Below are positions 1 to 64,000 of a stretch of DNA of 64,000 nucleotides, piece after piece (the stretch's first letter is position 1; the number at the start of each line of letters is the position of its first letter). The position numbers and the translations under genes were made by a program. The notes below the pieces were generated by a model that worked only from the letters and a program-made list of their open reading frames with translations, ran no database searches and was not told the DNA's origin. The DNA comes from Blastomonas sp. SL216 (lineage in GTDB: Bacteria; Pseudomonadota; Alphaproteobacteria; Sphingomonadales; Sphingomonadaceae). The stretch covers positions 3,579,001 to 3,643,000 of the forward strand of contig CP113055.1 in NCBI GenBank assembly GCA_026625625.1, given 5' to 3'.

Positions 1-496
1 CGCGCCACTGGTGCCGCACCGCGCCGACCTCCTGGCCCGAACAGACGATGCCGTCGAGCCCGGCCTCATGCGCCAGTTCCGCCAGCCGCAGCACATTGTC
101 ATGCGCAGTCCCTGAATAGCCGATCCGGGCGACGTCGCTGTCGTCCAGGCTGGTGAGCATTGTGACGGCGACGACCTTGGTATGCGCGCCAGCCGCCGCC
201 TTGGCATCTTCCATCATCGCGCGGCCCCCGGCGGCATGGATGGTGACGATCGCCGGCTCCAGCACATGGATGGCCTGCATCGCGGCGGCGACGGTATTGG
301 GAATGTCGTGCAGCTTGAGGTCGAGAAAGATCGGAAGCCCCAGCTTGGCGATCTCGTGCACGCCGTGATGGCCATGGGCGCAGAAGAATTCCAGCCCCAG
401 CTTTACCCCGCCGATATGGCTGCGCACCTGCTGCACCAGAGCGGAGGCGCGCGCCAGATCGGGAAGATCGACCGCGAGATAGATGGGATTGGACAT
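1..496 (-). CDS. pyrF: orotidine 5'-phosphate decarboxylase (3' end outside window)
   Basis: Decarboxylates orotidine monophosphate to UMP, the last step of de novo pyrimidine synthesis, in the cytoplasm. The reading frame opens with ATG at 496 (MSNPIYLAVDLPDLARA) and stays open for 165 codons to the window edge. The family signature DLKLHDIPNT, carrying the catalytic Asp-Lys-x-x-Asp residues, lies near residue 60, followed by TIHAAGG and VTMLTSLDD, the usual beta-barrel strands. The gene starts about 30 bp after the LapA-domain gene on the same strand, so the two probably share a transcript. Only the C-terminal third or so is missing. Identification is firm; the start is the only ATG giving the normal N-terminus. 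Confidence 0.95.
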   Translation of the reverse strand, partial: MSNPIYLAVDLPDLARASALVQQVRSHIGGVKLGLEFFCAHGHHGVHEIAKLGLPIFLDLKLHDIPNTVAAAMQAIHVLEPAIVTIHAAGGRAMMEDAKAAAGAHTKVVAVTMLTSLDDSDVARIGYSGTAHDNVLRLAELAHEAGLDGIVCSGQEVGAVRHQWR

Positions 497-525
497 GATG
501 AAAACGTGACCCCTGTTATGATCCT

Positions 526-852
526 TCAGACCGACCGCAGCGCAGGTTCCGGCTCGGCGGGAACTTCGGCGACCGGCGATGGCGCGCTCGCCTGTGCCGG
601 GACCGATGCTGCGCGCGCCTGGTTGGCCTCCAGCGTGATGATGCGGCGTTTCAGCCGCCAGCTGGCGGTGCGATGATAGGCCCAGAGCGGAACGAAGCCC
701 GCCAGAAAGGTCAGCATCAGCAGCACCGGCAGCTTGGTGACCAGCTGCAATCCGCCCCACAGGTCGACCGTGACGGCCTGCCAGTTATTATACGCGAAAA
801 CGACGAACACCACCGCGACCATGATGAGCATCAGCGTCTTCAGAAACTGCAT
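526..852 (-). CDS. LapA-domain (DUF1049) small membrane protein
   Basis: A 108-residue inner-membrane protein of the lipopolysaccharide-assembly-A-domain family. Two hydrophobic segments are visible: residues about 4-22 (LKTLMLIMVAVVFVVFAYNN) and about 38-60 (LPVLLMLTFLAGFVPLWAYH). A basic stretch (RLKRRIITLE) and an Ala/Pro-rich tail follow. The ATG at 852 was preferred to one 72 bp upstream because it gives the canonical MQFLKTL start and has a GAGAGAGA purine run ahead of it. Family members sit near IHF-beta and pyrF in alphaproteobacteria, which matches the pyrF gene 30 bp downstream. The molecular role in sphingomonads is not known; LapA helps lipopolysaccharide assembly in E. coli. Confidence 0.85.
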   Translation of the reverse strand: MQFLKTLMLIMVAVVFVVFAYNNWQAVTVDLWGGLQLVTKLPVLLMLTFLAGFVPLWAYHRTASWRLKRRIITLEANQARAASVPAQASAPSPVAEVPAEPEPALRSV

Positions 853-970
853 GACCGCCCAGTCTCTCTCAAGTCCAGCCTCCTTCAAGTCCTGCCCGCG
901 TCCCGGCGGTCGATGGGACAGCATAGGGGCATTATCCCGGCTTGACCAGCCTCGGGCCAGCTAGCCAGGT

Positions 971-2281
971 TCAGCCGAAAACCCGCGCAAAGATCGTGTC
1001 GACATGCTTGAAATGGTAATCGAGGTTGAACTTCTCCTCGATCTCCTCTGCCGAGAGTGCCGCCGTGACCTCTGCATCGGCCTTGAGCAGTTCGAGCAGC
1101 GATAGCGCGCCGTCCGATTCCCACACCCTCATCGCGTTGCGCTGGACCAGGCGATAGGCGTCCTCGCGGCTGACCCCGGCCTGGGTGAGCGCCAGCAGCA
1201 CGCGCTGCGAGTGGACAAGCCCGCCCATCTTGTCGAGATTCTTCTGCATCCGCTCAGGGTAAACGAGCAGCTTGTCGACCACCCCGGTCAGGCGCGCCAG
1301 CGCGAAGTCGAGCGTGATCGTCGCATCCGGTCCGATATAGCGCTCGACCGAGCTGTGCGAGATATCGCGCTCGTGCCAAAGTGCCACGTTCTCCATCGCC
1401 GGGATGGCGGCGCTGCGCACCATGCGGGCCAGGCCGGTCAAGTTCTCGGTCAGCACCGGGTTGCGCTTGTGCGGCATGGCCGAAGAGCCCTTCTGGCCGG
1501 GGGAGAAATATTCCTCCGCCTCCAGCACCTCGGTGCGCTGCAAGTGGCGCACTTCGGTCGCCAGCCGCTCGATCGACGAGGCGATGACGCCCAGCGTCGC
1601 GAAATACATGGCGTGGCGGTCGCGAGGGATGACCTGGGTCGAAACGGGCTCGAGCGCCAGGCCGAGCTTCTTGGCGACATGCGCTTCGACGCGCGGGTCG
1701 ATATTGGCGAAGGTACCGATCGCGCCCGAAATCGCGCAGGTGGCGATCTCGGCGCGCGCGGCCTTCAGGCGGGCGCGGCAGCGGTCGAATTCGGCATAGG
1801 CTTGGGCAAGCTTGAGGCCGAAAGTGGTCGGCTCGCCATGGATGCCGTGGCTGCGGCCGATGGTCGGCGTGTATTTGTGCTCCATCGCGCGGCGCTCGAT
1901 CGCGGCGAGCAGCGCGTCCATGTCTTCGAGCAGGATGTCGGTGGCGCGGGCGAGCTGGACGGCCAGGCACGTATCGAGCACGTCCGAGCTGGTCATGCCC
2001 TGGTGCATGAAGCGCGCCTCGTCGCCGACCTGTTCGGCCACCCAGGTCAGAAAGGCGATGACATCGTGCTTGGTGACCGCCTCGATGGCGTCGATCGCGG
2101 CGACATCGATGACCGGGTTGGTCGCCCACCAGGCCCAGAGCGCCTTGGCGGCGGACTTGGGCACCACGCCGATCTCGGCCAGCGCGTCGGTGGCGTGCGC
2201 CTCGATCTCGAACCAGATGCGGAACTTCGCCTCAGGCTCCCAGATGGCGGTCATTTGCGGGCGGGCATAACGGGGGACCAT
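971..2281 (-). CDS. purB: adenylosuccinate lyase
   Basis: Catalyses two fumarate-releasing steps of purine synthesis: SAICAR to AICAR, and adenylosuccinate to AMP. The 436-residue product is normal length for the family. The fumarase/aspartase superfamily signature GSSAMPHKRNP lies near residue 267, and HQGMTSSDVLDT and GRSHGIHGEPTTFG carry the catalytic and substrate-binding His residues. The start at 2281 (MVPRYARPQM) is the standard N-terminus; a longer frame to 2359 adds an Arg-rich extension that looks spurious. The gene diverges from the AceE-like gene across about 200 bp that must hold both promoters. The function is essential and the gene looks intact. Confidence 0.96.
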   Translation of the reverse strand: MVPRYARPQMTAIWEPEAKFRIWFEIEAHATDALAEIGVVPKSAAKALWAWWATNPVIDVAAIDAIEAVTKHDVIAFLTWVAEQVGDEARFMHQGMTSSDVLDTCLAVQLARATDILLEDMDALLAAIERRAMEHKYTPTIGRSHGIHGEPTTFGLKLAQAYAEFDRCRARLKAARAEIATCAISGAIGTFANIDPRVEAHVAKKLGLALEPVSTQVIPRDRHAMYFATLGVIASSIERLATEVRHLQRTEVLEAEEYFSPGQKGSSAMPHKRNPVLTENLTGLARMVRSAAIPAMENVALWHERDISHSSVERYIGPDATITLDFALARLTGVVDKLLVYPERMQKNLDKMGGLVHSQRVLLALTQAGVSREDAYRLVQRNAMRVWESDGALSLLELLKADAEVTAALSAEEIEEKFNLDYHFKHVDTIFARVFG

Positions 2282-2484
2282 AAGCTGTCCTTGCGACAAG
2301 AGGCGAGATTGGGACGCGCGCAGGCGACCCCGGCGAGTCCGCCGCGCAGCTAGCAGCAAGCCGCCAAGGGTTCAACCGGCGGCAACCCCGCGTTGTCGTT
2401 CGCGGCACGAAAATGCTGGATGATCGTCATCGGTTTCGGGCATGGGAGGAACACGATTCCCCCGATCCGAAGCAAAGGCCCGCC

Positions 2485-4836
2485 ATGGTCATAGATACTG
2501 TAACCACCGAAAGCCGCGCTGAAACCGTCCGGCTGCTGACCGAGATCGAACAGCGGCTGCGCTGGCTGTCGTCCTGGATGATCCACAACGCCAACAATAT
2601 TCGCGAAAAGCGCGATGGATTGAAGGTCGGCGGACATCAGGCGAGCTGCGCGTCGATGACCGCGATCATGGCGGCGCTCTATTTCCACGCGCTGCGCCCG
2701 CAGGACAAGGTGGCGGTCAAGCCGCATGCAGGACCCGTGCTACACGCGATCCACTATCTGCTCGACGAGCAGACGCGCGAGAAGATGGAGCGCTTTCGCG
2801 GGCTGGGCGGCGTGCAGAGCTATCCTTCGCGCACCAAGGACAGCATTCCGGTGGATTTCTCGACCGGCTCGGTGGGCCTCGGTGTGGCGATCACCGCGTT
2901 TTCGTCGCTGGTGCAGGACTATCTGATCGCGCACGGCCAATTGCGCGAGGAGCAATCGGGGCGGATGATCGCGCTGATGGGCGATGCCGAACTCGACGAA
3001 GGCAATATCTACGAGTGCCTGATCGAAGGGTACAAGCACGACCTGCGCAACTGCTGGTGGATCGTCGACTATAACCGCCAGTCGCTTGATGCGACCACCG
3101 CCGACCGCATGTTCCGCCGCTTCGACGATATCTTCGAGACCTGCGGCTGGCGCGTCGTCACCCTGAAGCATGGCAAGCTGCAGCGCGCGGCGTTCAAGCG
3201 GCCCGGCGGCAAGGCGCTGGAGGACTGGATCGAGACCTGCCCCAATGCCGATTTTGCCGCGCTGACCTATCTCGGCGGCGCGGCATGGCGCGAGCGGCTG
3301 ATGCACGATATCGGCAAGAAGCGCGGGGTGGCCGAGCTGCTCGGCTCGTTCGACGATTCAGGGCTGGCGCAGCTGATGACCAATCTGGGCGGGCACTGTA
3401 TCGAGACGCTGCTCGACGCGTTCGACAGCATGGATGACGAGCGCCCGACGCTGCTGATCGCCTATACCGTCAAGGGTTTCGGCCTGCCGCTCGCCGGGCA
3501 CAAGGACAACCATTCGGGCATGATGAACGGGGCCCAGATCGAGGGTTTCCGCGATGCGCTGGGCATCGCACCGGGCGAGGAATGGGGCAAATGGTCGGGG
3601 CTGGGCGACAATCTCGCCAGCGCATTGAAGGCTTTCGTCTCCGACTCCCCGATCGCGCGCAAACAGGCCGAATATGCCGCGCCTGCGATCCCGCTGCCCG
3701 ACCGGCTGCCCGTGCCCGAAGGGGCCGAGCAATCCACTCAGGCCGCGTTCGGCAAGATCCTGCACGATCTCGCCAAGTCCGATGCGCCGCTGGCCGACCG
3801 GCTGGTCACCACCGCGCCCGATGTGACGCAGACGACGAACCTTGGCGCGTTCGTCAATCAGCGCGGGCTGTTCCGGCGGCAGGAACTGGCCGATGTGTTC
3901 CAGCGCGTGAAAATCCCCTCGGCGCAGAAATGGGCGGCGCACCGCGCGGGCCAGCATATCGAGCTCGGCATTGCCGAGAACAATTTCTTCCTCGCGCTCG
4001 CGGCTCTGGGCCTGTCCGCCCCGCATTTCGGCACGCGGCTGATGCCGGTGGGCACGGTCTATGATCCGTTCATCGCGCGCGGGCTCGATGCGCTCAATTA
4101 CGGCTGCTACCAGGATTCGCGCTTCCTGCTGGTCGGCACGCCTTCGGGCATCACGCTGGCGGGCGAAGGCGGCGCACACCAGTCGATCAACACGCCGCTG
4201 ATCGGCATGGGCCAACCGGGGCTGGAAAGCTTCGAACCGGCGTTCGCCGATGAGGTCGCGCTGATGATGGCTTTCGCGTTTGCGCATATGCAGGCAGACG
4301 ATGGCGCGTCGGTCTATCTCAGGCTCACCACCCGCGTCATCGAACAGGTCCAGCGTCGCGACAGCGCCTGGGAGGCAGAGGCGCTTGCCGGCGCCTATTG
4401 GCTGCGCGAGCCTGCGCCGGGGGCCGAGGCCGCGATCGCCTATTGCGGCGCGGTCGCTCCGGAAGCGCTGGCGGCCTGGGATGCGTTGAAGGACGACATT
4501 CCCGGCCTCGGCCTGCTCGCGGTGACCTCGCCCGACCGGCTGCACCGCGACTGGTCTGCAGAACGCTCGGCGCGCTGGACCGGAAATCCCGGCGGCCAGA
4601 GCCATGTCGCCAGGCTGCTGGGGGCACTCGCACCGAGTGCGGGCCTGGTCACCGTGCTCGACGGATCGCCCGCAGCCTTGTCCTGGCTCGGCGGCGTCCG
4701 CGGTCACCGCGTCAGCCCGCTCGGCACCGACCGCTTCGGCCAGACCGGCGACCTGCCCGACCTGTACCGCACCTACCGGCTCGACCGCGAGGCGATTATC
4801 GATGCGATGGCGGAGCTGTTCGTCGGGCGCGATTGA
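2485..4836 (+). CDS. AceE-like (homodimeric type) thiamine-diphosphate dehydrogenase/transketolase-family protein
   Basis: A 783-residue transketolase-superfamily enzyme most like homodimeric pyruvate dehydrogenase E1, but about 100 residues shorter. The thiamine diphosphate and Mg motif is GDAELDEGNIYE near residue 165, ending in NRQ. The C-terminal half has the pyrimidine-binding region with the conserved Glu in HIELGIAENNFF. GTPSGITLAGEGGAHQS resembles the AceE 2-oxoacid region. Databases often call such alphaproteobacterial proteins simply transketolase. No E2 or E3 gene is adjacent, so the substrate is not shown by context. A purine-rich site (GGGAGGA, 2444-2450) lies rather far upstream of ATG 2485; an alternative in-frame start at 2413 would place that site inside the gene. 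Family is sure; exact reaction is not. Confidence 0.8.
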   Translation: MVIDTVTTESRAETVRLLTEIEQRLRWLSSWMIHNANNIREKRDGLKVGGHQASCASMTAIMAALYFHALRPQDKVAVKPHAGPVLHAIHYLLDEQTREKMERFRGLGGVQSYPSRTKDSIPVDFSTGSVGLGVAITAFSSLVQDYLIAHGQLREEQSGRMIALMGDAELDEGNIYECLIEGYKHDLRNCWWIVDYNRQSLDATTADRMFRRFDDIFETCGWRVVTLKHGKLQRAAFKRPGGKALEDWIETCPNADFAALTYLGGAAWRERLMHDIGKKRGVAELLGSFDDSGLAQLMTNLGGHCIETLLDAFDSMDDERPTLLIAYTVKGFGLPLAGHKDNHSGMMNGAQIEGFRDALGIAPGEEWGKWSGLGDNLASALKAFVSDSPIARKQAEYAAPAIPLPDRLPVPEGAEQSTQAAFGKILHDLAKSDAPLADRLVTTAPDVTQTTNLGAFVNQRGLFRRQELADVFQRVKIPSAQKWAAHRAGQHIELGIAENNFFLALAALGLSAPHFGTRLMPVGTVYDPFIARGLDALNYGCYQDSRFLLVGTPSGITLAGEGGAHQSINTPLIGMGQPGLESFEPAFADEVALMMAFAFAHMQADDGASVYLRLTTRVIEQVQRRDSAWEAEALAGAYWLREPAPGAEAAIAYCGAVAPEALAAWDALKDDIPGLGLLAVTSPDRLHRDWSAERSARWTGNPGGQSHVARLLGALAPSAGLVTVLDGSPAALSWLGGVRGHRVSPLGTDRFGQTGDLPDLYRTYRLDREAIIDAMAELFVGRD

Positions 4837-4909
4837 CCGCGCTTGCCCCGCTGACATAGGGTAGCGCCTCACGAGCCCGACCGGGCCGGGGGAGGAGCTT
4901 GCCGGTGCC

Positions 4910-7900
4910 ATGAGCCTGCCGTCTGCGGCATTTATCGGGCTTGCCGTCATCCTGCTGCTGTTCGCGGTCGCGGCGCTGGTGGAGCGGCGCGCCGGCGAGG
5001 CGCAGCGCTGGCCCTGGTTGCGCCAGCTGGCCTATACGCTGGCGCTGGGGGTCTATTGTTCCAGCTGGACCTTCTATGGCGCGGTGGGCAGCATCGTGCG
5101 CGATGGCTGGTTCTACCTGCCGATCTATCTCGCGCCGATCTGCCTGTTGCTGCTCGCCCCGCGCTTCCTCAAGCGGCTGGCCCAGGCGGTGGCGGAGGAA
5201 CAGGCGACCACCGTGTCCGATTTCATCGCCGCGCGCTTCGGCCATGACAATGGCGTGGCGCGGCTGGTGACGCTGATCGCGCTGGTCGGCACCATCCCCT
5301 ATGTCGCGCTGCAATTCCGTTCGATCGGCGGGGGGCTGTCGCTCGCCTCTGGCCGCCCGATTGCCGATGCGGCGATGATCGGTGCCGCGCTGCTGCTCGC
5401 CTTGTTCGCGATCCTGTTCGGCGCGCGCCGCTATGAGCTCGCCGGGCGCAGCGAGGGGCTGGTCTACGCCATCGGCCTGGAATCGGTGATCAAGATCGTC
5501 GCGCTCACGGCAGTGGCGGCGGTGGCGGTGCTGCTACTTTCGGGGGCGGACGCGGGCGCGGTCGATCGCGGCGCGGCGCTGATTGCCGAGAATTTCCGGC
5601 CCGAGCGGCTTTCGGTCGAGTTCGCGGTCATCTTCCTCATCTCGCTGATGGCGATCATCGCGCTGCCCCGGCAATTCTATATGGGCCTGGTCGAGGCGCA
5701 GGACAGCGGCGCGCTGCACCGGGCGCGGTTGGGGCTGGCTGCCTATCTTGCCGTGATGGCAGTGATGGCGCTGCCCATTGCGCTGGCGGGCGCGAGCATG
5801 GTGCAGGCAGAAGCCGGAGCGGACCTGTATGTGCTGCAAATCCCGGCGCTGGCGGGCAGCAACGCGGTGCTGGTACTGGCGCTGGTCGGCGGTATCAGCG
5901 CGGCGGCATCGATGGTCATCGTCGATTCCACTGCGCTCGCCACCATGGTCTCGAACGACCTGATCTTTCCCGCGCTGCTGCAGCGCGACCGCTCCGACGC
6001 GGCCGAGGGTGCATTCGGACGGCGCATGCTGCGCGTGCGGCGCGCCTCGATCCTGGGCATCGTCGCCGCCTCGCTCGCCTGGGCGCTGCTGATCCCGGCG
6101 GAGAACACGCTGGCCTCGATCGGCCTCGTCGCCTTTGCCGCGATGGCGCAGTTCACCCCGCATCTTATCCTGGCGACGCAGGGCGGCGGGCGCGATGCGC
6201 TGGCGGCGCGGGTGAGCCTGGGCATAGGCTTTGCCCTGTGGCTTTACACGCTCGCCCTCCCGCCGATCCTGCCCGGTGGCTGGATGATGGCGCTGCAAGG
6301 CACGCTGGCCGATCCGATGCGGCTGTTCGGCATCGGCAATGCCTCGCCGCTGGTGCATGGCGTGGCGTGGAGCCTGGGGTGCAACCTCGTCGCCTATAGC
6401 CTGGTTGCCGCGCGCAAGGTGCAGGCCCGGCCCTTGCTGTGGCAACTGCGCGGGGCGCAGAAGATCAGCGATCTGGATGATCTCGCCCGGCTGACCGCCA
6501 GCTTTGTCGGGACCGAGCGCGCGCTGGCCGAATTTCCCGATGCAGCGCCGGGCGTCGCGATCACTCGTGCCGCCGCGCAGCGCGCACGCGATCTGATCGC
6601 CCGCGTGGTGGGGGCATCCTCGGCGCGCGCTCTGGTCGCCTCGGCACTGGCGGGCAGCCAGATGAGCCTTGCCGATGTGACGCGCCTGCTCGGCGAGCGC
6701 GGTCAGTCGCTCCGCTTTTCGCGCGAGCTGCTGGCGGCGACGTTTGAAAATGTCGATGCCGGGATCAGCGTGGTCGATGCCGAGATGAACCTGATCGCGT
6801 GGAACAGCCAGTATCTCGACATATTCGGCTATCCGCCCGGGCTGGTGCGGGTGGGCACGCCGATCGCGGAGCTGATCCGCTACAATGCGCGGCTCGGCGA
6901 TTTCGGCTCGGAGGATATCGAGCATCATGTGGACAAGCGGCTGATGCACATGCGCCGCGGCCAGCCGCACAGCTTCGAGCGGCAGCGCAAGGACGGGCGC
7001 GTGATCAAGACCGTGGGCGGGCCGATGCCCGGCGGCGGCTATGTCACCAGCTTCACCGATATCAGCGACGAGGCGCGGATGCGCGACGAGCTCGAGCGCA
7101 CGCTCGCCGAGCTGGAACAGCGCGTTGCCGACCGCACGCAGGAGCTGAGCAGCGCCAACCGCCAGCTGGCTGAGGCGACGCGCGACAAGACGCGCTTTCT
7201 GGCGGCGGCAAGCCATGATCTTTTGCAGCCGTTGCACGCCGCGCGGTTGTTCACTGCGGCGCTGACCCGCGATGCCGAGCCGGGCACGCAGATGCTGGCA
7301 CGCCGGATCGACAGCGCGATCGGAGCGGCCGACGGGCTGATCCGCGCGCTGCTCGACATCAGCCGGCTCGATGCAGGCGGGGTGGAGCCGAGCCCCGAAC
7401 CGGTGGCGCTGGCGCCCTTCCTGACCGACCTGGTCGAAAGCTTCGCGCCCATGGCGGACGACAAGGCGCTGGCGCTGCGGATCGGTACGCTTGGCGGAGA
7501 CGTGCATACCGACCCTGGCCTGTTGCGGTCGATCCTGCAGAATTTCCTGTCCAACGCGCTGCGCTACACGCCTGAAGGGGGCGTCCTGGTCGGCACGCGG
7601 CGGCGCGGCGGGCGCATCCGCATCGACATTGTCGATACCGGGGTGGGCATCGCGGCGGATCAGATCGACACGATCTTTGCCGAGTTCACCCGGCTGGGTG
7701 CGGTCGAGGCCGAAGGGCTGGGGCTGGGCCTGGCGCTGTCGGAACGGATTGCGCGGCTGCTGGGCGGGGTGATCGAGGTGCGCTCGGTCCCCGGCAAGGG
7801 CAGCCGGTTCAGCCTGTCGCTGCCTGCCGCCGCCGCGCACCGTGCCCCTGCGCCAGCGCAGCCCATGCCGCTCGCCAGTGCGCGGGGCCAGGCGCTCAAG

Positions 7901-8248
7901 GTGCTGGTGATCGACAATGATCCGCTGATCGTCGAGGGCACCGTGAGCCTGCTGACGCTGCTCGGCCATCGGGTGACCGGGGCAGGCGATCCGGACACCG
8001 CGCTGGCGCTGGCCGGGCCGTTTGATGCGGCATTGGTCGATTTTCACCTGGGTGCGGCCATCGACGGGCTGGCGCTGATCGCCGCATTGCGCGCCCGGCA
8101 CCCGGCGCTGCCCGCCGCTTTGGTGACCGCACAGGGCTCGCCCGACGTCGCACGGCGGGCGGCCGACATGGGCGTGGTGCTGATCGCCAAGCCGGCAGGC
8201 GCGGACCTGATCGGCGGGTTTCTGGCGTCGGTCGCTGGAGCGCGCTAA
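4910..8248 (+). CDS. hybrid histidine kinase fused to SLC5/SSS symporter domain (CrbS-like)
   Basis: An 1112-residue membrane sensor. Residues about 1-520 form a sodium:solute-symporter-like domain with about 13 hydrophobic segments. A PAS domain (about 600-715) and a coiled coil (DELERTLAELEQRVADRTQE) come next. The HisKA domain has its phospho-accepting His at about 769 in AASHDLLQPLHAARLF. The ATPase domain shows an N box (QNFLSNALRYTPEGG), DTGVGIA and GLGLGLA. The C-terminal receiver has its Asp at about 1044 (ALVDFHLG). This architecture is that of CrbS/CbrA/NahK-type kinases. CrbS with CrbR controls acetyl-CoA synthetase in Vibrio and Pseudomonas. Here it converges head-to-tail with a LuxR-type regulator and acs, so acetate or short-acid sensing is the likely role (inference). 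GGAGGAG at about 4890 supports the ATG start. Confidence 0.9.
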   Translation: MSLPSAAFIGLAVILLLFAVAALVERRAGEAQRWPWLRQLAYTLALGVYCSSWTFYGAVGSIVRDGWFYLPIYLAPICLLLLAPRFLKRLAQAVAEEQATTVSDFIAARFGHDNGVARLVTLIALVGTIPYVALQFRSIGGGLSLASGRPIADAAMIGAALLLALFAILFGARRYELAGRSEGLVYAIGLESVIKIVALTAVAAVAVLLLSGADAGAVDRGAALIAENFRPERLSVEFAVIFLISLMAIIALPRQFYMGLVEAQDSGALHRARLGLAAYLAVMAVMALPIALAGASMVQAEAGADLYVLQIPALAGSNAVLVLALVGGISAAASMVIVDSTALATMVSNDLIFPALLQRDRSDAAEGAFGRRMLRVRRASILGIVAASLAWALLIPAENTLASIGLVAFAAMAQFTPHLILATQGGGRDALAARVSLGIGFALWLYTLALPPILPGGWMMALQGTLADPMRLFGIGNASPLVHGVAWSLGCNLVAYSLVAARKVQARPLLWQLRGAQKISDLDDLARLTASFVGTERALAEFPDAAPGVAITRAAAQRARDLIARVVGASSARALVASALAGSQMSLADVTRLLGERGQSLRFSRELLAATFENVDAGISVVDAEMNLIAWNSQYLDIFGYPPGLVRVGTPIAELIRYNARLGDFGSEDIEHHVDKRLMHMRRGQPHSFERQRKDGRVIKTVGGPMPGGGYVTSFTDISDEARMRDELERTLAELEQRVADRTQELSSANRQLAEATRDKTRFLAAASHDLLQPLHAARLFTAALTRDAEPGTQMLARRIDSAIGAADGLIRALLDISRLDAGGVEPSPEPVALAPFLTDLVESFAPMADDKALALRIGTLGGDVHTDPGLLRSILQNFLSNALRYTPEGGVLVGTRRRGGRIRIDIVDTGVGIAADQIDTIFAEFTRLGAVEAEGLGLGLALSERIARLLGGVIEVRSVPGKGSRFSLSLPAAAAHRAPAPAQPMPLASARGQALKVLVIDNDPLIVEGTVSLLTLLGHRVTGAGDPDTALALAGPFDAALVDFHLGAAIDGLALIAALRARHPALPAALVTAQGSPDVARRAADMGVVLIAKPAGADLIGGFLASVAGAR

Positions 8249-8253
8249 CCGGC

Positions 8254-8870
8254 CTAGTGCTTGAGGTCCAGTCCCAGCGAGCGGGCGACCAGCGCGGCCT
8301 GGGTGCGGTTCTGCACGCCCAGCTTGCGCATGATCGTCGTCATGTGCGCCTTCACCGTCGCCTCGCTCATGGCCAGGTCGTGCGCGATCTGCTTGTTGAG
8401 CTTGCCGTCGATGACCTCGCGCAGCACGCGCAGCTGGGTAGGGGTGAGTCCGGCGACGTCCTGTGGCAGCGGCTCAGGCGTGCCGACAGGTGCCGCGGCA
8501 GGAGCGCGCCCGCCCAGGGCTCGCGCGATCGCCGCTTCGATGGTGTCGAGATCGCTGTCCTTTGACAGGAAGCCGACGGCGCCCAGCTGCCGCGCTTCTT
8601 CGGCGACCGCGGCCCCTTCGGCGCTGGACACCACCAGAATCGGCACTTCGGGCCGCTCGGCATGCAGCATGGCAATGCCCGAATAGCCCATCGCGCCGGG
8701 CATCTTGAGGTCGAGCAGGATGAGACGCAGACCCTCAGCCGTGCTCGCGGCGGCTGCGGCGGCGGCCAGCGTTCCGGTTTCCAGGATCTGCGCCTGCGGA
8801 GCGACCCGGCTGACCGCCAGGACCAGCGCCTGGCGGAACAGCGGGTGGTCATCCGCGATCAGGATCGTTT

Positions 8871-8874
<4 letters not shown>
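8254..8874 (-). CDS. LuxR/NarL-family response regulator (CrbR-like), non-canonical start
   Basis: A two-component regulator of about 206 residues. The receiver starts [16 protein letters not shown] with the acidic pair. The phospho-acceptor Asp is in [10 protein letters not shown] near residue 56, and the conserved Lys is in FLSKDSD. The C-terminus is a LuxR-type helix-turn-helix: [20 protein letters not shown], then [15 protein letters not shown]. The first in-frame ATG (8703) would delete half the receiver, so it is not the true start. No ATG, GTG or TTG exists in frame in the roughly 70 bp before the domain. The best candidate is ATA at 8874, which overlaps the acs stop codon as ATAG. The regulator lies immediately downstream of acs and converges with the fused sensor kinase, its likely partner. 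Confidence 0.85.
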
Positions 8875-10826
<1,952 letters not shown>

Positions 10827-11014
10827 TGTCACTCTCCTCATAAGGCTGCGTCTGAGGGCGCAGGGCTGAGCGCATGATAGGCCGCTCGCGGCGCGCCGGA
10901 CCATTAGACAAAGGTCGTAGACCCTCGACCATGGTCGCTCTGGAAGGCGAGGCGCTTTCGGCAAAGACTGCAACGGCTACCGGGAGAACCCGGAGCGGGG
11001 TTGAGGAGAGCGCG
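10827..11014. promoter_or_regulatory. divergent acs / porin promoter region with two palindromes
   Basis: This 188-bp gap must contain promoters for acs (minus) and the dcaP-like porin (plus). Two inverted repeats lie side by side: GGTCGTAGACC at 10914-10924 (4-bp arms, 3-bp centre) and the perfect 12-bp palindrome CGACCATGGTCG at 10926-10937. The GACC element is repeated within about 25 bp. They are candidates for binding by the adjacent LuxR-type regulator. That link is inferred from position only. Confidence 0.45.
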
Positions 11015-12412
11015 ATGCCAAGGGGTTATCGATCATGGGGAGCGGTTCTGCTGTCCGCCAGCGCGCTGGTCGCGCCGCAGATGGCGCAGGCGCAGACGGC
11101 GCGCGAAGCGGCGCTGGAAGAGCGGCTGGCCAGGCTGGAAACCGAAATGCAGGCGCTGCGCTCCGAGTTGAGCGCCGCCCGCAACGCGCAGGCAGAGACC
11201 GCCGCAGCGGCGACCGAGGCTGCCAGCCGCAGCGAGGAAGCGGTGACCCGGCTGGCCGCGCTCGAGGCCAAGCCGAGCGCGCCTGCCGAGGGCTTCCGCG
11301 TCGGCGGCACCACCTTCAAGCTGGGCGGCTTCGTCAAGGCCGTGGCGAGCGCGACGCGCTATGACGATGGCATGCTGGCTGGCGGATCGCTGGGCAAGGA
11401 ATTCTACCTGCCGCAGCAGATCCCGGTCGGCGGCACATCGACCCGGGACTTCATGGCCAATGCGCGCCAGACGCGGCTGTTCTTCACCAGCTCGACCCCG
11501 GTGGCGGGCAAGGAACTGAAAAGCCATATCGAGTTCGACTTCGCGCTGGCGACGGCGCCGCCGGGCGCGCAGCGTGCGACCAATGCCTATACGCCAACGC
11601 TGCGCCGCGCCTTCCTCACCTACGACAAGTTCCTGATCGGTCAGGAATGGACCACCTTCCAGAACCCGGCGCTGCTGCCCGAGAGCACCGATTTCGTCGG
11701 GCCGCTGGAAGGCACGGTGTTCGTGCGGCAGATGATCGTCCAGTACCGCCAGCCGCTCAGCCCGGAGCTGGAACTGCATCTGGCGCTGGAAAATCCGCAG
11801 ACAGAGACGGTCAACACCACCAATGCCGCGCTGGCCGATAACGACCAGGACCGCGTGCCCGATCTGGTTGCCAAGCTGGTCTACAAGCAGCCCAATCTGG
11901 ACCTGCATGTCGCAGGACTGGTCCGCCAGCTTTCGGTGCATGATGGCGGCAGCAAAGATGACATGGTCGCCTGGGGCATTTCGGCAGGCGGCAAGTTTGC
12001 CTTCGGGCCGGACAAGCGCCACGATGTCCGCTTCAGCGCGACCTATGGCGATGGTATCGGTCGCTATCTCGGCCTCGGCTATGCGCCCGACGCGCTGTAC
12101 GACCGCAATGTGCTGGGCAACCGGCTGATCAATGTCGGCAATTTCGCGGGCTTTGCCTCGCTCAAGCTTGGCTGGACGGGCAATCTGCGCTCGACCCTGG
12201 CGGTCGGCTACAGCCATGCCGACTATCCCGGCGGCATCACCGTGCCGGGGCTCGCCAATGTTTCCGCGTACAGCGCGGCGCTCAATCTCTTCTGGTCCCC
12301 GGTCAAGAATCTCGACATCGGCGTCGAAGTGCGTCACGCCGAGCGTGAAGTGGCCAATGGTCTGAAGGGGCAGATGGACCGCCTGGAGATGGCGGCAAAA
12401 TACACCTTCTGA
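11015..12412 (+). CDS. DcaP-like trimeric outer-membrane porin
   Basis: A 465-residue outer-membrane channel. A signal peptide (residues 1-26, ending APQMAQA) precedes a predicted periplasmic coiled coil, about residues 30-85, rich in Ala/Glu heptads (EERLARLETEMQALRSEL). The beta-barrel begins at FKLGGFVKAVASATRYDD, characteristic of DcaP-type porins for dicarboxylates and similar acids. It ends in MAAKYTF, with the terminal Phe typical of barrels. ATG at 11015 is chosen because GAGGAGAG precedes it and it starts the signal peptide. The gene is followed 26 bp later by an inner-membrane permease and diverges from acs, so the pair probably imports organic acids. Substrate is not proven. Confidence 0.85.
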   Translation: MPRGYRSWGAVLLSASALVAPQMAQAQTAREAALEERLARLETEMQALRSELSAARNAQAETAAAATEAASRSEEAVTRLAALEAKPSAPAEGFRVGGTTFKLGGFVKAVASATRYDDGMLAGGSLGKEFYLPQQIPVGGTSTRDFMANARQTRLFFTSSTPVAGKELKSHIEFDFALATAPPGAQRATNAYTPTLRRAFLTYDKFLIGQEWTTFQNPALLPESTDFVGPLEGTVFVRQMIVQYRQPLSPELELHLALENPQTETVNTTNAALADNDQDRVPDLVAKLVYKQPNLDLHVAGLVRQLSVHDGGSKDDMVAWGISAGGKFAFGPDKRHDVRFSATYGDGIGRYLGLGYAPDALYDRNVLGNRLINVGNFAGFASLKLGWTGNLRSTLAVGYSHADYPGGITVPGLANVSAYSAALNLFWSPVKNLDIGVEVRHAEREVANGLKGQMDRLEMAAKYTF

Positions 12413-12438
12413 AGATACAAGCACAAGGAGTGGGTATT

Positions 12439-14109
12439 ATGGCTACGGTATATGAGGATGCTTTACCCAAGCATCACCAGGCTACCCAGGGGGAGAAGCT
12501 GGTCATCGCCGCTTCCTCGCTGGGCACGGTGTTCGAATGGTATGATTTCTACCTATACGGCCTGCTGGCGACGTACATATCCGCCCAGTTCTTTTCGGGC
12601 GTGAACGAGACTACCGGCTTCATCTTCGCGCTGGCCGCCTTTGCCGCCGGTTTTGCCGTCCGCCCCTTCGGCGCATTGGTCTTCGGGCGCATTGGCGATC
12701 TGGTCGGGCGCAAGAACACCTTTCTTGTGACCATGGGCATCATGGGGCTTTCGACCTTCGCGGTCGGCCTGTTGCCCAGCTATGCCTCGATCGGCGTTGC
12801 CGCGCCGATCATCCTCATCCTGATGCGGCTGGCCCAGGGCCTGGCGCTGGGGGGCGAATATGGGGGCGCTGCCACCTATGTCGCCGAGCATGCGCCCGAA
12901 GGAAAGCGCGGGCTCTATACCAGCTGGATCCAGACCACGGCCACCTTCGGCCTGTTCGCGGCGCTGCTGGTGGTCATCGGCTTCCGCTTCGCGCTGGGGG
13001 AAGAAGCCTTTGCCGCATGGGGCTGGCGTCTGCCGTTCCTGATCTCGATCGTGCTGCTCGCGGTGTCAATGTGGATCCGGCTGCAGCTCAACGAAAGCCC
13101 GGTCTTCCAGAAGATGAAGGACGAGGGCACCACCTCCAAGGCGCCGCTGACCGAAGCGTTCGGCCAATGGGGCAACCTGCGCTGGGTGCTGGTCGCGCTG
13201 ATGGGCGCGGTCGCGGGCCAGGCGGTGGTCTGGTATGCGGGGCAATTCTATGCGCTGTTCTTCCTGGAAAAGACCCTGAAGGTCGATGGCGCGACCGCCA
13301 ATATCCTGATCGCGGTTGCGCTTGCCCTTGCCACGCCGTTCTTCGTCTTCTTCGGCTGGCTGTCGGACAAGATCGGCCGCAAGCCGATCATCCTGGGCGG
13401 ATGTGCGCTGGCGGCGGTACTTTATTTCCCGCTGTTCGGCGCGCTGACCCAGGCCGCCAATCCGGTGCTGGCCCAGGCCCAGGCCTCGGCTCCGGTCACG
13501 ATCAGCGCGCACCAGAATGAATGCTCGTTCCAGTTCGATCCGGTCGGCAAGAACACATTCGATTCCACCAGCTGCGACATCGCCAAGACCTATCTTGCCA
13601 AGGCGGGCGTCAGCTACAGCAATGCCGAAGCCGCAGCGGGCACGATCGCGACGGTGAAGGTGGGTGACAAGACGTTCACCGCCCCCGATGCCGCCAAGCT
13701 TTCGGGCGACGACAAGAAGGCCGCGATCAAGAGCTTCCAGGACGAGCTCAAGGCGGGCCTGATCACGGCGGGCTATCCCGAAAAGGCGGATACGGCGAAG
13801 ATCAACAAGGTGGCCGTGATCGCGATCCTCTGGGCGCTGGCGATGCTGGTGACCATGGTCTACGGCCCGATTGCCGCGATGCTGGTGGAACTCTTCCCCA
13901 GCCGCATCCGCTACACCTCGATGTCACTGCCCTATCATATCGGCAATGGCTGGTTCGGCGGCTTCCTGCCGACCACGGCCTTCGCGATGGTCGCAGCCAC
14001 CGGCAACATCTATTACGGCCTGTGGTACCCGGTCGTGGTGGCAGCCGCCACGGTGGTGATCGGCCTGATCTTCCTGCCGGAAACCTTCCGCCGCAACATC
14101 GACGATTAA
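12439..14109 (+). CDS. MHS-family MFS permease with a ~110-residue insert
   Basis: A 556-residue inner-membrane transporter of the metabolite:H+ symporter family (ProP/ShiA/KgtP type). The N-terminal half shows LGTVFEWYDFYLYG and the loop motif GRIGDLVGRKNTF; the C-terminal half has GWLSDKIGRKP. Normal members have about 430 residues. Here a hydrophilic segment, residues about 350-455 (from SAPVTISAHQNECSFQF to KADTAKINK), is inserted before the last membrane segments; it includes two Cys and many Lys/Ala. AAGGAG eight bases ahead supports ATG 12439. It lies 26 bp after the porin gene and is followed by a clear hairpin terminator. Acetate, succinate or similar acids are plausible cargo from context with acs. 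Confidence 0.85.
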   Translation: MATVYEDALPKHHQATQGEKLVIAASSLGTVFEWYDFYLYGLLATYISAQFFSGVNETTGFIFALAAFAAGFAVRPFGALVFGRIGDLVGRKNTFLVTMGIMGLSTFAVGLLPSYASIGVAAPIILILMRLAQGLALGGEYGGAATYVAEHAPEGKRGLYTSWIQTTATFGLFAALLVVIGFRFALGEEAFAAWGWRLPFLISIVLLAVSMWIRLQLNESPVFQKMKDEGTTSKAPLTEAFGQWGNLRWVLVALMGAVAGQAVVWYAGQFYALFFLEKTLKVDGATANILIAVALALATPFFVFFGWLSDKIGRKPIILGGCALAAVLYFPLFGALTQAANPVLAQAQASAPVTISAHQNECSFQFDPVGKNTFDSTSCDIAKTYLAKAGVSYSNAEAAAGTIATVKVGDKTFTAPDAAKLSGDDKKAAIKSFQDELKAGLITAGYPEKADTAKINKVAVIAILWALAMLVTMVYGPIAAMLVELFPSRIRYTSMSLPYHIGNGWFGGFLPTTAFAMVAATGNIYYGLWYPVVVAAATVVIGLIFLPETFRRNIDD

Positions 14110-14140
14110 CAGAGCCCAACGAGGTCGCATCACCCTCATG

Positions 14141-14176
14141 CCAGCGTGTCGGTCCAGCCGGCACGCTGGTTTTTTG
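14141..14176 (+). terminator. rho-independent terminator after the MHS permease
   Basis: The arms CCAGCGTG (14141-14148) and CACGCTGG (14162-14169) form a perfect 8-bp stem around a 13-base loop, and seven T residues follow (14170-14176). It lies 32 bp after the permease stop and ahead of the convergent MarR gene. Confidence 0.85.
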
Positions 14177-14206
14177 TTGCCCCGCTGCGGAGCGACCTCA
14201 GCCTGT

Positions 14207-14650
14207 TCAGCCGAGCGTGCGGATCTGGCGCAGCGCGGCCAGCAGCCTGCTGACATCCGCATCGCCGAACAGCGCCTGAAAGCGCTGCTCGTGCCGGTCG
14301 ATGGCGCTGTGCGCCTCTTTGGCCAAGGCTTCGCCTGCAGGCGACAGGAACAGCGCCTGCGAGCGCCCGTCCACCGGCGCGCGATAAACCAGGTCGCGCT
14401 TGAACAGGCCCGCGATCAGCGGGACCATGTTCGCGCGCTTGATCGCCAGCAGCCGCCCGACATCGCTTTGCGTGCAGCCGGGGGATGATTCGATCACCAG
14501 CAGGATCGATGCCTCGACCGGGCGCAGGCCGGTTTCGCGCAGCGATGCGGACAGATCTGCCATCATCACCGATGATGCCCGCCGAAGCTGATAGCCGAGC
14601 AGTGCATCGAGCGGATCGTGCAGGGTCTGGTTGTGATCATTTTTGGCCAT
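14207..14650 (-). CDS. MarR-family transcriptional regulator of the ferulate operon (FerC-like)
   Basis: A 147-residue winged-helix repressor. The helix-turn-helix is GCTQSDVGRLLAIKRANMVP (about residues 58-78) and the wing is VDGRSQALFLSPAGEALA. The flanking helices form the dimer interface. It is transcribed divergently from the vanillin dehydrogenase gene, with a perfect palindrome in the 76-bp gap. In Sphingobium SYK-6 the MarR protein FerC represses ferBA and is released by hydroxycinnamoyl-CoA. The same gene set here suggests the same job, although ligand and operator are inferred. A weak ribosome site precedes ATG 14650. Confidence 0.88.
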   Translation of the reverse strand: MAKNDHNQTLHDPLDALLGYQLRRASSVMMADLSASLRETGLRPVEASILLVIESSPGCTQSDVGRLLAIKRANMVPLIAGLFKRDLVYRAPVDGRSQALFLSPAGEALAKEAHSAIDRHEQRFQALFGDADVSRLLAALRQIRTLG

Positions 14651-14686
14651 AAGCGGCTTTACCCGGATTGCATCGCCTCGCCAACA

Positions 14687-14705
14687 TTGATATGCGACAT
14701 ATCAA
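14687..14705. promoter_or_regulatory. perfect palindromic operator candidate for the MarR regulator
   Basis: TTGATATGCGACATATCAA has two perfect 8-bp arms around CGA. It lies 37 bp upstream of the MarR start and 21 bp upstream of the dehydrogenase start, so bound protein could block both divergent promoters. Size and symmetry fit MarR operators. Confidence 0.75.
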
Positions 14706-14726
14706 TTAAAGCAGAGGATGACCCGA

Positions 14727-16172
14727 ATGTTCAAGACACCCCTGTCGATCGGCGGAAAAGCTGTCGATCATGGCGCCTGGTTCGAGCGGCTCGACCCGAT
14801 GACCGGTGACATTGCTACCCAGGCTGTGGCCGCCACGCCCGACGATGCCAATGCCGCTGCAGATGCCGCACAGGCCGCCTTGCCGGGCTGGGCCGCGCTG
14901 GGGCCGGGCGCACGCCGCGCCGCGCTGACCCGCGCCGCCGACGCAATGGCCGCACGCGCCGGCGATTTCATCGCCGCAATGCAGGCAGAGACCGGATCGA
15001 CGGCTGCCTGGGCCGGTTTCAACCATATGCTCGCGGTCAGCATCGTGCGCGAAGCCGCGGCGATGACGACACAGATCGGCGGAGAGGTGATCCCGTCGGA
15101 CAAGCCGGGCTGCCTTGCCATGGCGATCCGCGAGCCTGCGGGCGTCGTGCTGGGCATCGCGCCGTGGAATGCACCGATCATCCTGGGCGTGCGCGCGATC
15201 GCCATGCCGCTGGCCTGTGGCAATACCGTGGTGCTCAAGGCGTCTGAACAGTGCCCCGAGACGCATGCCCTCATCGTGCAGTGCTTCATCGAGGCGGGGC
15301 TGGGCGACGGCATCGTCAACCTGATCACCAACGCGCCGCAGGACGCAGGCGAGGTGGTGGGCGCGCTGATCGATCATCCCGCCGTGCGCCGAATCAACTT
15401 CACCGGATCGACCGCTGTCGGCCGGATCATCGCTCGGCGCGCGGCCGATCATCTCAAGCCCTGCCTTCTCGAACTGGGCGGGAAGGCCCCGCTGATCGTG
15501 CTGGAGGATGCCGATCTGGACGAGGCGGTCAAGGCCGCGGCCTTTGGCGCGTTCATGAACCAGGGCCAGATCTGCATGTCGACCGAACGGATCATCGTCG
15601 TCGATGCGGTGGCCGACAGCTTTGTCGCGAAATTCTCCGCCAAGGTCGCGACGCTGGCCGTGGGCGATCCGCGCGAAGGCAAGGCGGCACTGGGCGCGGT
15701 GATCGATCGCAAGACGGTGAACCATGTCGACGAGCTGGTGCACGATGCATTGCAGGCAGGGGCGGTGCTGGCGAGCGGCGGCACCGCAGAGGGCGTGCTG
15801 ATGCCTGCGCATGTCGTCGACCGGGTGACGCCCGCGATGCGGCTGTTCCGTGAAGAAAGCTTCGGCCCGGCGGTGGCGGTGGTGCGCGCGCGCGACGAGG
15901 CTGAGGCGATCGCGCTGGCCAACGATACCGAATATGGTCTGTCCGCCTCGGTCTTCACCCGCGACATCGCGCGCGGGCTCAAGGTCGCACGGCAGATCAA
16001 GTCGGGCATCTGCCATGTCAACGGGCCCACGGTGCATGATGAGGCGCAGATGCCCTTTGGCGGGGTCAAGGCCTCTGGCTATGGCCGCTTCGGCGGCAAG
16101 GCCGGGATCGATGCGTTCACCGAGCTGCGCTGGATCACGGTCGAAACCGAACCCGGCCATTATCCGATCTGA
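14727..16172 (+). CDS. aromatic aldehyde dehydrogenase (vanillin/salicylaldehyde dehydrogenase type)
   Basis: A 481-residue NAD(P)-dependent aldehyde dehydrogenase. The general-base Glu is in LELGGKAPLIVL near residue 250 and the catalytic Cys in NQGQICMSTERI near 284; GIAPWNAPIILG and FTGSTAVG line the cofactor site. The next gene makes vanillin and acetyl-CoA from feruloyl-CoA, so oxidation of vanillin or 4-hydroxybenzaldehyde to the acid is the natural role (LigV/Vdh-like; inference). The start could be ATG 14718 or 14727; CAGAGGA at 14712-14718 is better spaced for 14727. It is the first gene of the operon controlled by the divergent MarR regulator. Confidence 0.88.
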   Translation: MFKTPLSIGGKAVDHGAWFERLDPMTGDIATQAVAATPDDANAAADAAQAALPGWAALGPGARRAALTRAADAMAARAGDFIAAMQAETGSTAAWAGFNHMLAVSIVREAAAMTTQIGGEVIPSDKPGCLAMAIREPAGVVLGIAPWNAPIILGVRAIAMPLACGNTVVLKASEQCPETHALIVQCFIEAGLGDGIVNLITNAPQDAGEVVGALIDHPAVRRINFTGSTAVGRIIARRAADHLKPCLLELGGKAPLIVLEDADLDEAVKAAAFGAFMNQGQICMSTERIIVVDAVADSFVAKFSAKVATLAVGDPREGKAALGAVIDRKTVNHVDELVHDALQAGAVLASGGTAEGVLMPAHVVDRVTPAMRLFREESFGPAVAVVRARDEAEAIALANDTEYGLSASVFTRDIARGLKVARQIKSGICHVNGPTVHDEAQMPFGGVKASGYGRFGGKAGIDAFTELRWITVETEPGHYPI

Positions 16173-16298
16173 TCCGCGACTGGGCCTCCGCATCATGACC
16201 CAGCCGATTATGGCCGCGCGCGGCGCGCTCCGCTGCGACCCAGTTTGGTTCGATTTCCAAGACATTTCCCGACATTTCAGCAGAAAGGGCCTGACCCG

Positions 16299-17135
16299 AT
16301 GACCGAACGTACCGAAGAAGAAACCGTCGCCTATACCGTGGCGAACCGCATTGCGTGGGTGAAGTTCAACCGCCCGGAGAAGCGCAATTGCATGAGCCCC
16401 AAGCTCAACCGTCAGATGGGCCGGGTGCTTGATGAGCTTGAGTATCGCGAAGATGTCGGCGTGGTCGTGCTGACCGGCGAGGGCACGAGCTGGTCGGCTG
16501 GCATGGACCTCAAGGAATATTTCCGCGAGAACGAGGCGCTGGGCCTGGGCGCGACCCGCAAGGCGCAGCGCGAGGCCTATGGCTGGTGGCGGCGTCTGCG
16601 CTGGTACCAGAAGCCGACCATCGCGATGGTCAACGGCTGGTGCTTTGGTGGCGGCTATGGCCCGCTGTTCGGCTGCGATCTCGCCTTCGCGGCGGATGAG
16701 GCGACCTTTGGCCTGTCGGAGATCAACTGGGGCATCCTGCCCGGCGGCGGCGCGTCCAAGGTCGCGGTCGAGCTGATGCCGTTCCGCAAGGCCATGTACC
16801 ACGCGATGATGGGCGAGAATATCGATGGCAGGACCGCCGCCGAATGGGGCCTGGTCAATGAATCGCTGCCGCTCGACCAGCTCCAGGCGCGGGTCGAAGA
16901 GGTGGCTAACGTGCTGCTGCAGAAAAATCCCGTGGCGCTCAAGGCAACCAAGGATGCGATCCGCCGCGTGCGCGAGATGAGCTATGACAATGCCGAGGAT
17001 TTCCTGATCCGTGCGCAGGAAGCCGCGAACAGCTTTGACAATGATGGACGCAAGGAAGGCATCAAGCAGTTCATCGATGACAAGACCTACAAGCCGGGCC
17101 TTGGGGCCTATGCAATCAACAAGCAGCCAGCCTGA
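16299..17135 (+). CDS. ferB: feruloyl-CoA (p-hydroxycinnamoyl-CoA) hydratase/lyase
   Basis: A 278-residue crotonase-fold enzyme that hydrates feruloyl-CoA and cleaves it to vanillin and acetyl-CoA. Oxyanion-hole segments are SAGMDLKEYF (near 67) and GWCFGGGYGPLFGCDLAFA (near 120). The catalytic Glu is in LSEINWGILPGGG near residue 143, the position known in the Pseudomonas enzyme. The start at 16299 (MTERTEEE) has AAAGGG 15 bases ahead; the longer frame from 16245 is rejected. It is separated from the aldehyde dehydrogenase by 126 bp, so an internal promoter is possible, and from the synthetase gene by 18 bp. Confidence 0.92.
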   Translation: MTERTEEETVAYTVANRIAWVKFNRPEKRNCMSPKLNRQMGRVLDELEYREDVGVVVLTGEGTSWSAGMDLKEYFRENEALGLGATRKAQREAYGWWRRLRWYQKPTIAMVNGWCFGGGYGPLFGCDLAFAADEATFGLSEINWGILPGGGASKVAVELMPFRKAMYHAMMGENIDGRTAAEWGLVNESLPLDQLQARVEEVANVLLQKNPVALKATKDAIRRVREMSYDNAEDFLIRAQEAANSFDNDGRKEGIKQFIDDKTYKPGLGAYAINKQPA

Positions 17136-17153
17136 TTCCGGAGCACCCTGACC

Positions 17154-19286
17154 ATGACTGATGTGCAAGTCCTTGAAGCCAAGGCCGCCCCGCGCCCGGA
17201 TGTTCGCCGCCTCTTGTCGCCGCGATCGGTGGTGGTAGTGGGCGCGTCGGACAAGCCCGGTGCGCTGGGCGCGACGGTTGTCACCAACCTGGAGCGCAAC
17301 GGCTTTGCCGGGGATATCCACCTCATCAACCCCAAGCGCGCCGAGATCGGCGGCAGGCCGTGCCTCGCCTCGATCGACGACCTGCCGATGGAAGTCGATG
17401 TCGCGGTGCTCGCCATTCCGCGCGCCGGCGTGCTGGATGCGGTGCGTGCGCTGGGGCAGCGTCGCTGCGGTGCGGCGATCATCTTTTCCGCCGGCTTTGC
17501 CGAGGGCGGCGAGCAGGGCTTGGCCGATCAGCATGAGCTGGCGCGGATCGCGGCAGAGGCGGGCATGGTGATCGAGGGGCCCAATTGCCTGGGCCTGGTC
17601 AACTATGCCGACCGCATTCCGCTGACCTTTGTCGAGACGCTGGTGCCCCAGCCGGGATCGGGCAGCGGCATCGGCATCGTTTCGCAATCGGGGGCGATGG
17701 CGGCGGTGCTGGCCACGACCTTCCTGTCGCGCGAGATGAATGTCCGGTTGTCGATCTCCACCGGCAACGAGGCGGGATCGGGCGTCGAGGATTATGTCGA
17801 GCATCTGGTCGGCGATGCCGATACGCAGGTGATTGCGATGATCGTCGAGCAGTTCCGCCAGCCGCAGCGCTTTCTGGCAGCCGCCAGGGCAGCGCGCGCG
17901 GCGGGCAAGCTGATCGTTCTGCTGCACCCGGGCAAGTCGAGTGCGGCGCGCGAAAGTGCCGCCACCCATACCGGCGCAATGGCAGGCGATTACGTGCTGA
18001 TGCGCGCCATGGTGGAGCGCGCCGGAGTCGTCTTTGCCGAGACACTTGAAGAGCTGGGCGATATTGCGGAGATCGCCTCGCGCTGTCCGGCCCTGCCTTC
18101 GGGCGGCCTTGCCGTGCTGGGGGAATCGGGCGCGTTCAAGGCGCTGACGCTCGACCTGTGCGAAGAGCTGGGCATCGACCTGCCGGTGCTCGACGATGCC
18201 GGTGCCCCTGCGGTGCGCGCGGCGATGCCGGATTTTGTCGCGGTCAGCAATCCGCTCGACATCACCGCGCAGGGGCTGGTCGAGCCTGCGATCTACAGCC
18301 GTCTGGTCGAAGCGTTGCAGGCCGATGATCGTTTCGGCTGCATCGTCACCGGCATCATCCAGACCGACGCGACGACGATGGCGATCAAGCTGCCGCCGCT
18401 GCTCGGCGCGGTCGAGGGCGGCGCGAGGGCCAAGCCCCTGATCTACGCCAGCCTGGACGAAGGCACGGCCCCATCGCGCGAGGACCTGAACCGGTTGCGT
18501 GCGGCTGGCGTTCCGGTATTCCCGAGCACCGAACGTGCCTTTCGTGCGATCGCCCGGCTGATGGCGCTTTCCAAGCGGGACCTTGCCGAACGTGCGCCTG
18601 CACCGGTTGCGCTCGATCTGCCGGTGGGCAGGGGGGTCATTCCCGAATATCAGGCCAAGGCCTTTCTGGCCCCTGCAGGCATTGCCTTCCCGCCGGGTGA
18701 CTTTGCCGCCACGCCCGAAGACGCTGTCGCCATCGCCGAGCGTATCGGCTTTCCCGTCGCGATCAAGGCGCAGGCGGCCGCCCTGGGGCACAAGAGCGAT
18801 GCGGGCGGGGTCATCCTGAACCTTGCCGATGAAGCCGCGCTGCTCAGCGCCTGGGACCGGCTCTATGCCAATGTCGCAGCCTATGATGCAACCTTGCACC
18901 TGGACGGTGTGCTGGTCGAGGCGATGGGCAAGCGCGGGGTCGAGCTGATCGTCGGGGCCAAGCGCGATCCGCAATGGGGGCCGGTGGTGCTCGTCGGCTT
19001 TGGCGGCGTGACCGCCGAATTGCTCCAGGATGCGCGCCTTCTGACCCCGGACATGACCGCAGCGACGATCATCGCCGAACTGGGCAAGCTCAAGAGCGCG
19101 CCGCTGCTTCACGGTTATCGCGGCGCACTGCCCTGCGATGTCGCGGCGGTGGCACAGCTCGCGGTGCAGATGATGGATGTGATGGCGGGCACCCCTGCCA
19201 TTGCCGAGGTTGATCTCAACCCCGTCATCGTCTTTCCGCAGGGCGAAGGTGTGGTGGCGCTCGACGCATTGATCTACACGCATTGA
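17154..19286 (+). CDS. ferA: feruloyl-CoA synthetase, ADP-forming acyl-CoA synthetase family
   Basis: A 710-residue NDP-forming acyl-CoA synthetase. Residues 15-460 carry the CoA-binding and succinyl-CoA-ligase-like domains: VVVVGASDKPGALG near the N-terminus, EGPNCLGLVNY, and THTGAMAGD with the phosphorylated His (about 265). The C-terminal ATP-grasp domain follows (about 490-710: FPVAIKAQAAALGHKSDAGG, GVELIVGAKRDPQWGPV, EVDLNPV). Sphingomonads use this family, not the AMP-forming Fcs of pseudomonads, to activate ferulate. Position directly after ferB and before an aromatic acid permease makes ferulate or p-coumarate the likely substrate. The gene is intact. Confidence 0.9.
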   Translation: MTDVQVLEAKAAPRPDVRRLLSPRSVVVVGASDKPGALGATVVTNLERNGFAGDIHLINPKRAEIGGRPCLASIDDLPMEVDVAVLAIPRAGVLDAVRALGQRRCGAAIIFSAGFAEGGEQGLADQHELARIAAEAGMVIEGPNCLGLVNYADRIPLTFVETLVPQPGSGSGIGIVSQSGAMAAVLATTFLSREMNVRLSISTGNEAGSGVEDYVEHLVGDADTQVIAMIVEQFRQPQRFLAAARAARAAGKLIVLLHPGKSSAARESAATHTGAMAGDYVLMRAMVERAGVVFAETLEELGDIAEIASRCPALPSGGLAVLGESGAFKALTLDLCEELGIDLPVLDDAGAPAVRAAMPDFVAVSNPLDITAQGLVEPAIYSRLVEALQADDRFGCIVTGIIQTDATTMAIKLPPLLGAVEGGARAKPLIYASLDEGTAPSREDLNRLRAAGVPVFPSTERAFRAIARLMALSKRDLAERAPAPVALDLPVGRGVIPEYQAKAFLAPAGIAFPPGDFAATPEDAVAIAERIGFPVAIKAQAAALGHKSDAGGVILNLADEAALLSAWDRLYANVAAYDATLHLDGVLVEAMGKRGVELIVGAKRDPQWGPVVLVGFGGVTAELLQDARLLTPDMTAATIIAELGKLKSAPLLHGYRGALPCDVAAVAQLAVQMMDVMAGTPAIAEVDLNPVIVFPQGEGVVALDALIYTH

Positions 19287-19348
19287 TCCGGCTTTCCGGC
19301 AGGGCTGCCGGAAGGACCAGGACCAGGCGGCAACGAGAGGAACCAGGC

Positions 19349-20662
19349 ATGAGCGAGCGCGCGGCTGAGGCCGAAGATCCGGCGGTCGTGATCGATTCCG
19401 GCCCGATGTCGGGCTTTCAATGGTCGATCATTGCAACGATGGTCGGGCTGAATGCGCTCGATGGGTTCGATGTCATGTCGATCAGCTTTGCATCGCCCGG
19501 CATTTCGGCTGCCTGGGGCATCGACCGCGGCGTGCTGGGGCTTGTCCTGTCGATGGAGCTGGTCGGCATGGCGCTGGGCTCGCTGACGCTGGGCCGGCTG
19601 GCCGATACCGCCGGGCGGCGCAACACCATCTTGCTGTGCCTCGCGCTGATGACTGTCGGCATGCTCGGTGCAGCCAGTGCGGGCGGCGTTATAGCGCTCT
19701 CGGCCTGGCGCGTGCTGACCGGGCTCGGCATCGGCGGCATGCTCGCGGCGATCAATGCAGCCGCAGCAGAGGCGGCGAACGCGCGCTATCGGCCGCTGGC
19801 GGTGGTGGTGATGGCGGGCGGCTATCCGGTCGGCACGGTGCTGGGCGGGCTGGTGGCGACGCAGCTGCTGCAGCATTTCGAATGGCCGTCGGTGTTCCTG
19901 TTTGGCGCGGCCTGGTCTGCGCTGATGATCGCGGTGACATGGTGGCGCGTGCCGGAATCGATCGCGTTCCTAGCCAGCCGGCAGCCGCCCAATGCGCTTG
20001 AACGGATCAACCGCACGCTGAAGGCGATGGGCCACCGCACGGTGGCCAGCCTTGCGCAGCACCATGCGCAAACGGGGCGGGTGCCGCTGTCGCGGCTGTT
20101 CGCGCCCGAATGGCTCAAGGTGACGGCGGCGATGACGCTCGCCTATCTCGGCCATATCATGACCTTCTATTTCGTGATGAAATGGATCCCCAAGATCGTG
20201 GCCGATCTCGGCTATCCCCCGGCAGAGGCGGCAGGGGTACTGGTCTGGGCCAGTGTCGGCGGAGCATCGGGATCGCTGGTCCTGGGGCTGATGACGCTGC
20301 GCCTGCCGGTGCGTGGCCTGACCATCGCGGCCATGGCGCTTTCGTGCGTGCTGGTGGTCATTTTCGGCATGGGCCAGCCCGATCTTGCGCGCCTGTCGAT
20401 GGTCGCAGCGGCCGCCGGCTTCGTCACCAATGCCGGGGTTGTCGGCCTGTACGCCATTGTCGCCACGCGCTTTCCGGTCGCCCTGCGCGCATCGGCGACG
20501 GGCTTTGTCATCGGGGTGGGACGCGGCGGATCGGCGCTCGCCCCGGCGCTGGCCGGGCTGCTGTTTGCCGCCGGCTATGGTCTGCCGATGGTCGCCCTGC
20601 TGATGAGCCTGGGATCGGTGCTCGCCGCGCTCGCCCTGTTCATCGGTGACCGGCGCACCTAG
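19349..20662 (+). CDS. AAHS-family aromatic acid:H+ symporter (MFS)
   Basis: A 437-residue inner-membrane permease with 12 hydrophobic segments. The AAHS marker DGFDVMSISFASP lies in the first membrane segment, where the acidic residues are needed for transport in PcaK. The loop motif GRLADTAGRRNT follows. ATG 19349 is preceded by GAGAGG and starts just before the cytoplasmic tail; a frame from 19283 overlapping ferA is less likely. Transcribed with ferBA, it probably imports ferulate or other hydroxycinnamates. Confidence 0.88.
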   Translation: MSERAAEAEDPAVVIDSGPMSGFQWSIIATMVGLNALDGFDVMSISFASPGISAAWGIDRGVLGLVLSMELVGMALGSLTLGRLADTAGRRNTILLCLALMTVGMLGAASAGGVIALSAWRVLTGLGIGGMLAAINAAAAEAANARYRPLAVVVMAGGYPVGTVLGGLVATQLLQHFEWPSVFLFGAAWSALMIAVTWWRVPESIAFLASRQPPNALERINRTLKAMGHRTVASLAQHHAQTGRVPLSRLFAPEWLKVTAAMTLAYLGHIMTFYFVMKWIPKIVADLGYPPAEAAGVLVWASVGGASGSLVLGLMTLRLPVRGLTIAAMALSCVLVVIFGMGQPDLARLSMVAAAAGFVTNAGVVGLYAIVATRFPVALRASATGFVIGVGRGGSALAPALAGLLFAAGYGLPMVALLMSLGSVLAALALFIGDRRT

Positions 20663-21040
20663 CCGGCGACCCGCTACCCCAGCCCGTTTACGGCACGGCG
20701 CGCCGACATCCGAACCAACCGCACACCCCACAGGCCTTCCAAAGATATCGATCTTCGTTGCGGAGGTAGAAATCAGTATCCCTATTGGACTGGGATTCTC
20801 GGTGGCAAAGGCTGAGTGAATAATTCATCCGCCAGGGCCGCTGCACGATAATGTCGACACTGGATGCAAAACGCCCCGGCCAGCCGGGAGATATCCGGGA
20901 TTGCAACCGAATGGCAGTTCTTCGAGCTTGGCCGTTTTGCTGGCTTCTGCAGGCAGCTCTGTGGCGAGTCACCTTCCGAGACGCTCCGACGGGGCCGGGG
21001 CTGAAGCGACATGCAGCGCGTGTCGCCAAGACACAGGCAA
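20663..21040. other. non-coding gap between ferulate and hemicellulose loci
   Basis: About 380 bp between a plus-strand permease stop and a minus-strand esterase stop, that is, a convergent gap. No reading frame here resembles a protein and no U-tract terminator hairpin was found. GC is somewhat lower in 20740-20900. I see nothing else in it. Confidence 0.5.
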
Positions 21041-22990
21041 TCACGGCACTGTGATTTCGAACGGCGCTGCGGGCAGCCCTGCGGCGTCGAAAAGGTTGAC
21101 CACCGGGGTGTCGGACCAGGCATAGCGTACCCGCGTCACAGACTGGCCATCCGTAGGCAGCAGGACGGTGCGGCCAGATACCTGGCCCAGGGCATAGCGA
21201 CATGATCCGCCTTGCGCGCCGCACAGCTCGAAGCCGATCGCAACCGGGCTGTTGCGCGTCGTCAGATCACCCTCGACACCGACAAAGGTCAACAGCAGCT
21301 TGTCATCGGCCGTGCGCACAGCATTTGCGATGATTGGCCCGGTGGCGGGCCGGGCCGCACCATAGGCCAGCGTCTGCATCGCCCTGGAGAGGCGTCGCCC
21401 GACTTCGCGCTTCTGGCCCGGATGGATATCGAGCGGATCACCAAGATCTATTGCCAACGCTAGCGCAGATCGCCCGGTGTCCGCTTGTGTGGCTTGCCGC
21501 TGTTCCTCGCGAAGCTCGGCCCAACCGCTTTCGGAAGGGCTGGTGGAAGGCATCCCGAAGCCTGCGAGCTGAACAATCGCGAACGGCAGGTTGCTGAGGC
21601 CGAACTGTTGCCGCCAGCCAGCCATCATCGCCGTCAATCGACCGGCATATCCCGGCAGGCCGACATCGGATTCGCCCTGATACCAGGCCACGCCTTTCAG
21701 ACCGATGCGGCCCAGTGGCGCGATCATCGCGTTATAGATCGTGCCGGCCACAGCGGTATCCTCCCAGGGCGCGCGGGGTGGCCGCGCGGCCTTGCGCGTC
21801 TCGATGGCATAATCCCAGCCGTCGCCCAGTGCGATCACCGTGCCGTCTGCGAGCACCAGCTGCATCGCCTCGGCTGGTCCGGGCATGCCGCCGCGGCCAT
21901 AGCTGTCGTTGGCGTTGACCGTGATGACGTTGCGCCCCGCCTGCAGGGCTCCAGCCTTGAGCGCATAGATGCGGGGCTTGGCGGGATTGCCGCCGCTTCC
22001 TGCCGGCCTGCCGTTGACCCAGGTCTGGTCGGCATCATCGACTGGCCCGATCGCCAGCGTGGCAGACTGGCGCGCCTGGGCCGGGGTCAGGGTGAGTACG
22101 CGCCGGAACCAGACCATGCCGTTGAACGCTTTCAGCGCATCGACACCCCAGTCTTCCCAATAGCCGATGCGTGGCACCGGCTGCCAATCGAGCGCTGCAT
22201 CGGCCTGCCACGGTTCGCGGCCCGAGGCATCGCCGCTGGCCTTGCGCCACCAGGCTTCCCAGATGCTGCCCGCTTGCGCCGAAGCGGCGGCAGGATCGCG
22301 CGCATAGAGCTTGCGCAGTTCCGATGCTGCACCCAGCCCGGATGCGGTGAGCGCATCGTCGCCCATCCACGCGCTGATCCTGCTGCCGCCCCAGCTGCTG
22401 TGGATCGCGCCGATCGGAACATTCGCGCTGCGCCGCAGGTCCTGTGCCATGTAGAAGCAGGCTGCCGAAAACCCGCCCGCGGTCTGGGGCCCGGATCGTA
22501 GCCAGCCGGAGACCTTGCCCAGGTCGCGCGTCGGTGCGAGGGCCGTTTTGCGCTCGATCGAGAACAGCCGCAGCATGGGATCGTCGGAGGCGGCGATCTG
22601 ATTGTCGGCATCCTGCGCGCGCGCCACGGCCAGTTCCATGTTCGACTGGCCCGAACACAGGAAAACATCGCCGACCAGCACGTCGGTTGCGCTTGCGGTG
22701 CCGCTCGCCGTGGTGACCGTGAGACTGTACGGCCCGCCCGCCGCCATTGCGGGGAAGTCGAGATCGAACCGTCCTTCGTCGTCGGCGCGGGTACTGGCCT
22801 CCATCTGGCCCAAGCGGCCAGTGACGGCCTCACCGGGGGCGGTACGGCCGCGCACTGCGATGGGGTGTTCGCGTTGCAGCACCGCATGGTCGCCGAAGAC
22901 AGGGTCGAGCACCGGCTGCGCTATCGCGGGCAGCGCCGCCATGCCGCAGGCGATCAGCGCGGCGCAGGATCGCAAGGCAGATGCCCGCAT
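21041..22990 (-). CDS. secreted sialate-O-acetylesterase-like SGNH carbohydrate esterase
   Basis: A 649-residue exported esterase likely to remove acetyl groups from plant oligosaccharides. The signal peptide is residues 1-25 (MRASALRSCAALIACGMAAL). The SGNH domain is split. Block I, LCSGQSNMELA, has nucleophile Ser116; IGAIHSSWGGSRISAWMG follows; the Asp-x-His pair is in GDPLDIHPGQKREVG near residue 530. Between them, about residues 255-400, lies a jelly-roll like the GH2 sugar-binding domain (WFRRVLTLTPAQ, VNGRPAGSGG). This insertion is typical of the CE20/sialate esterase group. The gene starts inside the stop of the upstream GH43 gene (TGATG), so the two are translationally coupled. Confidence 0.85.
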   Translation of the reverse strand: MRASALRSCAALIACGMAALPAIAQPVLDPVFGDHAVLQREHPIAVRGRTAPGEAVTGRLGQMEASTRADDEGRFDLDFPAMAAGGPYSLTVTTASGTASATDVLVGDVFLCSGQSNMELAVARAQDADNQIAASDDPMLRLFSIERKTALAPTRDLGKVSGWLRSGPQTAGGFSAACFYMAQDLRRSANVPIGAIHSSWGGSRISAWMGDDALTASGLGAASELRKLYARDPAAASAQAGSIWEAWWRKASGDASGREPWQADAALDWQPVPRIGYWEDWGVDALKAFNGMVWFRRVLTLTPAQARQSATLAIGPVDDADQTWVNGRPAGSGGNPAKPRIYALKAGALQAGRNVITVNANDSYGRGGMPGPAEAMQLVLADGTVIALGDGWDYAIETRKAARPPRAPWEDTAVAGTIYNAMIAPLGRIGLKGVAWYQGESDVGLPGYAGRLTAMMAGWRQQFGLSNLPFAIVQLAGFGMPSTSPSESGWAELREEQRQATQADTGRSALALAIDLGDPLDIHPGQKREVGRRLSRAMQTLAYGAARPATGPIIANAVRTADDKLLLTFVGVEGDLTTRNSPVAIGFELCGAQGGSCRYALGQVSGRTVLLPTDGQSVTRVRYAWSDTPVVNLFDAAGLPAAPFEITVP

Positions 22991-24648
22991 CAGTGGCGTC
23001 CCACATAAGGGCCGATGACCGTGCCGGTGAAGCCGCGCGCCTCGCGGGTACTGAGGAAGCGCGCATCGAGATCAGACTTCAGCGTCTGCATCTTGCCGCC
23101 GACCGTGTAATCGAACGCCATCGTGCCACGATCGGCGCGGATCGTCAGCGTCACCGGACCGCTCGGGGTGACGGGGGCGGACGCCACCAAGGTGTCGCTA
23201 TCCGCCCGGTTGCGCGTGGTCAGTGCGACCATCGTCTTGCCGCCGATCCGGGTCAGCCCGAAGAACAGGAACGACTGGTCGCTCTGCATCGCTGCCAGCC
23301 CGGCGCGGTCACCGTCCTTGTCGGGATCGTAGTGCAGGACCGTCGAGACAGTCGCGACATGATGCTGCTGACGCCGGCCCCAGAACGCGGGGACGCCCTG
23401 CTGATCGCCCATCGCCGCGGCTGGCTCCATCACCAGCGCGCCGTTTTCCATCCGATGAAACGGAGACTTGGGCGTGCGCACGCCGATCCACTGCATCGCC
23501 AGCTTGGGCCCGTCGAAGCTGTCGACATAGCCGAAATCGCCCGACAATGGCGGGGCGCCGGGACGGTCTGCGGGCAGGGCAGGGCGCTTGGCAGTGAACG
23601 GAATGCGGTCGCCATCAGGCAGGATATGCGGCCAGCCGTGGCGCCAGGTGACGGGGAGCAGAAAGGTCTCGCGGCCGATATTGTAGAGATCATCACCATA
23701 GGGCCGGGTGGCAAGGAAGGTCGCCCACCAGTTGCCATCGGGCGTCTGCACGAACTTGGCGTGCCCCGCCGATGTCACCGGATTGGGTCGTGCGGGATCG
23801 AGCGTGCGCTGGCTGAGAATCGGATTGCCCTGATAGGGAACATAAGGGCCGCGCAGTTTGTCCGAGCGCAGCACGACCTCGCTGTGCTTGTCGCCGGTCC
23901 CGCCCTCGGCCGCGATCAGATAATAGAAGCCGTCTTTCTTGATAATGTGCGGCCCTTCGATCCAGATCGGCTTGGTGCGGATGTCGATGCCGCCGTTGAC
24001 CAATTGGGTGCTCTCGCCCACCATCTTGCCGCTGCGCCAGTCGAACTCCTGGATCCAGATCGCGCGGTGGCCGTCATAGCGCTTGGGCTCGTCGGGGGCG
24101 CGGTTGTTGATGATATAGGCCTTGTCGCCTTCCCAGTAGATCGATGGGTCGATCCCCTCGAACGGCAGCCAGACCGGGTCCGACCAGGGGCCTGCCGGGT
24201 CCTTGGCGGTGATGAAGAAATTGTCTTTGCACCGCACGCAGGTGTTGACGATGTAGAACGTGCCGTCGTGATACGAGATGTCCGGCGCGAACACCCCCTG
24301 CGACACCGGAAGCCCTGAAAAATCAAGCTGCTCCGGGCGATCTATTGCATTGCCGATCTGCTTCCATGTCACCAGATCGCGCGAGTGGAACACCGGCAGC
24401 CCGGGAAAATGGGTGAAGCTGGAGGTGACGAGATAATAATCGTCCCCCACCCGCGTGATCGACGGGTCAGGGTAATAGCCCGACAGCACAGGGTTGCGGT
24501 ATTCGTCGGCAGCGACGGTGACCCGTTCCTGCGCGCGGCCCTCATAGCGGAATTCATCGAATCGCGCAGGCGCGGCCTGGGCGTCTGCGGCGCCGAGACC
24601 CGCCAGCAGGAACGATGCCGCCGTACGGCGAAATGCGCGATATGCCAT
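22990..24648 (-). CDS. glycoside hydrolase family 43 beta-xylosidase/arabinofuranosidase with C-terminal beta-sandwich
   Basis: A 552-residue exported GH43 enzyme. Signal peptide: residues 1-26 (MAYRAFRRTAASFLLAGLGA). The five-bladed propeller carries the general-base Asp in GYYPDPSITRVGDDYY, the pKa-modulating Asp in EGIDPSIYWEGDK and the acid Glu in WIEGPHIIKKDGFYY. The last about 190 residues (from FGYVDSFDG) are the GH43 C-terminal sandwich that shapes the active site of beta-xylosidases. AAGGAG precedes ATG 24648; the frame extending to 24837 is rejected. It heads an operon with the acetylesterase and diverges from a GH2 gene. Xylosidase versus arabinofuranosidase cannot be told by eye. 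Confidence 0.88.
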   Translation of the reverse strand: MAYRAFRRTAASFLLAGLGAADAQAAPARFDEFRYEGRAQERVTVAADEYRNPVLSGYYPDPSITRVGDDYYLVTSSFTHFPGLPVFHSRDLVTWKQIGNAIDRPEQLDFSGLPVSQGVFAPDISYHDGTFYIVNTCVRCKDNFFITAKDPAGPWSDPVWLPFEGIDPSIYWEGDKAYIINNRAPDEPKRYDGHRAIWIQEFDWRSGKMVGESTQLVNGGIDIRTKPIWIEGPHIIKKDGFYYLIAAEGGTGDKHSEVVLRSDKLRGPYVPYQGNPILSQRTLDPARPNPVTSAGHAKFVQTPDGNWWATFLATRPYGDDLYNIGRETFLLPVTWRHGWPHILPDGDRIPFTAKRPALPADRPGAPPLSGDFGYVDSFDGPKLAMQWIGVRTPKSPFHRMENGALVMEPAAAMGDQQGVPAFWGRRQQHHVATVSTVLHYDPDKDGDRAGLAAMQSDQSFLFFGLTRIGGKTMVALTTRNRADSDTLVASAPVTPSGPVTLTIRADRGTMAFDYTVGGKMQTLKSDLDARFLSTREARGFTGTVIGPYVGRH

Positions 24649-24713
24649 CTGGCCCAGTCTCCTTCGATGCGTCGCTGCAGGACGTCTTGCCTTCTGACAT
24701 ACACAAAATAAAA

Positions 24714-24721
24714 ACTCAGAC
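24714..24721 (-). promoter_or_regulatory. GTCTGAGT promoter motif, copy 1
   Basis: ACTCAGAC on the plus strand (GTCTGAGT on the minus), embedded in an A/T-rich tract in the gap between the divergent GH43 and GH2 genes. The minus-strand context is TTTGTCTGAGTTTTTAT. The same octamer recurs upstream of three other units of this locus, and a variant upstream of a fifth. Confidence 0.6.
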
Positions 24722-24827
24722 AAATAGTTGATCGCAGCTGCGGGGCCGCTAGGATATGGGCAAGACGAACAGGAGGCGGCCGCTGTGGCGGACGGACCAG
24801 ATTCAGGACAGGCAGGGGAGTTTGGCA

Positions 24828-27551
24828 GTGTTGGCAATCACTTACGGCAAGACGGCGGACAGCCGCGCCGCCTGGCCGGGGCTCTCGGTGCTGATGATCC
24901 TGCTGCTGGTGCTGTCCGGTCCCGTTTTCGCGCAATCGGCGCCGCGTCAGCGCGAATCGATCAACAGCGGCTGGCGGTTCACCCTCGGCGACCCTGTCGG
25001 CGAGACCGCGGAACTGCGCTATGATGTCCGTCCGGCCTATGACGATGCTGGCGACGGCAAGGAAGCCGATGCCCGGCCCGAAGAGGCGGCAAAGGTTCGC
25101 CGGGACGGATCCGGCGTGCTCAAGCCCTGGATCCTGCCCACCGCCAATCCTTTCATCAAGGATCCCGCCAAAAGACATGTGGCGCCCGAGGGCAATCCCG
25201 GCGGCGATGTCGCCTATGTCCAGCCCGGGTTCGACGACAGCGGCTGGACGCTAGTCGATTTGCCGCACGACTGGGCGATCGCAGGACCCTTTCTCGCGCA
25301 AGGCCCCTATGGCGGCATGGGGCGGCTGAAAAGCTGGGGCGTGGGCTGGTACCGGCGCGCGATCGACATTCCCGCGAGCGACAAGGGCAAATCGATCTTC
25401 CTCGATGTCGATGGGGCGATGTCCTATGCCACCGTCTGGCTCAACGGGCAGATCGTTGGCGGCTGGCCCTATGGCTATAACAGCTGGCGGGTGGACCTCA
25501 CCAAACACATCGTCCCCGGTGGCCGCAACGTGCTGGCGATCCGGCTCGACAATCCGCCCGCCTCGGCGCGCTGGTACCCCGGCGGCGGCCTGTACCGCGA
25601 CATCTGGCTGACCAAGGCGCAGCCGGTGCGCGTGGCGCAATGGGGCAGTGCGGTGACGACGCATGATGTCTCGGCAGCGTTCGCCACGGTCAAGGTCGCG
25701 CTGGCGATCGACAATGCCGGGAGCGAGGGCGCATCGGTCAGCGCCGTGACCGAGATTTTCGCGCTCGATGCCTCGGGCAAGCGCAAGGGCCGCGCGGTCG
25801 CCCGCATCGATCATGCGCCGGGCGAAGCGCCGGCAGGTGGCAGCGTCAGACTGCAGGGTGACGCTGTTGTCCGCCAGCCGCAGCTATGGGGCCCGCCGCC
25901 CACGCAATCGCCCCACCTTTATCTCGCGGTGTCGACGATCCGGCACGGCGGCCGCGTCAGCGATGTCTACGAGACCCGCTTCGGCATCCGCGATGTCCGG
26001 TTCGATCCCACCCAAGGCCTCGTCGTCAACGGCGAGAGGCTGCGCATCCAGGGCGTGAACAACCACCATGACCTCGGCGCATTGGGCGCGGCGTTCAACC
26101 GCCGCGCGGCGCAGCGCCAGCTCGAGATCCTGCGCGACATGGGGGTGAACGCCATCCGCATGAGCCACAACCCGCCCGCGCCCGGGCTGCTCGACCTCAC
26201 CGACGCCATGGGCTTTCTGGTGATGGACGAGGTGTTCGACAGCTGGGAGCTGAAGAAGACCCCGCTCGATTTCCACCTGATCTTCCCCGAATGGCGCGAG
26301 GCCGACCTGCGATCGATGATCCGGCGCGACCGCAATCACCCGTCGGTCATCCTGTGGAGCGTCGGCAACGAGGTCGGCGAGCAGTATAGCGGCGAGGCGG
26401 GCGCCAGCCTGACCCGCGAGCTGGTCATGATCGCCAAGGACGAGGACCCCAGCCGGCTGACCACGCTGGCGATGAACTTTGCCAAGGCCGACATGCCGAT
26501 GCCGCGCGAGGCCGAGGTGATCAGCCTGAACTATCAGGGGGCCGGGATCCGCGGCATCATCGGGCAATATCCCGCCTTTCACGCGGCATTCCCCGACAAG
26601 GTGATCCTCAGCAGCGAAAGCGCCTCGGCGCTGTCGAGCCGGGGCGAATATCTCTTCCCGGTTGCGGGCGCGATCAGCGGTCCGGTGCGCCCCTATTCGG
26701 GCGGCGATCCGGTGACTCACCAGGTCAGCGCCTATGAGATGCACGCGGCCGATTTCGGCTCGTCGCCCGACCGGGTGTTCGCCAGCGACGATCAGCATCC
26801 TTATGTGGCGGGCGAGTTCGTGTGGACCGGGTTCGATTATCTCGGCGAGCCTACGCCTTATTATACCTCGCGCAGCTCGTATTCGGGGATCATCGATCTC
26901 GCCGGTTTCCCCAAGGATCGCTTCTGGCTGTATCAGGCGCGCTGGCGGCCCGACTTGAAGTTCGCGCACATCCTTCCGCACTGGACCTGGCCGGGGCGCG
27001 AGGGTCAGGTTACCCCGGTGCACGTGTTCAGCTCCGCCGACGAGGCCGAACTGTTCGTCAACGGCGTGTCGCAGGGCAAGATCAAGAAGCGCGACTATGA
27101 ATATCGTTTCCGCTGGGATTACGTGACCTACGCGCCGGGCGAAGTCCGGGTCGAGACCTGGAAGCAGGGCAAGCCCTGGGCGCAAGCCAGCGTTGCCACC
27201 ACCGGCGCTGCCGCAGCGCTTGCGCTGAAGCCCGATCGGGCGGTGATTGCAGGCGACGGCCAGGACCTGTCGTTTGTCACGCTGAGCGTGGTGGATGCGA
27301 AAGGTGCGATGGTGCGACCGGCGAAGGACCCGGTGCGCTTCAGCATCGAAGGGCCGGGCGAGATCGTCGCCACCGACAATGGCGATCCCACCGACATGAC
27401 CGCGTTCCCCTCGCACCAGCGCCAGGCGTTCAACGGGCTGGCGCTGGTGATCGTGCGCGGTCTTCCGGGGCAATCGGGCAGGGTGACGGTGCGCGCGGAA
27501 GCCGACGGGCTGGCCCCGGCAAGCGCTGTCATTACCGTGCAAAAGCCATGA
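24828..27551 (+). CDS. glycoside hydrolase family 2 beta-galactosidase-like enzyme
   Basis: A GH2 enzyme of about 907 residues. A hydrophobic export segment (SVLMILLLVLSGPVFAQ) precedes an N-terminal jelly roll (WTLVDLPHDWAIAGPF), an Ig-like domain and a TIM barrel. The acid/base Glu is in ILWSVGNEVGEQYSG and the nucleophile Glu probably in VAGEFVWTGFDYLGEPTPYY. A C-terminal DUF4982 and a further Ig-like domain follow. An odd hydrophilic insert (about residues 45-95) interrupts the first jelly roll. The start is uncertain: ATG 24756 lacks a spaced ribosome site, CTG 24783 follows AGGAGG, and GTG 24828 follows GGGGAG and gives a short signal peptide; I favour GTG. Substrate could be galactosyl or other side chains of hemicellulose. 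Confidence 0.82.
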   Translation: MLAITYGKTADSRAAWPGLSVLMILLLVLSGPVFAQSAPRQRESINSGWRFTLGDPVGETAELRYDVRPAYDDAGDGKEADARPEEAAKVRRDGSGVLKPWILPTANPFIKDPAKRHVAPEGNPGGDVAYVQPGFDDSGWTLVDLPHDWAIAGPFLAQGPYGGMGRLKSWGVGWYRRAIDIPASDKGKSIFLDVDGAMSYATVWLNGQIVGGWPYGYNSWRVDLTKHIVPGGRNVLAIRLDNPPASARWYPGGGLYRDIWLTKAQPVRVAQWGSAVTTHDVSAAFATVKVALAIDNAGSEGASVSAVTEIFALDASGKRKGRAVARIDHAPGEAPAGGSVRLQGDAVVRQPQLWGPPPTQSPHLYLAVSTIRHGGRVSDVYETRFGIRDVRFDPTQGLVVNGERLRIQGVNNHHDLGALGAAFNRRAAQRQLEILRDMGVNAIRMSHNPPAPGLLDLTDAMGFLVMDEVFDSWELKKTPLDFHLIFPEWREADLRSMIRRDRNHPSVILWSVGNEVGEQYSGEAGASLTRELVMIAKDEDPSRLTTLAMNFAKADMPMPREAEVISLNYQGAGIRGIIGQYPAFHAAFPDKVILSSESASALSSRGEYLFPVAGAISGPVRPYSGGDPVTHQVSAYEMHAADFGSSPDRVFASDDQHPYVAGEFVWTGFDYLGEPTPYYTSRSSYSGIIDLAGFPKDRFWLYQARWRPDLKFAHILPHWTWPGREGQVTPVHVFSSADEAELFVNGVSQGKIKKRDYEYRFRWDYVTYAPGEVRVETWKQGKPWAQASVATTGAAAALALKPDRAVIAGDGQDLSFVTLSVVDAKGAMVRPAKDPVRFSIEGPGEIVATDNGDPTDMTAFPSHQRQAFNGLALVIVRGLPGQSGRVTVRAEADGLAPASAVITVQKP

Positions 27552-27586
27552 CAACGCGGACCTGGACTTGCATCTTGCATCAGAAA

Positions 27587-27600
27587 TGGTAGCGCTAACT
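27587..27600. promoter_or_regulatory. LacI-type operator candidate, copy 1 (TGGTAGCGCTAACT)
   Basis: A near-palindrome around AGCGCT, matching TGRTASCGCTAYCA at 11 or more of 14 positions. It lies 57 bp upstream of the GH43 lipoprotein gene and overlaps the GTCTGAGT-type motif at 27598-27605 by three bases. The likely ligand is the LacI-family protein encoded at 52983-54056. Confidence 0.65.
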
Positions 27601-27605
27601 CAGAC
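27598..27605 (-). promoter_or_regulatory. GTCTGAGT promoter motif, copy 2
   Basis: ACTCAGAC on the plus strand, 52 bp upstream of the GH43 gene start, abutting and partly overlapping the LacI-type site. Here the flanks are GC-rich, unlike the other copies. Confidence 0.5.
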
Positions 27606-27657
27606 TCCGGGCGGCAGCGATCGATCCGGGCGGATATAAGGTAGAGGAGCAGTTGCG

Positions 27658-28788
27658 ATGAATCGAATGAGCGCATTGGCACTGGGAGCTGCGCTGGCAG
27701 GCCTGGCCGCGACAACCGCGTGCAGCCCGCAACCCGCCGCCGATAACGACGCGCCGGAAGCCGCCAGCGATGCCGCAGTCAGCACCGACCGGGCCAAGGC
27801 CGATCCCTCGCGCTATCTCTCGCAGCCGCTGGTCACCGAAATCTACACCGCAGACCCGTCAGCGCATGTCTGGGACGGCAAGATCTATGTCTATCCCAGC
27901 CACGACATCGATGGCCCGACGCCCGAGGATGATCTTGGCGCGCATTTCGAGATGCGCGATTATCGCGTGCTGAGCATGGACAGCATCGGCGGCAAGGTGA
28001 CGACGCACCCGGTGGCGCTCGACGTCAAGGATGTGCCCTGGGCGGAAAAACAGATGTGGGCGCCCGATGCCGCGCGCAAGAACGGCACCTATTTCCTCTA
28101 CTTTCCAGCGAAGGACAAGCAGGGCGCGTTCCGCATCGGCGTCGCGACTTCCAAATCGCCTGTGGGCCCGTTCAAGGCGGCGCCGCAGCCGATCAAGGGC
28201 AGCTTCTCGATCGACCCTGCCGTGTTCACCGACGATGACGGCAAGTCCTATATGTATTTCGGCGGCATCTGGGGCGGGCAGCTGCAGCGCAACACCACCG
28301 GCACGTACGATCCCAACGGTTCGAAGACCGATCTCAAGGCGCCCGACAAGCCCGCGCTCGCCCCCAAGGTGGCGGCGATGGCCGACGACATGATGGAGTT
28401 TTCGGAAAAGCCGCGCGATCTGGTGATCCTCGACAAGGCGGGCAAGCCGATCCTCGGCGGCAACACCGATCGCCGCTTCTTCGAGGCATCGTGGATGCAC
28501 AAGTACAACGGCAAATACTATTTCAGCTACTCGACCGGTGACACGCATTACCTCGTCTATGCGACCGGAGACTCGCCTTATGGTCCGTTCACCTATCAGG
28601 GCCGCATCCTGGAACCGGTCGAAGGCTGGACGTCGCACCATTCGATTGTCGAATGGGATGGCCGCTGGTGGCTGTTCTATGCGGATACCCAGCTGTCCGG
28701 CACCACCCGGCTGCGCAACGTCAAGGTGACCGAGCTGTTCTACAATCCTGACGGCTCGATCAGGACCATCAAGCCGATGGTGAAGTAA
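27658..28788 (+). CDS. GH43 arabinofuranosidase/beta-xylosidase, probable lipoprotein
   Basis: A 376-residue GH43 enzyme with an export signal ending in a possible lipobox (GLAATTAC, Cys22), so it may be anchored to a membrane facing the periplasm. After a Pro/Ala/Asp linker, the catalytic propeller shows the base Asp in YTADPSAHVWDGKIYVY, the pKa Asp in SIDPAVFTDDDGK and the acid Glu in FFEASWMHKYNGKYY. There is no C-terminal sandwich, unlike the GH43 at 22990-24648. GAGGAG precedes the ATG by nine bases. Five bases separate it from xylulokinase, so hydrolysis and pentose use are co-expressed. Its promoter carries both motif types of this locus. The exact glycosidic bond is unproven. Confidence 0.87.
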   Translation: MNRMSALALGAALAGLAATTACSPQPAADNDAPEAASDAAVSTDRAKADPSRYLSQPLVTEIYTADPSAHVWDGKIYVYPSHDIDGPTPEDDLGAHFEMRDYRVLSMDSIGGKVTTHPVALDVKDVPWAEKQMWAPDAARKNGTYFLYFPAKDKQGAFRIGVATSKSPVGPFKAAPQPIKGSFSIDPAVFTDDDGKSYMYFGGIWGGQLQRNTTGTYDPNGSKTDLKAPDKPALAPKVAAMADDMMEFSEKPRDLVILDKAGKPILGGNTDRRFFEASWMHKYNGKYYFSYSTGDTHYLVYATGDSPYGPFTYQGRILEPVEGWTSHHSIVEWDGRWWLFYADTQLSGTTRLRNVKVTELFYNPDGSIRTIKPMVK

Positions 28789-28793
28789 CCGCG

Positions 28794-30275
28794 ATGTTCC
28801 TGGGCATCGATATCGGCACCTCGGGGGTCAAGGCGGTGGTGCTCGACGAGCATGGCGCGGTGGTGGCGCAGGGCACCGCCGCGCTCAGCGTCCAGCGGCC
28901 GCAATCCTTGTGGTCCGAACAGGACCCCGACGCCTGGTGGCAGGCGACGACCGCGGCTGTCCGTGCGATCGATCCGGCGGTGCGCCGCTCGGTGCGCGGC
29001 GTTGGCCTCGCTGGGCAGATGCACGGCGCGACCTTGCTGGGGGCTGACGACCAGCCGTTGCGCCCCGCGATCCTGTGGAACGACGGCCGCTCGTTTGCCG
29101 AATGCGGCGAACTGGAGACGCGCGAGCCCGATCTGCGCGCAATCTCGGGCAATATCGCGATGCCAGGCTTTACCGCCCCCAAGCTGCGCTGGGTCGCCAA
29201 CCACGAACCCGATGTATTCGCGCGGACGCGCACCGTGCTGCTGCCCAAGGATTATATCCGGCTGCAGATGACCGGCGAAAAGGCCTCCGACATGTCGGAT
29301 GCGGCGGGCACCTTGTGGCTCGATGTCGCGCGGCGCGAGTGGAGCCCTGCGCTGCTTGCGGCAACCGGGCTGGATGTGTCCCACATGCCGCGGCTGGTCG
29401 AAGGAACAGACGTCTCCGGCACGCTGCGCGCCGAAGTCGCCGAGCTCTGGGGCATGGGCGTGGTGCCCGTGGCGGGCGGCGGCAGCGACAATGCAGCAGG
29501 CGCGGCGGGAGTCGGCGTGGTGCGCAATGGCGATGCCTTGCTGTCGCTCGGCACGTCAGGAGTGATCTTCGTCGCCACCGACGCCTTCCGCCCCAATCCG
29601 GCGCGCGCGGTCCATGCCTTCTGCCATTGCCTGCCGGGGCTGTGGCACCAGATGTCGGTGCATTTGTCGGCCGCCTCGTGCATCGACTGGGTCGCGCGGC
29701 TGACCGGGGCTGCGGGCGCGGCCGACCTTTTCGCGCGCGCCGAAAGCACCGGCCCTGCCAGCGGGCCCGAGATCTTTCTGCCCTATCTCTCGGGCGAACG
29801 CACCCCGCACAACGATGCCGAGGTGCGCGGCGGCTTTCTGGGGCTCGACCATGACACCACGCCCGAACGGTTGGCGCAGGCGGTGCTCGAAGGCGTGGCG
29901 TTCGCGCTCGCCGATGGGCTCGACGCGCTGAGCGATGCGGGCACCCATGTGGAGCGGCTGTCGGTGATCGGCGGCGGCGCGCGCTCGCGCTATTGGGGGG
30001 AAACCCTGTCCGCCGTGCTCGGCGTCGAACTGGTCTATCTCAAGGGCGGCGAAGTCGGCCCGGCGCTGGGCGCAGCGCGGCTGGCGCAGCTCGCCGTCGA
30101 TGGCGGATCGCCCGCAGACATCTGCGCCGCCCCGCCGGTCGCGCATACACTCCACCCCGATGCGGACATCGCCGACCGGCTCGCACCCAAGCATGCCGCC
30201 TTTCGCGCTGCCTATCCGCGCATCACCCCCCGCAATCATGAGTTCCCCGTTAAACTGACTGGACCTGTCCCATGA
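28794..30275 (+). CDS. xylB: xylulokinase
   Basis: Phosphorylates D-xylulose to xylulose 5-phosphate. It is a 493-residue FGGY-family kinase: the N-terminal phosphate-binding loop [18 protein letters not shown], the substrate loop [35 protein letters not shown] and the C-terminal ATP site [16 protein letters not shown]. The ATG lies five bases after the GH43 stop; its own stop overlaps the xylose isomerase start (ATGA). Gene order and motifs make this assignment firm. Confidence 0.95.
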
Positions 30276-31579
30276 CCGACTATTTCGCCGACATTCCCAC
30301 CATCCGCTTCGAAGGCACCGAGACCGACAACGAACTGGCCTATCGCTATTACGACAAGGACCGGGTGGTGCTCGGCAAGCGGATGGAAGACCATCTGCGT
30401 TTTGCCGCCTGCTTCTGGCACACCTTCTGCTGGCCGGGCTCGGACGTGTTCGGCGCGGGCACGTTCGATCGGCCATGGCATCGCGGTGCCAATGATGGCC
30501 CGGCGTCTGCCGCCAAGCGCGCGGCAGCGTTCGACTTCTTCACCCGGCTCGATATCCCCTATTACTGCTTCCACGATGTCGACGTGATGGCCGACGCGCA
30601 CAATATCGCCGAGCATCGCGCCAATTTCGCCGAGGCCGTGGATGATCTCGAACGCCTGCAGGCGAGCTCTGGCCGCAAACTGCTCTGGGGCACCGCCAAC
30701 CTGTTCGGCAACCCGCGCTTTGCTGCCGGCGGCGCGACCAATCCCGATCCGGAGGTGTTCGCCTTCGGTGCGATGCAGGTGCGCGATGCGCTCGAAGCGA
30801 CCCACCGGCTGGGCGGCGCGAACTATGTGCTGTGGGGCGGGCGCGAAGGCTATGAGACGCTGCTCAACACCAATCTGGGCCGCGAGCTCGACAATCTGGG
30901 CCGGTTCCTCAACCTGGTGGTCGACCACAAGCACAAGATCGGCTTTGGCGGCACCATCCTGATCGAGCCCAAGCCGCACGAGCCGACCAAGCATCAATAT
31001 GATTTCGACAGCGCGACCGTCTACGGCTTCCTCAAGCGCTATGGGTTGGAGAACGAGGTCAAGGTCAATATCGAGGCCAACCACGCGACGCTCGCCGGGC
31101 ATACGTTCGAGCACGAGATCGCGATGGCGAGCGCGCTCGGCATTTTCGGGTCGATCGACGCCAACCGCGGCGATCACCAGAATGGCTGGGATACCGACCA
31201 GTTCCCCAATTCGGTCGAGGAACTGACCCTGGCGATGGTCGAGATCCTGCGCGCGGGCGGCTTCACCACTGGCGGCTTCAATTTCGATGCCAAGGTTCGC
31301 CGCCAGTCGATGGACGCGGTCGACCTGTTCTATGGCCATATCGGCGGCATCGACACCGTGGCGCGCGGGCTGCTCAATGCCGCCGCGTTGATCGAGGATG
31401 GCCGGATCGATGCGATCAAGGCCGAGCGTTATGCCGGATGGGACGGCGACTTCGGACAGGCAATCGCCGGGCTGGACCTGGCTGGAATCGCCGATCTGGC
31501 GGTCAGCAGCAACCTCGATCCCAAGCCGCGCTCGGGCCGGCAGGAGCGGATCGAGAACCTGATCAACCGCTTCATCTGA
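30272..31579 (+). CDS. xylA: xylose isomerase
   Basis: Interconverts D-xylose and D-xylulose. The 435-residue protein is of the longer class II type. The catalytic His lies in [12 protein letters not shown] near residue 100. The metal ligands lie in [18 protein letters not shown] and in [21 protein letters not shown], which carries the signature DxNRGD. The start overlaps the xylulokinase stop by four bases. With xylB it forms the isomerase route to the pentose phosphate pathway, in addition to the oxidative route encoded elsewhere in this window. Confidence 0.96.
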
Positions 31580-31606
31580 GCCGATGGCGCTCGAAAAGGG
31601 ACCGAA

Positions 31607-31630
31607 CCCGCGCTTGAGAACAGGCGCGGG
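31607..31630 (+). other. weak hairpin after xylA
   Basis: CCCGCGC (31607-31613) pairs with GCGCGGG (31624-31630) around a 10-base loop. No T-run follows, so it may stabilise the upstream mRNA end or weakly attenuate rather than terminate. Confidence 0.35.
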
Positions 31631-31642
31631 ACGCCCTATTAT

Positions 31643-31650
31643 GTCTGAGT
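31643..31650 (+). promoter_or_regulatory. GTCTGAGT promoter motif, copy 3
   Basis: GTCTGAGT followed by AATTAATTTTT, 24 bp upstream of the ketoglutarate-semialdehyde dehydrogenase gene. TATTAT just ahead of it (31637-31642) resembles a -10 element, so a bound regulator would block polymerase. Confidence 0.6.
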
Positions 31651-31674
31651 AATTAATTTTTCGGAGATGTGGTG

Positions 31675-33255
31675 ATGATTGATGGTGCGATGCTTGTCGG
31701 CAGCGAGGCACGCCAGGCGGCAGCCCGATTCCAGAGCCAGGATCCGGTCAGCGGGCAGGCGCTGTCGCCCGATTTTTCGTCCGCCACCGCCGAGGATGTG
31801 GCCGAGGCCTGCGCGCTGGCAGCTGGGGCGGCGCCCGTCTTTGGCGCCAGCGATCCGGAGAGCCGCGCCAGCTTCCTCGAAGCGATCGCCAGCGAAATCG
31901 AAGGCATCAGCGATGACCTGATCGTCCGCGCGATGCAGGAAAGCGGGCTGCCGCGTGCCCGGCTCGAAGGCGAGCGCGGGCGCACCACCGGGCAGCTTCG
32001 CCTGTTCGCCAAGGTCGTCCGCCAGGGCGACTGGCTTGATGCGACGATCGACCCGGCGATGCCTGACCGCGCGCCGCTGCCCCGGCCAGACCTGCGCCGG
32101 ATGAACATCGCGGTCGGTCCGGTCGCGGTGTTCGGAGCCTCGAATTTCCCGCTCGCCTTCTCGGTCGCTGGTGGTGACACCGCCTCGGCATTAGCCGCAG
32201 GCTGCCCGGTGGTGGTCAAGGGCCACCCGGCGCATCCTGGCACCGGCGAACTGGTCGCGCGCGCCATCCAGCGTGCAGTGGCTGCCTGCGGTCTGCCCGA
32301 AGGTGTATTCTCATATCTGCCGGGCGAGACCAACGCATTGGGCGAGGCGCTGGTCGCCGATCCGCGCATCAAGGCGGTGGGCTTTACCGGATCGCGAGGC
32401 GGCGGGCTGGCGCTGATGCGGATTGCCGCAGCCCGCAGCGAGCCGATACCGGTCTATGCCGAGATGTCGAGCATCAACCCCGTCATCCTGATGCCCGCAG
32501 CGCTGGCGGCACGCGGCCGGGCGCTGGCCGAAGGCTTCGTCCAGTCGCTGACCATGGGCGCCGGGCAATTCTGCACCAATCCCGGGCTGGTGGTTGCGGT
32601 CGAGGGTGCCGATCTGGACGCCTTTATGGCCGCCGCAGCCGAAGTGATGCAGGGCAGCGCGCCGCAGACCATGCTGTCACCGTCGATCCACGACAATTTT
32701 GCCAAGGGCGTGTCTGCGCTGGCAAGCCATGCGGCAGTGGAGACCATCGCGCGCGGCCAGAGCGAGACCGGTGCCAACCAGGCGGTCGCCGCTCTGTTCC
32801 AGACCAGCGCGCAACAGTTTCTCGCCGATGTCGCGCTGAGCCATGAGGTGTTCGGTTCCTCATCGGTCATTGTGCGCTGCCGGGATCTGGGCGAGGTGGC
32901 GAAGGTCATCGCCAGCCTGGAAGGCCAGCTGACCGCCACGCTGCAGCTCGACGACGGAGATGTCGAAGCGGCACGTACGCTGCTGCCGTTGCTGGCCGAC
33001 AGGGTCGGGCGGGTGCTCGCCAACGGCTGGCCGACCGGGGTCGAGGTGGCGCATGCGATGGTGCATGGCGGGCCGTTCCCCGCGACCAGCGATGGCCGCA
33101 CGACATCGGTGGGCACGCTCGCGATCTACCGGTTCCTGCGCCCCGTGGCGTTCCAGAACCTGCCCGCTGCGCTGCTGCCTGGCGGGATTGCCGATGAGAA
33201 CCCGTGGGGCGTCGCTCGGCGGGTCGATGGTCTGCGCGAAGGCTCGCCGCGGTGA
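31675..33255 (+). CDS. 2-oxoglutarate semialdehyde dehydrogenase, NADP-type aldehyde dehydrogenase
   Basis: Last step of oxidative pentose breakdown: 2-oxoglutarate semialdehyde to 2-oxoglutarate. The 526-residue protein has the distinctive KGSADH-type motifs: [13 protein letters not shown] for NADP, the base Glu in [12 protein letters not shown] and the catalytic Cys in [13 protein letters not shown]. Two upstream GTG codons are possible, but ATG 31675 has GGAG eight bases ahead. Its stop overlaps the AraD1 gene start (GTGA). It serves both the xylose and the arabinose branches, since no second such gene is in the window. It is the first gene of a four-gene unit. Confidence 0.88.
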
Positions 33256-34223
33256 TCGCCAGCCTCGTCCAGTTCGACGACGGCGCGCGCGGGGTCGCCG
33301 CGTTCCGCGATGGCACCGCTTATCGGGTGACGGGCGCAGACACCTCTCTGGCGCTCGCGCAAGCGGCGCTGGCGGCAGGGTCCAGCCTGGCCGACTATGC
33401 CGCCGACCGGCTGGGCGATCCGATCGATCTGGCGACCGTCCGCCTGCTGTGCCCGATCGACCATCTTGACGATGCGCATCTGCTGGTCAGCGGAACGGGC
33501 CTGACCCATCTGGGCTCGGCCGAGGGGCGCGACGCGATGCACCGCGCGGTGCAGGACAATCCCGACCCCACCGATTCGATGAAGATGTTTCTGATGGGCG
33601 TCGAGGGCGGCAAGCCTGCCGATGGCCAGCCGGGTGTCCAGCCCGAATGGTTCTACAAGGGGGACGGGTCGATCCTGGCGGTCCCCGGCGCGCCGCTCGA
33701 AATGCCGGGCTTCGCGCTCGACGGCGGCGAGGAGCCCGAGATCGCCGGGATCTACCTTATCGCTCCCGATGGAACGCCGACGCGGATCGGTTTTGCCCTG
33801 GGCAACGAGTTTTCCGACCATATCACCGAGCGCGGCAACTATCTGTGGCTGGCACATTCCAAGCTGCGCGCGGCGGCGCTGGGGCCTGAGCTGCTGCTGG
33901 GCGATCTGCCCGCCGATATCCGCGGCACCAGCACGATCTGGCGCGACGGGCAGGCGGTTTGGCAGAAACCATTCGTCTCGGGTGAAGCCAACATGTCGCA
34001 CAGCATTGCCAATCTGGAGCACCACCACTTCAAATATGCGGGCTTCCGCCGCCCGGGCGACGTCCATGTCCACTTTTTCGGTACCGCGACGCTGTCTTTC
34101 GCCGATGGGTTCATGACTCGCCCAGGCGACCGGTTCGAGATCGCGGCAGCCCCGTTCGCGCTTCCGGTGAGCAACACTCTTGCTCAGGCCGTGGATGCAC
34201 CGGTGAGGATCGCCGCGCTGTGA
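33252..34223 (+). CDS. AraD1/GguC-family fumarylacetoacetate-hydrolase-fold dehydratase
   Basis: A 323-residue FAH-superfamily protein of the AraD1 (GguC) type, found with L-arabinose genes and thought to dehydrate 2-keto-3-deoxy-L-arabonate to 2-oxoglutarate semialdehyde. The C-terminal FAH core has [24 protein letters not shown] and [17 protein letters not shown], with acidic and His residues for metal. The start is GTG 33252, overlapping the preceding stop by four bases; earlier codons would run into the dehydrogenase gene. It is distinct in sequence from the XylX-type FAH protein at 57155-58288, so the two probably act on different sugar acids. The precise reaction rests on family knowledge. 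Confidence 0.82.
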
Positions 34224-35140
34224 TCCGGATCGGCATCGTCGGGCTGGGCAAGATCGCGCGCGACCAGCATCTGCCAGCGATCGCCGAAAGCGCCGATTTC
34301 GTGCTGGCCGCGACCGCCAGCCGCAACGCCCGGGCCGAGGATGTCGCAGCCTATGCCGATCTGGACGCGATGCTGGCGGCCGAGCCAGACCTGCATGCGG
34401 TCGCCTTGTGCCAGCCGCCTCAGGTCCGCCACGCGGCCGCGCGCGCTGCGATTGCAGCGGGCAAGCATGTCTTTCTGGAAAAGCCACCCGGCGCGACCTT
34501 GTCCGAGGTCGAGGATCTGGCGGACGCTGCGGCGCAGGCGCGGGTGACGCTGTTCGCCAGCTGGCACTCGCGCTTTGCCGCAGGTGTCGAGCCTGCGCGC
34601 GCCTGGCTCGCAGACAAGGCGATTGAACGCATCGCCATCGAGTGGAAAGAGGATGTCCGCCAATGGCATCCGGGGCAGGACTGGATCTGGCAGCCAGGTG
34701 GCCTGGGCGTATTCGATCCCGGCATCAATGCGCTGTCCATCCTCACCCGGCTGGTGCCCGGTCCGGTCCGGCTGGAAGAGGCGCAGCTCGCATTCCCTGA
34801 AAACCGTGAGGCGCCGATCGCGGCGACATTGGCGATGCGGACGTCAGCTGGCGCGCCGATCTGCGCCACGTTCGACTGGCGACAGACCGGGCGGCAGAGC
34901 TGGAACATCGAGGTGAAGACCGATGCCGGGGTACTGCTGCTGGCGGACGGCGGCAACACGCTGCTGATCGATGGCGCAGCGCAGGCCTTGCCAGGCGAAG
35001 CGGAATATCCGTCGCTCTATGCGCATTTTGCCCGACTGATCGCCGAGCGGCGCAGCGATGTCGATGTCAGCCCGCTACGGCTTGTGGCCGATGCCTTCCT
35101 AACCGGGCGTCGTTCGTCTACGGATGCGTTTCACGACTGA
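34220..35140 (+). CDS. Gfo/Idh/MocA-family sugar 1-dehydrogenase (L-arabinose/D-galactose type)
   Basis: A 306-residue NAD(P)-dependent oxidoreductase. The N-terminal Rossmann fold begins [19 protein letters not shown], and the catalytic Lys is in KHVFLEKPPGATLSE near residue 90. The C-terminal alpha/beta domain shows WKEDVRQWHPGQDWIWQPGGLGVFDPGINALSIL, a segment characteristic of galactose/arabinose 1-dehydrogenases such as AraA of Azospirillum. It would oxidise L-arabinose to the lactone. GTG start overlaps the AraD1 stop (GTGA). Coupled to AraD1 and KGSADH, it makes L-arabinose the best guess; galactose or other aldoses remain possible. Confidence 0.82.
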   Translation: MIRIGIVGLGKIARDQHLPAIAESADFVLAATASRNARAEDVAAYADLDAMLAAEPDLHAVALCQPPQVRHAAARAAIAAGKHVFLEKPPGATLSEVEDLADAAAQARVTLFASWHSRFAAGVEPARAWLADKAIERIAIEWKEDVRQWHPGQDWIWQPGGLGVFDPGINALSILTRLVPGPVRLEEAQLAFPENREAPIAATLAMRTSAGAPICATFDWRQTGRQSWNIEVKTDAGVLLLADGGNTLLIDGAAQALPGEAEYPSLYAHFARLIAERRSDVDVSPLRLVADAFLTGRRSSTDAFHD

Positions 35141-35158
35141 ACGAAAGGCAGGCGGATC

Positions 35159-35869
35159 ATGGAGGACGCGCGCAGCGCATCGCCTCGCATCCACGGGGCA
35201 ATCGCCCATGACATCGGCGTGGAGATCGTCGGCGGTATCCGCAAGCCCGGCGACGTCTTCGGCGGAGAGATCGAGGCCAGCGAGGCGCTGGGCATCTCGC
35301 GCACCGCCTATCGCGAGGCGATCCGCATTCTGGCCGCCAAGGGGCTTGTCGAAAGCCGCCCCAAGGCAGGCACGCGGGTCACCGCGCGGCACCGCTGGAA
35401 CCTGCTCGACCCCGATGTTCTGGCGTGGACGTTCGAGGGCGAGCCCGACCCCGAGTTCATCCTCGACCTGTTCGAGCTGCGCGGCGTGATCGAACCGGCT
35501 GCCGCCGCCTTTGCCGCCCGCCGCCGCAGCCAGGAGCAGCTCGATGCCATGCAGGCGGCACTCGACGACATGGGCCGGCTGGGGCTGGCAGTGAGCGAAG
35601 GGCGCGCCGCCGACCAGCGCTTCCACCGCGTCATTCTGGCTGCAGCAGGCAACGAGGCGCTGGCCGCGCTGGCCAGCTCGGTGGGAGCTGCGGTCAGCTG
35701 GACCACCAAGTACAAGCAGCGTACCCGCGCGCTGCCGCGCGACCCCTTGCCCGACCATATCCTGGTGTACCAGGCGATTGCCGCCAGCGACCCCGACGGC
35801 GCACACCGGGCAATGGCGCAGCTGCTGCATCTGGCGCTGGCTGACATGGACCTGCCGCCCCGCGCCTGA
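35159..35869 (+). CDS. GntR-family regulator, FadR/FCD type
   Basis: A 236-residue repressor or activator. The N-terminal winged helix has GEIEASEALGISRTAYREAI and LVESRPKAGTRVTAR (residues 35-80). The C-terminal all-helical FCD domain has FELRGVIEPAAAAFAAR, DQRFHRVILAAAGN and DHILVYQAIAASD, carrying the metal/ligand His and Asp residues. It is the last gene of the KGSADH-AraD1-dehydrogenase unit, 18 bp after it. FCD regulators sense sugar acids. The GTCTGAGT motif found at five promoters of the locus resembles half of the TTGTCTGACAA-like sites of such proteins, so this may be its regulator (inference). Confidence 0.9.
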   Translation: MEDARSASPRIHGAIAHDIGVEIVGGIRKPGDVFGGEIEASEALGISRTAYREAIRILAAKGLVESRPKAGTRVTARHRWNLLDPDVLAWTFEGEPDPEFILDLFELRGVIEPAAAAFAARRRSQEQLDAMQAALDDMGRLGLAVSEGRAADQRFHRVILAAAGNEALAALASSVGAAVSWTTKYKQRTRALPRDPLPDHILVYQAIAASDPDGAHRAMAQLLHLALADMDLPPRA

Positions 35870-35890
35870 TCCAGCCCGCGACCGCGTGCC

Positions 35891-37687
35891 TCAATGGTTG
35901 TCGCGCGGCAGGCCCATCGTCTGGGCAATCCGCTGATATTTCTCAGCCCCTTCCAGGATCGCACCGCTGCTCATCTGGCCGACGACCGAGCGCTGGATTT
36001 CCTGCCACGGCGTCTGCGATGCGGGATAGGCAAAGCCGCCTGCCGCCTCCAGCGCGGCACGGCGTTCGGCCAGTTCCTCGTCGCTGACCAGCACATTGGC
36101 GGTGGCGTTGCGCAGGTCGATCCGCACCCGGTCACCGGTACGGATCAGCGCCAGCCCGCCCATGGCAGCGGCTTCGGGGCTGGCGTTGAGGATCGAGGGC
36201 GAACCCGATGTCCCCGATTGCCGCCCATCACCGATGCAGGGCAGGGCATGGACGCCTTCAATGATGAGATAGGATGGCGGACGCATATTCACGACTTCGG
36301 CCGCACCCGGATAGCCGATCGGCCCCGCGCCGCGCATGAACAGCAGGGTTTCAGGGGTGATCCCGGTGGCAGGATCGTCGATCCGCGCATGATAATCCTC
36401 CGGCCCGTCGAACACCACGGCAGGGCCCTCGAAGGCATCGGGATCGTCCGGGTTGGACAGATAGCGCGCGCGAAATTCGGGCGAGATGACGCTGGTCTTC
36501 ATCACCGCCGCGTCGAAGAGATTGCCCGACAGGACGAGAAAGCCTGCATCCTGCACAAGAGGCTGCGCGAACGGGCGGATGACCTTCTCGTCCTCGATAG
36601 CGACACCGCGGCAGTTCTCGCCGATGGTCCGGCCATTCGCGGTGACGGCATCCTCGTGGATCAGGCCTTGTTCGATCAGCTGGTTGACCACGGCCGGCAC
36701 GCCGCCGGCGCGATAGAAATCCTCGCCCAGATATTCACCGGCCGGTTGCAGATTGACCAGCAGCGGGATCTTGTGCCCCTCGCGCTCCCAGTCCTTGATC
36801 GGCAGATCGACGCCCATATGGCGGGCGATGGCGCTGAGATGGATCGGGGCGTTGGTCGAGCCGCCAATGGCGCTGTTGACGCGGATGGCATTGCTGAAGG
36901 CCTGGCGAGTCAGGATATCCGAAGGTTTCAGGTCCTCCCTGACCATGTCGACGATACGCCTGCCGGTTCGCCAGGCAACCTCCTGCCGGTCGCGATAGGG
37001 CGCGGGAATGGCGGCCGAGCCGGGCAGCGACATGCCGAGCGCTTCGCACAGCGAGTTCATCGTCGTCGCGGTACCCATCGTGTTGCAATAGCCGGTCGAG
37101 GGGGCCGAGGAAGCGACCAGCTTGATAAACTGCGCATCGTCGATCTCGCCCGCCGCCAGCATCTGCCGCGCCTTCCACACGATCGTGCCCGATCCGGTGC
37201 GTTCGCCCTTGTGCCAGCCGTTGAGCATCGGCCCCACCGACAGCGCAATGGCGGGGATGTTGACCGTCGCCGCCGCCATCAGGGCGGCAGGGGTGGTCTT
37301 GTCGCAACCGATGGTCAGGACGACGCCATCAAGCGGATAGCCATAGAGTATCTCGACCAGGCCGATATAGGCGAGGTTGCGATCCAGTGCGGCGGTCGGC
37401 CGCTTGCCCGTTTCTTGGATGGGATGAACCGGAAACTCGATGACGATTCCGCCCGCTTCGCGCACGCCTTCACGCACCCGCTCGGCGAGCACCAGATGAT
37501 GCCGGTTGCACGGGCTGAGGTCGCTGCCGGTCTGCGCGATGCCGATGATCGGCTTGCCCGATTGCAGTTCTTCAAGGCTGAGCCCGAAATTGAGATAGCG
37601 CTCCAGATAGAGTGCGGTCATGTCGATATTGTCGGGATTGTCGAACCAGGCGCGGCTGCGCAGCTTCGGGCGTTGCGTATCGGACAT
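35891..37687 (-). CDS. xylD: IlvD/Edd-family pentonate (D-xylonate/L-arabonate) dehydratase
   Basis: Dehydrates D-xylonate to 2-keto-3-deoxyxylonate, step three of the Weimberg route. The 598-residue sequence follows Caulobacter XylD closely from [21 protein letters not shown] to the end (PRDNH). Iron-sulfur ligands are the Cys of [20 protein letters not shown] and [19 protein letters not shown] and [19 protein letters not shown] form the substrate region. It lies 38 bp after the aldose epimerase gene and converges with gntR. It is 17 kb from the xylX-B-C operon but is the only such dehydratase here, so it may serve both xylonate and arabonate. Confidence 0.92.
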
Positions 37688-37725
37688 TGGGACAGGAAGC
37701 TCCGGTAAGGGCAGGCAGCGCAGGG

Positions 37726-38868
37726 TCAGGGCGCAACCGACAGGCGATAGATCATGACATGCGAATAGGGGCGGCCGGGATCGACCCGGGCTGAAGCGAA
37801 GTCGGGCCGGTTGGGGGCATCGGGGAATTTCTGCGGTTCCAGCGCGATGCCGTCGCCCATGCGGTAGACATGACCGCGCTTGCCGATCACCGAGCCGTCG
37901 AGGAAATTGCCAGTGTAGAGCTGCACGCCCGGCTCGGTCGAAAGGACCTCCAGAATGCGGCCCGATTGCGGATCTTCCAGCCGCGCGGCCAGTTGCGGCA
38001 GGGGGGTGAGCCCCTTGTCGAGCGCGAAATTATGGTCATAGCCGCGCGCCCGCACGATCTGCGGATCGCGTCCATCGCGTATCCCCTGATCGAGCGACCT
38101 TGCGGTGCGAAAATCGAACACGGTTCCCTGCACGGGGCGCAGCGCCCCGGTGGGGATGAGCGTCTCATCGACCGGCGTAATGGCCGCCGCGGGAATGGTC
38201 AGCCGGTGCCCCAGCGCGCCGCCCGGCGCACCTTCGCCGGCCAGGTTGAAGATCGCATGATTGGTCATGTTGATCACCGTCGGGCGATCCGTACTGGCAT
38301 CGAAGCGGATGGTCAGCGCGCCATGGTCGTCCAGGCTATAGGTGACCACAGCCTCGACTTTGCCCGGATAGCCCTGATCGCCATCGGCACTGGTCAATGC
38401 CAGCGTGACCGATGCCTGGCGGCCCTGGGTGACGCGCACGATCCGCCATGGACGCTTGTCGAAGCCGACCGCGCCGCCGTGCAGCGAATTGCCCTTGTCG
38501 TTCTGAGAGACCTGATAGCTCTTGCCGTCGATGGCAAAGCGTCCGCCAGCGATCCGGTTGGCATAACGGCCCACCGTCACGCCGAAATAGCTGGGTAGGC
38601 GGGCATAATCGGCGGCATCGTCGAACCCCAGCAGCACATCGGCAAGCTCGCCCGCGCTATCGGGTGCAGTGAGCGATTGCAGCGTCGCGCCATAGCTGAT
38701 GATCCGCGCCGATACGCGGTTGGTGCCGGTCAGCGTCACGGCTTCGATCACCGTGCCGTCCTCCAGCGTTGCTGCAGTGCTGCGCTCGGCGGTCGCAGCT
38801 GAGGCCTGACTGCAGGGCAACAGGGCCATGCAGATCAGGCCGGATCGCCTCAGCATATGTGTCGCCAC
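37726..38868 (-). CDS. galM: exported aldose 1-epimerase
   Basis: A 380-residue mutarotase. A signal peptide (to about residue 24, SQASA) indicates a periplasmic protein. GalM features are visible: [31 protein letters not shown] with the catalytic His, [13 protein letters not shown] with the second His, and the base Glu in [17 protein letters not shown] near the end. The start is GTG 38868 after GGGGGA, or ATG 38856. It speeds interconversion of alpha and beta sugars before uptake or oxidation. It heads the operon with xylD and diverges from a FucP-like carrier across 104 bp. Confidence 0.88.
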
Positions 38869-38920
38869 GATTGCATCCCCCTTGCAGCGCCTCTGATTGA
38901 CGCCTCGTGGGCAAGTATAT

Positions 38921-38928
38921 ACTCAGAC
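38921..38928 (-). promoter_or_regulatory. GTCTGAGT promoter motif, copy 4
   Basis: ACTCAGAC on the plus strand in the galM / carrier divergent gap. It overlaps TATACT (38918-38923), a -10 candidate for the plus-strand carrier preceded by TTGACG (38897-38902) with a short 15-bp spacer. The placement suits a repressor site. Confidence 0.6.
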
Positions 38929-38972
38929 AATTACACCTGCACAAGAGCAAGGCTGGGGGAGAGAGCGTTACC

Positions 38973-40268
38973 ATGGAAGCCAATCACCGCGCGGCGCCGA
39001 TCGCAGCTGACGCCAGCGACCAACGGCGCGGTTACAGGCCCGCACTGACGCTACTGGCCAGCTTGTTTTTCATCTGGGGCTTCGTCACGGTGATCAACAA
39101 CACGTTGCTGCCGCACCTGCGTAACGTGTTTGATCTCAGCTACACACAGACGACGCTGATCGAATCGGTCTGGTTCATCGCCTATTTTCTCGCCTCGATT
39201 CCCTCGGCCAGACTGATCGCGCGGATCGGCTATCAGCGCGCGATGGTCACCGGCCTGCTGGTGATGGCGATCGGTGCGCTGGGGATGATGCTGGCGGCGA
39301 GCCTGCCATCCTATGGTGTGACGCTGGTCATGCTGTTCGTCATCGCCGCCGGCATCACCCTGCTGCAGGTGGCGGCGAATCCCTATGTCGCTGTCATCGG
39401 CCCTGCCGAGTCGGCACCATCGCGTCTCAACCTTGTGCAGGCAATGACTTCGGCCGGGACCATGCTGGCGCCGCTTTTCGGGGCGTATCTTATTCTCGGG
39501 CGATCAAAGGGAGGAACCGCTGAGGCGGGGACGATCCTTACCGAGGCGGAACGGCTGGCGGATGCGCATTCGGTCATCCTTCCATATGGGCTTGTGGCGC
39601 TCGCATTGTTTGCGCTCGCTGCGATCGTTGCCCGTTTTCCCTTGCCGGCTTTAGGGTCGTCAACCGCCCGCGCATCGCGCGAGGAGCGCAAGGCGCTGTC
39701 GCTGTGGAAGCATCGCAACCTCGTCTGGGGCATTCCTGCGATCCTCGTCTATCTGATTGCCGAAATCGGGGTAGCCAACCTGTTCGTGAACTTCGTTAGC
39801 CAGCCTCAGATCGTGGGCCTGACCCAGGCCGAGGCCGGTCGCTATCTGACGCTGCTCTGGGCTGGGATGATGATCGGCCGGTTCGCGGGGTCTGCCCTGA
39901 TGCAGCGCTTTGCCGCTGAGTCGGTGCTGGCGATATTCGCGGTCATTGCCTTCATGCTGATGCTGGCGACGGTGTTCCTGTCGGGGCCGGCAGCCATGTG
40001 GACGCTGATCCTTGTCGGCCTGTTCCATTCGATCATGTTTCCGACGATTTTCACATTGGGAATCCGGGAGCTGGGGCCGTTGACCGAAGAAGGATCGGGT
40101 CTGCTGATCATGGCGATTGCTGGCGGAGCACTGGTCGTCGTTCAGGGCTGGCTTGCCGATATTCATGGTCTCCAGGCTTCGTTCATGCTGACGGCAGCCT
40201 GCGAACTGTTCATCCTCTTCTATGCGATTTGGGGGAGCCGTCCGTCGGCATATGCGACAGGCTCTTGA
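38973..40268 (+). CDS. FucP/GluP-family sugar:H+ symporter (MFS)
   Basis: A 431-residue inner-membrane carrier of the fucose/glucose-galactose permease family. The N-terminus has FFIWGFVTVINNTLLPHLR, the family hallmark, followed by SVWFIAYFLASIPSARLI and GITLLQVAANPYVAVIGP. The C-terminal half has GIRELGPLTEEGSGLLIMAIAGGA. ATG 38973 follows GGGGGAGAGAG. It sits between galM and the TonB receptor gene (94 bp downstream), a common arrangement for sugar uptake in sphingomonads and Caulobacter. Pentose such as xylose or arabinose is the likely cargo; not proven. Confidence 0.87.
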   Translation: MEANHRAAPIAADASDQRRGYRPALTLLASLFFIWGFVTVINNTLLPHLRNVFDLSYTQTTLIESVWFIAYFLASIPSARLIARIGYQRAMVTGLLVMAIGALGMMLAASLPSYGVTLVMLFVIAAGITLLQVAANPYVAVIGPAESAPSRLNLVQAMTSAGTMLAPLFGAYLILGRSKGGTAEAGTILTEAERLADAHSVILPYGLVALALFALAAIVARFPLPALGSSTARASREERKALSLWKHRNLVWGIPAILVYLIAEIGVANLFVNFVSQPQIVGLTQAEAGRYLTLLWAGMMIGRFAGSALMQRFAAESVLAIFAVIAFMLMLATVFLSGPAAMWTLILVGLFHSIMFPTIFTLGIRELGPLTEEGSGLLIMAIAGGALVVVQGWLADIHGLQASFMLTAACELFILFYAIWGSRPSAYATGS

Positions 40269-40276
40269 CAGCAATA

Positions 40277-40285
40277 ACTCTGAGT
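40277..40285. promoter_or_regulatory. palindromic variant ACTCTGAGT, copy 5, at TonB receptor promoter
   Basis: ACTC-T-GAGT is a perfect 9-bp palindrome sharing TCTGAGT with the other copies. It lies between TTGACA (40265-40270), a -35 candidate, and TATTAT (40285-40290), about 80 bp upstream of the receptor start. Flanks AATA/ATTA match copies 3 and 4. Confidence 0.55.
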
Positions 40286-40299
40286 ATTATCAGTACGAG

Positions 40300-40313
40300 T
40301 GATAGCGCTACCA
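40300..40313. promoter_or_regulatory. LacI-type operator candidate, copy 2 (TGATAGCGCTACCA)
   Basis: TGATAGCGCTACCA, identical over 14 bases to the site before xylX at 58308-58321. It lies 49 bp upstream of the TonB receptor start and 15 bp after the ACTCTGAGT palindrome, so this promoter can respond to both regulators. Confidence 0.75.
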
Positions 40314-40361
40314 TAGCGTGGACCGTGGCACGAAGCCAAGGCCGAACAAGGGGAGGATAAG

Positions 40362-43300
40362 ATGGTTGCTCGCATCCAATCAGTGCGTGTAGGTCTTTTG
40401 AACGCGGTGGCCGCGTCTGCGCTTGCCATGCCCGGTATCGCGTTGGCGCAAAGCGCCGAGGACAATACGCCGGCTGCAAACGCTCCTGAAAGTGCCGTGG
40501 AAAGCACAGAAGGTGACGTTTCCGAGGGCGACATTGTCGTCACCGGTTTCCGTGCATCGCTCGAAAGCCAGACATTGGCCAAGCGCAACTCGGTCGGCTT
40601 CACCGACTCCATCTTCGCCGAAGATATCGGCAAGTTCCCCGATACCAACATCGCCGAATCACTGAACCGCATTCCTGGTATCACGATCGCGCGCGAAGTG
40701 ACCGGCGAAGGTTCGTCGGTGGCCATTCGCGGCCTCGGAACGAACTTCACCCGCGTGCTGCTGAACGGTGCGCCTGTGGCCATTGCTTCGGTGCGTTTCG
40801 ATGCGCAAAGCACCAATCGCGAGGTCGATCTGGACCTCATTCCGACCGAATTGTTCACTCAGTTGACCGTTAGCAAGTCGCCCACGGCGAGCCTGCTGGA
40901 AGGCGGCGCGGCTGGCACCATCAATCTGCGGGCTGCGCGCCCGTTCGATAATCCCAAGCCCTATATCAGCTATGGCCTGCAGGGTTCGAAGGTGGATATC
41001 GCGGACAAATGGGGCTATCGCGGCCATCTCGTCGCAAGCGCCACGTTTGGCGATTTCGGCATTCTCGTCGGCGGGGCCGCTGTCCGCAACAATTTCCGCG
41101 TTGACGGCTTCGAGACCATCGGCTGGACCAATCCCAATCTCACCGCGGCGCAGCGGACCAGCGGCACGCGCAACGCCACCGGCGGCGGCAATTTCACCAT
41201 ACCTGCGACCGTGCCGTCACGGGCAGGCAACGGACTGACGCCTGGGGCGACCATCGATCAGGCGCTGCTGCTTGCTCTCAACCCTGGCGCGACGATTGAT
41301 CAGATCGACAACGGCATCATCCCGCGCCTCGGGCGTCCGCGCACCGAAATCGGCTTCCGCGAGCGCTATAACGGTCTCGTGTCGATCGAATGGCGCCCCA
41401 GCGACAATTTCAATTTCTATCTCGATGGCATGTACGCCCAGCGCGACACCGAATTCACGCGCACGGCAATGAACTGGGTCGGTCGCAACGGCGCGGTGAT
41501 CCCGATCAACACGACTTATGACAAGGCCGACTGTGCTGCCGGTTGTACGGTGACCGGCGGTACCTTTGCGAACTCGCAGTTCTTCCTCGAATACCGTCCC
41601 TACAAGGACACGCAGGATTATTTCGGCATCAACCCCGGCATCGAGTTCAAGCTCAACGACTGGATCAGGGGCGACCTGCAGGCCAATTACACGAAGAGCA
41701 ACTTTCGCCGTGAAAGCCCGACCTTCCTGGTCATCACCCCGCCCAACAGCGGCCTGACCGTCACCTACAAGAATGATGGCGGCATTCCCCAGATCCAGTC
41801 CAGCTTCGATCTGAACAATCCGGCGAATTTCGGCTGGGATGGCGGCGGCCGCGTCAATCTGAACGGCGAGGAGCGTGAGACCGAAACCAAGGGTGTTCGG
41901 GGCAGCCTGCTGTTCGGCGACGAGTCCCGCTTCAGCGTCCGTATCGGCGGTGCCTATGACGATACCAAGCGCCGCATCACGCCGTTCGACAATACGGCGG
42001 CGTGGCAGAACCTCATTTGCGGCAATGGCATCAACATCAACCTGCTGTCGCCCAATACCAGCGCTACCCCCTGTACCGGCCTCAATCAGCCGGGAACGGC
42101 GGCACCAGCCGGCTTCCCGACCTTCCCCGGCTATGGCACCAACGCCACGGCAGGTGCACCGCCGATCCGCTATGCCGGATCGCTCATCCCGACTGCGCTC
42201 GTGCCCAGCTATCTGCGGCCCGGCGATAACGGCTATATCACGGTCGATTGGGACAAGGTCCGGCGTGACACAAATTATGATGCCCTGCTCGCTGGCGCTA
42301 CCGAAGTAGGTTCGGGCAGCAGCGGCGCCAATGGTGGTCTGATCCGCGAAAAGGTGACCGGCGCGTTCGTCGAGGCCAATGGCGTGTTCGATATTGGCGA
42401 TAACCGCCTGCGCCTCAACGGCGGTGTCCGCTATGTCCATACCGAGCAGATCGTCGGCGGACGGGTCAGCGTTCCCGACCCGCGCAACAATCCCGTCGGT
42501 GCACCGCCCATTGCCGATGGCGGACGCTTCCCCAACATCATCACGTTCCCGCGCAGCAACAACAAATATTCGAACTTCCTGCCATCGGCGAGCGCTGCCT
42601 TCGACATCGGCGACACGGCAGTGGTGCGTGCCTCGATCTCGCGGACCATGACCAGGCCGGACCCGAATGCGCTGCTGCCCGGAGCCAGCTTCATCCAGCC
42701 ATCGGCCGATATCGGCAACGTGGGTAATGCCGATCTTGATCCGTTCATTTCGGATAACATCGATCTGGGTGTCGAAATCTACACGGGCGGTGAGGGCGTG
42801 ATCGCCTTTGCAGCTTTCCGCAAGTCGATTACCGGATTCACGGTGAACGGGATTACCAACGTCCCGTTCTCTTTCTTCGAACAATTCGGCATCAACGTAG
42901 ACTCGCTGACCCAGACCCAGCGTGAAGCCCTGGCAGCCCGGGCGACACCTGGACAGGCCCTGCGTGATGTCATCGTCAGCGTGCAGCAGCAGGTCAATTC
43001 GGACGGCAAGCTCAAGGTCAATGGTCTGGAATTCCAGGTGACCCAGCCGCTTGATTTCCTGACCCGGCATATCGGCGTGACCGGCTTTGGCGTGCAAGGC
43101 AACCTGACCCTGATTGAGCAAAAGGGTGAGGGCGTGGGTGCTCCGGCGGTCGCTCTGGGGGTTGCGCCAACCACCTACACATTGACCGGCTATTACGACA
43201 AGAACGGTATCTCGGCCCGGTTGACCTATACGTATAACGAAGGTTCGCAGGTGTCGAACCCGAACCAAAACGGCATTGCTCAGGCGGCTATCTTTGGCCG

Positions 43301-43499
43301 CAGCTTTGGTCAGCTCGATTTTTCGGGCAATGTCGATCTGGCGCAAGTCTTTGGCAACGATTACCTTCCGACGCTGGTCCTGAACGTGATCAACATCACC
43401 AAGGAAGCGCAAAGCACTTTCTTCCAGTTCCCGAACGCGACCTTCAACCAGTATAATCCGGGTATGCAGGTTCTGGTCGGAGTTCGCGGCCGCTTCTGA
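40362..43499 (+). CDS. TonB-dependent receptor (Caulobacter/sphingomonad sugar type)
   Basis: A 1045-residue outer-membrane active transporter, probably for xylo-oligosaccharides. A signal peptide (residues 1-29, ending GIALAQ) is followed by a TonB box (GDIVVTGF, about 50). The plug domain comes next: FPDTNIAESLNRIPGITIAR, then SSVAIRGLGTNFTRVLLNG and SLLEGGAAGTINLRAARPF. The 22-stranded barrel ends in VLVGVRGRF with terminal Phe. Size and plug features fit the large receptors next to glycan genes in this group. The promoter carries both regulatory motifs and a strong terminator follows. The ligand is inferred from neighbouring GH67, GH43 and GH3 genes. Confidence 0.92.
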   Translation: MVARIQSVRVGLLNAVAASALAMPGIALAQSAEDNTPAANAPESAVESTEGDVSEGDIVVTGFRASLESQTLAKRNSVGFTDSIFAEDIGKFPDTNIAESLNRIPGITIAREVTGEGSSVAIRGLGTNFTRVLLNGAPVAIASVRFDAQSTNREVDLDLIPTELFTQLTVSKSPTASLLEGGAAGTINLRAARPFDNPKPYISYGLQGSKVDIADKWGYRGHLVASATFGDFGILVGGAAVRNNFRVDGFETIGWTNPNLTAAQRTSGTRNATGGGNFTIPATVPSRAGNGLTPGATIDQALLLALNPGATIDQIDNGIIPRLGRPRTEIGFRERYNGLVSIEWRPSDNFNFYLDGMYAQRDTEFTRTAMNWVGRNGAVIPINTTYDKADCAAGCTVTGGTFANSQFFLEYRPYKDTQDYFGINPGIEFKLNDWIRGDLQANYTKSNFRRESPTFLVITPPNSGLTVTYKNDGGIPQIQSSFDLNNPANFGWDGGGRVNLNGEERETETKGVRGSLLFGDESRFSVRIGGAYDDTKRRITPFDNTAAWQNLICGNGININLLSPNTSATPCTGLNQPGTAAPAGFPTFPGYGTNATAGAPPIRYAGSLIPTALVPSYLRPGDNGYITVDWDKVRRDTNYDALLAGATEVGSGSSGANGGLIREKVTGAFVEANGVFDIGDNRLRLNGGVRYVHTEQIVGGRVSVPDPRNNPVGAPPIADGGRFPNIITFPRSNNKYSNFLPSASAAFDIGDTAVVRASISRTMTRPDPNALLPGASFIQPSADIGNVGNADLDPFISDNIDLGVEIYTGGEGVIAFAAFRKSITGFTVNGITNVPFSFFEQFGINVDSLTQTQREALAARATPGQALRDVIVSVQQQVNSDGKLKVNGLEFQVTQPLDFLTRHIGVTGFGVQGNLTLIEQKGEGVGAPAVALGVAPTTYTLTGYYDKNGISARLTYTYNEGSQVSNPNQNGIAQAAIFGRSFGQLDFSGNVDLAQVFGNDYLPTLVLNVINITKEAQSTFFQFPNATFNQYNPGMQVLVGVRGRF

Positions 43500-43529
43500 G
43501 GGCGCGCACGGCAGGCATTTCTCCCCATC

Positions 43530-43560
43530 GGGCCGGTCGCAACGCGACCGGCCCTTTTTT
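43530..43560 (+). terminator. strong rho-independent terminator after TonB receptor
   Basis: GGGCCGGTCGC (43530-43540) and GCGACCGGCCC (43544-43554) form a perfect 11-bp stem with the loop AAC, followed by six T (43555-43560). It lies 30 bp after the receptor stop. Confidence 0.93.
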
Positions 43561-43635
43561 GGCCAGGCTGCAGCGCGCGGACGCGGCAAGCCGGTCGCGC
43601 TGACGCGGGTCAGGAAATGCTAGCCGATAGGCTGC

Positions 43636-44889
43636 TTACTGGAATATCGAGAGAGGCACGGCCTCTGCCATTGCGCGGAAGCCAGCAGGGTTGGGGTGCA
43701 GGCCATCGCCCGTGTCATAGGCGGGGTTGAGATATCCCGGCCGCAGCGGATCGCGCATGATCGCATCGAAATCAATCACGCTGTCAAATGCCCCGGAGGT
43801 GCGGATCCACTGGTTGATCGCCTGGCGGTCTGCCTCGCTGGCTGCATCCGGCTTGTAGAAATCATTGCCCTTGAAGGGCAACAGGGTGGCACCATGAACG
43901 CGAATGCCCCGGGCATGGGCGCGTGCAATGATCTGCGCATAGGCGCCGGTCACCTGCGAGATCAGCGCGGCGTGCTCATCTGCGCTGACCGGGCGACCGC
44001 GCGCCAGATTGCCGATATCGTTGATCCCTTCCAGCACGATCAGGTGGCCGATACCTGGCTGCGCGAGAACGTCGCGGTCCAACCGCGCCATGGCACTGGG
44101 GCCAAGCCCGTCGAGCAGCACCCGATTGCCGCCGATGCCCTGATTGATCACTGCTGCGCGGCCAGCAAGCCTTCGCGCCAGAAAATCGGTCCAGCGGTCA
44201 TTACCATTGGTGGTCGATCCGCGCCCGTCGGTAATGGAATCGCCCAGCACCACGATGCCATCTCGCGCTTCGCAGCTTTGCACTTCGAGCCCTGACAGCA
44301 GGTACCAGTGGTCGGTCGGAACGGCTCCGGGAAGACTGGCCATGCGGGTCGCATCGCCCTGCACCACATAGGATGTCGCGCGCGACCCGGGATGCGAGGT
44401 CTGGCGCTCGGGATGCTGCACGACATGAAAGGTAATGGCCAAATCCTGGAAAGCGCTGTCGTTCCACGGAACCGGATCGCTCAACCATTCGCCACCGGGC
44501 GGGATCACCGCGCCATCGGTTCCTCCAAAACGCAGCGGCACGAGCGTTTCGACCAGGATATCGGCGCTGGCATTGCTGGCCGATCGGGCCAGGGTTGCAG
44601 CCGCAATGCGGAGTGGTGTGGTACCGAACGCGTTGGACAGTCGTACCCGCAAATGGGTACCTGACAGGCTCGGGCGGATGATCTGGCGCAGCGAGGCGTT
44701 GGCGAGCGCGCCATCGGGCAGCGCATTTGCGGCGTCCGGCAGCATCTGGGCCGACGCCCAAGCCGCTTTCCACGGGCAGCTATGCCTGGCAGGGCTCGAT
44801 CGAACAGGCGCAGGCGGGGTCTTGGCAGCGGCGGCGGGCGGCACGATTGCCAACGCGAGTGCGAGAAAGGACACGGCCCGTCCTGTCAT
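43636..44889 (-). CDS. secreted SGNH/GDSL esterase
   Basis: An exported esterase of about 417 residues, likely a xylan or oligosaccharide deacetylase. Signal peptide: MTGRAVSFLALALAIVPPAAA. The SGNH blocks are clear: IVVLGDSITDGRGS with nucleophile Ser, QGIGGNRVL with Gly, LIVLEGINDIGN with Asn, and GDGLHPNPAGFRAMAEAV with the Asp-x-x-His pair near the end. An N-terminal beta domain (about 40-200) precedes the catalytic fold. ATG 44889 has AGGAAAG ahead; ATG 44904, five codons earlier, is an alternative. It is last in the unit GH3-manD-exuT-esterase on the minus strand. Confidence 0.83.
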   Translation of the reverse strand: MTGRAVSFLALALAIVPPAAAAKTPPAPVRSSPARHSCPWKAAWASAQMLPDAANALPDGALANASLRQIIRPSLSGTHLRVRLSNAFGTTPLRIAAATLARSASNASADILVETLVPLRFGGTDGAVIPPGGEWLSDPVPWNDSAFQDLAITFHVVQHPERQTSHPGSRATSYVVQGDATRMASLPGAVPTDHWYLLSGLEVQSCEARDGIVVLGDSITDGRGSTTNGNDRWTDFLARRLAGRAAVINQGIGGNRVLLDGLGPSAMARLDRDVLAQPGIGHLIVLEGINDIGNLARGRPVSADEHAALISQVTGAYAQIIARAHARGIRVHGATLLPFKGNDFYKPDAASEADRQAINQWIRTSGAFDSVIDFDAIMRDPLRPGYLNPAYDTGDGLHPNPAGFRAMAEAVPLSIFQ

Positions 44890-44940
44890 CTTTCCTGTCT
44901 CCATTTTCCCTACAAGCGAACCGGTCGACAGACCGGAATA

Positions 44941-46233
44941 TCAGGCGGAGCCGGTCATCCGCACCGCCTCGTAGCGCGGATTGAGCAGGTGGAACATGCC
45001 CAGCGCGACCAGATAGGCCATGCCGCAGGCGATGAAGAAGGGCTCGTAGCTTCCGACGCGATCCAGCAGCGCTCCCAGCGATTTCGAGGCAATGAATCCG
45101 CCGCATGCCCCGGCAAACCCGCCCAGGCCGATCAGTGTCCCTTGGGCAAAGCGCGGGAACTGATCCCCGGGAAGCGCGAAAAGGTTGGTGGAGAAACCCT
45201 GATGCGCTGCGCAGGCAAGCCCGATGCAGAGCACGGCGATCCAGATATTGTCCGCCTCGATTGCGAACATCACCGGCAGCGCGAACAACGCGCAGGCGAG
45301 CATGGCCTGCTTGCGGGCGCGTCCTGTCGCCACACCCTTTTTCAGCAGGTGCGAACTGTACCAGCCGCCGATAATGGCCCCGACATCGGCGAGGATGTAG
45401 ATCGCCACCAGCGGCGGGCCGAAATTCTTGAGGTCATAGCCATATTGCTTGTTGAAGAAGTCCGGCAGCCAGAAGAGGAAGGTCCACCAGACCGGATCGA
45501 TGAGAAACCGTCCGGTCATATAGGCCCAGGCCTCGCGATGCCGCAGCACGTTCAGGAAACCCGTGCGCCCGGCATCGTCTGCCGGTTCCGCTTCGATCCA
45601 GGCGCGTTCTTCCGTCGTGATTTTGGGGTGCTGGGCGGGATTGCGGTAGAACCGCCACCAGGCGAACAGCCAGATCAGGTTGAACAGGCCGGTGACGATG
45701 AACGCCCAGCGCCAGTCGAACGCCAGCCCCACGACGATGAACGAGACGAGCAGCGGGGTGATGATCGCGCCGACATTGGCACCGGCATTGAAGATGCCGA
45801 TCGCCAGCGCGCGCTCCTTCTTGGGGAACCATTGCGAAGCGGCGGCGAGCGCGGAGGGGAAGGTGCCCGCTTCCCCCAAGGCCAGCGGTATGCGGGCGAT
45901 CACGAAGCCGGTGGTCGATGTGACCAGCACCTGCGCAAAGTGGCCAAGCGTCCACATGCTCATCGCAAGCATATAGCCGGCGCGCGGCCCGATCCGGTCG
46001 ATCAGCCACCCGAATGCGAGAAAACCGAGGCCATAACAGACCTGGAAATAGCCGCTGATGTCGCCATAGCCCGAATTGGTCCACCCATAGAGCGTTTCGA
46101 GCTGTGGCTTGAGCACGCCCAGCACCAGCCGGTCGACATAGGACAGGACTACGGCCGCAAACAGCAGCGCGCAGATGGCCCAGCGGATGCGTCCGCGCGG
46201 CTTGGGGGGCGGGCTATGCGGGGCGGCGGTCAA
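44941..46233 (-). CDS. ExuT-like hexuronate MFS transporter
   Basis: A 430-residue permease of the anion:cation symporter family. The N-terminal segment has VVLSYVDRLVLGVLKPQL, then GDISGYFQVCYGLGFLAFGWLIDRIGPRAGYM and LGEAGTFPSALAAASQWFPKKERALAIGI, hallmarks of hexuronate and glucarate carriers. It starts 8 bp after the stop of manD, so import of glucuronate or a related acid and its breakdown are coupled. In the xylan setting the substrate would be glucuronate released by the GH67 enzyme. Confidence 0.87.
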   Translation of the reverse strand: MTAAPHSPPPKPRGRIRWAICALLFAAVVLSYVDRLVLGVLKPQLETLYGWTNSGYGDISGYFQVCYGLGFLAFGWLIDRIGPRAGYMLAMSMWTLGHFAQVLVTSTTGFVIARIPLALGEAGTFPSALAAASQWFPKKERALAIGIFNAGANVGAIITPLLVSFIVVGLAFDWRWAFIVTGLFNLIWLFAWWRFYRNPAQHPKITTEERAWIEAEPADDAGRTGFLNVLRHREAWAYMTGRFLIDPVWWTFLFWLPDFFNKQYGYDLKNFGPPLVAIYILADVGAIIGGWYSSHLLKKGVATGRARKQAMLACALFALPVMFAIEADNIWIAVLCIGLACAAHQGFSTNLFALPGDQFPRFAQGTLIGLGGFAGACGGFIASKSLGALLDRVGSYEPFFIACGMAYLVALGMFHLLNPRYEAVRMTGSA

Positions 46234-46241
46234 GGGACCGG

Positions 46242-47453
46242 TTACCAGTTGTACATCGTGCCGTCTTCCAGCCGGTTCACCGGCAGGAAGGCGCGTTTGT
46301 ACTCAAAGCCTGCGGCCAGTTCCTCATCGATATCGACCCCGAGCCCGGGGGCATCGCCGGGATGCATCGCGCCATCTTCGAATGTATAGGCATGCGGGAA
46401 GACCGCATCGGTTTCGTCTGTATGCCGCATATATTCCTGCACGCCGAAATTGGGCACCGACAGGTCGAAATGCAGCGCAGCCGCCATGCAGACGGGGGAC
46501 AGATCGGTCGCGCCGTGGCAGCCGGTGCGGATCTGGTAGAGATCGGCCAGCGAGGCAATGCGGCGAAGATGGGTGATTCCGCCAGCATGGACCACGGTGG
46601 TGCGGATATAGTCGATCAGCTGGTTCTGGATCAGCTCACGGCAATCATGGATCGAATTGAAGATTTCGCCGACGGCCAGCGGCGTGGTCGTGTGCTGCCG
46701 GATCAGCCTGAACGCTTCTTGGTTTTCCGCCGGGGTGGCGTCCTCGATCCAGAACGGCCTGTAGGGTTCGAGATCCTTGCCCAGCCGTCCGGCCTCGATC
46801 GGGGTCAGGCGATGATGAATGTCGTGCAGCAGGTGCACGTCCCAGCCCAGCGCTTCGCGCGCGGCCTTGAACAGTTCGGGCACGACCCGCAGATATTTGC
46901 TGGTGTTCCAGACATTCTCGGTCGGCAGGTCGGCATCGGCGGGTTCGTAGAAATAGCGATCCTTGCTGACGCCATAGGTCGATGCCATGCCCGGCACGCC
47001 GCATTGCAGGCGGATCGCCTTGTAGCCCTGACGCTGGTAATCGAGCGCGACCGCAATGGTGTCCTCGATTGTCGTGCCATTGGCATGGCCATAGACCATC
47101 ACATTCTCGCGCGAGGCGCCGCCTAGAAGCTGATAGACCGGCAGCCCGGCGATCTTGCCCTTGATGTCCCATAGGGCGGTATCCACTGCGGCGATCGCGC
47201 TCATGGTCACCGGCCCGCGCCGCCAATAGGCGCCCTTGTAGAGATACTGCCAGATGTCCTCGATCCGGTGGGCATCGCGGCCGATCAGGCAGGGTATGAC
47301 ATGATCGGTGAGATAGCTGGCCACCGAAAGCTCTCGGCCGTTGAGTGTCGCATCGCCGAGCCCGGTGGTGCCATCGTCGCAGATGATCTTGAGCGTGACA
47401 AAGTTTCGGCCGGGGCAGGTGATGATAACGCGGGCATCGGCAATCTTGGGCAT
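46242..47453 (-). CDS. manD: D-mannonate dehydratase, enolase superfamily
   Basis: Converts D-mannonate to 2-keto-3-deoxygluconate. The 403-residue protein aligns by eye along its length with ManD of Novosphingobium aromaticivorans. [17 protein letters not shown] starts it; [27 protein letters not shown] and MVYGHANG follow. Metal ligands lie in the Asp of [12 protein letters not shown], the Glu of [15 protein letters not shown] and the Glu of AVGEIFNS; the C-terminal LEDGTMYNW is conserved. It lies between the GH3 and ExuT-like genes. Upstream enzymes that turn glucuronate into mannonate (uronate isomerase, fructuronate reductase) are not in this window. Confidence 0.92.
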
Positions 47454-47461
47454 GGTGATCC

Positions 47462-49855
47462 TCAGACGATTTCGAGAGTGACGGTTTGCAGGTTGCGGCT
47501 GTCCGGTCCGGTCATGATGTCGAACAGGCCGGGCTCGACCACCTCGCGCATTTCGTCGTTCCAGATTGAGAAGGTGTCGGCATCGAGCGCGATCTCGACG
47601 GTGTGGCGCTCGCCGGGCCTCAGCGTCACGCGCTGGAAGCCCTTGAGCACCTTGAGCGGTTGGGTCACCGAGGCGACCTGATCGCGGATATAGAGCTGGA
47701 CGACCTCGTCGCCCTCGCGGTTGCCAACATTCGTGACATCGACTGAAACGGTGACGTCTGCGCCCTTTCCGATCCGGGCGGCGGACAGCCGAGGTGGGCT
47801 GAGCTCGAACCGGGTGTAACTGAGCCCATGGCCGAAGGGGAAAAGCGGGTCGGTGGTGTCGAACAGATAGCCGCGCCGCGCCGAGGGCTTGGCATCATAG
47901 AAAACCGGAAGCTGGCCGACATGCCGGGCCACGGTGACTGGCAGCTTGCCGCCGGGATTGACGTCGCCGAACAGCGCCGCCGCCATCGCGTGTCCGCCCT
48001 GCTGGCCCATATACCAGCATTCCAGCAGCGCATTGGCCTGCTCGGCCACGGTCGGCCAGGAGGGCGGGCGACCATTGATCGCGACCACGACGACAGGCTT
48101 GCCGGTTGCCTTCATCGCCTGGAACAGCGCGTTCTGTTCGCCGACAAGGTCCAGGCTGGTGCGATCGCCCAAATGGTTCCTGGCAAAGCCTTCGCGGCTC
48201 GTCTGCTCGGTATCGCCGATGGCGAGCAGGATGACGTCGCAGGTTTTGGCGACCTCGGCGGCCTCGGCGATGAGCTGGCGGTTCTTCACCGGGTCGGCGA
48301 GCAGGATTTCGTTTGCGGAACGGTCCTCGCTCTGGGTGATGAATACGCCCTGAGCGAACAGGACCTCGGCCTTGCCCTCCAGCCGCGTCTTCACGCCTTC
48401 GAGCAGTGACACCGGATTGGTCGGTAACGAGGAATAGCCGCCGAGCCGGGCAATCGCTGCATTGGGGCCGATAACCGCGACACGCTTTTGGGCACCGGGC
48501 TTCAGCGGCAGCGTGCCGTCGTTGGTAAGCAGGGTGATGGCCTTTTCGGCAGAACGGCGTGCCAGGGCCAGCGCCTCGGCATTTGCGGTGAGCGTGGCTG
48601 CCGCGCGGGCATCGACCGGTCCGGCCTCGAACAGCCCGGCCCGGAACTTCAAGGCGAGCATCCGTTGGCAGGCAAGATCGACCAGCGCCATTGGAACCTT
48701 GCCCGCACGCACTTGATCCGCCAGCGAGCGGTATGCCTCGCCATCGGGCAAGTCGCTGTCCACGCCGGCGATCAGCGCCAGCCGAGCGGCCGCCGCCAGA
48801 TCGGGCGCGACATGGTGCAGCGTAGCAAGCTCGCCAATGGCGGCATAATCGCTGACGATCAGGCCATCAAAACCCCATTCGCCGCGCAGGATGTCGTTCA
48901 GCAGCCAGCGATTGGCATGGCTCGGCACGCCATCGATCTCGTTATAGGACGGCATGACCGCCGCAATGCCGGTGCGCCGGACAATCTTGCGGAAGGGCGG
49001 GAAGAACCGTTCACGCAGCTCACGCTCGGCGAGCGGGGCAGGGGCGACATTCTCGCCGCTCTCGGGCTGGCCATGCCCGGTCATGTGCTTGAGCGTCGCA
49101 AAAACCTTGCCAGGGCCCAGAATCTTGCTGCGTCCCTGAAGCCCAAGCACCGCGGCTATGCCCATTTCCCCGCACAGATACGGGTCTTCGCCAAAGGTCT
49201 CCTCGATCCGGCCCCAGCGTGGATCACGCGCGATATCGACCACGGGCGACAGCGCCAAGAGACTGCCATGCGCGCGCATTTCGCGGCCGATCACGGCGCT
49301 GACCTTCTGCATCAGGTTGCGGTCAAATGTGCTGGCCAGACCGATCGCCTGCGGAAAGCTGGTGGCGGTCGGCGCCATATAGCCGTGCAGGCATTCCTCG
49401 TGGAACAGGATCGGAATGCCCAGCCGCGTCGATCGCGCCCAGCTCTGCGCGGCATTGATGAAGGCGATCGTGTTGGCGGGCGCGCGCCAGCGACCCGTGT
49501 TTTCCGCCGGGTTGTTGTTGGCCGTTGCCGCACCACCCTTGTCCGAAGGGCGGGCGATCTGGCCGATGCCGTGCGGATAGGCGGCGGATGCCTTTGCCGG
49601 GTCGAAGGCAAGGTCTGCGTCCATGACATCGCGCTTGGTCCGCGACAGCGTGATCAGCTGCGCGACCTTTTCGTCCAGCGTCATGCGCGACAAAAGATCG
49701 TCTACCCGCAGGTCGATGGGGGCCGTGGGGTCGCGATAGATGGGGGTGGCCGCCCGGGCCGCCACCGGCATCATCGCCAGCAGCGATACCGAGCCGCTCC
49801 ACAGGAACAGGTCGCGACGGGTTGCGCTGACTCCCTTGTTCGTTGTCCGCTTCAT
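47462..49855 (-). CDS. exported glycoside hydrolase family 3 beta-xylosidase/beta-glucosidase
   Basis: A 797-residue GH3 enzyme with a Tat-type signal ([20 protein letters not shown]). The TIM barrel has [31 protein letters not shown] and the nucleophile Asp in [15 protein letters not shown] near residue 325. The alpha/beta sandwich ([19 protein letters not shown]) carries the acid region, and a C-terminal fibronectin-III-like domain ([16 protein letters not shown] to the end) completes it. The start at 49855 follows GGGAGAG; a longer frame to 50005 would cross the operator. It heads a four-gene unit and diverges from GH67, so xylosidase action on xylo-oligosaccharides is most likely. Confidence 0.9.
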
Positions 49856-49905
49856 CCGTCTCTCCCGTCCCGCAAGCTGCAACATTCTTGTTGATGTTGC
49901 TGTCG

Positions 49906-49919
49906 TGATACCGCTACCA
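49906..49919. promoter_or_regulatory. LacI-type operator candidate, copy 3 (TGATACCGCTACCA)
   Basis: TGATACCGCTACCA differs at one base from the copies at 40300 and 58308. It is centred in the 139-bp gap between divergent GH3 and GH67 genes, 51 bp from the GH3 start and 76 bp from the GH67 start, so one site could control both. Confidence 0.72.
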
Positions 49920-49994
49920 TGCACGGCACAACAAAGGCTTGTCAATGCCATTGCAAACCGCCAGCGCATCGGTGCGGCGACAGGGAGAGAGGAA

Positions 49995-52088
49995 ATGAAG
50001 CTCATTCGACGCCTGAGTTCGCTCTGGGCCTGCGCAGCGCTCGCCCTGGCTTCGCCCGCGCTTGCGGATGATGGCTATCGGCTCTGGCTGGGCAGTGCGC
50101 GCGAGCAGACCAGCCCGGTCCCGGTCGAGCTGTCGGACGATTCTCCCACCCTTCGCATTGCGGCCGAGGAGTTGCGCCGCGCCTTGCCCGCCGGATCGCG
50201 TCCGGTGTTGCTGGCGCGCGCCGACGATCCGGCGCTGGCGGGTCTGGGCATCGAGCGACAGGCGCTGGGCCTTGAGGGGTATCGCGTGCAGCGTGCCATG
50301 ATCGGCGGGCGCGAGATGACCCTGGTGACCGGCGCCACGGACATCGCGATCCTCTACGGTGCGTTCGCGGTGCTGCGGCACATGAACAGCGGGGGCGATG
50401 CGGCGGATCTCGCGCTGATCTCGGTCCCGAAGACGCGCCTACGAATCCTCAATCACTGGGACAATCTCGATGGCGCCGTGGAACGGGGCTATGCGGGCCA
50501 ATCGCTCTGGGACTGGTGGACGCTGCCCGACTTCAAGCATCCGCGCTATGCCGATTATGCCCGCGCCAATGCCTCGATCGGCATCAACGGCACGGTGCTC
50601 AACAATGTCAACGCCAAGGCACAGAGCCTGACCGCGCCTTACATCGCCAAGGCGGCGGCGCTGGCGGAAGTCTTCCGGCCTTATGGCATCAAGATCTATC
50701 TGTCGGCGCGCTTTTCTGCCCCGATCGAGATCGGGGGGCTGAAGACCGCCGATCCGCGCGATCCGGCCGTGGCGGCCTGGTGGAAGGCCAAGGCGGGCGA
50801 GATTTACCGGGCCATCCCGGACTTTGGCGGGTTTCTGGTCAAGGCCAACAGCGAAGGGCAGCCCGGCCCGCGCGATTACGGGGCCAGCCATGCCGATGGG
50901 GCCAACATGCTCGCTGCGGCGGTCAAGCCGCATGGCGGGATCGTCATGTGGCGCGCCTTTGTCTATGCCGACACGGACCCGGAGGACCGCGCCAAACAGG
51001 CCTATACCGAATTCAAGCCGCTAGACGGCCAGTTCGCCGACAATGTGCTGGTGCAGGTCAAGAACGGCGCGATCGACTTTCAGCCACGCGAACCCTTTCA
51101 CCCGCTGTTCGGCGCGATGCCGAAGACACCGCTGATTGCCGAATTCCAGATCACCAAGGAATATCTCGGCTTTGCCACGCATCTGGCCTATCTGGGGCCG
51201 CTGTTCGAGGAGGTGCTGGATGCACCGACCGGCGTCAGGCGCGGCGAAACGGTGGCGTCGGTGATCACCGACAAGGCCGATGGCCAGGCGCTCAGCGGCA
51301 TGGCCGGGGTCGCGAATATCGGTCGCGACCGCGACTGGTCAGGCAGCACGTTCAACCAGGCCAACTGGTATGTGTTCGGTCGTCTCGCCTGGGACCCTGC
51401 GCTTTCGTCTCAAGCGCTTGCGCGCGAATGGGCGGCACAGACCTTTGGCGATGACCCGGTCGTCATCGACACGGTGGTCGCCATGATGATGCGCTCGCGC
51501 GAGGCGGTGGTCGACTATACCGGCCCGCTGGGCCTGGCCCATCTGTTTGCCACCGGCCACCATTATGGCCCTGGCCCCTGGGTGTCCGATCTGGCGCGAC
51601 CCGAATGGAACCCGGTCTATTACCACCGCGCCGACAAGCAGGGCATCGGCTTCGACCGCACCCGCACGGGCAGCAATGCGATCGCCCAATATGCCCCGTC
51701 CATTGCAAGGCGCTACGCCGATCCGCGCAGCACGCCGCCAGAGGAGTTGTTGTGGTTCCATCATCTGCCCTGGGATTACCGAATGGCCGACGGCAAGACC
51801 CTGTGGGAGGAACTGGTGCGCCGCTATGATCGCGGAGTGGCCGAGGTCGCAGCGATGCGCGAACAATGGGCAACGCTCAAGCCCAGGATCGACGCCGAAC
51901 GGTGGACCAAGACTGACGTGTTTCTGGCCGTGCAGCACAGAGAGGCGCAGTGGTGGCGCGATGCGAGCCTGGCTTACTGGAGGTCGATCAACGGTCTTGC
52001 CCTGCCAGCGGGATCAAAAGCGCCGGAACACAGCCTGGAACATTACAAGCAGATGCGCTTTCCGTTCGCTCCGGGCAATCCGCATTGA
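49995..52088 (+). CDS. exported alpha-glucuronidase, glycoside hydrolase family 67
   Basis: Releases (4-O-methyl)glucuronic acid from the end of glucurono-xylo-oligosaccharides. The 697-residue protein has a signal peptide (residues 1-25, ASPALA) and the three GH67 domains. The proposed acid Glu is in VKANSEGQPGPRDYGA. The two catalytic carboxylates match the Asp of AIDFQPREPFHPLFGA and the Glu of IAEFQITKEYLG, as in Cellvibrio GlcA67A. LRILNHWDNLDGAVERGYAG is another family block. GAGAGAGG precedes ATG 49995. It diverges from the GH3 gene and converges with a ThuA-domain gene. Export of this usually intracellular family to the periplasm fits import of oligomers by the TonB receptor. Confidence 0.92.
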   Translation: MKLIRRLSSLWACAALALASPALADDGYRLWLGSAREQTSPVPVELSDDSPTLRIAAEELRRALPAGSRPVLLARADDPALAGLGIERQALGLEGYRVQRAMIGGREMTLVTGATDIAILYGAFAVLRHMNSGGDAADLALISVPKTRLRILNHWDNLDGAVERGYAGQSLWDWWTLPDFKHPRYADYARANASIGINGTVLNNVNAKAQSLTAPYIAKAAALAEVFRPYGIKIYLSARFSAPIEIGGLKTADPRDPAVAAWWKAKAGEIYRAIPDFGGFLVKANSEGQPGPRDYGASHADGANMLAAAVKPHGGIVMWRAFVYADTDPEDRAKQAYTEFKPLDGQFADNVLVQVKNGAIDFQPREPFHPLFGAMPKTPLIAEFQITKEYLGFATHLAYLGPLFEEVLDAPTGVRRGETVASVITDKADGQALSGMAGVANIGRDRDWSGSTFNQANWYVFGRLAWDPALSSQALAREWAAQTFGDDPVVIDTVVAMMMRSREAVVDYTGPLGLAHLFATGHHYGPGPWVSDLARPEWNPVYYHRADKQGIGFDRTRTGSNAIAQYAPSIARRYADPRSTPPEELLWFHHLPWDYRMADGKTLWEELVRRYDRGVAEVAAMREQWATLKPRIDAERWTKTDVFLAVQHREAQWWRDASLAYWRSINGLALPAGSKAPEHSLEHYKQMRFPFAPGNPH

Positions 52089-52092
52089 ACCG

Positions 52093-52899
52093 TCAGCAGC
52101 GCTTGCCCGCCGCCCATTCGATCGCGTTCCCGATGAGCCTGCGATGCAGCGGTTCGGCATAGCTTTGCGCTTGATGGCCCAGCGCCGAGAAGATCGATCG
52201 CCCCCGCGCCACGCACCGGGTCCAGACGATGGGATGGCTTGCGCCCATCCGCTGCTCGGGTGCGGGACGATAGCTGGCCTCGTCAAGCGTCGCCACAATG
52301 CGGGTGTTCTGGCCCGTCGGCACCCTGTCAAAGGCGTACCATTCTTCGGTGCGCGTCCATTTTGCCGGGATACCGCGCATGACCTTGTGCCGCGGCGTGG
52401 TGACATGGATGTCGCCTTGCTGGAACTGGTCGGGCTTGGATGTGTGCCCGATGAATTGGACGCCCAGCAGCGCGTTGCGATACCAGGGCCAGTCGTAATG
52501 ATGGTCGCCGCCCGCTCCGTGCAGCAAAACCACGCCGCCGCCACCTTCCACCCATTGCCGAAAGGCGGTGCGCTGGCTCTCGGTAAAGATGTTGCCGCTG
52601 GTCGAATTGAGCACCACCACCTTGAACTGCGCCAGGTCGCGCGGGTTCATGACGGCAGCATTCTCCGTGGCGAAGACATCCCGCCCGCCGTCCTTGACAA
52701 TCTCCTGGATCGCAATGGTGGCTGCCACGATCTGCTCGTCATCCCGGTAGCCGTTCGTCTTGGACAGCACCAGTACGGCACCACGCTTCAACGGTGGCAG
52801 CGGGGGAGAGGCTTCGTCCATCACCGGGGTCGGCCAGTATTTCGGATTCTTGACATAGGGGACAGGTTGCAGCGCGAGCGCCAGCAGCAGTTCGATCAT
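52093..52899 (-). CDS. ThuA-like domain protein of unknown role
   Basis: A 268-residue protein of the ThuA (trehalose utilisation) fold, a class I glutamine-amidotransferase-like sandwich. A short hydrophobic N-terminus (MIELLLALALQPV) may be a signal peptide. Conserved blocks are RGAVLVLSKTNGYRDDEQI, FKVVVLNSTSGNIF, GGGGVVLLHGAGGDHHYDWPWY and DGSR-like TRTEEWYAFDR. No enzyme activity is established for the family, which recurs in sugar loci. It ends five bases from the GH67 stop, convergent, and diverges from lacI across 83 bp. ATG 52899 is preceded by AAAGGCGAG. Confidence 0.75.
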   Translation of the reverse strand: MIELLLALALQPVPYVKNPKYWPTPVMDEASPPLPPLKRGAVLVLSKTNGYRDDEQIVAATIAIQEIVKDGGRDVFATENAAVMNPRDLAQFKVVVLNSTSGNIFTESQRTAFRQWVEGGGGVVLLHGAGGDHHYDWPWYRNALLGVQFIGHTSKPDQFQQGDIHVTTPRHKVMRGIPAKWTRTEEWYAFDRVPTGQNTRIVATLDEASYRPAPEQRMGASHPIVWTRCVARGRSIFSALGHQAQSYAEPLHRRLIGNAIEWAAGKRC

Positions 52900-52982
52900 A
52901 TCTCGCCTTTCAAGAGCACCGGGGTTATTGCGCGCAGAACGGCCCGCCAGCCCAGGGGCCGTTTCGATCCGAAGGACCAAGC

Positions 52983-54056
52983 ATGAGAGCAAGTCGCGGC
53001 CCGCGCCGCCAGCGCAACGTTCCCACGATCAGCGATGTGGCGGCGCATGCGGGTGTGTCGCCCATGACGGTAAGCCGCGTCATCAATGGCGAAACCAATG
53101 TTCGGGCAGAGACCAGACGCAAGGTGGAAGAGGCGATCGCGGCTCTCAATTATGCTCCCAATGCTGCAGCACGGACCTTGGCGGGCGGGGATGACATCCG
53201 CATCGGATTGCTCCACTCGAACCCGTCGTTCGCCTATCTGAGCGAGTTTCTGGTCGGCAGTCTCGATCAGGCCAGCCGCAGCAACGTCCATCTCGTTGTC
53301 GAGAAATGTGATGAGGACCGGGGCGGCGAGGCGGCCGTGGACCATCTGTTGCGCGGTCGCATCGACGGCGTGGTCCTGCCACCACCGCTCAGCGATTCCA
53401 TGCCGATTCTGACCGCGCTGGAAGACCGGGGCATCCCGGTGGTGGCGGTCGCCACCGGCCGGGCGCCGGATTGGGCGATGTCGGTGAGGATCGACGATCG
53501 CCGCGCGGCGGAGGACATGACCCGGCATCTGGTGCAGCTTGGCCATGTGCGCATCGGCTTTATCTCCGGCAATCCGAACCAGACCGCCAGTGCCGAACGG
53601 CTGGAAGGCTATCGTGCCGCGATGCTGGAAGCTGGACTCGCGTTCGCGGATGAACTGGTGGCAGAGGGCATGTTCACCTATCGCTCTGGCCTGGATGCAG
53701 CAGAACAGCTCTTGTCTCTGGAAAACCCGCCGACAGCGATATTTGCGGCCAACGACGACATGGCAGCGGCGACGGTCGCCATCGCGCACCGTCAAGGCCT
53801 GGATGTGCCGGGCGACCTGACGGTTTGCGGGTTTGACGACACCGCGCTGGCGACCACCATCTGGCCCGAACTGACCACCATCCGCCAGCCGGTGCTGGAA
53901 ATGTCGCGCCAGGCCATCGAACTGCTGGTCCGCAAGATCCGCGAGAGCCAGGCGAGCAGCGTGGACTGTCCCAACATCCTTGCAGATTACGAGCTGATCC
54001 GCAGACAGTCGGACGCGGCCCCGCGCCGCCGTCCGACGGTGCGCAAGCCGCGCTGA
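52983..54056 (+). CDS. LacI-family transcriptional regulator of the xylan/xylose genes
   Basis: A 357-residue repressor. The helix-turn-helix and hinge are at residues 14-62 (TISDVAAHAGVSPMTVSRVI, then NYAPNAAARTLAG). A periplasmic-binding-protein-like sensor domain follows (IRIGLLHSNPSFAYLSEFL, GHVRIGFISGNPNQTAS, AIFAANDDMAAATVAIAHR, GDLTVCGFDDTALATTIWPE). LacI proteins with YxPN hinges bind palindromes centred on CG, consistent with the TGRTASCGCTAYCA sites at four promoters here. The ligand may be xylose or an oligosaccharide, as for XylR of Caulobacter. It is monocistronic; its end is 12 bp from the convergent sugar porter. Confidence 0.9.
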   Translation: MRASRGPRRQRNVPTISDVAAHAGVSPMTVSRVINGETNVRAETRRKVEEAIAALNYAPNAAARTLAGGDDIRIGLLHSNPSFAYLSEFLVGSLDQASRSNVHLVVEKCDEDRGGEAAVDHLLRGRIDGVVLPPPLSDSMPILTALEDRGIPVVAVATGRAPDWAMSVRIDDRRAAEDMTRHLVQLGHVRIGFISGNPNQTASAERLEGYRAAMLEAGLAFADELVAEGMFTYRSGLDAAEQLLSLENPPTAIFAANDDMAAATVAIAHRQGLDVPGDLTVCGFDDTALATTIWPELTTIRQPVLEMSRQAIELLVRKIRESQASSVDCPNILADYELIRRQSDAAPRRRPTVRKPR

Positions 54057-54067
54057 CCGCAAGGCCA

Positions 54068-55489
54068 TCAGCCGGCCATGTCTTCCAGCTCGATGCCACG
54101 GGTTTCGACCACCATCTTGCGGACGAAGAAGAACGAAATCCCCGCAAAAAGGGCATAGCCCATATAGGTGACGGCAAGCCCGGGTGAGGCGGCCAGCGAC
54201 GGGAAACTCACCGATATGGCGGCATTGGCGATCCACTGCGCAAAACCGGCCACTGCCAGGCCCGACCCGCGGATCTGGTTGGGGAACATTTCACCCAGCA
54301 TGACCCACATGATCGGTCCCCAGCTGAGGTTGAAGAAGATCACGTAAAGATTGGCTGAAACCAGCGCGACGACGCCATTGTTGCCAGGCAGCGAAACGCT
54401 GCCATCCGCACCGGTGACGGCGGTCGAAAACGCATAGGCGACAACGGCGAGCGTCACCGCCATGCCGGCAGAGCCGATCAGCAGCAATGGCTTGCGACCG
54501 ATGCGGTCTACCAGCAAGATGGTGGCCAGACACGCGCCGATCGAAAGGACGCCCGAAAGAATGTTGGTCTGCAGCGCATAGTCTTCGGAGAATCCGACCG
54601 CCTCCCACAGCGCCGCCCCGTAATAGAACACCACGTTGATGCCGACAAACTGCTGGAAGATCGCCAGGCCGATACCGGTCCAGACGATGGGACGGACTTT
54701 GCCAGACGCTTTGTCGACCAGGTCGGACAGGCGCGCGCGGTGCTGGTCGGCGGCAAGGCTGTTGCGGATCTCGACGACCTTGCGATCCGCTTCTGCCGCT
54801 CCGAACAGCCGTGCCAGCACCGCATGCGCGTCCGTCTCACGGCCGCGCGCAACCAGATATCGCGGGCTTTCCGGAATGACCAGAAGCGCAGCACCGTAGA
54901 TTGCGGCAGGTACTGCCTGCAGCCAGAACATCCAGCGCCAGGCCGGATAGCCCATCCAGAATTCTGCTGTCGAACCGCCTGCATATCGGGCCAGGGCAAA
55001 GTTGGCGACAAAGGCACCGGTCAGTCCGGTAATGATCATCACCTGCTGCACGCTCGACAGCCGGCCGCGGATGTTCGCAGGCGTTACCTCGGAAATGTAG
55101 ACCGGCGAGATGACGCTCGCTGCGCCAACCCCCAGACCGCCGATGATGCGTGCAATGATGAAGATGATCGACGACGATGCGGCACCGGCGAGCAGCGCGC
55201 TCGCCAGGAACAGCAGTGCCGACAGCAGCATCACGCCACGCCGACCGATGCGGTCTGCCATCCGCCCCGCTCCGAACGCGCCGATGGCCGAGCCGACCAG
55301 GATCGCGCCGACATTCACTCCGATGCCGAACTTGCCCAGGTCGAACGCGCTTTCAAGCCCCTTCTGGGTCCCGTTGATGACGCCTGAATCATAGCCGAAC
55401 ATGAAGCCGCCGATCGTTGCCACGGCGACGATTGCGATGATGAACCCGATATTGACCTGCCCCTCGCGTGGCTGCGCTACAGTCGCCAT
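54068..55489 (-). CDS. sugar porter family MFS transporter (XylE-like)
   Basis: A 473-residue 12-segment pentose or hexose:H+ symporter. Sugar-porter signatures are all present: GGFMFGYDSGVING in segment 1, GRMADRIGRRGVM, the PESPRYL motif after segment 6, GIGLAIFQQFVGINVVFYYG in segment 7 and VDRIGRKPLLLIG. It is the last gene of the xylX-B-C operon, 30 bp after xylC, so D-xylose uptake is the natural role. It is a different family from the FucP-like carrier at 38973-40268, so the locus encodes two routes for monosaccharide entry. Confidence 0.9.
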   Translation of the reverse strand: MATVAQPREGQVNIGFIIAIVAVATIGGFMFGYDSGVINGTQKGLESAFDLGKFGIGVNVGAILVGSAIGAFGAGRMADRIGRRGVMLLSALLFLASALLAGAASSSIIFIIARIIGGLGVGAASVISPVYISEVTPANIRGRLSSVQQVMIITGLTGAFVANFALARYAGGSTAEFWMGYPAWRWMFWLQAVPAAIYGAALLVIPESPRYLVARGRETDAHAVLARLFGAAEADRKVVEIRNSLAADQHRARLSDLVDKASGKVRPIVWTGIGLAIFQQFVGINVVFYYGAALWEAVGFSEDYALQTNILSGVLSIGACLATILLVDRIGRKPLLLIGSAGMAVTLAVVAYAFSTAVTGADGSVSLPGNNGVVALVSANLYVIFFNLSWGPIMWVMLGEMFPNQIRGSGLAVAGFAQWIANAAISVSFPSLAASPGLAVTYMGYALFAGISFFFVRKMVVETRGIELEDMAG

Positions 55490-55519
55490 TCTTACCTGCT
55501 CCTTGAAATTCTCTTGTTC

Positions 55520-56380
55520 TTATATGCCTGCGGGCACCACCGGCAGCCCCGTCACTCTCGGGTCGAATGCAAACAGATTGCCCGCCAGCGGCTGTGCCTC
55601 GAGCGCGCTTCGGTCAAGCCCCTTTCGCGCCGTCGTTGCATAGGCGGTCGCCAGATTGTCGCCGCCGAATGCGATCTTGGTGACATTGGCCACGGGAAAG
55701 CGCTCCACATGCATCAACCGGCCCGACGGGTCATAACGTCGCACGCCCCAGCCGCTGAAAAGTGCGACCCACAGGCAGTTTTCCGCGTCGATCACCGATC
55801 CGTCGGGATAGCCCGCACCGTCCTCGATGACGATATGCCGGACCGGCTCACCCAGCGTGCCATCCGGGTGGATCGGCACCGTCCAGATGGTCTTGCCCAG
55901 GGTGTCGGTGTGGTACAGGGTTTGCCCGTCTGCCGTGACGGCGGGGCCATTGGTGATGGTAACGGGGGGCAATCCGGTATCGCGGCACGCGCCCGCTTCA
56001 CAGCGGTACAGCCTGCCTGTCATCCGGGTTTCACCGTCATCCATGCTGCCGAACCAAAGCCTGCCGGCTTTGTCGGTAGCGGCATCGTTCAGCCGATTGC
56101 CGGGCAAGCGTGGCTCCGGATCGTGCAGAAGCGAAAACTGCCCGCTTGCGGGGTCAAACCGGTGCAACCCTGACTTTACCCCGGCGATCATGTCTCCGCG
56201 GACGGAAGGCAGCACCCACCCGATCTGGTCGGGCGCGTCCCAATGCCGACTGCTGCCATCCTCAGGGCAGAAGCAATGCACCCGCGCCGCCTTGATGTCG
56301 ACAAACCACAGCCTGCCATCGCTCCAGACTGGCCCTTCGCCGAGTGTGGCAGCGACAGGCAGGACGGAGGACAAGGTCAT
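55520..56380 (-). CDS. xylC: SMP-30/gluconolactonase-family xylonolactonase
   Basis: Hydrolyses D-xylonolactone to D-xylonate. The 286-residue six-bladed propeller has the metal Glu in TLGEGPVWSDGRLWFVDI, RPNRLND-like GNRLNDAATDKAGRLWFGSMDD, the Asn of TITNGPAVTADG and the metal Asp of AGYPDGSVIDAENCLWVALFSG. Length matches Caulobacter XylC. ATG 56380 lies one base after the stop of the xylose dehydrogenase gene (TGA-G-ATG), showing tight coupling; the longer frame to 56566 overlaps that gene and is rejected. Confidence 0.9.
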   Translation of the reverse strand: MTLSSVLPVAATLGEGPVWSDGRLWFVDIKAARVHCFCPEDGSSRHWDAPDQIGWVLPSVRGDMIAGVKSGLHRFDPASGQFSLLHDPEPRLPGNRLNDAATDKAGRLWFGSMDDGETRMTGRLYRCEAGACRDTGLPPVTITNGPAVTADGQTLYHTDTLGKTIWTVPIHPDGTLGEPVRHIVIEDGAGYPDGSVIDAENCLWVALFSGWGVRRYDPSGRLMHVERFPVANVTKIAFGGDNLATAYATTARKGLDRSALEAQPLAGNLFAFDPRVTGLPVVPAGI

Positions 56381-56381
56381 C

Positions 56382-57158
56382 TCAGCGCCATCCGGCATCG
56401 ACAAAATACTCGTGCCCGGTGCACATCCGTCCGTCATCCGATGCGAGGAAGAGCGCCAGCGCTGCCACATCGGCCGGTTGAATGCGCTGGTTGAGACACT
56501 GGGCTGCGACGATCTCCGCTTCGGCTTGCGGCGAATACCATTTCTGCTGACGAGGAGTCTGCACATTGCCCGGTACGATTGTCGTCACGCGGATATTGTC
56601 GCGCCCCAGCTCGCGAGCCAGGCCGCGCGTCATGCCCTCGATGGCTGCCTTGGCGGTCTGGTACAGCACAAGCTCCGAAAGACCGAGATGCCAGCTGATG
56701 GATCCGAAATTGATGATCGCGCCGCCCCCCGCCTTGCGCATGGATGGCACCACAGCCTGGGCGGCGAAGAACAGGTGGCGCAAGTTGGTCGCCATCCGTT
56801 CCTCCCAATATTCCGGCGTGACATCCATTATGCTGTGGCGGTCATCATTGGCGGCATTGTTCAGCAAGATGTCGATCCCGCCGAGCTGGCTCTGCACATC
56901 GGCCAGACAGGCCCGAAGCGGCCCGATCTCGCGCAGGTCGCAATGGTGGTAGGATGCCTCCGGCAGCTGCGCGGCCAATGCTTCGCCGGCAGCATTGTCG
57001 ACATCCAGAAAAACGATCCTTGCACCCTGTTCAGCAAACCGTTCGACCAGCGCCGCGCCAATTCCGCTGGCGCCGCCAGTCACAAGCACTCGCTTGCCGG
57101 CAAGGCTTGGATAGATTGCGGTGCGGCTTTGCGCGCTGATGCATGCCTGGACCGTCAT
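56382..57158 (-). CDS. D-xylose 1-dehydrogenase, SDR family (Weimberg XylB)
   Basis: Oxidises D-xylose to xylonolactone with NAD. The 258-residue short-chain dehydrogenase aligns along its length with Caulobacter XylB: AIYPSLAGKRVLVTGGASGIG, ILLNNAANDDRH, INFGSISWHLGLSELVLYQT with catalytic Ser and Tyr and AAIEGMTRG after the Lys, and MCTGHEYFVDAGWR at the end. The start overlaps the xylX stop (ATGA). I leave the symbol empty because xylB is also used for the xylulokinase at 28794-30275. Confidence 0.93.
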   Translation of the reverse strand: MTVQACISAQSRTAIYPSLAGKRVLVTGGASGIGAALVERFAEQGARIVFLDVDNAAGEALAAQLPEASYHHCDLREIGPLRACLADVQSQLGGIDILLNNAANDDRHSIMDVTPEYWEERMATNLRHLFFAAQAVVPSMRKAGGGAIINFGSISWHLGLSELVLYQTAKAAIEGMTRGLARELGRDNIRVTTIVPGNVQTPRQQKWYSPQAEAEIVAAQCLNQRIQPADVAALALFLASDDGRMCTGHEYFVDAGWR

Positions 57159-58288
57159 GCCGGCCCCCGCAACAGGCCACGACCCGCCAAGTTTGCCATC
57201 AGCGCACCGATGCCCATGCGCCACGGCTCGGCGTCCCTCGATGTCACCACGCGGTTGACGAGCCGCCCAAGCTTCATGTTCTCGATGGCAACCACATCGC
57301 CAACTTTGTGGGTAAAGCCCCGGCCTGGCTCGTCGCGATCCTGAACCGGTGCGAACAGTGTGCCCAGAAAAAGGGCAAAGCCGTCCGGATACTGGTGTTC
57401 GCTCAACGTCTGGTCAACCAGATCAAGTGGATCCCGACTGATCTCGCGCATGTTGCTCTCACCCTTGAGCACATAGCCATCGGTGCCTGCGATGGTCAGG
57501 CGTATGTCTGCTTCGCGAACGTCATCGATAGAAAAGCTGTCGTCGAAAATGCGGACACAAGGGCCCAGCGCGCACGAGGCGTTGTTGTCCTTGGCCTTGC
57601 CGAGCAACAGGGCAGAACGCCCTTCAAAGTCGCGAAGGTTCACATCATTGCCGAGCGTCGCGCCTATGGCCGTACCGCCACTGTTCACCAGCAGGGCAAT
57701 CTCTGGCTCAGGATTGTTCCAGTTGGAATCGGAGCGGATGCCGATTTCAGCGTCGCCGCCTACCGATGCCAGCACCGGCGCTTTGGTGAAGACCTCGGCA
57801 TCCGGACCGATCGCGACCTCCAGATATTGCGACCACAGCCCATCCTCGATCAGCGCCTGCTTGAGCGCAGCTGCTTCGGCGCTCGCCGGAACAACCGCAA
57901 GGATCGACCCACCGACGGAGGCTTCCAGACGCTCGCGAATGGCAGCCGCCACGCTCCAGTCACCGCGCGCGCGTTCCTCGATGACGCGCTCGATCGCCGA
58001 GACCGCGAAGGTGACGCCGCAGGCCTTGATGCACTGCAAGTCAAGCGGGCTAAGCAGCCTTGTCTCGTCGGGAATATAGCGGCCGAGATGGCGGCCGCCC
58101 GATGCGGTAAAATCGCCGCGTTCGACCAGGGCGGCGCAGGTGGGGGCCACTTGCGCCATGTCGTACAATTCGCCCCGCACGATAAGGATGGGGCTTGGTC
58201 CTGCTTCACCGAGCATCCGCCCCAAGAAGACACCCGTCTCCCAATCGTCAGGCAGCGCCGAACGAAGTTCCTGCAAATTCCCCTCCAT
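57155..58288 (-). CDS. xylX: 2-keto-3-deoxy-D-xylonate dehydratase, FAH family
   Basis: Dehydrates 2-keto-3-deoxyxylonate to 2-oxoglutarate semialdehyde, step four of the Weimberg route. The 377-residue protein is of Caulobacter XylX length. It has the fumarylacetoacetate-hydrolase-type core: SNWNNPEPEIALLVNSGG with metal Glu residues, GATLGNDVNLRDFEGRSALLLGKAKDNNASCALGP and HKVGDVVAIENMKLGRLVNRV. It is the first gene of the operon xylX-xylB-xylC-sugar porter, and a LacI-type operator lies 20 bp ahead of its start. It differs from the AraD1 protein at 33252-34223 in sequence and length. Confidence 0.9.
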   Translation of the reverse strand: MEGNLQELRSALPDDWETGVFLGRMLGEAGPSPILIVRGELYDMAQVAPTCAALVERGDFTASGGRHLGRYIPDETRLLSPLDLQCIKACGVTFAVSAIERVIEERARGDWSVAAAIRERLEASVGGSILAVVPASAEAAALKQALIEDGLWSQYLEVAIGPDAEVFTKAPVLASVGGDAEIGIRSDSNWNNPEPEIALLVNSGGTAIGATLGNDVNLRDFEGRSALLLGKAKDNNASCALGPCVRIFDDSFSIDDVREADIRLTIAGTDGYVLKGESNMREISRDPLDLVDQTLSEHQYPDGFALFLGTLFAPVQDRDEPGRGFTHKVGDVVAIENMKLGRLVNRVVTSRDAEPWRMGIGALMANLAGRGLLRGPA

Positions 58289-58307
58289 AGAATAGCCTTA
58301 TAGCGAC

Positions 58308-58321
58308 TGATAGCGCTACCA
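58308..58321. promoter_or_regulatory. LacI-type operator candidate, copy 4 (TGATAGCGCTACCA)
   Basis: Identical over 14 bases to the site at 40300-40313. It lies 19 bp upstream of the xylX start, where binding would block transcription of the Weimberg operon. It marks the right edge of the hemicellulose locus. Confidence 0.75.
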
Positions 58322-58600
58322 TGTCAGTTTTCCATGGCTTGTCAAGCATGCAACTGGGAGCGTGTTGGAATGATGCGGCAGCACTCGCTTTGCCTCCGTA
58401 GCGCAGGGGTCGGCAGCGATCGCGACAACAGCGATTGCGAGTGCTACCTCCTCTGACCGAGCGCGGGGATCATTGACCGTCGTCGACGGGCCGCAGCCGG
58501 GCGGGCGCGCCACGCCGCAAGCTGCCACAGGCCTCCCCCGGCAAGCGCGCCCGCGCCCATTTGGCGAAGGCCGACGCCGTCAATATGGGGTCCGCTTGAG
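58322..58600. other. spacer between hemicellulose locus and accessory region
   Basis: About 280 bp with no supported gene. It has high GC in the second half and a TTGTCAAG stretch at the start. No terminator hairpin or repeat was recognised. Confidence 0.4.
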
Positions 58601-58950
58601 GTGGCTGGCGGAAATTTCGACCTTCCCGAAAACGTCCGGCAAATCGCTTGCGTGATCGACCGAGAAAAAGCCCTGTATCTCGCGAGGCAAGTCCTGCAGT
58701 GGGAGCGCGGCGGGCACCGTTGCAAGTCCGGCTGGGTCTACATTCCCAAGCGCCTACGGTCGAACCACCGGCTGATGGAAATCCTTGGCTGGGACAACGC
58801 CGCCGCGCTCGTTCAGGAGTTTTCAGGAATGGCGCTGCCCATTTCGTCTTGCAAGCTCGCGGTGCCGCGCTGGCGAGACAGTGAGGTTCGGCTTTTTGCC
58901 GCCGCTGGCATCGCGATCGACAACATTGCGGAAATTTGCGGTTCCATGGT
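58601..58950 (+). pseudogene. Mor/phage-activator-like fragment
   Basis: About 116 residues resemble the Mor (middle operon regulator) family of phage and mobile-element activators: LPENVRQIACVIDREKALYL, VYIPKRLRSNHRLMEILGWD, then FAAAGIAIDNIAEICGSM as the helix-turn-helix. The frame continues past 58950 but becomes antisense to an integrase remnant, so the natural C-terminus seems lost at a junction near 58945. The start (GTG 58601) has no clear ribosome site. Probably non-functional. Confidence 0.5.
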
Positions 58951-59334
58951 GCGCATCCACTGCCCATGGTGCTTTCCATTGCGTCAGGTCTTCGAACGAA
59001 TGTCGAAAACCTTCTGCGCCGCGTCCTTGAAGTTGGGCGCCGCTTCGACCTTGCGCCGCTCGAACTGCGGGTCATAGCCCTGTTCGACCTGACGGCGCAC
59101 AACCAGCGCCCGCTCGCGCGTTTCCTCCAGCCCGACCGTCTTGCAGCTGCCCAGGCCGAAATCTCTCAGGTGGCCCTTGTGCTGCACCCGGCAGACCCAG
59201 CTGCTGGTTCCTCCCGGCCTATCGCAGCGAAAGAGGCCGTCGCCAAAACTGACACGGCGGCTGGGCTGACCCTGAGCCTTCGGGCCAGTGTTCGAAGTCG
59301 TGCCCATGGAGCTGATCATAAAATTTGTTCCCAC
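58935..59334 (-). pseudogene. tyrosine integrase (P4-type) N-terminal remnant with nonsense codon
   Basis: Residues from MGTTSNTGPKAQG to APNFKDAAQKVFDIRSKT match the arm-binding domain of P4-type integrases (DGLF..., SSWVCRVQHKGHLRDFGLGS, GLEETRERALVVRRQVEQGY DP). The frame stops at TGA 58984-58986, where the family normally has Trp. Beyond the stop the same frame reads RNGKHHGQWMRTMEP, the expected next segment, and then similarity ends. So it is a decayed gene: one nonsense mutation plus loss of the whole catalytic domain. Confidence 0.65.
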
Positions 59335-59698
59335 ATTGGCAAAAATGTCGGTCTGGACGACGTGGGAAACGTGAGGATCCGAATCTCTAGCGAACCCCGC
59401 AGGAAAGCTGGACTGTCGGAGCTGATCAGCGATGTTGTGGGATTAGTAGGTGGCGGAGACGGAGGTTTGACGAAGTTAAGTATATGTATTTGATAGCAAA
59501 ATTTAATATTCTTCCGCTATTCATATTCCCACGCCCGGTTCCCTGCGCATCAAAACGACGATCTCGGACCGTGCCTTTACTATGCCAAAATGCGCTATTG
59601 CTGTCGATGATTTTCTTCTCGCTACAATGCGGCTTCTGACCTCGGAGTTATCATGCGGATCGCCTTAGGCGATCAATGACTGACCTTGCTCTCACGAG
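59335..59698. other. lower-GC spacer upstream of the integrase remnant
   Basis: About 360 bp without a supported gene. It holds a 15-base match to a tRNA-Ser 3' end (59451-59465) and a perfect inverted repeat GATCGCC-TTA-GGCGATC (59658-59674). The AT-rich part around 59480-59520 differs from the surrounding DNA. Confidence 0.45.
59451..59465 (-). other. possible attachment-site scar (tRNA-Ser 3' end)
   Basis: On the minus strand this reads CCTCCGTCTCCGCCA, the last bases (T-arm, acceptor and CCA) typical of bacterial tRNA-Ser. No tRNA body follows. P4-type integrases recombine at tRNA 3' ends, and the remnant integrase starts 117 bp away. A chance 15-base match is possible. Confidence 0.4.
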
Positions 59699-60269
59699 TT
59701 ACCATTGAGGCTGACCCTCAAGCTGGAGAAGCCAGCGAGTTGGATTGAAGAGAAGGGGCCGGTCGCTCTTGGCGCACCGCCCGTGAATGCGGGCGATACT
59801 GGTCGCGGTCCAAGTCTCGTCGATGAAGACCAGGCGCTCGGGATCGAGATCGAGCTGACCGTCGAACCACGCCTGACGGTGCCTCAAGATGTCGGGACGG
59901 TCTTGCTCGATCGCATGCGCGGTCTTTTTTGCGCGCGATGCCGCGGCGATCAAAGAACCGCCACAGTGTGCCGATCCCGATGTGAACGCCTTGCGCGGCG
60001 TGGCCCGACTGATTCTCCGCCAGCGTGATATCGCCGTTCTCGACCAGCATCGCCATAATCCGGTCAGCGTGAATATCGGTCTTCGACGAGCATTGATCGC
60101 CGCTCGGCTTGCCCACAATCGCCTGACCATGCTCGCGCGCCATTCGCCGCCGGCGAACCGCCGTAGCAACGCCAACCCCCAAAAGAGCCGCTGCTGCTCG
60201 GCAACTCATATCATCGTCAGTCGCCGCAACGACCCGGTCACGCAAATCTTGAGATAAAGCTCTGGCCAT
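59699..60269 (-). pseudogene. IS630-family transposase, frameshifted and 3'-truncated
   Basis: From ATG 60269 the frame reads MARALSQDLRDRVVAATDDD, CRAAAALLGVGVATAVRR and DIHADRIMAMLVENGDITLA to GTLWRFFDRRGIARKK, the IS630 N-terminal part. At a run of six A (59925-59930, minus) the family sequence continues in another frame: KKTAHAIEQDRPDILRHRQA and LDPERLVFIDETWTATSIAR with a catalytic Asp-Glu pair. The shift may be programmed, as in some IS630 members, or a mutation. After RCAKSDRPLL (about 59755) the similarity ends, so the last third with the final catalytic Glu is missing. Confidence 0.75.
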
Positions 60270-60322
60270 CCATGCTGGCCTCCAACCCAGCCAGCAGGAT
60301 GAATAAGAGTCCGTTTGGAAAA

Positions 60323-60706
60323 TCAGGGATGAGCGTTTCGTCGTAGGAGATTTCCGCCCATGGCGACGAGGATCATGGCCTGTGAGACATCGATGCGCTT
60401 CTCGTAGTCGCGGACCAATCGGCGCCACCGGATCATCCAGCCAAAAGTCCGCTCGACGACCCATCGTCGTGGCAGCACCTTGAAGCCTTGCTGCTGATCG
60501 CTGCGGCGGATGACCTCGATGACGAAATCCAGATAGCTGGCCTTGTCCATGAGCTTGAGACGGTCATAGGCGCCATCGGCAAACAGATGCTTGATCCATG
60601 GCCATCGCCTCCGAATGCCATCGAGGATGGTCTGGGCACCTGCGCTGTCCGAAATGTCTGCGGTGGTGAGGTTGACCATAAGCAACCGGCCGTCAGTATC
60701 CACGGC
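60323..60706 (-). pseudogene. IS5-family transposase, C-terminal half
   Basis: The minus frame carries AVDTDGRLLMVNLTTADISD, then KHLFADGAYDRLKLMDKA with a catalytic Asp and RRWVVERTFGWMIRWRRLVRD with the catalytic Glu, ending NLLRRNAHP at TGA inside the terminal repeat. It is the natural continuation of the N-terminal half found on the opposite strand at 60720-61133. There is no start of its own. Confidence 0.85.
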
Positions 60707-60719
60707 GAGCCGAGGGCGG

Positions 60720-61133
60720 ATGGCCCGGATTGCCAAGAAGACAAAACGCTACCCCAGTGACCTGACCGATGAGGAATGGGATCGCCTGGCACCGTTGATG
60801 CCCAAGCCGGGGCGCAGGGGCCGTCCACGCGAGGTGGACTTTCGCGAAGTGATCAACGCGGTGCGCTATCTTGTTCGATCGGGCTGTGGCTGGCGCATGC
60901 TGCCGATCCATTTCGGGGCGCGGCAAACGGTCTATGGCTGGTTTCGTGAATTGGCGCGCAGATTCCTGTTCCAGACGATCCATGACATCGAGTTGATGCT
61001 GGATCGTGAGCGTCAAGGGCGCGAGGCAAGTCCGAACGCTGCGGTGATCGGCAGCCAGTCGGTCAAGGCGCCATCGGCAGATACGCGCGGGTTTGACGCG
61101 GCAAAGGAGGTTGTCGGACGCAAGCGGCACATC
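60720..61133 (+). pseudogene. IS5-family transposase, N-terminal half (inverted)
   Basis: From ATG 60720 it reads MARIAKKTKRYPSDLTDEEW, then EVDFREVINAVRYLVRSGCG, FGARQTVYGWFRELARRFLF and SADTRGFDAAKEVVGRKRHI, the first half of an IS5/IS427 transposase including the first catalytic-region block. At 61133 similarity stops; the plus frame then runs antisense through the element's own leader and right repeat. Re-inverting 60707-61133 would restore RKRHI-AVDTDGR and a continuous gene on the minus strand. Confidence 0.85.
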
Positions 61134-61214
61134 TGCTGCGTCCACATACAGAGCATGAATCAGACTGCTAACCTCAGCGCAACCCCTTCAGGCGATTTTC
61201 CAAACAGCCTCTTA

Positions 61215-61774
61215 GAAACGCTCTATACTCCGATAACTTTGCAGAACAGCCAACACGAATGGAGAAAATTTACCGATCAATTCAAAATGGATGTTTTTGA
61301 TGATAGACTACTTGCTGGTTCTGTGTTGTGCTTCCAAGGTTGAATTCGTCGAAAGCAGCATTCAGCATAATGGCTCGATTCTTGCAAATGCGGGGCTCTA
61401 ACAATAAATCTGAGCGTTATGGGGGCAATATGCTGAGAAGCGGCTTGGGACTTGGGCGCGCAAGCATGTTGGCGGGGGGGGTATCAACGCGAGGCCAGCT
61501 GAGTGACGGGGTGGCCAACATTTGCAATGCGATGGGACTGATGGCGCAGGCGTGGCGCACCTCAGCGGCGAATGGTGGTGTCCCTTCGAGTTGCAACCAG
61601 GATGCGGTCGGCGACCGCGCGAATGTGGCTATATCTGGCTCCAGCATTTTTAATGGTGAGCAACGTGGGTTCGGCAGCTCTCTTGGCGAAGTCAATTGAG
61701 CTCGGGTTTTTCATCTATTTTTCGCGAGATTTCGAATGTTAACAGGGGTTTTTAGGCGTTTCGCTTCAGGGGAC
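61215..61774 (+). other. mixed low-GC region ahead of the RHS gene; one doubtful reading frame
   Basis: 560 bp between the IS5-like element and the RHS gene. A 123-codon frame (61328-61699) exists, rich in Gly/Ser/Ala (SGLGLGRASMLAGG, FNGEQRGFGSSLGEVN), without recognisable domain or good ribosome site; it may be a remnant. GC changes from low (61220-61430) to higher (61440-61690) and low again, suggesting a patchwork. The promoter of the RHS gene should lie in 61690-61770. Confidence 0.35.
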
Positions 61775-64000
61775 ATGGTTGAATCCTACCCATCTTCGTT
61801 AGATGCGGTCTTTCAAGCTCAGAGATATTGCGCAGAGAAGAATAGGTGGCATAGAATTTTGTGCAATTGCCTGTTTATTGCTATATTTTATTGTGCAATC
61901 TCTTCAGGTTGTGATCTTATGGCTCAGGACGCGTCTGGAGCCAATGTGCCAGTGATCAATCCTAAGCCAGATATAAACGGTGTCGATGTTGCGTCGGGTC
62001 AGTATTCGGTCGTCTCACCTTTTGGCTTTAACGCGCCTGGCGCTAGCGCATTGAACATCAAAACGGTCTTCAACGGTCGACGATTTACCAGTACCCTCAA
62101 CACCTACTTAGATGATCAGACTCTGACTCGGCCCGATATCGGAGACCCTAATGAGCGCCACATTCGGGTGCACTTTGGTGGCGCTGACCAGCTCTTTATT
62201 TGCCAAGGCATTGGTGCCTGCAGCCAGGTTGGCAACATAGACGGATCGCAACTGATGCGCACCGATTCAACTTCATATGTTTATCGAGATGGGCAAGGTA
62301 CTGAGGTGGCATTTTTTCCGATGTCTATTCAGTCACTTGATTACTGTGAGGACGTTGAAACTGGATGTAATGCGGCGCAATATAACGGCTACTCTTATGC
62401 AAGGTCGATTCGCTTCAGTAGCGGGGAAACTTTAAAGTTTGCTGATTTTCCGATCGTGGTTTCAGGAAATTTCGTTGATACGATTGAAAGCAATCTTGGA
62501 TATTCGCTGGATATCGTGACTCCATGCAGCCCATGCTCGGTTAACTTTAGCTTCGCTGGAGCTTACTGGTTAACGCACAGGACCGGTATGTCTTCATCTA
62601 CGTTTCGACTTAGAAGGGGTGGGAGCGTTTTAGGCAGTATATCTTCTAGTCGGTCGGTTACGCCCGGAGGAAGCTCCGTGTACGAGACAGTTGTAATCAC
62701 TGATCAGCTTTCTCGTCAATTTACAATTGAATCACGATCTGATGAAATACTGGCCTGCGGCTCTTTTGATCGAACATTGATTGTGCCCCGGACGATCACA
62801 AGTGCGAGTGGTAGGATTACCACTATTGGATACAAGCAAATTCCAGGGGTTAGGCTAGTTCCGGTTACTTCCGTGGCGCGGGGCGGGTTTGTCTGGACAT
62901 ATGACTATTTCAACCCCGGTGCGGGGCCGGATGCAACATTGACATCAACAGATCCTAGCGGGGGCACGCGCTCGGCAAGATCGCGTGGCAATGAGGTTCC
63001 CTGGCAAACTGAATGGGGTGGCTCTGCAAGATGTATCTTTCCGTTGACTGGCTCGGACGTTGTTGAGTCAACTAATGAGCTTGGTAAAAAAATGTTCTTC
63101 GAATATATAATGCCTGCGGTTCTTGGTTCTGTAAATTTGCCTGAGTCGAACGGATTTACCTATGAGAGCGATTATCGCGGCAATATTACGCGCGTTATTT
63201 CTAGGGCTAAGCCTAATTTTGGATCGTCAAATATTATTTATGAAGCGAATTATGATTCAAATTGTTTCAATCCACTAACGTGCAATAAACCAAACTGGAC
63301 TCGTGACGCTAGGGCAGTTCAGTCAGGACTTGTCGAGCATCGTACGGACTACGTTTATGATCCAATCCATGGTGGTCTGATTCAACTGACTGGGCCTGCG
63401 GATTCTAACGGGGTCCGAGCACAAAAGCGTTTAACGTATGAATCAGTCTGGACGCCCACCGGAACTTTGTATCGCCTGCTGCGCACGTCCGAGTGTCAAA
63501 GCGTGGCCAGCTGTGTCGGAACAGCCGATGAGGTCGTTCATTCCTATACCTACTGGGAAAATACACTCCTCCAGTCGACAAGTTCGGTTAGCGCTAACGG
63601 TACAACCCTAACTACAAGCTTCAACTATGATGCCGCAGGCCGATTAATTCTGACTACGGAACCCGGCGGGGCTACCTCACATGTTCTTTATGATGTCGCT
63701 GGCAGGAGGGTGGGACTCATAGGCGAGGATCCAGACGGAGCGGGCCCAGCCATGAGGTCGGCAACGCGTTTCACGTACAATCTTGAGGACGAAATTGTCC
63801 GAACGGATGAGGGAACTGCATCGGGTGTAACCGCACAAGCGCTGGCAGACATGACTGTGAATCGGTCCACAATCATCACCTTCGATGATTTGGGACAAAA
63901 GACAAAAGAAGTGATTATAGGGAACGCTGAGGTCGCGGTCACTCAATTTAGCTACGACGCAGCAGGTCGTCTCGAATGCACGGCTATTCGGATGAACCCT
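61775..64000 (+). CDS. RHS/YD-repeat secreted protein (3' end outside window)
   Basis: An open frame of 742 codons running off the right edge. A hydrophobic export segment (about residues 30-50, RILCNCLFIAIFYCAISSGC) precedes SGANVPVINPKPDINGVDVA and SGQYSVVSPFGFNAPG, an N-terminal block common to RHS-repeat proteins of sphingomonads. Many paired Cys occur in the middle. YD repeats begin near residue 617: FNYDAAGRLILTTEPGG, LYDVAGRRVGLIGEDPDG, FTYNLEDEIVRT, FSYDAAGRLECTA. RHS proteins form a shell around a C-terminal toxin or effector; that part is not visible. The start (ATG 61775 after CAGGGGAC) is tentative; ATG 61919 is another option. Base composition is clearly lower in GC than the rest of the window, a sign of transfer. 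Confidence 0.8.
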   Translation, partial: MVESYPSSLDAVFQAQRYCAEKNRWHRILCNCLFIAIFYCAISSGCDLMAQDASGANVPVINPKPDINGVDVASGQYSVVSPFGFNAPGASALNIKTVFNGRRFTSTLNTYLDDQTLTRPDIGDPNERHIRVHFGGADQLFICQGIGACSQVGNIDGSQLMRTDSTSYVYRDGQGTEVAFFPMSIQSLDYCEDVETGCNAAQYNGYSYARSIRFSSGETLKFADFPIVVSGNFVDTIESNLGYSLDIVTPCSPCSVNFSFAGAYWLTHRTGMSSSTFRLRRGGSVLGSISSSRSVTPGGSSVYETVVITDQLSRQFTIESRSDEILACGSFDRTLIVPRTITSASGRITTIGYKQIPGVRLVPVTSVARGGFVWTYDYFNPGAGPDATLTSTDPSGGTRSARSRGNEVPWQTEWGGSARCIFPLTGSDVVESTNELGKKMFFEYIMPAVLGSVNLPESNGFTYESDYRGNITRVISRAKPNFGSSNIIYEANYDSNCFNPLTCNKPNWTRDARAVQSGLVEHRTDYVYDPIHGGLIQLTGPADSNGVRAQKRLTYESVWTPTGTLYRLLRTSECQSVASCVGTADEVVHSYTYWENTLLQSTSSVSANGTTLTTSFNYDAAGRLILTTEPGGATSHVLYDVAGRRVGLIGEDPDGAGPAMRSATRFTYNLEDEIVRTDEGTASGVTAQALADMTVNRSTIITFDDLGQKTKEVIIGNAEVAVTQFSYDAAGRLECTAIRMNP

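Follow-up and report, generated by a model that had tools for sequence, protein, structure and literature searches.

Four promoters in a region of pentose and glycosidase genes carry a palindromic site that is very probably the operator of an FCD/FadR-type GntR dimer, which would repress all four until released by a pentose acid, with a second, presumed LacI-type control at the receptor promoter. The region lies in the window, by which we mean the whole 64,000-nucleotide stretch of DNA that was analyzed.

A Palindromic Site at Four Promoters

The first-pass annotation had described the octamer GTCTGAGT at five promoters as the mark of a local pentose regulon. Re-scanning the window, we found all five positions correct: three copies of the octamer (24714, 27598, and 38921) read on the minus strand and the fourth (31643) on the plus strand, and the variant ACTCTGAGT lies at 40277-40285. 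The claim that this recurrence exceeds chance was borne out by a genome-wide scan, in which the 3.86-Mb genome held eight octamers, four of them in the window; simulation with uniform placement gave a probability of 1.5e-5 for four of the eight falling inside 14.2 kb. Outside the window, three of the four octamers lie within long open frames (L001, L003, and L004) and the remaining one (L002) is apparently intergenic, ahead of a ferredoxin-reductase-like frame; these placements, like those of the 13-mers below, come from frames read by eye without a gene caller. One-mismatch octamers were not enriched in the window (21 vs. 27.3 expected), and a direct count over 120 kb gave 14 vs. 17.2 expected from the genome-scan rate.

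The octamer did not hold up as the unit. It forms the central part of a 13-mer palindrome with a free center base, WWWSTCNGASWWW, which had been overlooked, and the putative operator unit is a palindrome of 11-13 bp rather than the octamer. The genome contains eight matches to WWWSTCNGASWWW, four at promoters (GH43/GH2, KGSADH, galM/FucP-like, and TonB receptor) and four in open frames. The left half-site is TGTC or ACTC and the right one GACA or GAGT, with one free base between them, in AT-rich DNA; to have two kinds of half-site is unusual for a dimer with symmetry and counts against the proposed binding. The pattern TWSTCNGASWA was tried and rejected: only one of its 11 matches fell in the cluster, the reversed control had 56 matches, and it is unsuitable because the outer T/A bases that it requires are missing at some real sites.

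The first putative operator, AAACTCAGACAAA (24712-24724), is part of a ∼40-bp block identical in 4/4 aligned genomes and lies in the divergent promoter between a GH43 enzyme with a β-xylosidase-type C-terminal domain (22990-24648, minus strand) and a GH2 enzyme of the GalB family (24756-27551, plus strand). The second, TATGTCTGAGTAA (31640-31652, assigned by motif and alignment), is upstream of a plus-strand unit. This unit comprises an aldehyde dehydrogenase that reached no equivalog cut-off and whose neighbors suggest an α-ketoglutarate semialdehyde dehydrogenase (KGSADH; 31675-33255), a gene in the AraD1 position (33204-34223; NF040903 at 486 bits, cut-off 340; reaction presumed), a Gfo/Idh/MocA oxidoreductase that is a probable pentose dehydrogenase (34220-35140; substrate presumed), and the GntR-family regulator (35159-35869). 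The third, ATACTCAGACAAT (38919-38931, by motif and alignment), overlaps TATACT in the divergent promoter between galM-ilvD on the minus strand, encoding a galM-like aldose 1-epimerase (37726-38868) and an IlvD/Edd-family protein that is probably a pentonate dehydratase (35891-37687; substrate presumed), and a FucP/GluP-like MFS sugar carrier on the plus strand (38973-40268). The fourth, TAACTCTGAGTAT (40275-40287), with invariant half-sites and a free center, lies upstream of a TonB-dependent receptor (40362-43499, plus strand). The remaining octamer (27598-27605, minus strand), upstream of GH43b, xylulokinase (xylB), and xylose isomerase (xylA) (27658-31579, plus strand), is probably a chance match.

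Conservation among Syntenic Relatives

Alignment with five syntenic relatives showed the galM/carrier operator to be exact in 5/5 and the KGSADH operator in 4/5, and the GH43a/GH2 operator in 3/3 of the relatives that retain both genes. The receptor operator is present in 5/5 as ACTCNGAGT, its center base being A, C, A, C, or G in the relatives and T in the window. In one genome (G006), GH43a lies ∼22 kb away from GntR, and the motif is still directly upstream of it. The reversed-pattern control was zero within the window’s genus. Three same-genus genomes without the GntR also lack the motif, an absence that is weak evidence because a receptor match at E 1e-100 is missing from them too.

The xylBA promoter, formerly counted as a member, drops out. 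Its octamer is missing from 5/5 aligned relatives, which keep a LacI-type palindrome there instead, and we rejected it as an operator site on these grounds; in other loci, the motif was found upstream in 0/3 GH43b regions and 0/7 xylB regions.

Co-occurrence of the Motif and the GntR Regulator

We split 397 genomes of one family by the presence of a close GntR homolog. The strict 14-mer occurred in 35/83 GntR-positive vs. 14/314 GntR-negative genomes (Fisher p 1.5e-16, which overstates independence, genomes of one family being related) and was missing from 48/83 GntR-positive genomes, a point against GntR as the binder. The hits numbered 80 in the GntR-positive and 15 in the GntR-negative set, vs. 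1 and 24 for the reversed control. Ten genomes whose best homolog scored E 1e-38 to 1e-30 had been excluded from the GntR-positive set; counting them as positive gave 35/93 vs. 14/304 (p 1.5e-14).

We also inspected the neighborhoods of the GntR homologs themselves, using the best 80 of 166 loci and omitting from the counts outside the window’s genus the four loci that belong to it, three of which carry the name Blastomonas and one Sphingomonas sp. There, the motif was present in 73/312 upstream regions (divergent pairs counted twice, once per side) and at 40/76 loci, vs. 2/312 regions for the reversed control, and the upstream regions tested at the other 36/76 loci contained none, which again counts against the proposal. 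It was seen beside GntR homologs in Sphingomonas, Caulobacter, and Methylobacterium, with full TTGTC-N-GACAA copies before GntR (G245, L190), galM (G312), and KGSADH (L175) genes. When exact palindromes in the 312 regions were listed in an unbiased way, TTGT-N6-ACAA and TTGTC-N4-GACAA came out on top (27 and 20 regions, respectively); the expected N1 operator form fell outside the top 14 of either list, which is evidence against this operator, although a partly asymmetric site would be expected to fall outside. The 20 TTGTC-N4-GACAA regions represent 10 Caulobacter loci, each counted on both sides of a divergent GntR/AraD1 promoter. Among the upstream regions listed, this form is confined to Caulobacter, where TTGTC..GACAA may consist of overlapping half-sites.

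From the 95 strict 14-mer hits, we selected 21 distant copies for examination, 14 of which precede pentose or glycosidase-type genes (GH51, GH43, GH2, GH3, GH27-type, GH42-like, receptor, carrier, galM, ilvD, KGSADH, and AraD1). The proposal of a pentose regulon under the FCD-type GntR is, apart from its xylBA member, strongly supported by the conservation of the sites, by the co-occurrence over 397 genomes, and by these distant copies. The word “local” fits the window’s genome, which has no distant copies, but not the regulon in general, as related species carry them.

The Candidate Regulator

The protein encoded at 35159 matches PF00392 in its N-terminal wHTH (35.6 bits, cut-off 27) and PF07729 in its C-terminal FCD domain (79.3 bits, cut-off 24.3); against NCBIfam, it reached no equivalog cut-off, and no DgoR model was listed. 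In an alignment to FadR made by eye, with FadR contacts taken from Table 1 of PMC4494728, R48 and R52 correspond to Arg45 and Arg49 of the recognition helix and are invariant in 80/80 homologs (best 80 of 166 loci). In the same 80/80, the HTH position of FadR Arg35 is occupied by Ile, Val, Leu, or Met, and the candidate metal ligands Asp152, His156, and His200 of the FCD domain are invariant. No fourth conserved His was found in the FCD domain among these 80, and for that reason, we leave metal binding unclaimed.

It is improbable, in our judgment, that a different regulator binds the octamer, with the GntR at 35159 a mere operon bystander. The candidates would be the LacI-family protein at 52983, which is encoded within this sugar region and whose presumed palindrome abuts the xylBA octamer, and a GntR paralog, one of which (40% identity) adjoins a motif copy in genome G177. 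However, TAGCGCTA is a distinct conserved motif, present at xylBA where the octamer is not conserved, and the remaining GntR matches in the window’s genome are distant (best E 1.9e-8). Moreover, the motif follows the close GntR homolog over the 397 genomes, and the half-site spacing suits FadR-subfamily sites as given in PMC4494728. The GntR at 35159 is the binder that we favor.

Promoter Context

Still less credible is the view that the motif serves a promoter or an activator, as extended −10 context or as an activator box, and not a repressor. The motif does overlap or abut −10-like hexamers, and its orientation is fixed: 26/26 copies before the carrier point in one direction, with TATACT present in 23, as do 8/8 before KGSADH, with TATTAT present in 7. 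In the window, a TTGAGA-17-TATTAT pair at the KGSADH promoter runs up to the base immediately preceding the octamer; the promoter scan found this one pair and none at the other three operator sites, with 2 pairs overall vs. 2.8 in shuffles. Against a promoter element, the motif is concentrated in GntR-positive genomes, its free-center palindrome is typical of a dimeric regulator, and its location on the −10 fits a repressor. Chance recurrence of the octamer in AT-rich intergenic DNA is a negligible prospect: dinucleotide shuffles of the window yielded a mean of 0.95 octamers but at least four in 4/100, and the xylBA copy does look accidental, yet the genome total is just eight, the sites are conserved while their flanks diverged, and reversed controls gave nothing inside the genus and next to nothing beyond it. 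The counts already contradict this explanation.

A Candidate LacI-Type Operator

LacI-type palindromes, assigned by motif and alignment, lie in the receptor promoter (TGATAGCGCTACCA, 40300-40313) and before GH43b-xylBA (TGGTAGCGCTAACT, 27587-27600). The candidate binder of the TAGCGCTA palindromes is the LacI-family regulator at 52983-54056 (plus strand), whose gene adjoins a D-xylose dehydrogenase operon that also has TAGCGCTA palindromes. This LacI gene, together with palindromes before xylose genes, points to LacI-type control of xylose use. At the receptor, ACTCTGAGT comes first and the TAGCGCTA core begins 26 bp beyond its first base, a spacing fixed in six genomes. TGRTANCGCTAWCH occurs at four places in the genome, three of them in the window; because the reversed control likewise gives four, its evidence is the clustering and not the number. 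Before the receptor of Sphingomonas caeni (L188), an overlapping arrangement, GTCCGAGTTAGCGCTACCA, casts slight doubt on the rejection of the xylBA copy.

Proposed Control and Its Implications

In the mechanism that we propose, a GntR dimer would occupy the palindromic operator at or beside the −10 when pentose is absent, blocking the promoters of the GH43/GH2 pair, the KGSADH-AraD1-dehydrogenase-GntR operon, the galM-ilvD/carrier pair, and the TonB receptor. GntR would also regulate itself, because its gene lies in the repressed KGSADH operon. An acid of pentose oxidation, most likely pentonate or 2-keto-3-deoxypentonate, would act as the inducer that releases it. A LacI-type repressor would act on the TAGCGCTA palindromes before xylBA and the D-xylose oxidation operon, and the two repressors would meet at the receptor promoter.

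A wider reading, which we advance tentatively and consider rather doubtful, is that one GntR lineage, found in Sphingomonadales, Caulobacterales, and Methylobacterium, uses a fixed-orientation asymmetric operator for oxidative pentose control and that, in the window’s genus, the receptor promoter shared with a presumed xylose LacI repressor is an arabinoxylan coincidence gate. If so, the outer-membrane receptor would be made only when arabinose- and xylose-derived signals occur together. If KGSADH and the IlvD-type dehydratase are under GntR, D-xylose oxidation would also be GntR-dependent. With the proposed GntR control, the regulation of pentose oxidation and of foraging on arabinan and arabinoxylan would have both an identified motif and an identified protein across many alphaproteobacteria. 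Oxidative pentose pathways are also useful to biotechnology. The motif can indicate distant target genes, and the receptor promoter would offer a natural two-repressor case.

Comparison with Known Systems

The kind of system is already known. In Caulobacter, D-xylose oxidation is under XylR/LacI control, which the window’s LacI gene with its TAGCGCTA palindromes, as a second operator, resembles by gene context. Halomonas, which belongs to a different bacterial class, has predicted GntR-family regulators of related pathways. According to PMC5507952, these are AraR2, which resembles the present case in the control of oxidative arabinose genes, and GguR, which resembles it in the control of aldarate and hexuronate genes. 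Among the literature matches listed, in partial listings, none described this regulon or motif; there was no match for Caulobacter or Methylobacterium in the main text of PMC4494728 and none for Sphingo or XylR in PMC4052901, and the GntR of PMC11252243 is a different one, a gluconate repressor.

The closest solved chain to the window’s GntR is 7c7e (E 5e-26, query residues 17-222), identified in PMC12288454 as DgoR, the E. coli D-galactonate repressor of the FadR/FCD subfamily; the same paper describes a DgoR dimer that represses through two inverted repeats overlapping the promoter. The gene neighborhood does not support DgoR orthology, the neighbors being of pentose type and not of D-galactonate type. 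Unlike DgoR, the window’s GntR has pentose oxidation genes, glycosidases, and a receptor around it, with sites at several units, and one half-site deviates from TKGT/ACMA. Operators of the FadR subfamily (Suvorova et al. 2015, PMC4494728) have half-sites around a three-base middle, as does the site here (TTGT-CTG-A..). Compared with the consensus TKGT-N3-ACMA, the TTGT half and three-base middle are present, whereas most copies show AGTA or AGTT in place of the second half, and at the receptor both halves differ, being of the ACT/AGT type. A residue other than Arg at the FadR Arg35 position fits a preference for A/T over G/C at the presumed positions 6/14 of PMC4494728, and the Ile found there provides a handle on how half-site preference changes within the family.

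Conserved palindromes around a recurrent octamer

The exact octamer GTCTGAGT occurs at 24714, 27598, 31643 and 38921 of the window, and a variant, ACTCTGAGT, at 40277-40285. Window shuffles gave 0.95 expected copies and reached four in 4 of 100 cases; with one mismatch allowed, the octamer was not enriched in the window. The whole 3.86-Mb genome holds only eight exact copies, and the simulated probability of finding four of the eight within 14.2 kb was 1.5e-5 under uniform placement. In six 20-kb segments taken from this genome, direct counting found no exact copy and 14 one-mismatch copies versus 17.2 expected from the genome-wide rate; the genome-wide search therefore did not undercount badly. 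Three of the remaining copies fall within long open frames and one (L002) is apparently intergenic. The recurrence claimed in the first-pass annotation is thus real and unusually concentrated.

When promoters of the window were aligned with those of up to five syntenic relatives, invariant islands emerged, and judged from this alignment, the octamer is part of a larger unit, a palindrome. The block at the TonB receptor is ACTCNGAGT, with a centre base that reads T, A, C, A, C and G across six genomes and half-sites that are both invariant; the block at KGSADH and galM/carrier is TGTCTGAGT(A/T). The general form WWWSTCNGASWWW matched eight places in the genome (versus 12 for the reversed control), four of them in the window (24712, 31640, 38919 and 40275) and four outside it, all within open frames by our reading. 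The galM/carrier site is exact in all five relatives and the receptor palindrome is present in all five; the KGSADH site is exact in four, and the GH43a/GH2 site in the three that keep both genes adjacent. One relative, G006, has no xylBA in this stretch; KGSADH there comes immediately after GH43b, which has its LacI-type palindrome, and the KGSADH operator site is also missing. The absence of xylBA in G006 (L047/L048) seems to amount to a natural swap of promoters, in which KGSADH and GntR joined the GH43b unit and its LacI-type palindrome and lost the GntR site. GH43a in this genome lies ∼22 kb from GntR and still has the motif just upstream.

The xylBA promoter, initially counted as a regulon site, is not supported as one. 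Its octamer is found in the window but in none of the five relatives, which carry TGRTAGCGCTA in its place, and among loci outside the genus the motif preceded 0/3 GH43b and 0/7 xylB genes.

Co-occurrence with the GntR gene

The strict 14-mer WWWACTCAGACAWW matched 15 times across nine genomes of the window's genus; every match fell in one of the six genomes with GntR, and the reversed pattern had none in these nine. The three genomes lacking GntR also gave no match in a receptor search (E 1e-100), so co-occurrence within the genus is weak evidence taken alone. Among 397 genomes of the family, the 14-mer was found in 35/83 with a close GntR homologue versus 14/314 without (odds ratio 15.6, p 1.5e-16) and, with the genus removed, in 29/77 versus 14/311 (p 3e-13), both p-values being too small because related genomes are not independent. 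GntR-positive genomes held 80 matches and GntR-negative ones 15, versus 1 and 24 for the reversed pattern; the matches in GntR-negative genomes therefore do not exceed the control. The strict 14-mer is absent from 48 of the 83 GntR-positive genomes, some of which contain variants such as TTGTCCGACTATA.

We examined 21 of the 95 family matches, selected because the GntR gene was on a different contig or no less than 26 kb away. Fourteen sit before search-confirmed pentose- or glycosidase-type genes: GH51 arabinofuranosidase (two), GH43, GH2, GH3, GH27-type, GH42-like, TonB receptor, carrier, carrier/ilvD, galM, ilvD, KGSADH and AraD1. Another precedes a gene that resembles GH43 by eye only, and six gave no fit or no judgement, including copies before a sucA-like frame (by eye) and a DUF5695 gene and one at a contig end. 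At L258, a 14-mer (site 2546) lies before a frame that looks sucA-like by eye, possibly a link to alpha-ketoglutarate entry or chance.

In named genomes, the best 80 of 166 GntR-homologue loci came from Blastomonas, Sphingomonas, Sphingopyxis, Sphingobium, Novosphingobium, Altererythrobacter, Caulobacter, Brevundimonas, Asticcacaulis, Methylobacterium and some bins. The 76 of these outside the window's genus had the motif in 73 of 312 upstream regions, at 40 loci; the reversed pattern occurred in 2 of the same regions and simple shuffles in a mean of 4.9 (maximum 12). The tested stretches of the other 36 loci, nearly half, contained no motif. With a single site between divergent genes scored for both, the motif preceded carrier in 24/35 regions, galM in 18/36, GH43a in 4/4, receptor in 1/1, ilvD in 11/47, KGSADH in 8/28, GntR in 4/76, AraD1 in 3/44 and Gfo/Idh in 0/31. 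Orientation was fixed at carrier (26/26 copies) and KGSADH (8/8), and one orientation prevailed at galM (16/17); the motif overlaps TATACT in 23 of 26 carrier copies and abuts TATTAT in 7 of 8 KGSADH copies. Separately, Caulobacter loci L204, L207, L209, L210, L211, L213, L215, L224, L228 and L232 have a TTGTC-N4-GACAA palindrome between GntR and AraD1, whose spacing differs from that of the main operator.

A second, LacI-type palindrome

TGRTAGCGCTA palindromes lie at 27587, 40300 and 58308, with a weaker form at 49906, and TGRTANCGCTAWCH has four matches genome-wide, three in the window. The LacI gene (52983..54056, plus strand) is grouped with a D-xylose dehydrogenase (NF053674, 429.6 bits, cut-off 400), an SMP-30-type gene, an FAH-family gene and a sugar porter nearest XylE but under its cut-off; its presumed palindromes precede xylBA, the receptor and the D-xylose oxidation operon. 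At the receptor promoter, GntR-type and LacI-type elements are equally spaced in six genomes, and the DNA between them varies. Upstream of the receptor in Sphingomonas caeni (L188), GTCCGAGT continues directly into TAGCGCTACCA, so that GntR-like and LacI-like elements overlap. A transposase-like frame (60591-61343; DUF4096, IS4/5 type) lies at the edge of the sugar region.

Proposed regulation of an oxidative pentose route

KGSADH, AraD1, the Gfo/Idh dehydrogenase, an IlvD-type dehydratase, the mutarotase and the carrier probably form an oxidative pentose route, their families assigned by search and their substrates predicted. The genome has three ILVD_EDD genes; a biosynthetic IlvD and an Edd would commonly be expected among them, and if the other two are these, the pentose-region gene would be the sole pentonate dehydratase. 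At KGSADH the operator directly follows a -10-like hexamer; in the carrier promoter it overlaps TATACT, and in the receptor promoter a conserved TTGACA lies upstream of it. Taken as a whole, the promoter scan did not exceed shuffles, and none of the three operator sites besides KGSADH had a promoter-like pair. GntR-family regulators usually occlude a promoter and are released by an acid; here, GntR would likewise repress by occluding promoters, and a pentose acid may release it from the operator. Before the KGSADH promoter, an inverted repeat (31607-31630, CCCGCGC..GCGCGGG) holds a -35-like TTGAGA in its loop; its stem bases vary on both sides in relatives.

Relation to FadR-type operators

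Profile search assigned a GntR winged helix-turn-helix and an FCD domain to the regulator (35159..35869, plus strand), whose nearest solved chain is 7c7e, identified as DgoR in PMC12288454. The whole case is comparative, and neither the palindrome listing nor the promoter scan supported the operator when taken alone, which slightly lowers our confidence in it. A few relatives carry full TTGTC-N-GACAA copies before GntR, galM or KGSADH genes. FadR-subfamily sites have TKGT/ACMA boxes with three bases between them, and FadR Arg35 is linked to G/C at operator positions 6/14 (PMC4494728). The equivalent residue is Ile, Val, Leu or Met in all 80 homologues (best 80 of 166 loci), and the operator here has A or T at what we take to be positions 6/14. 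On these observations, TTGTCTGAGTA of the window appears to be a FadR-type operator in which one half has changed.
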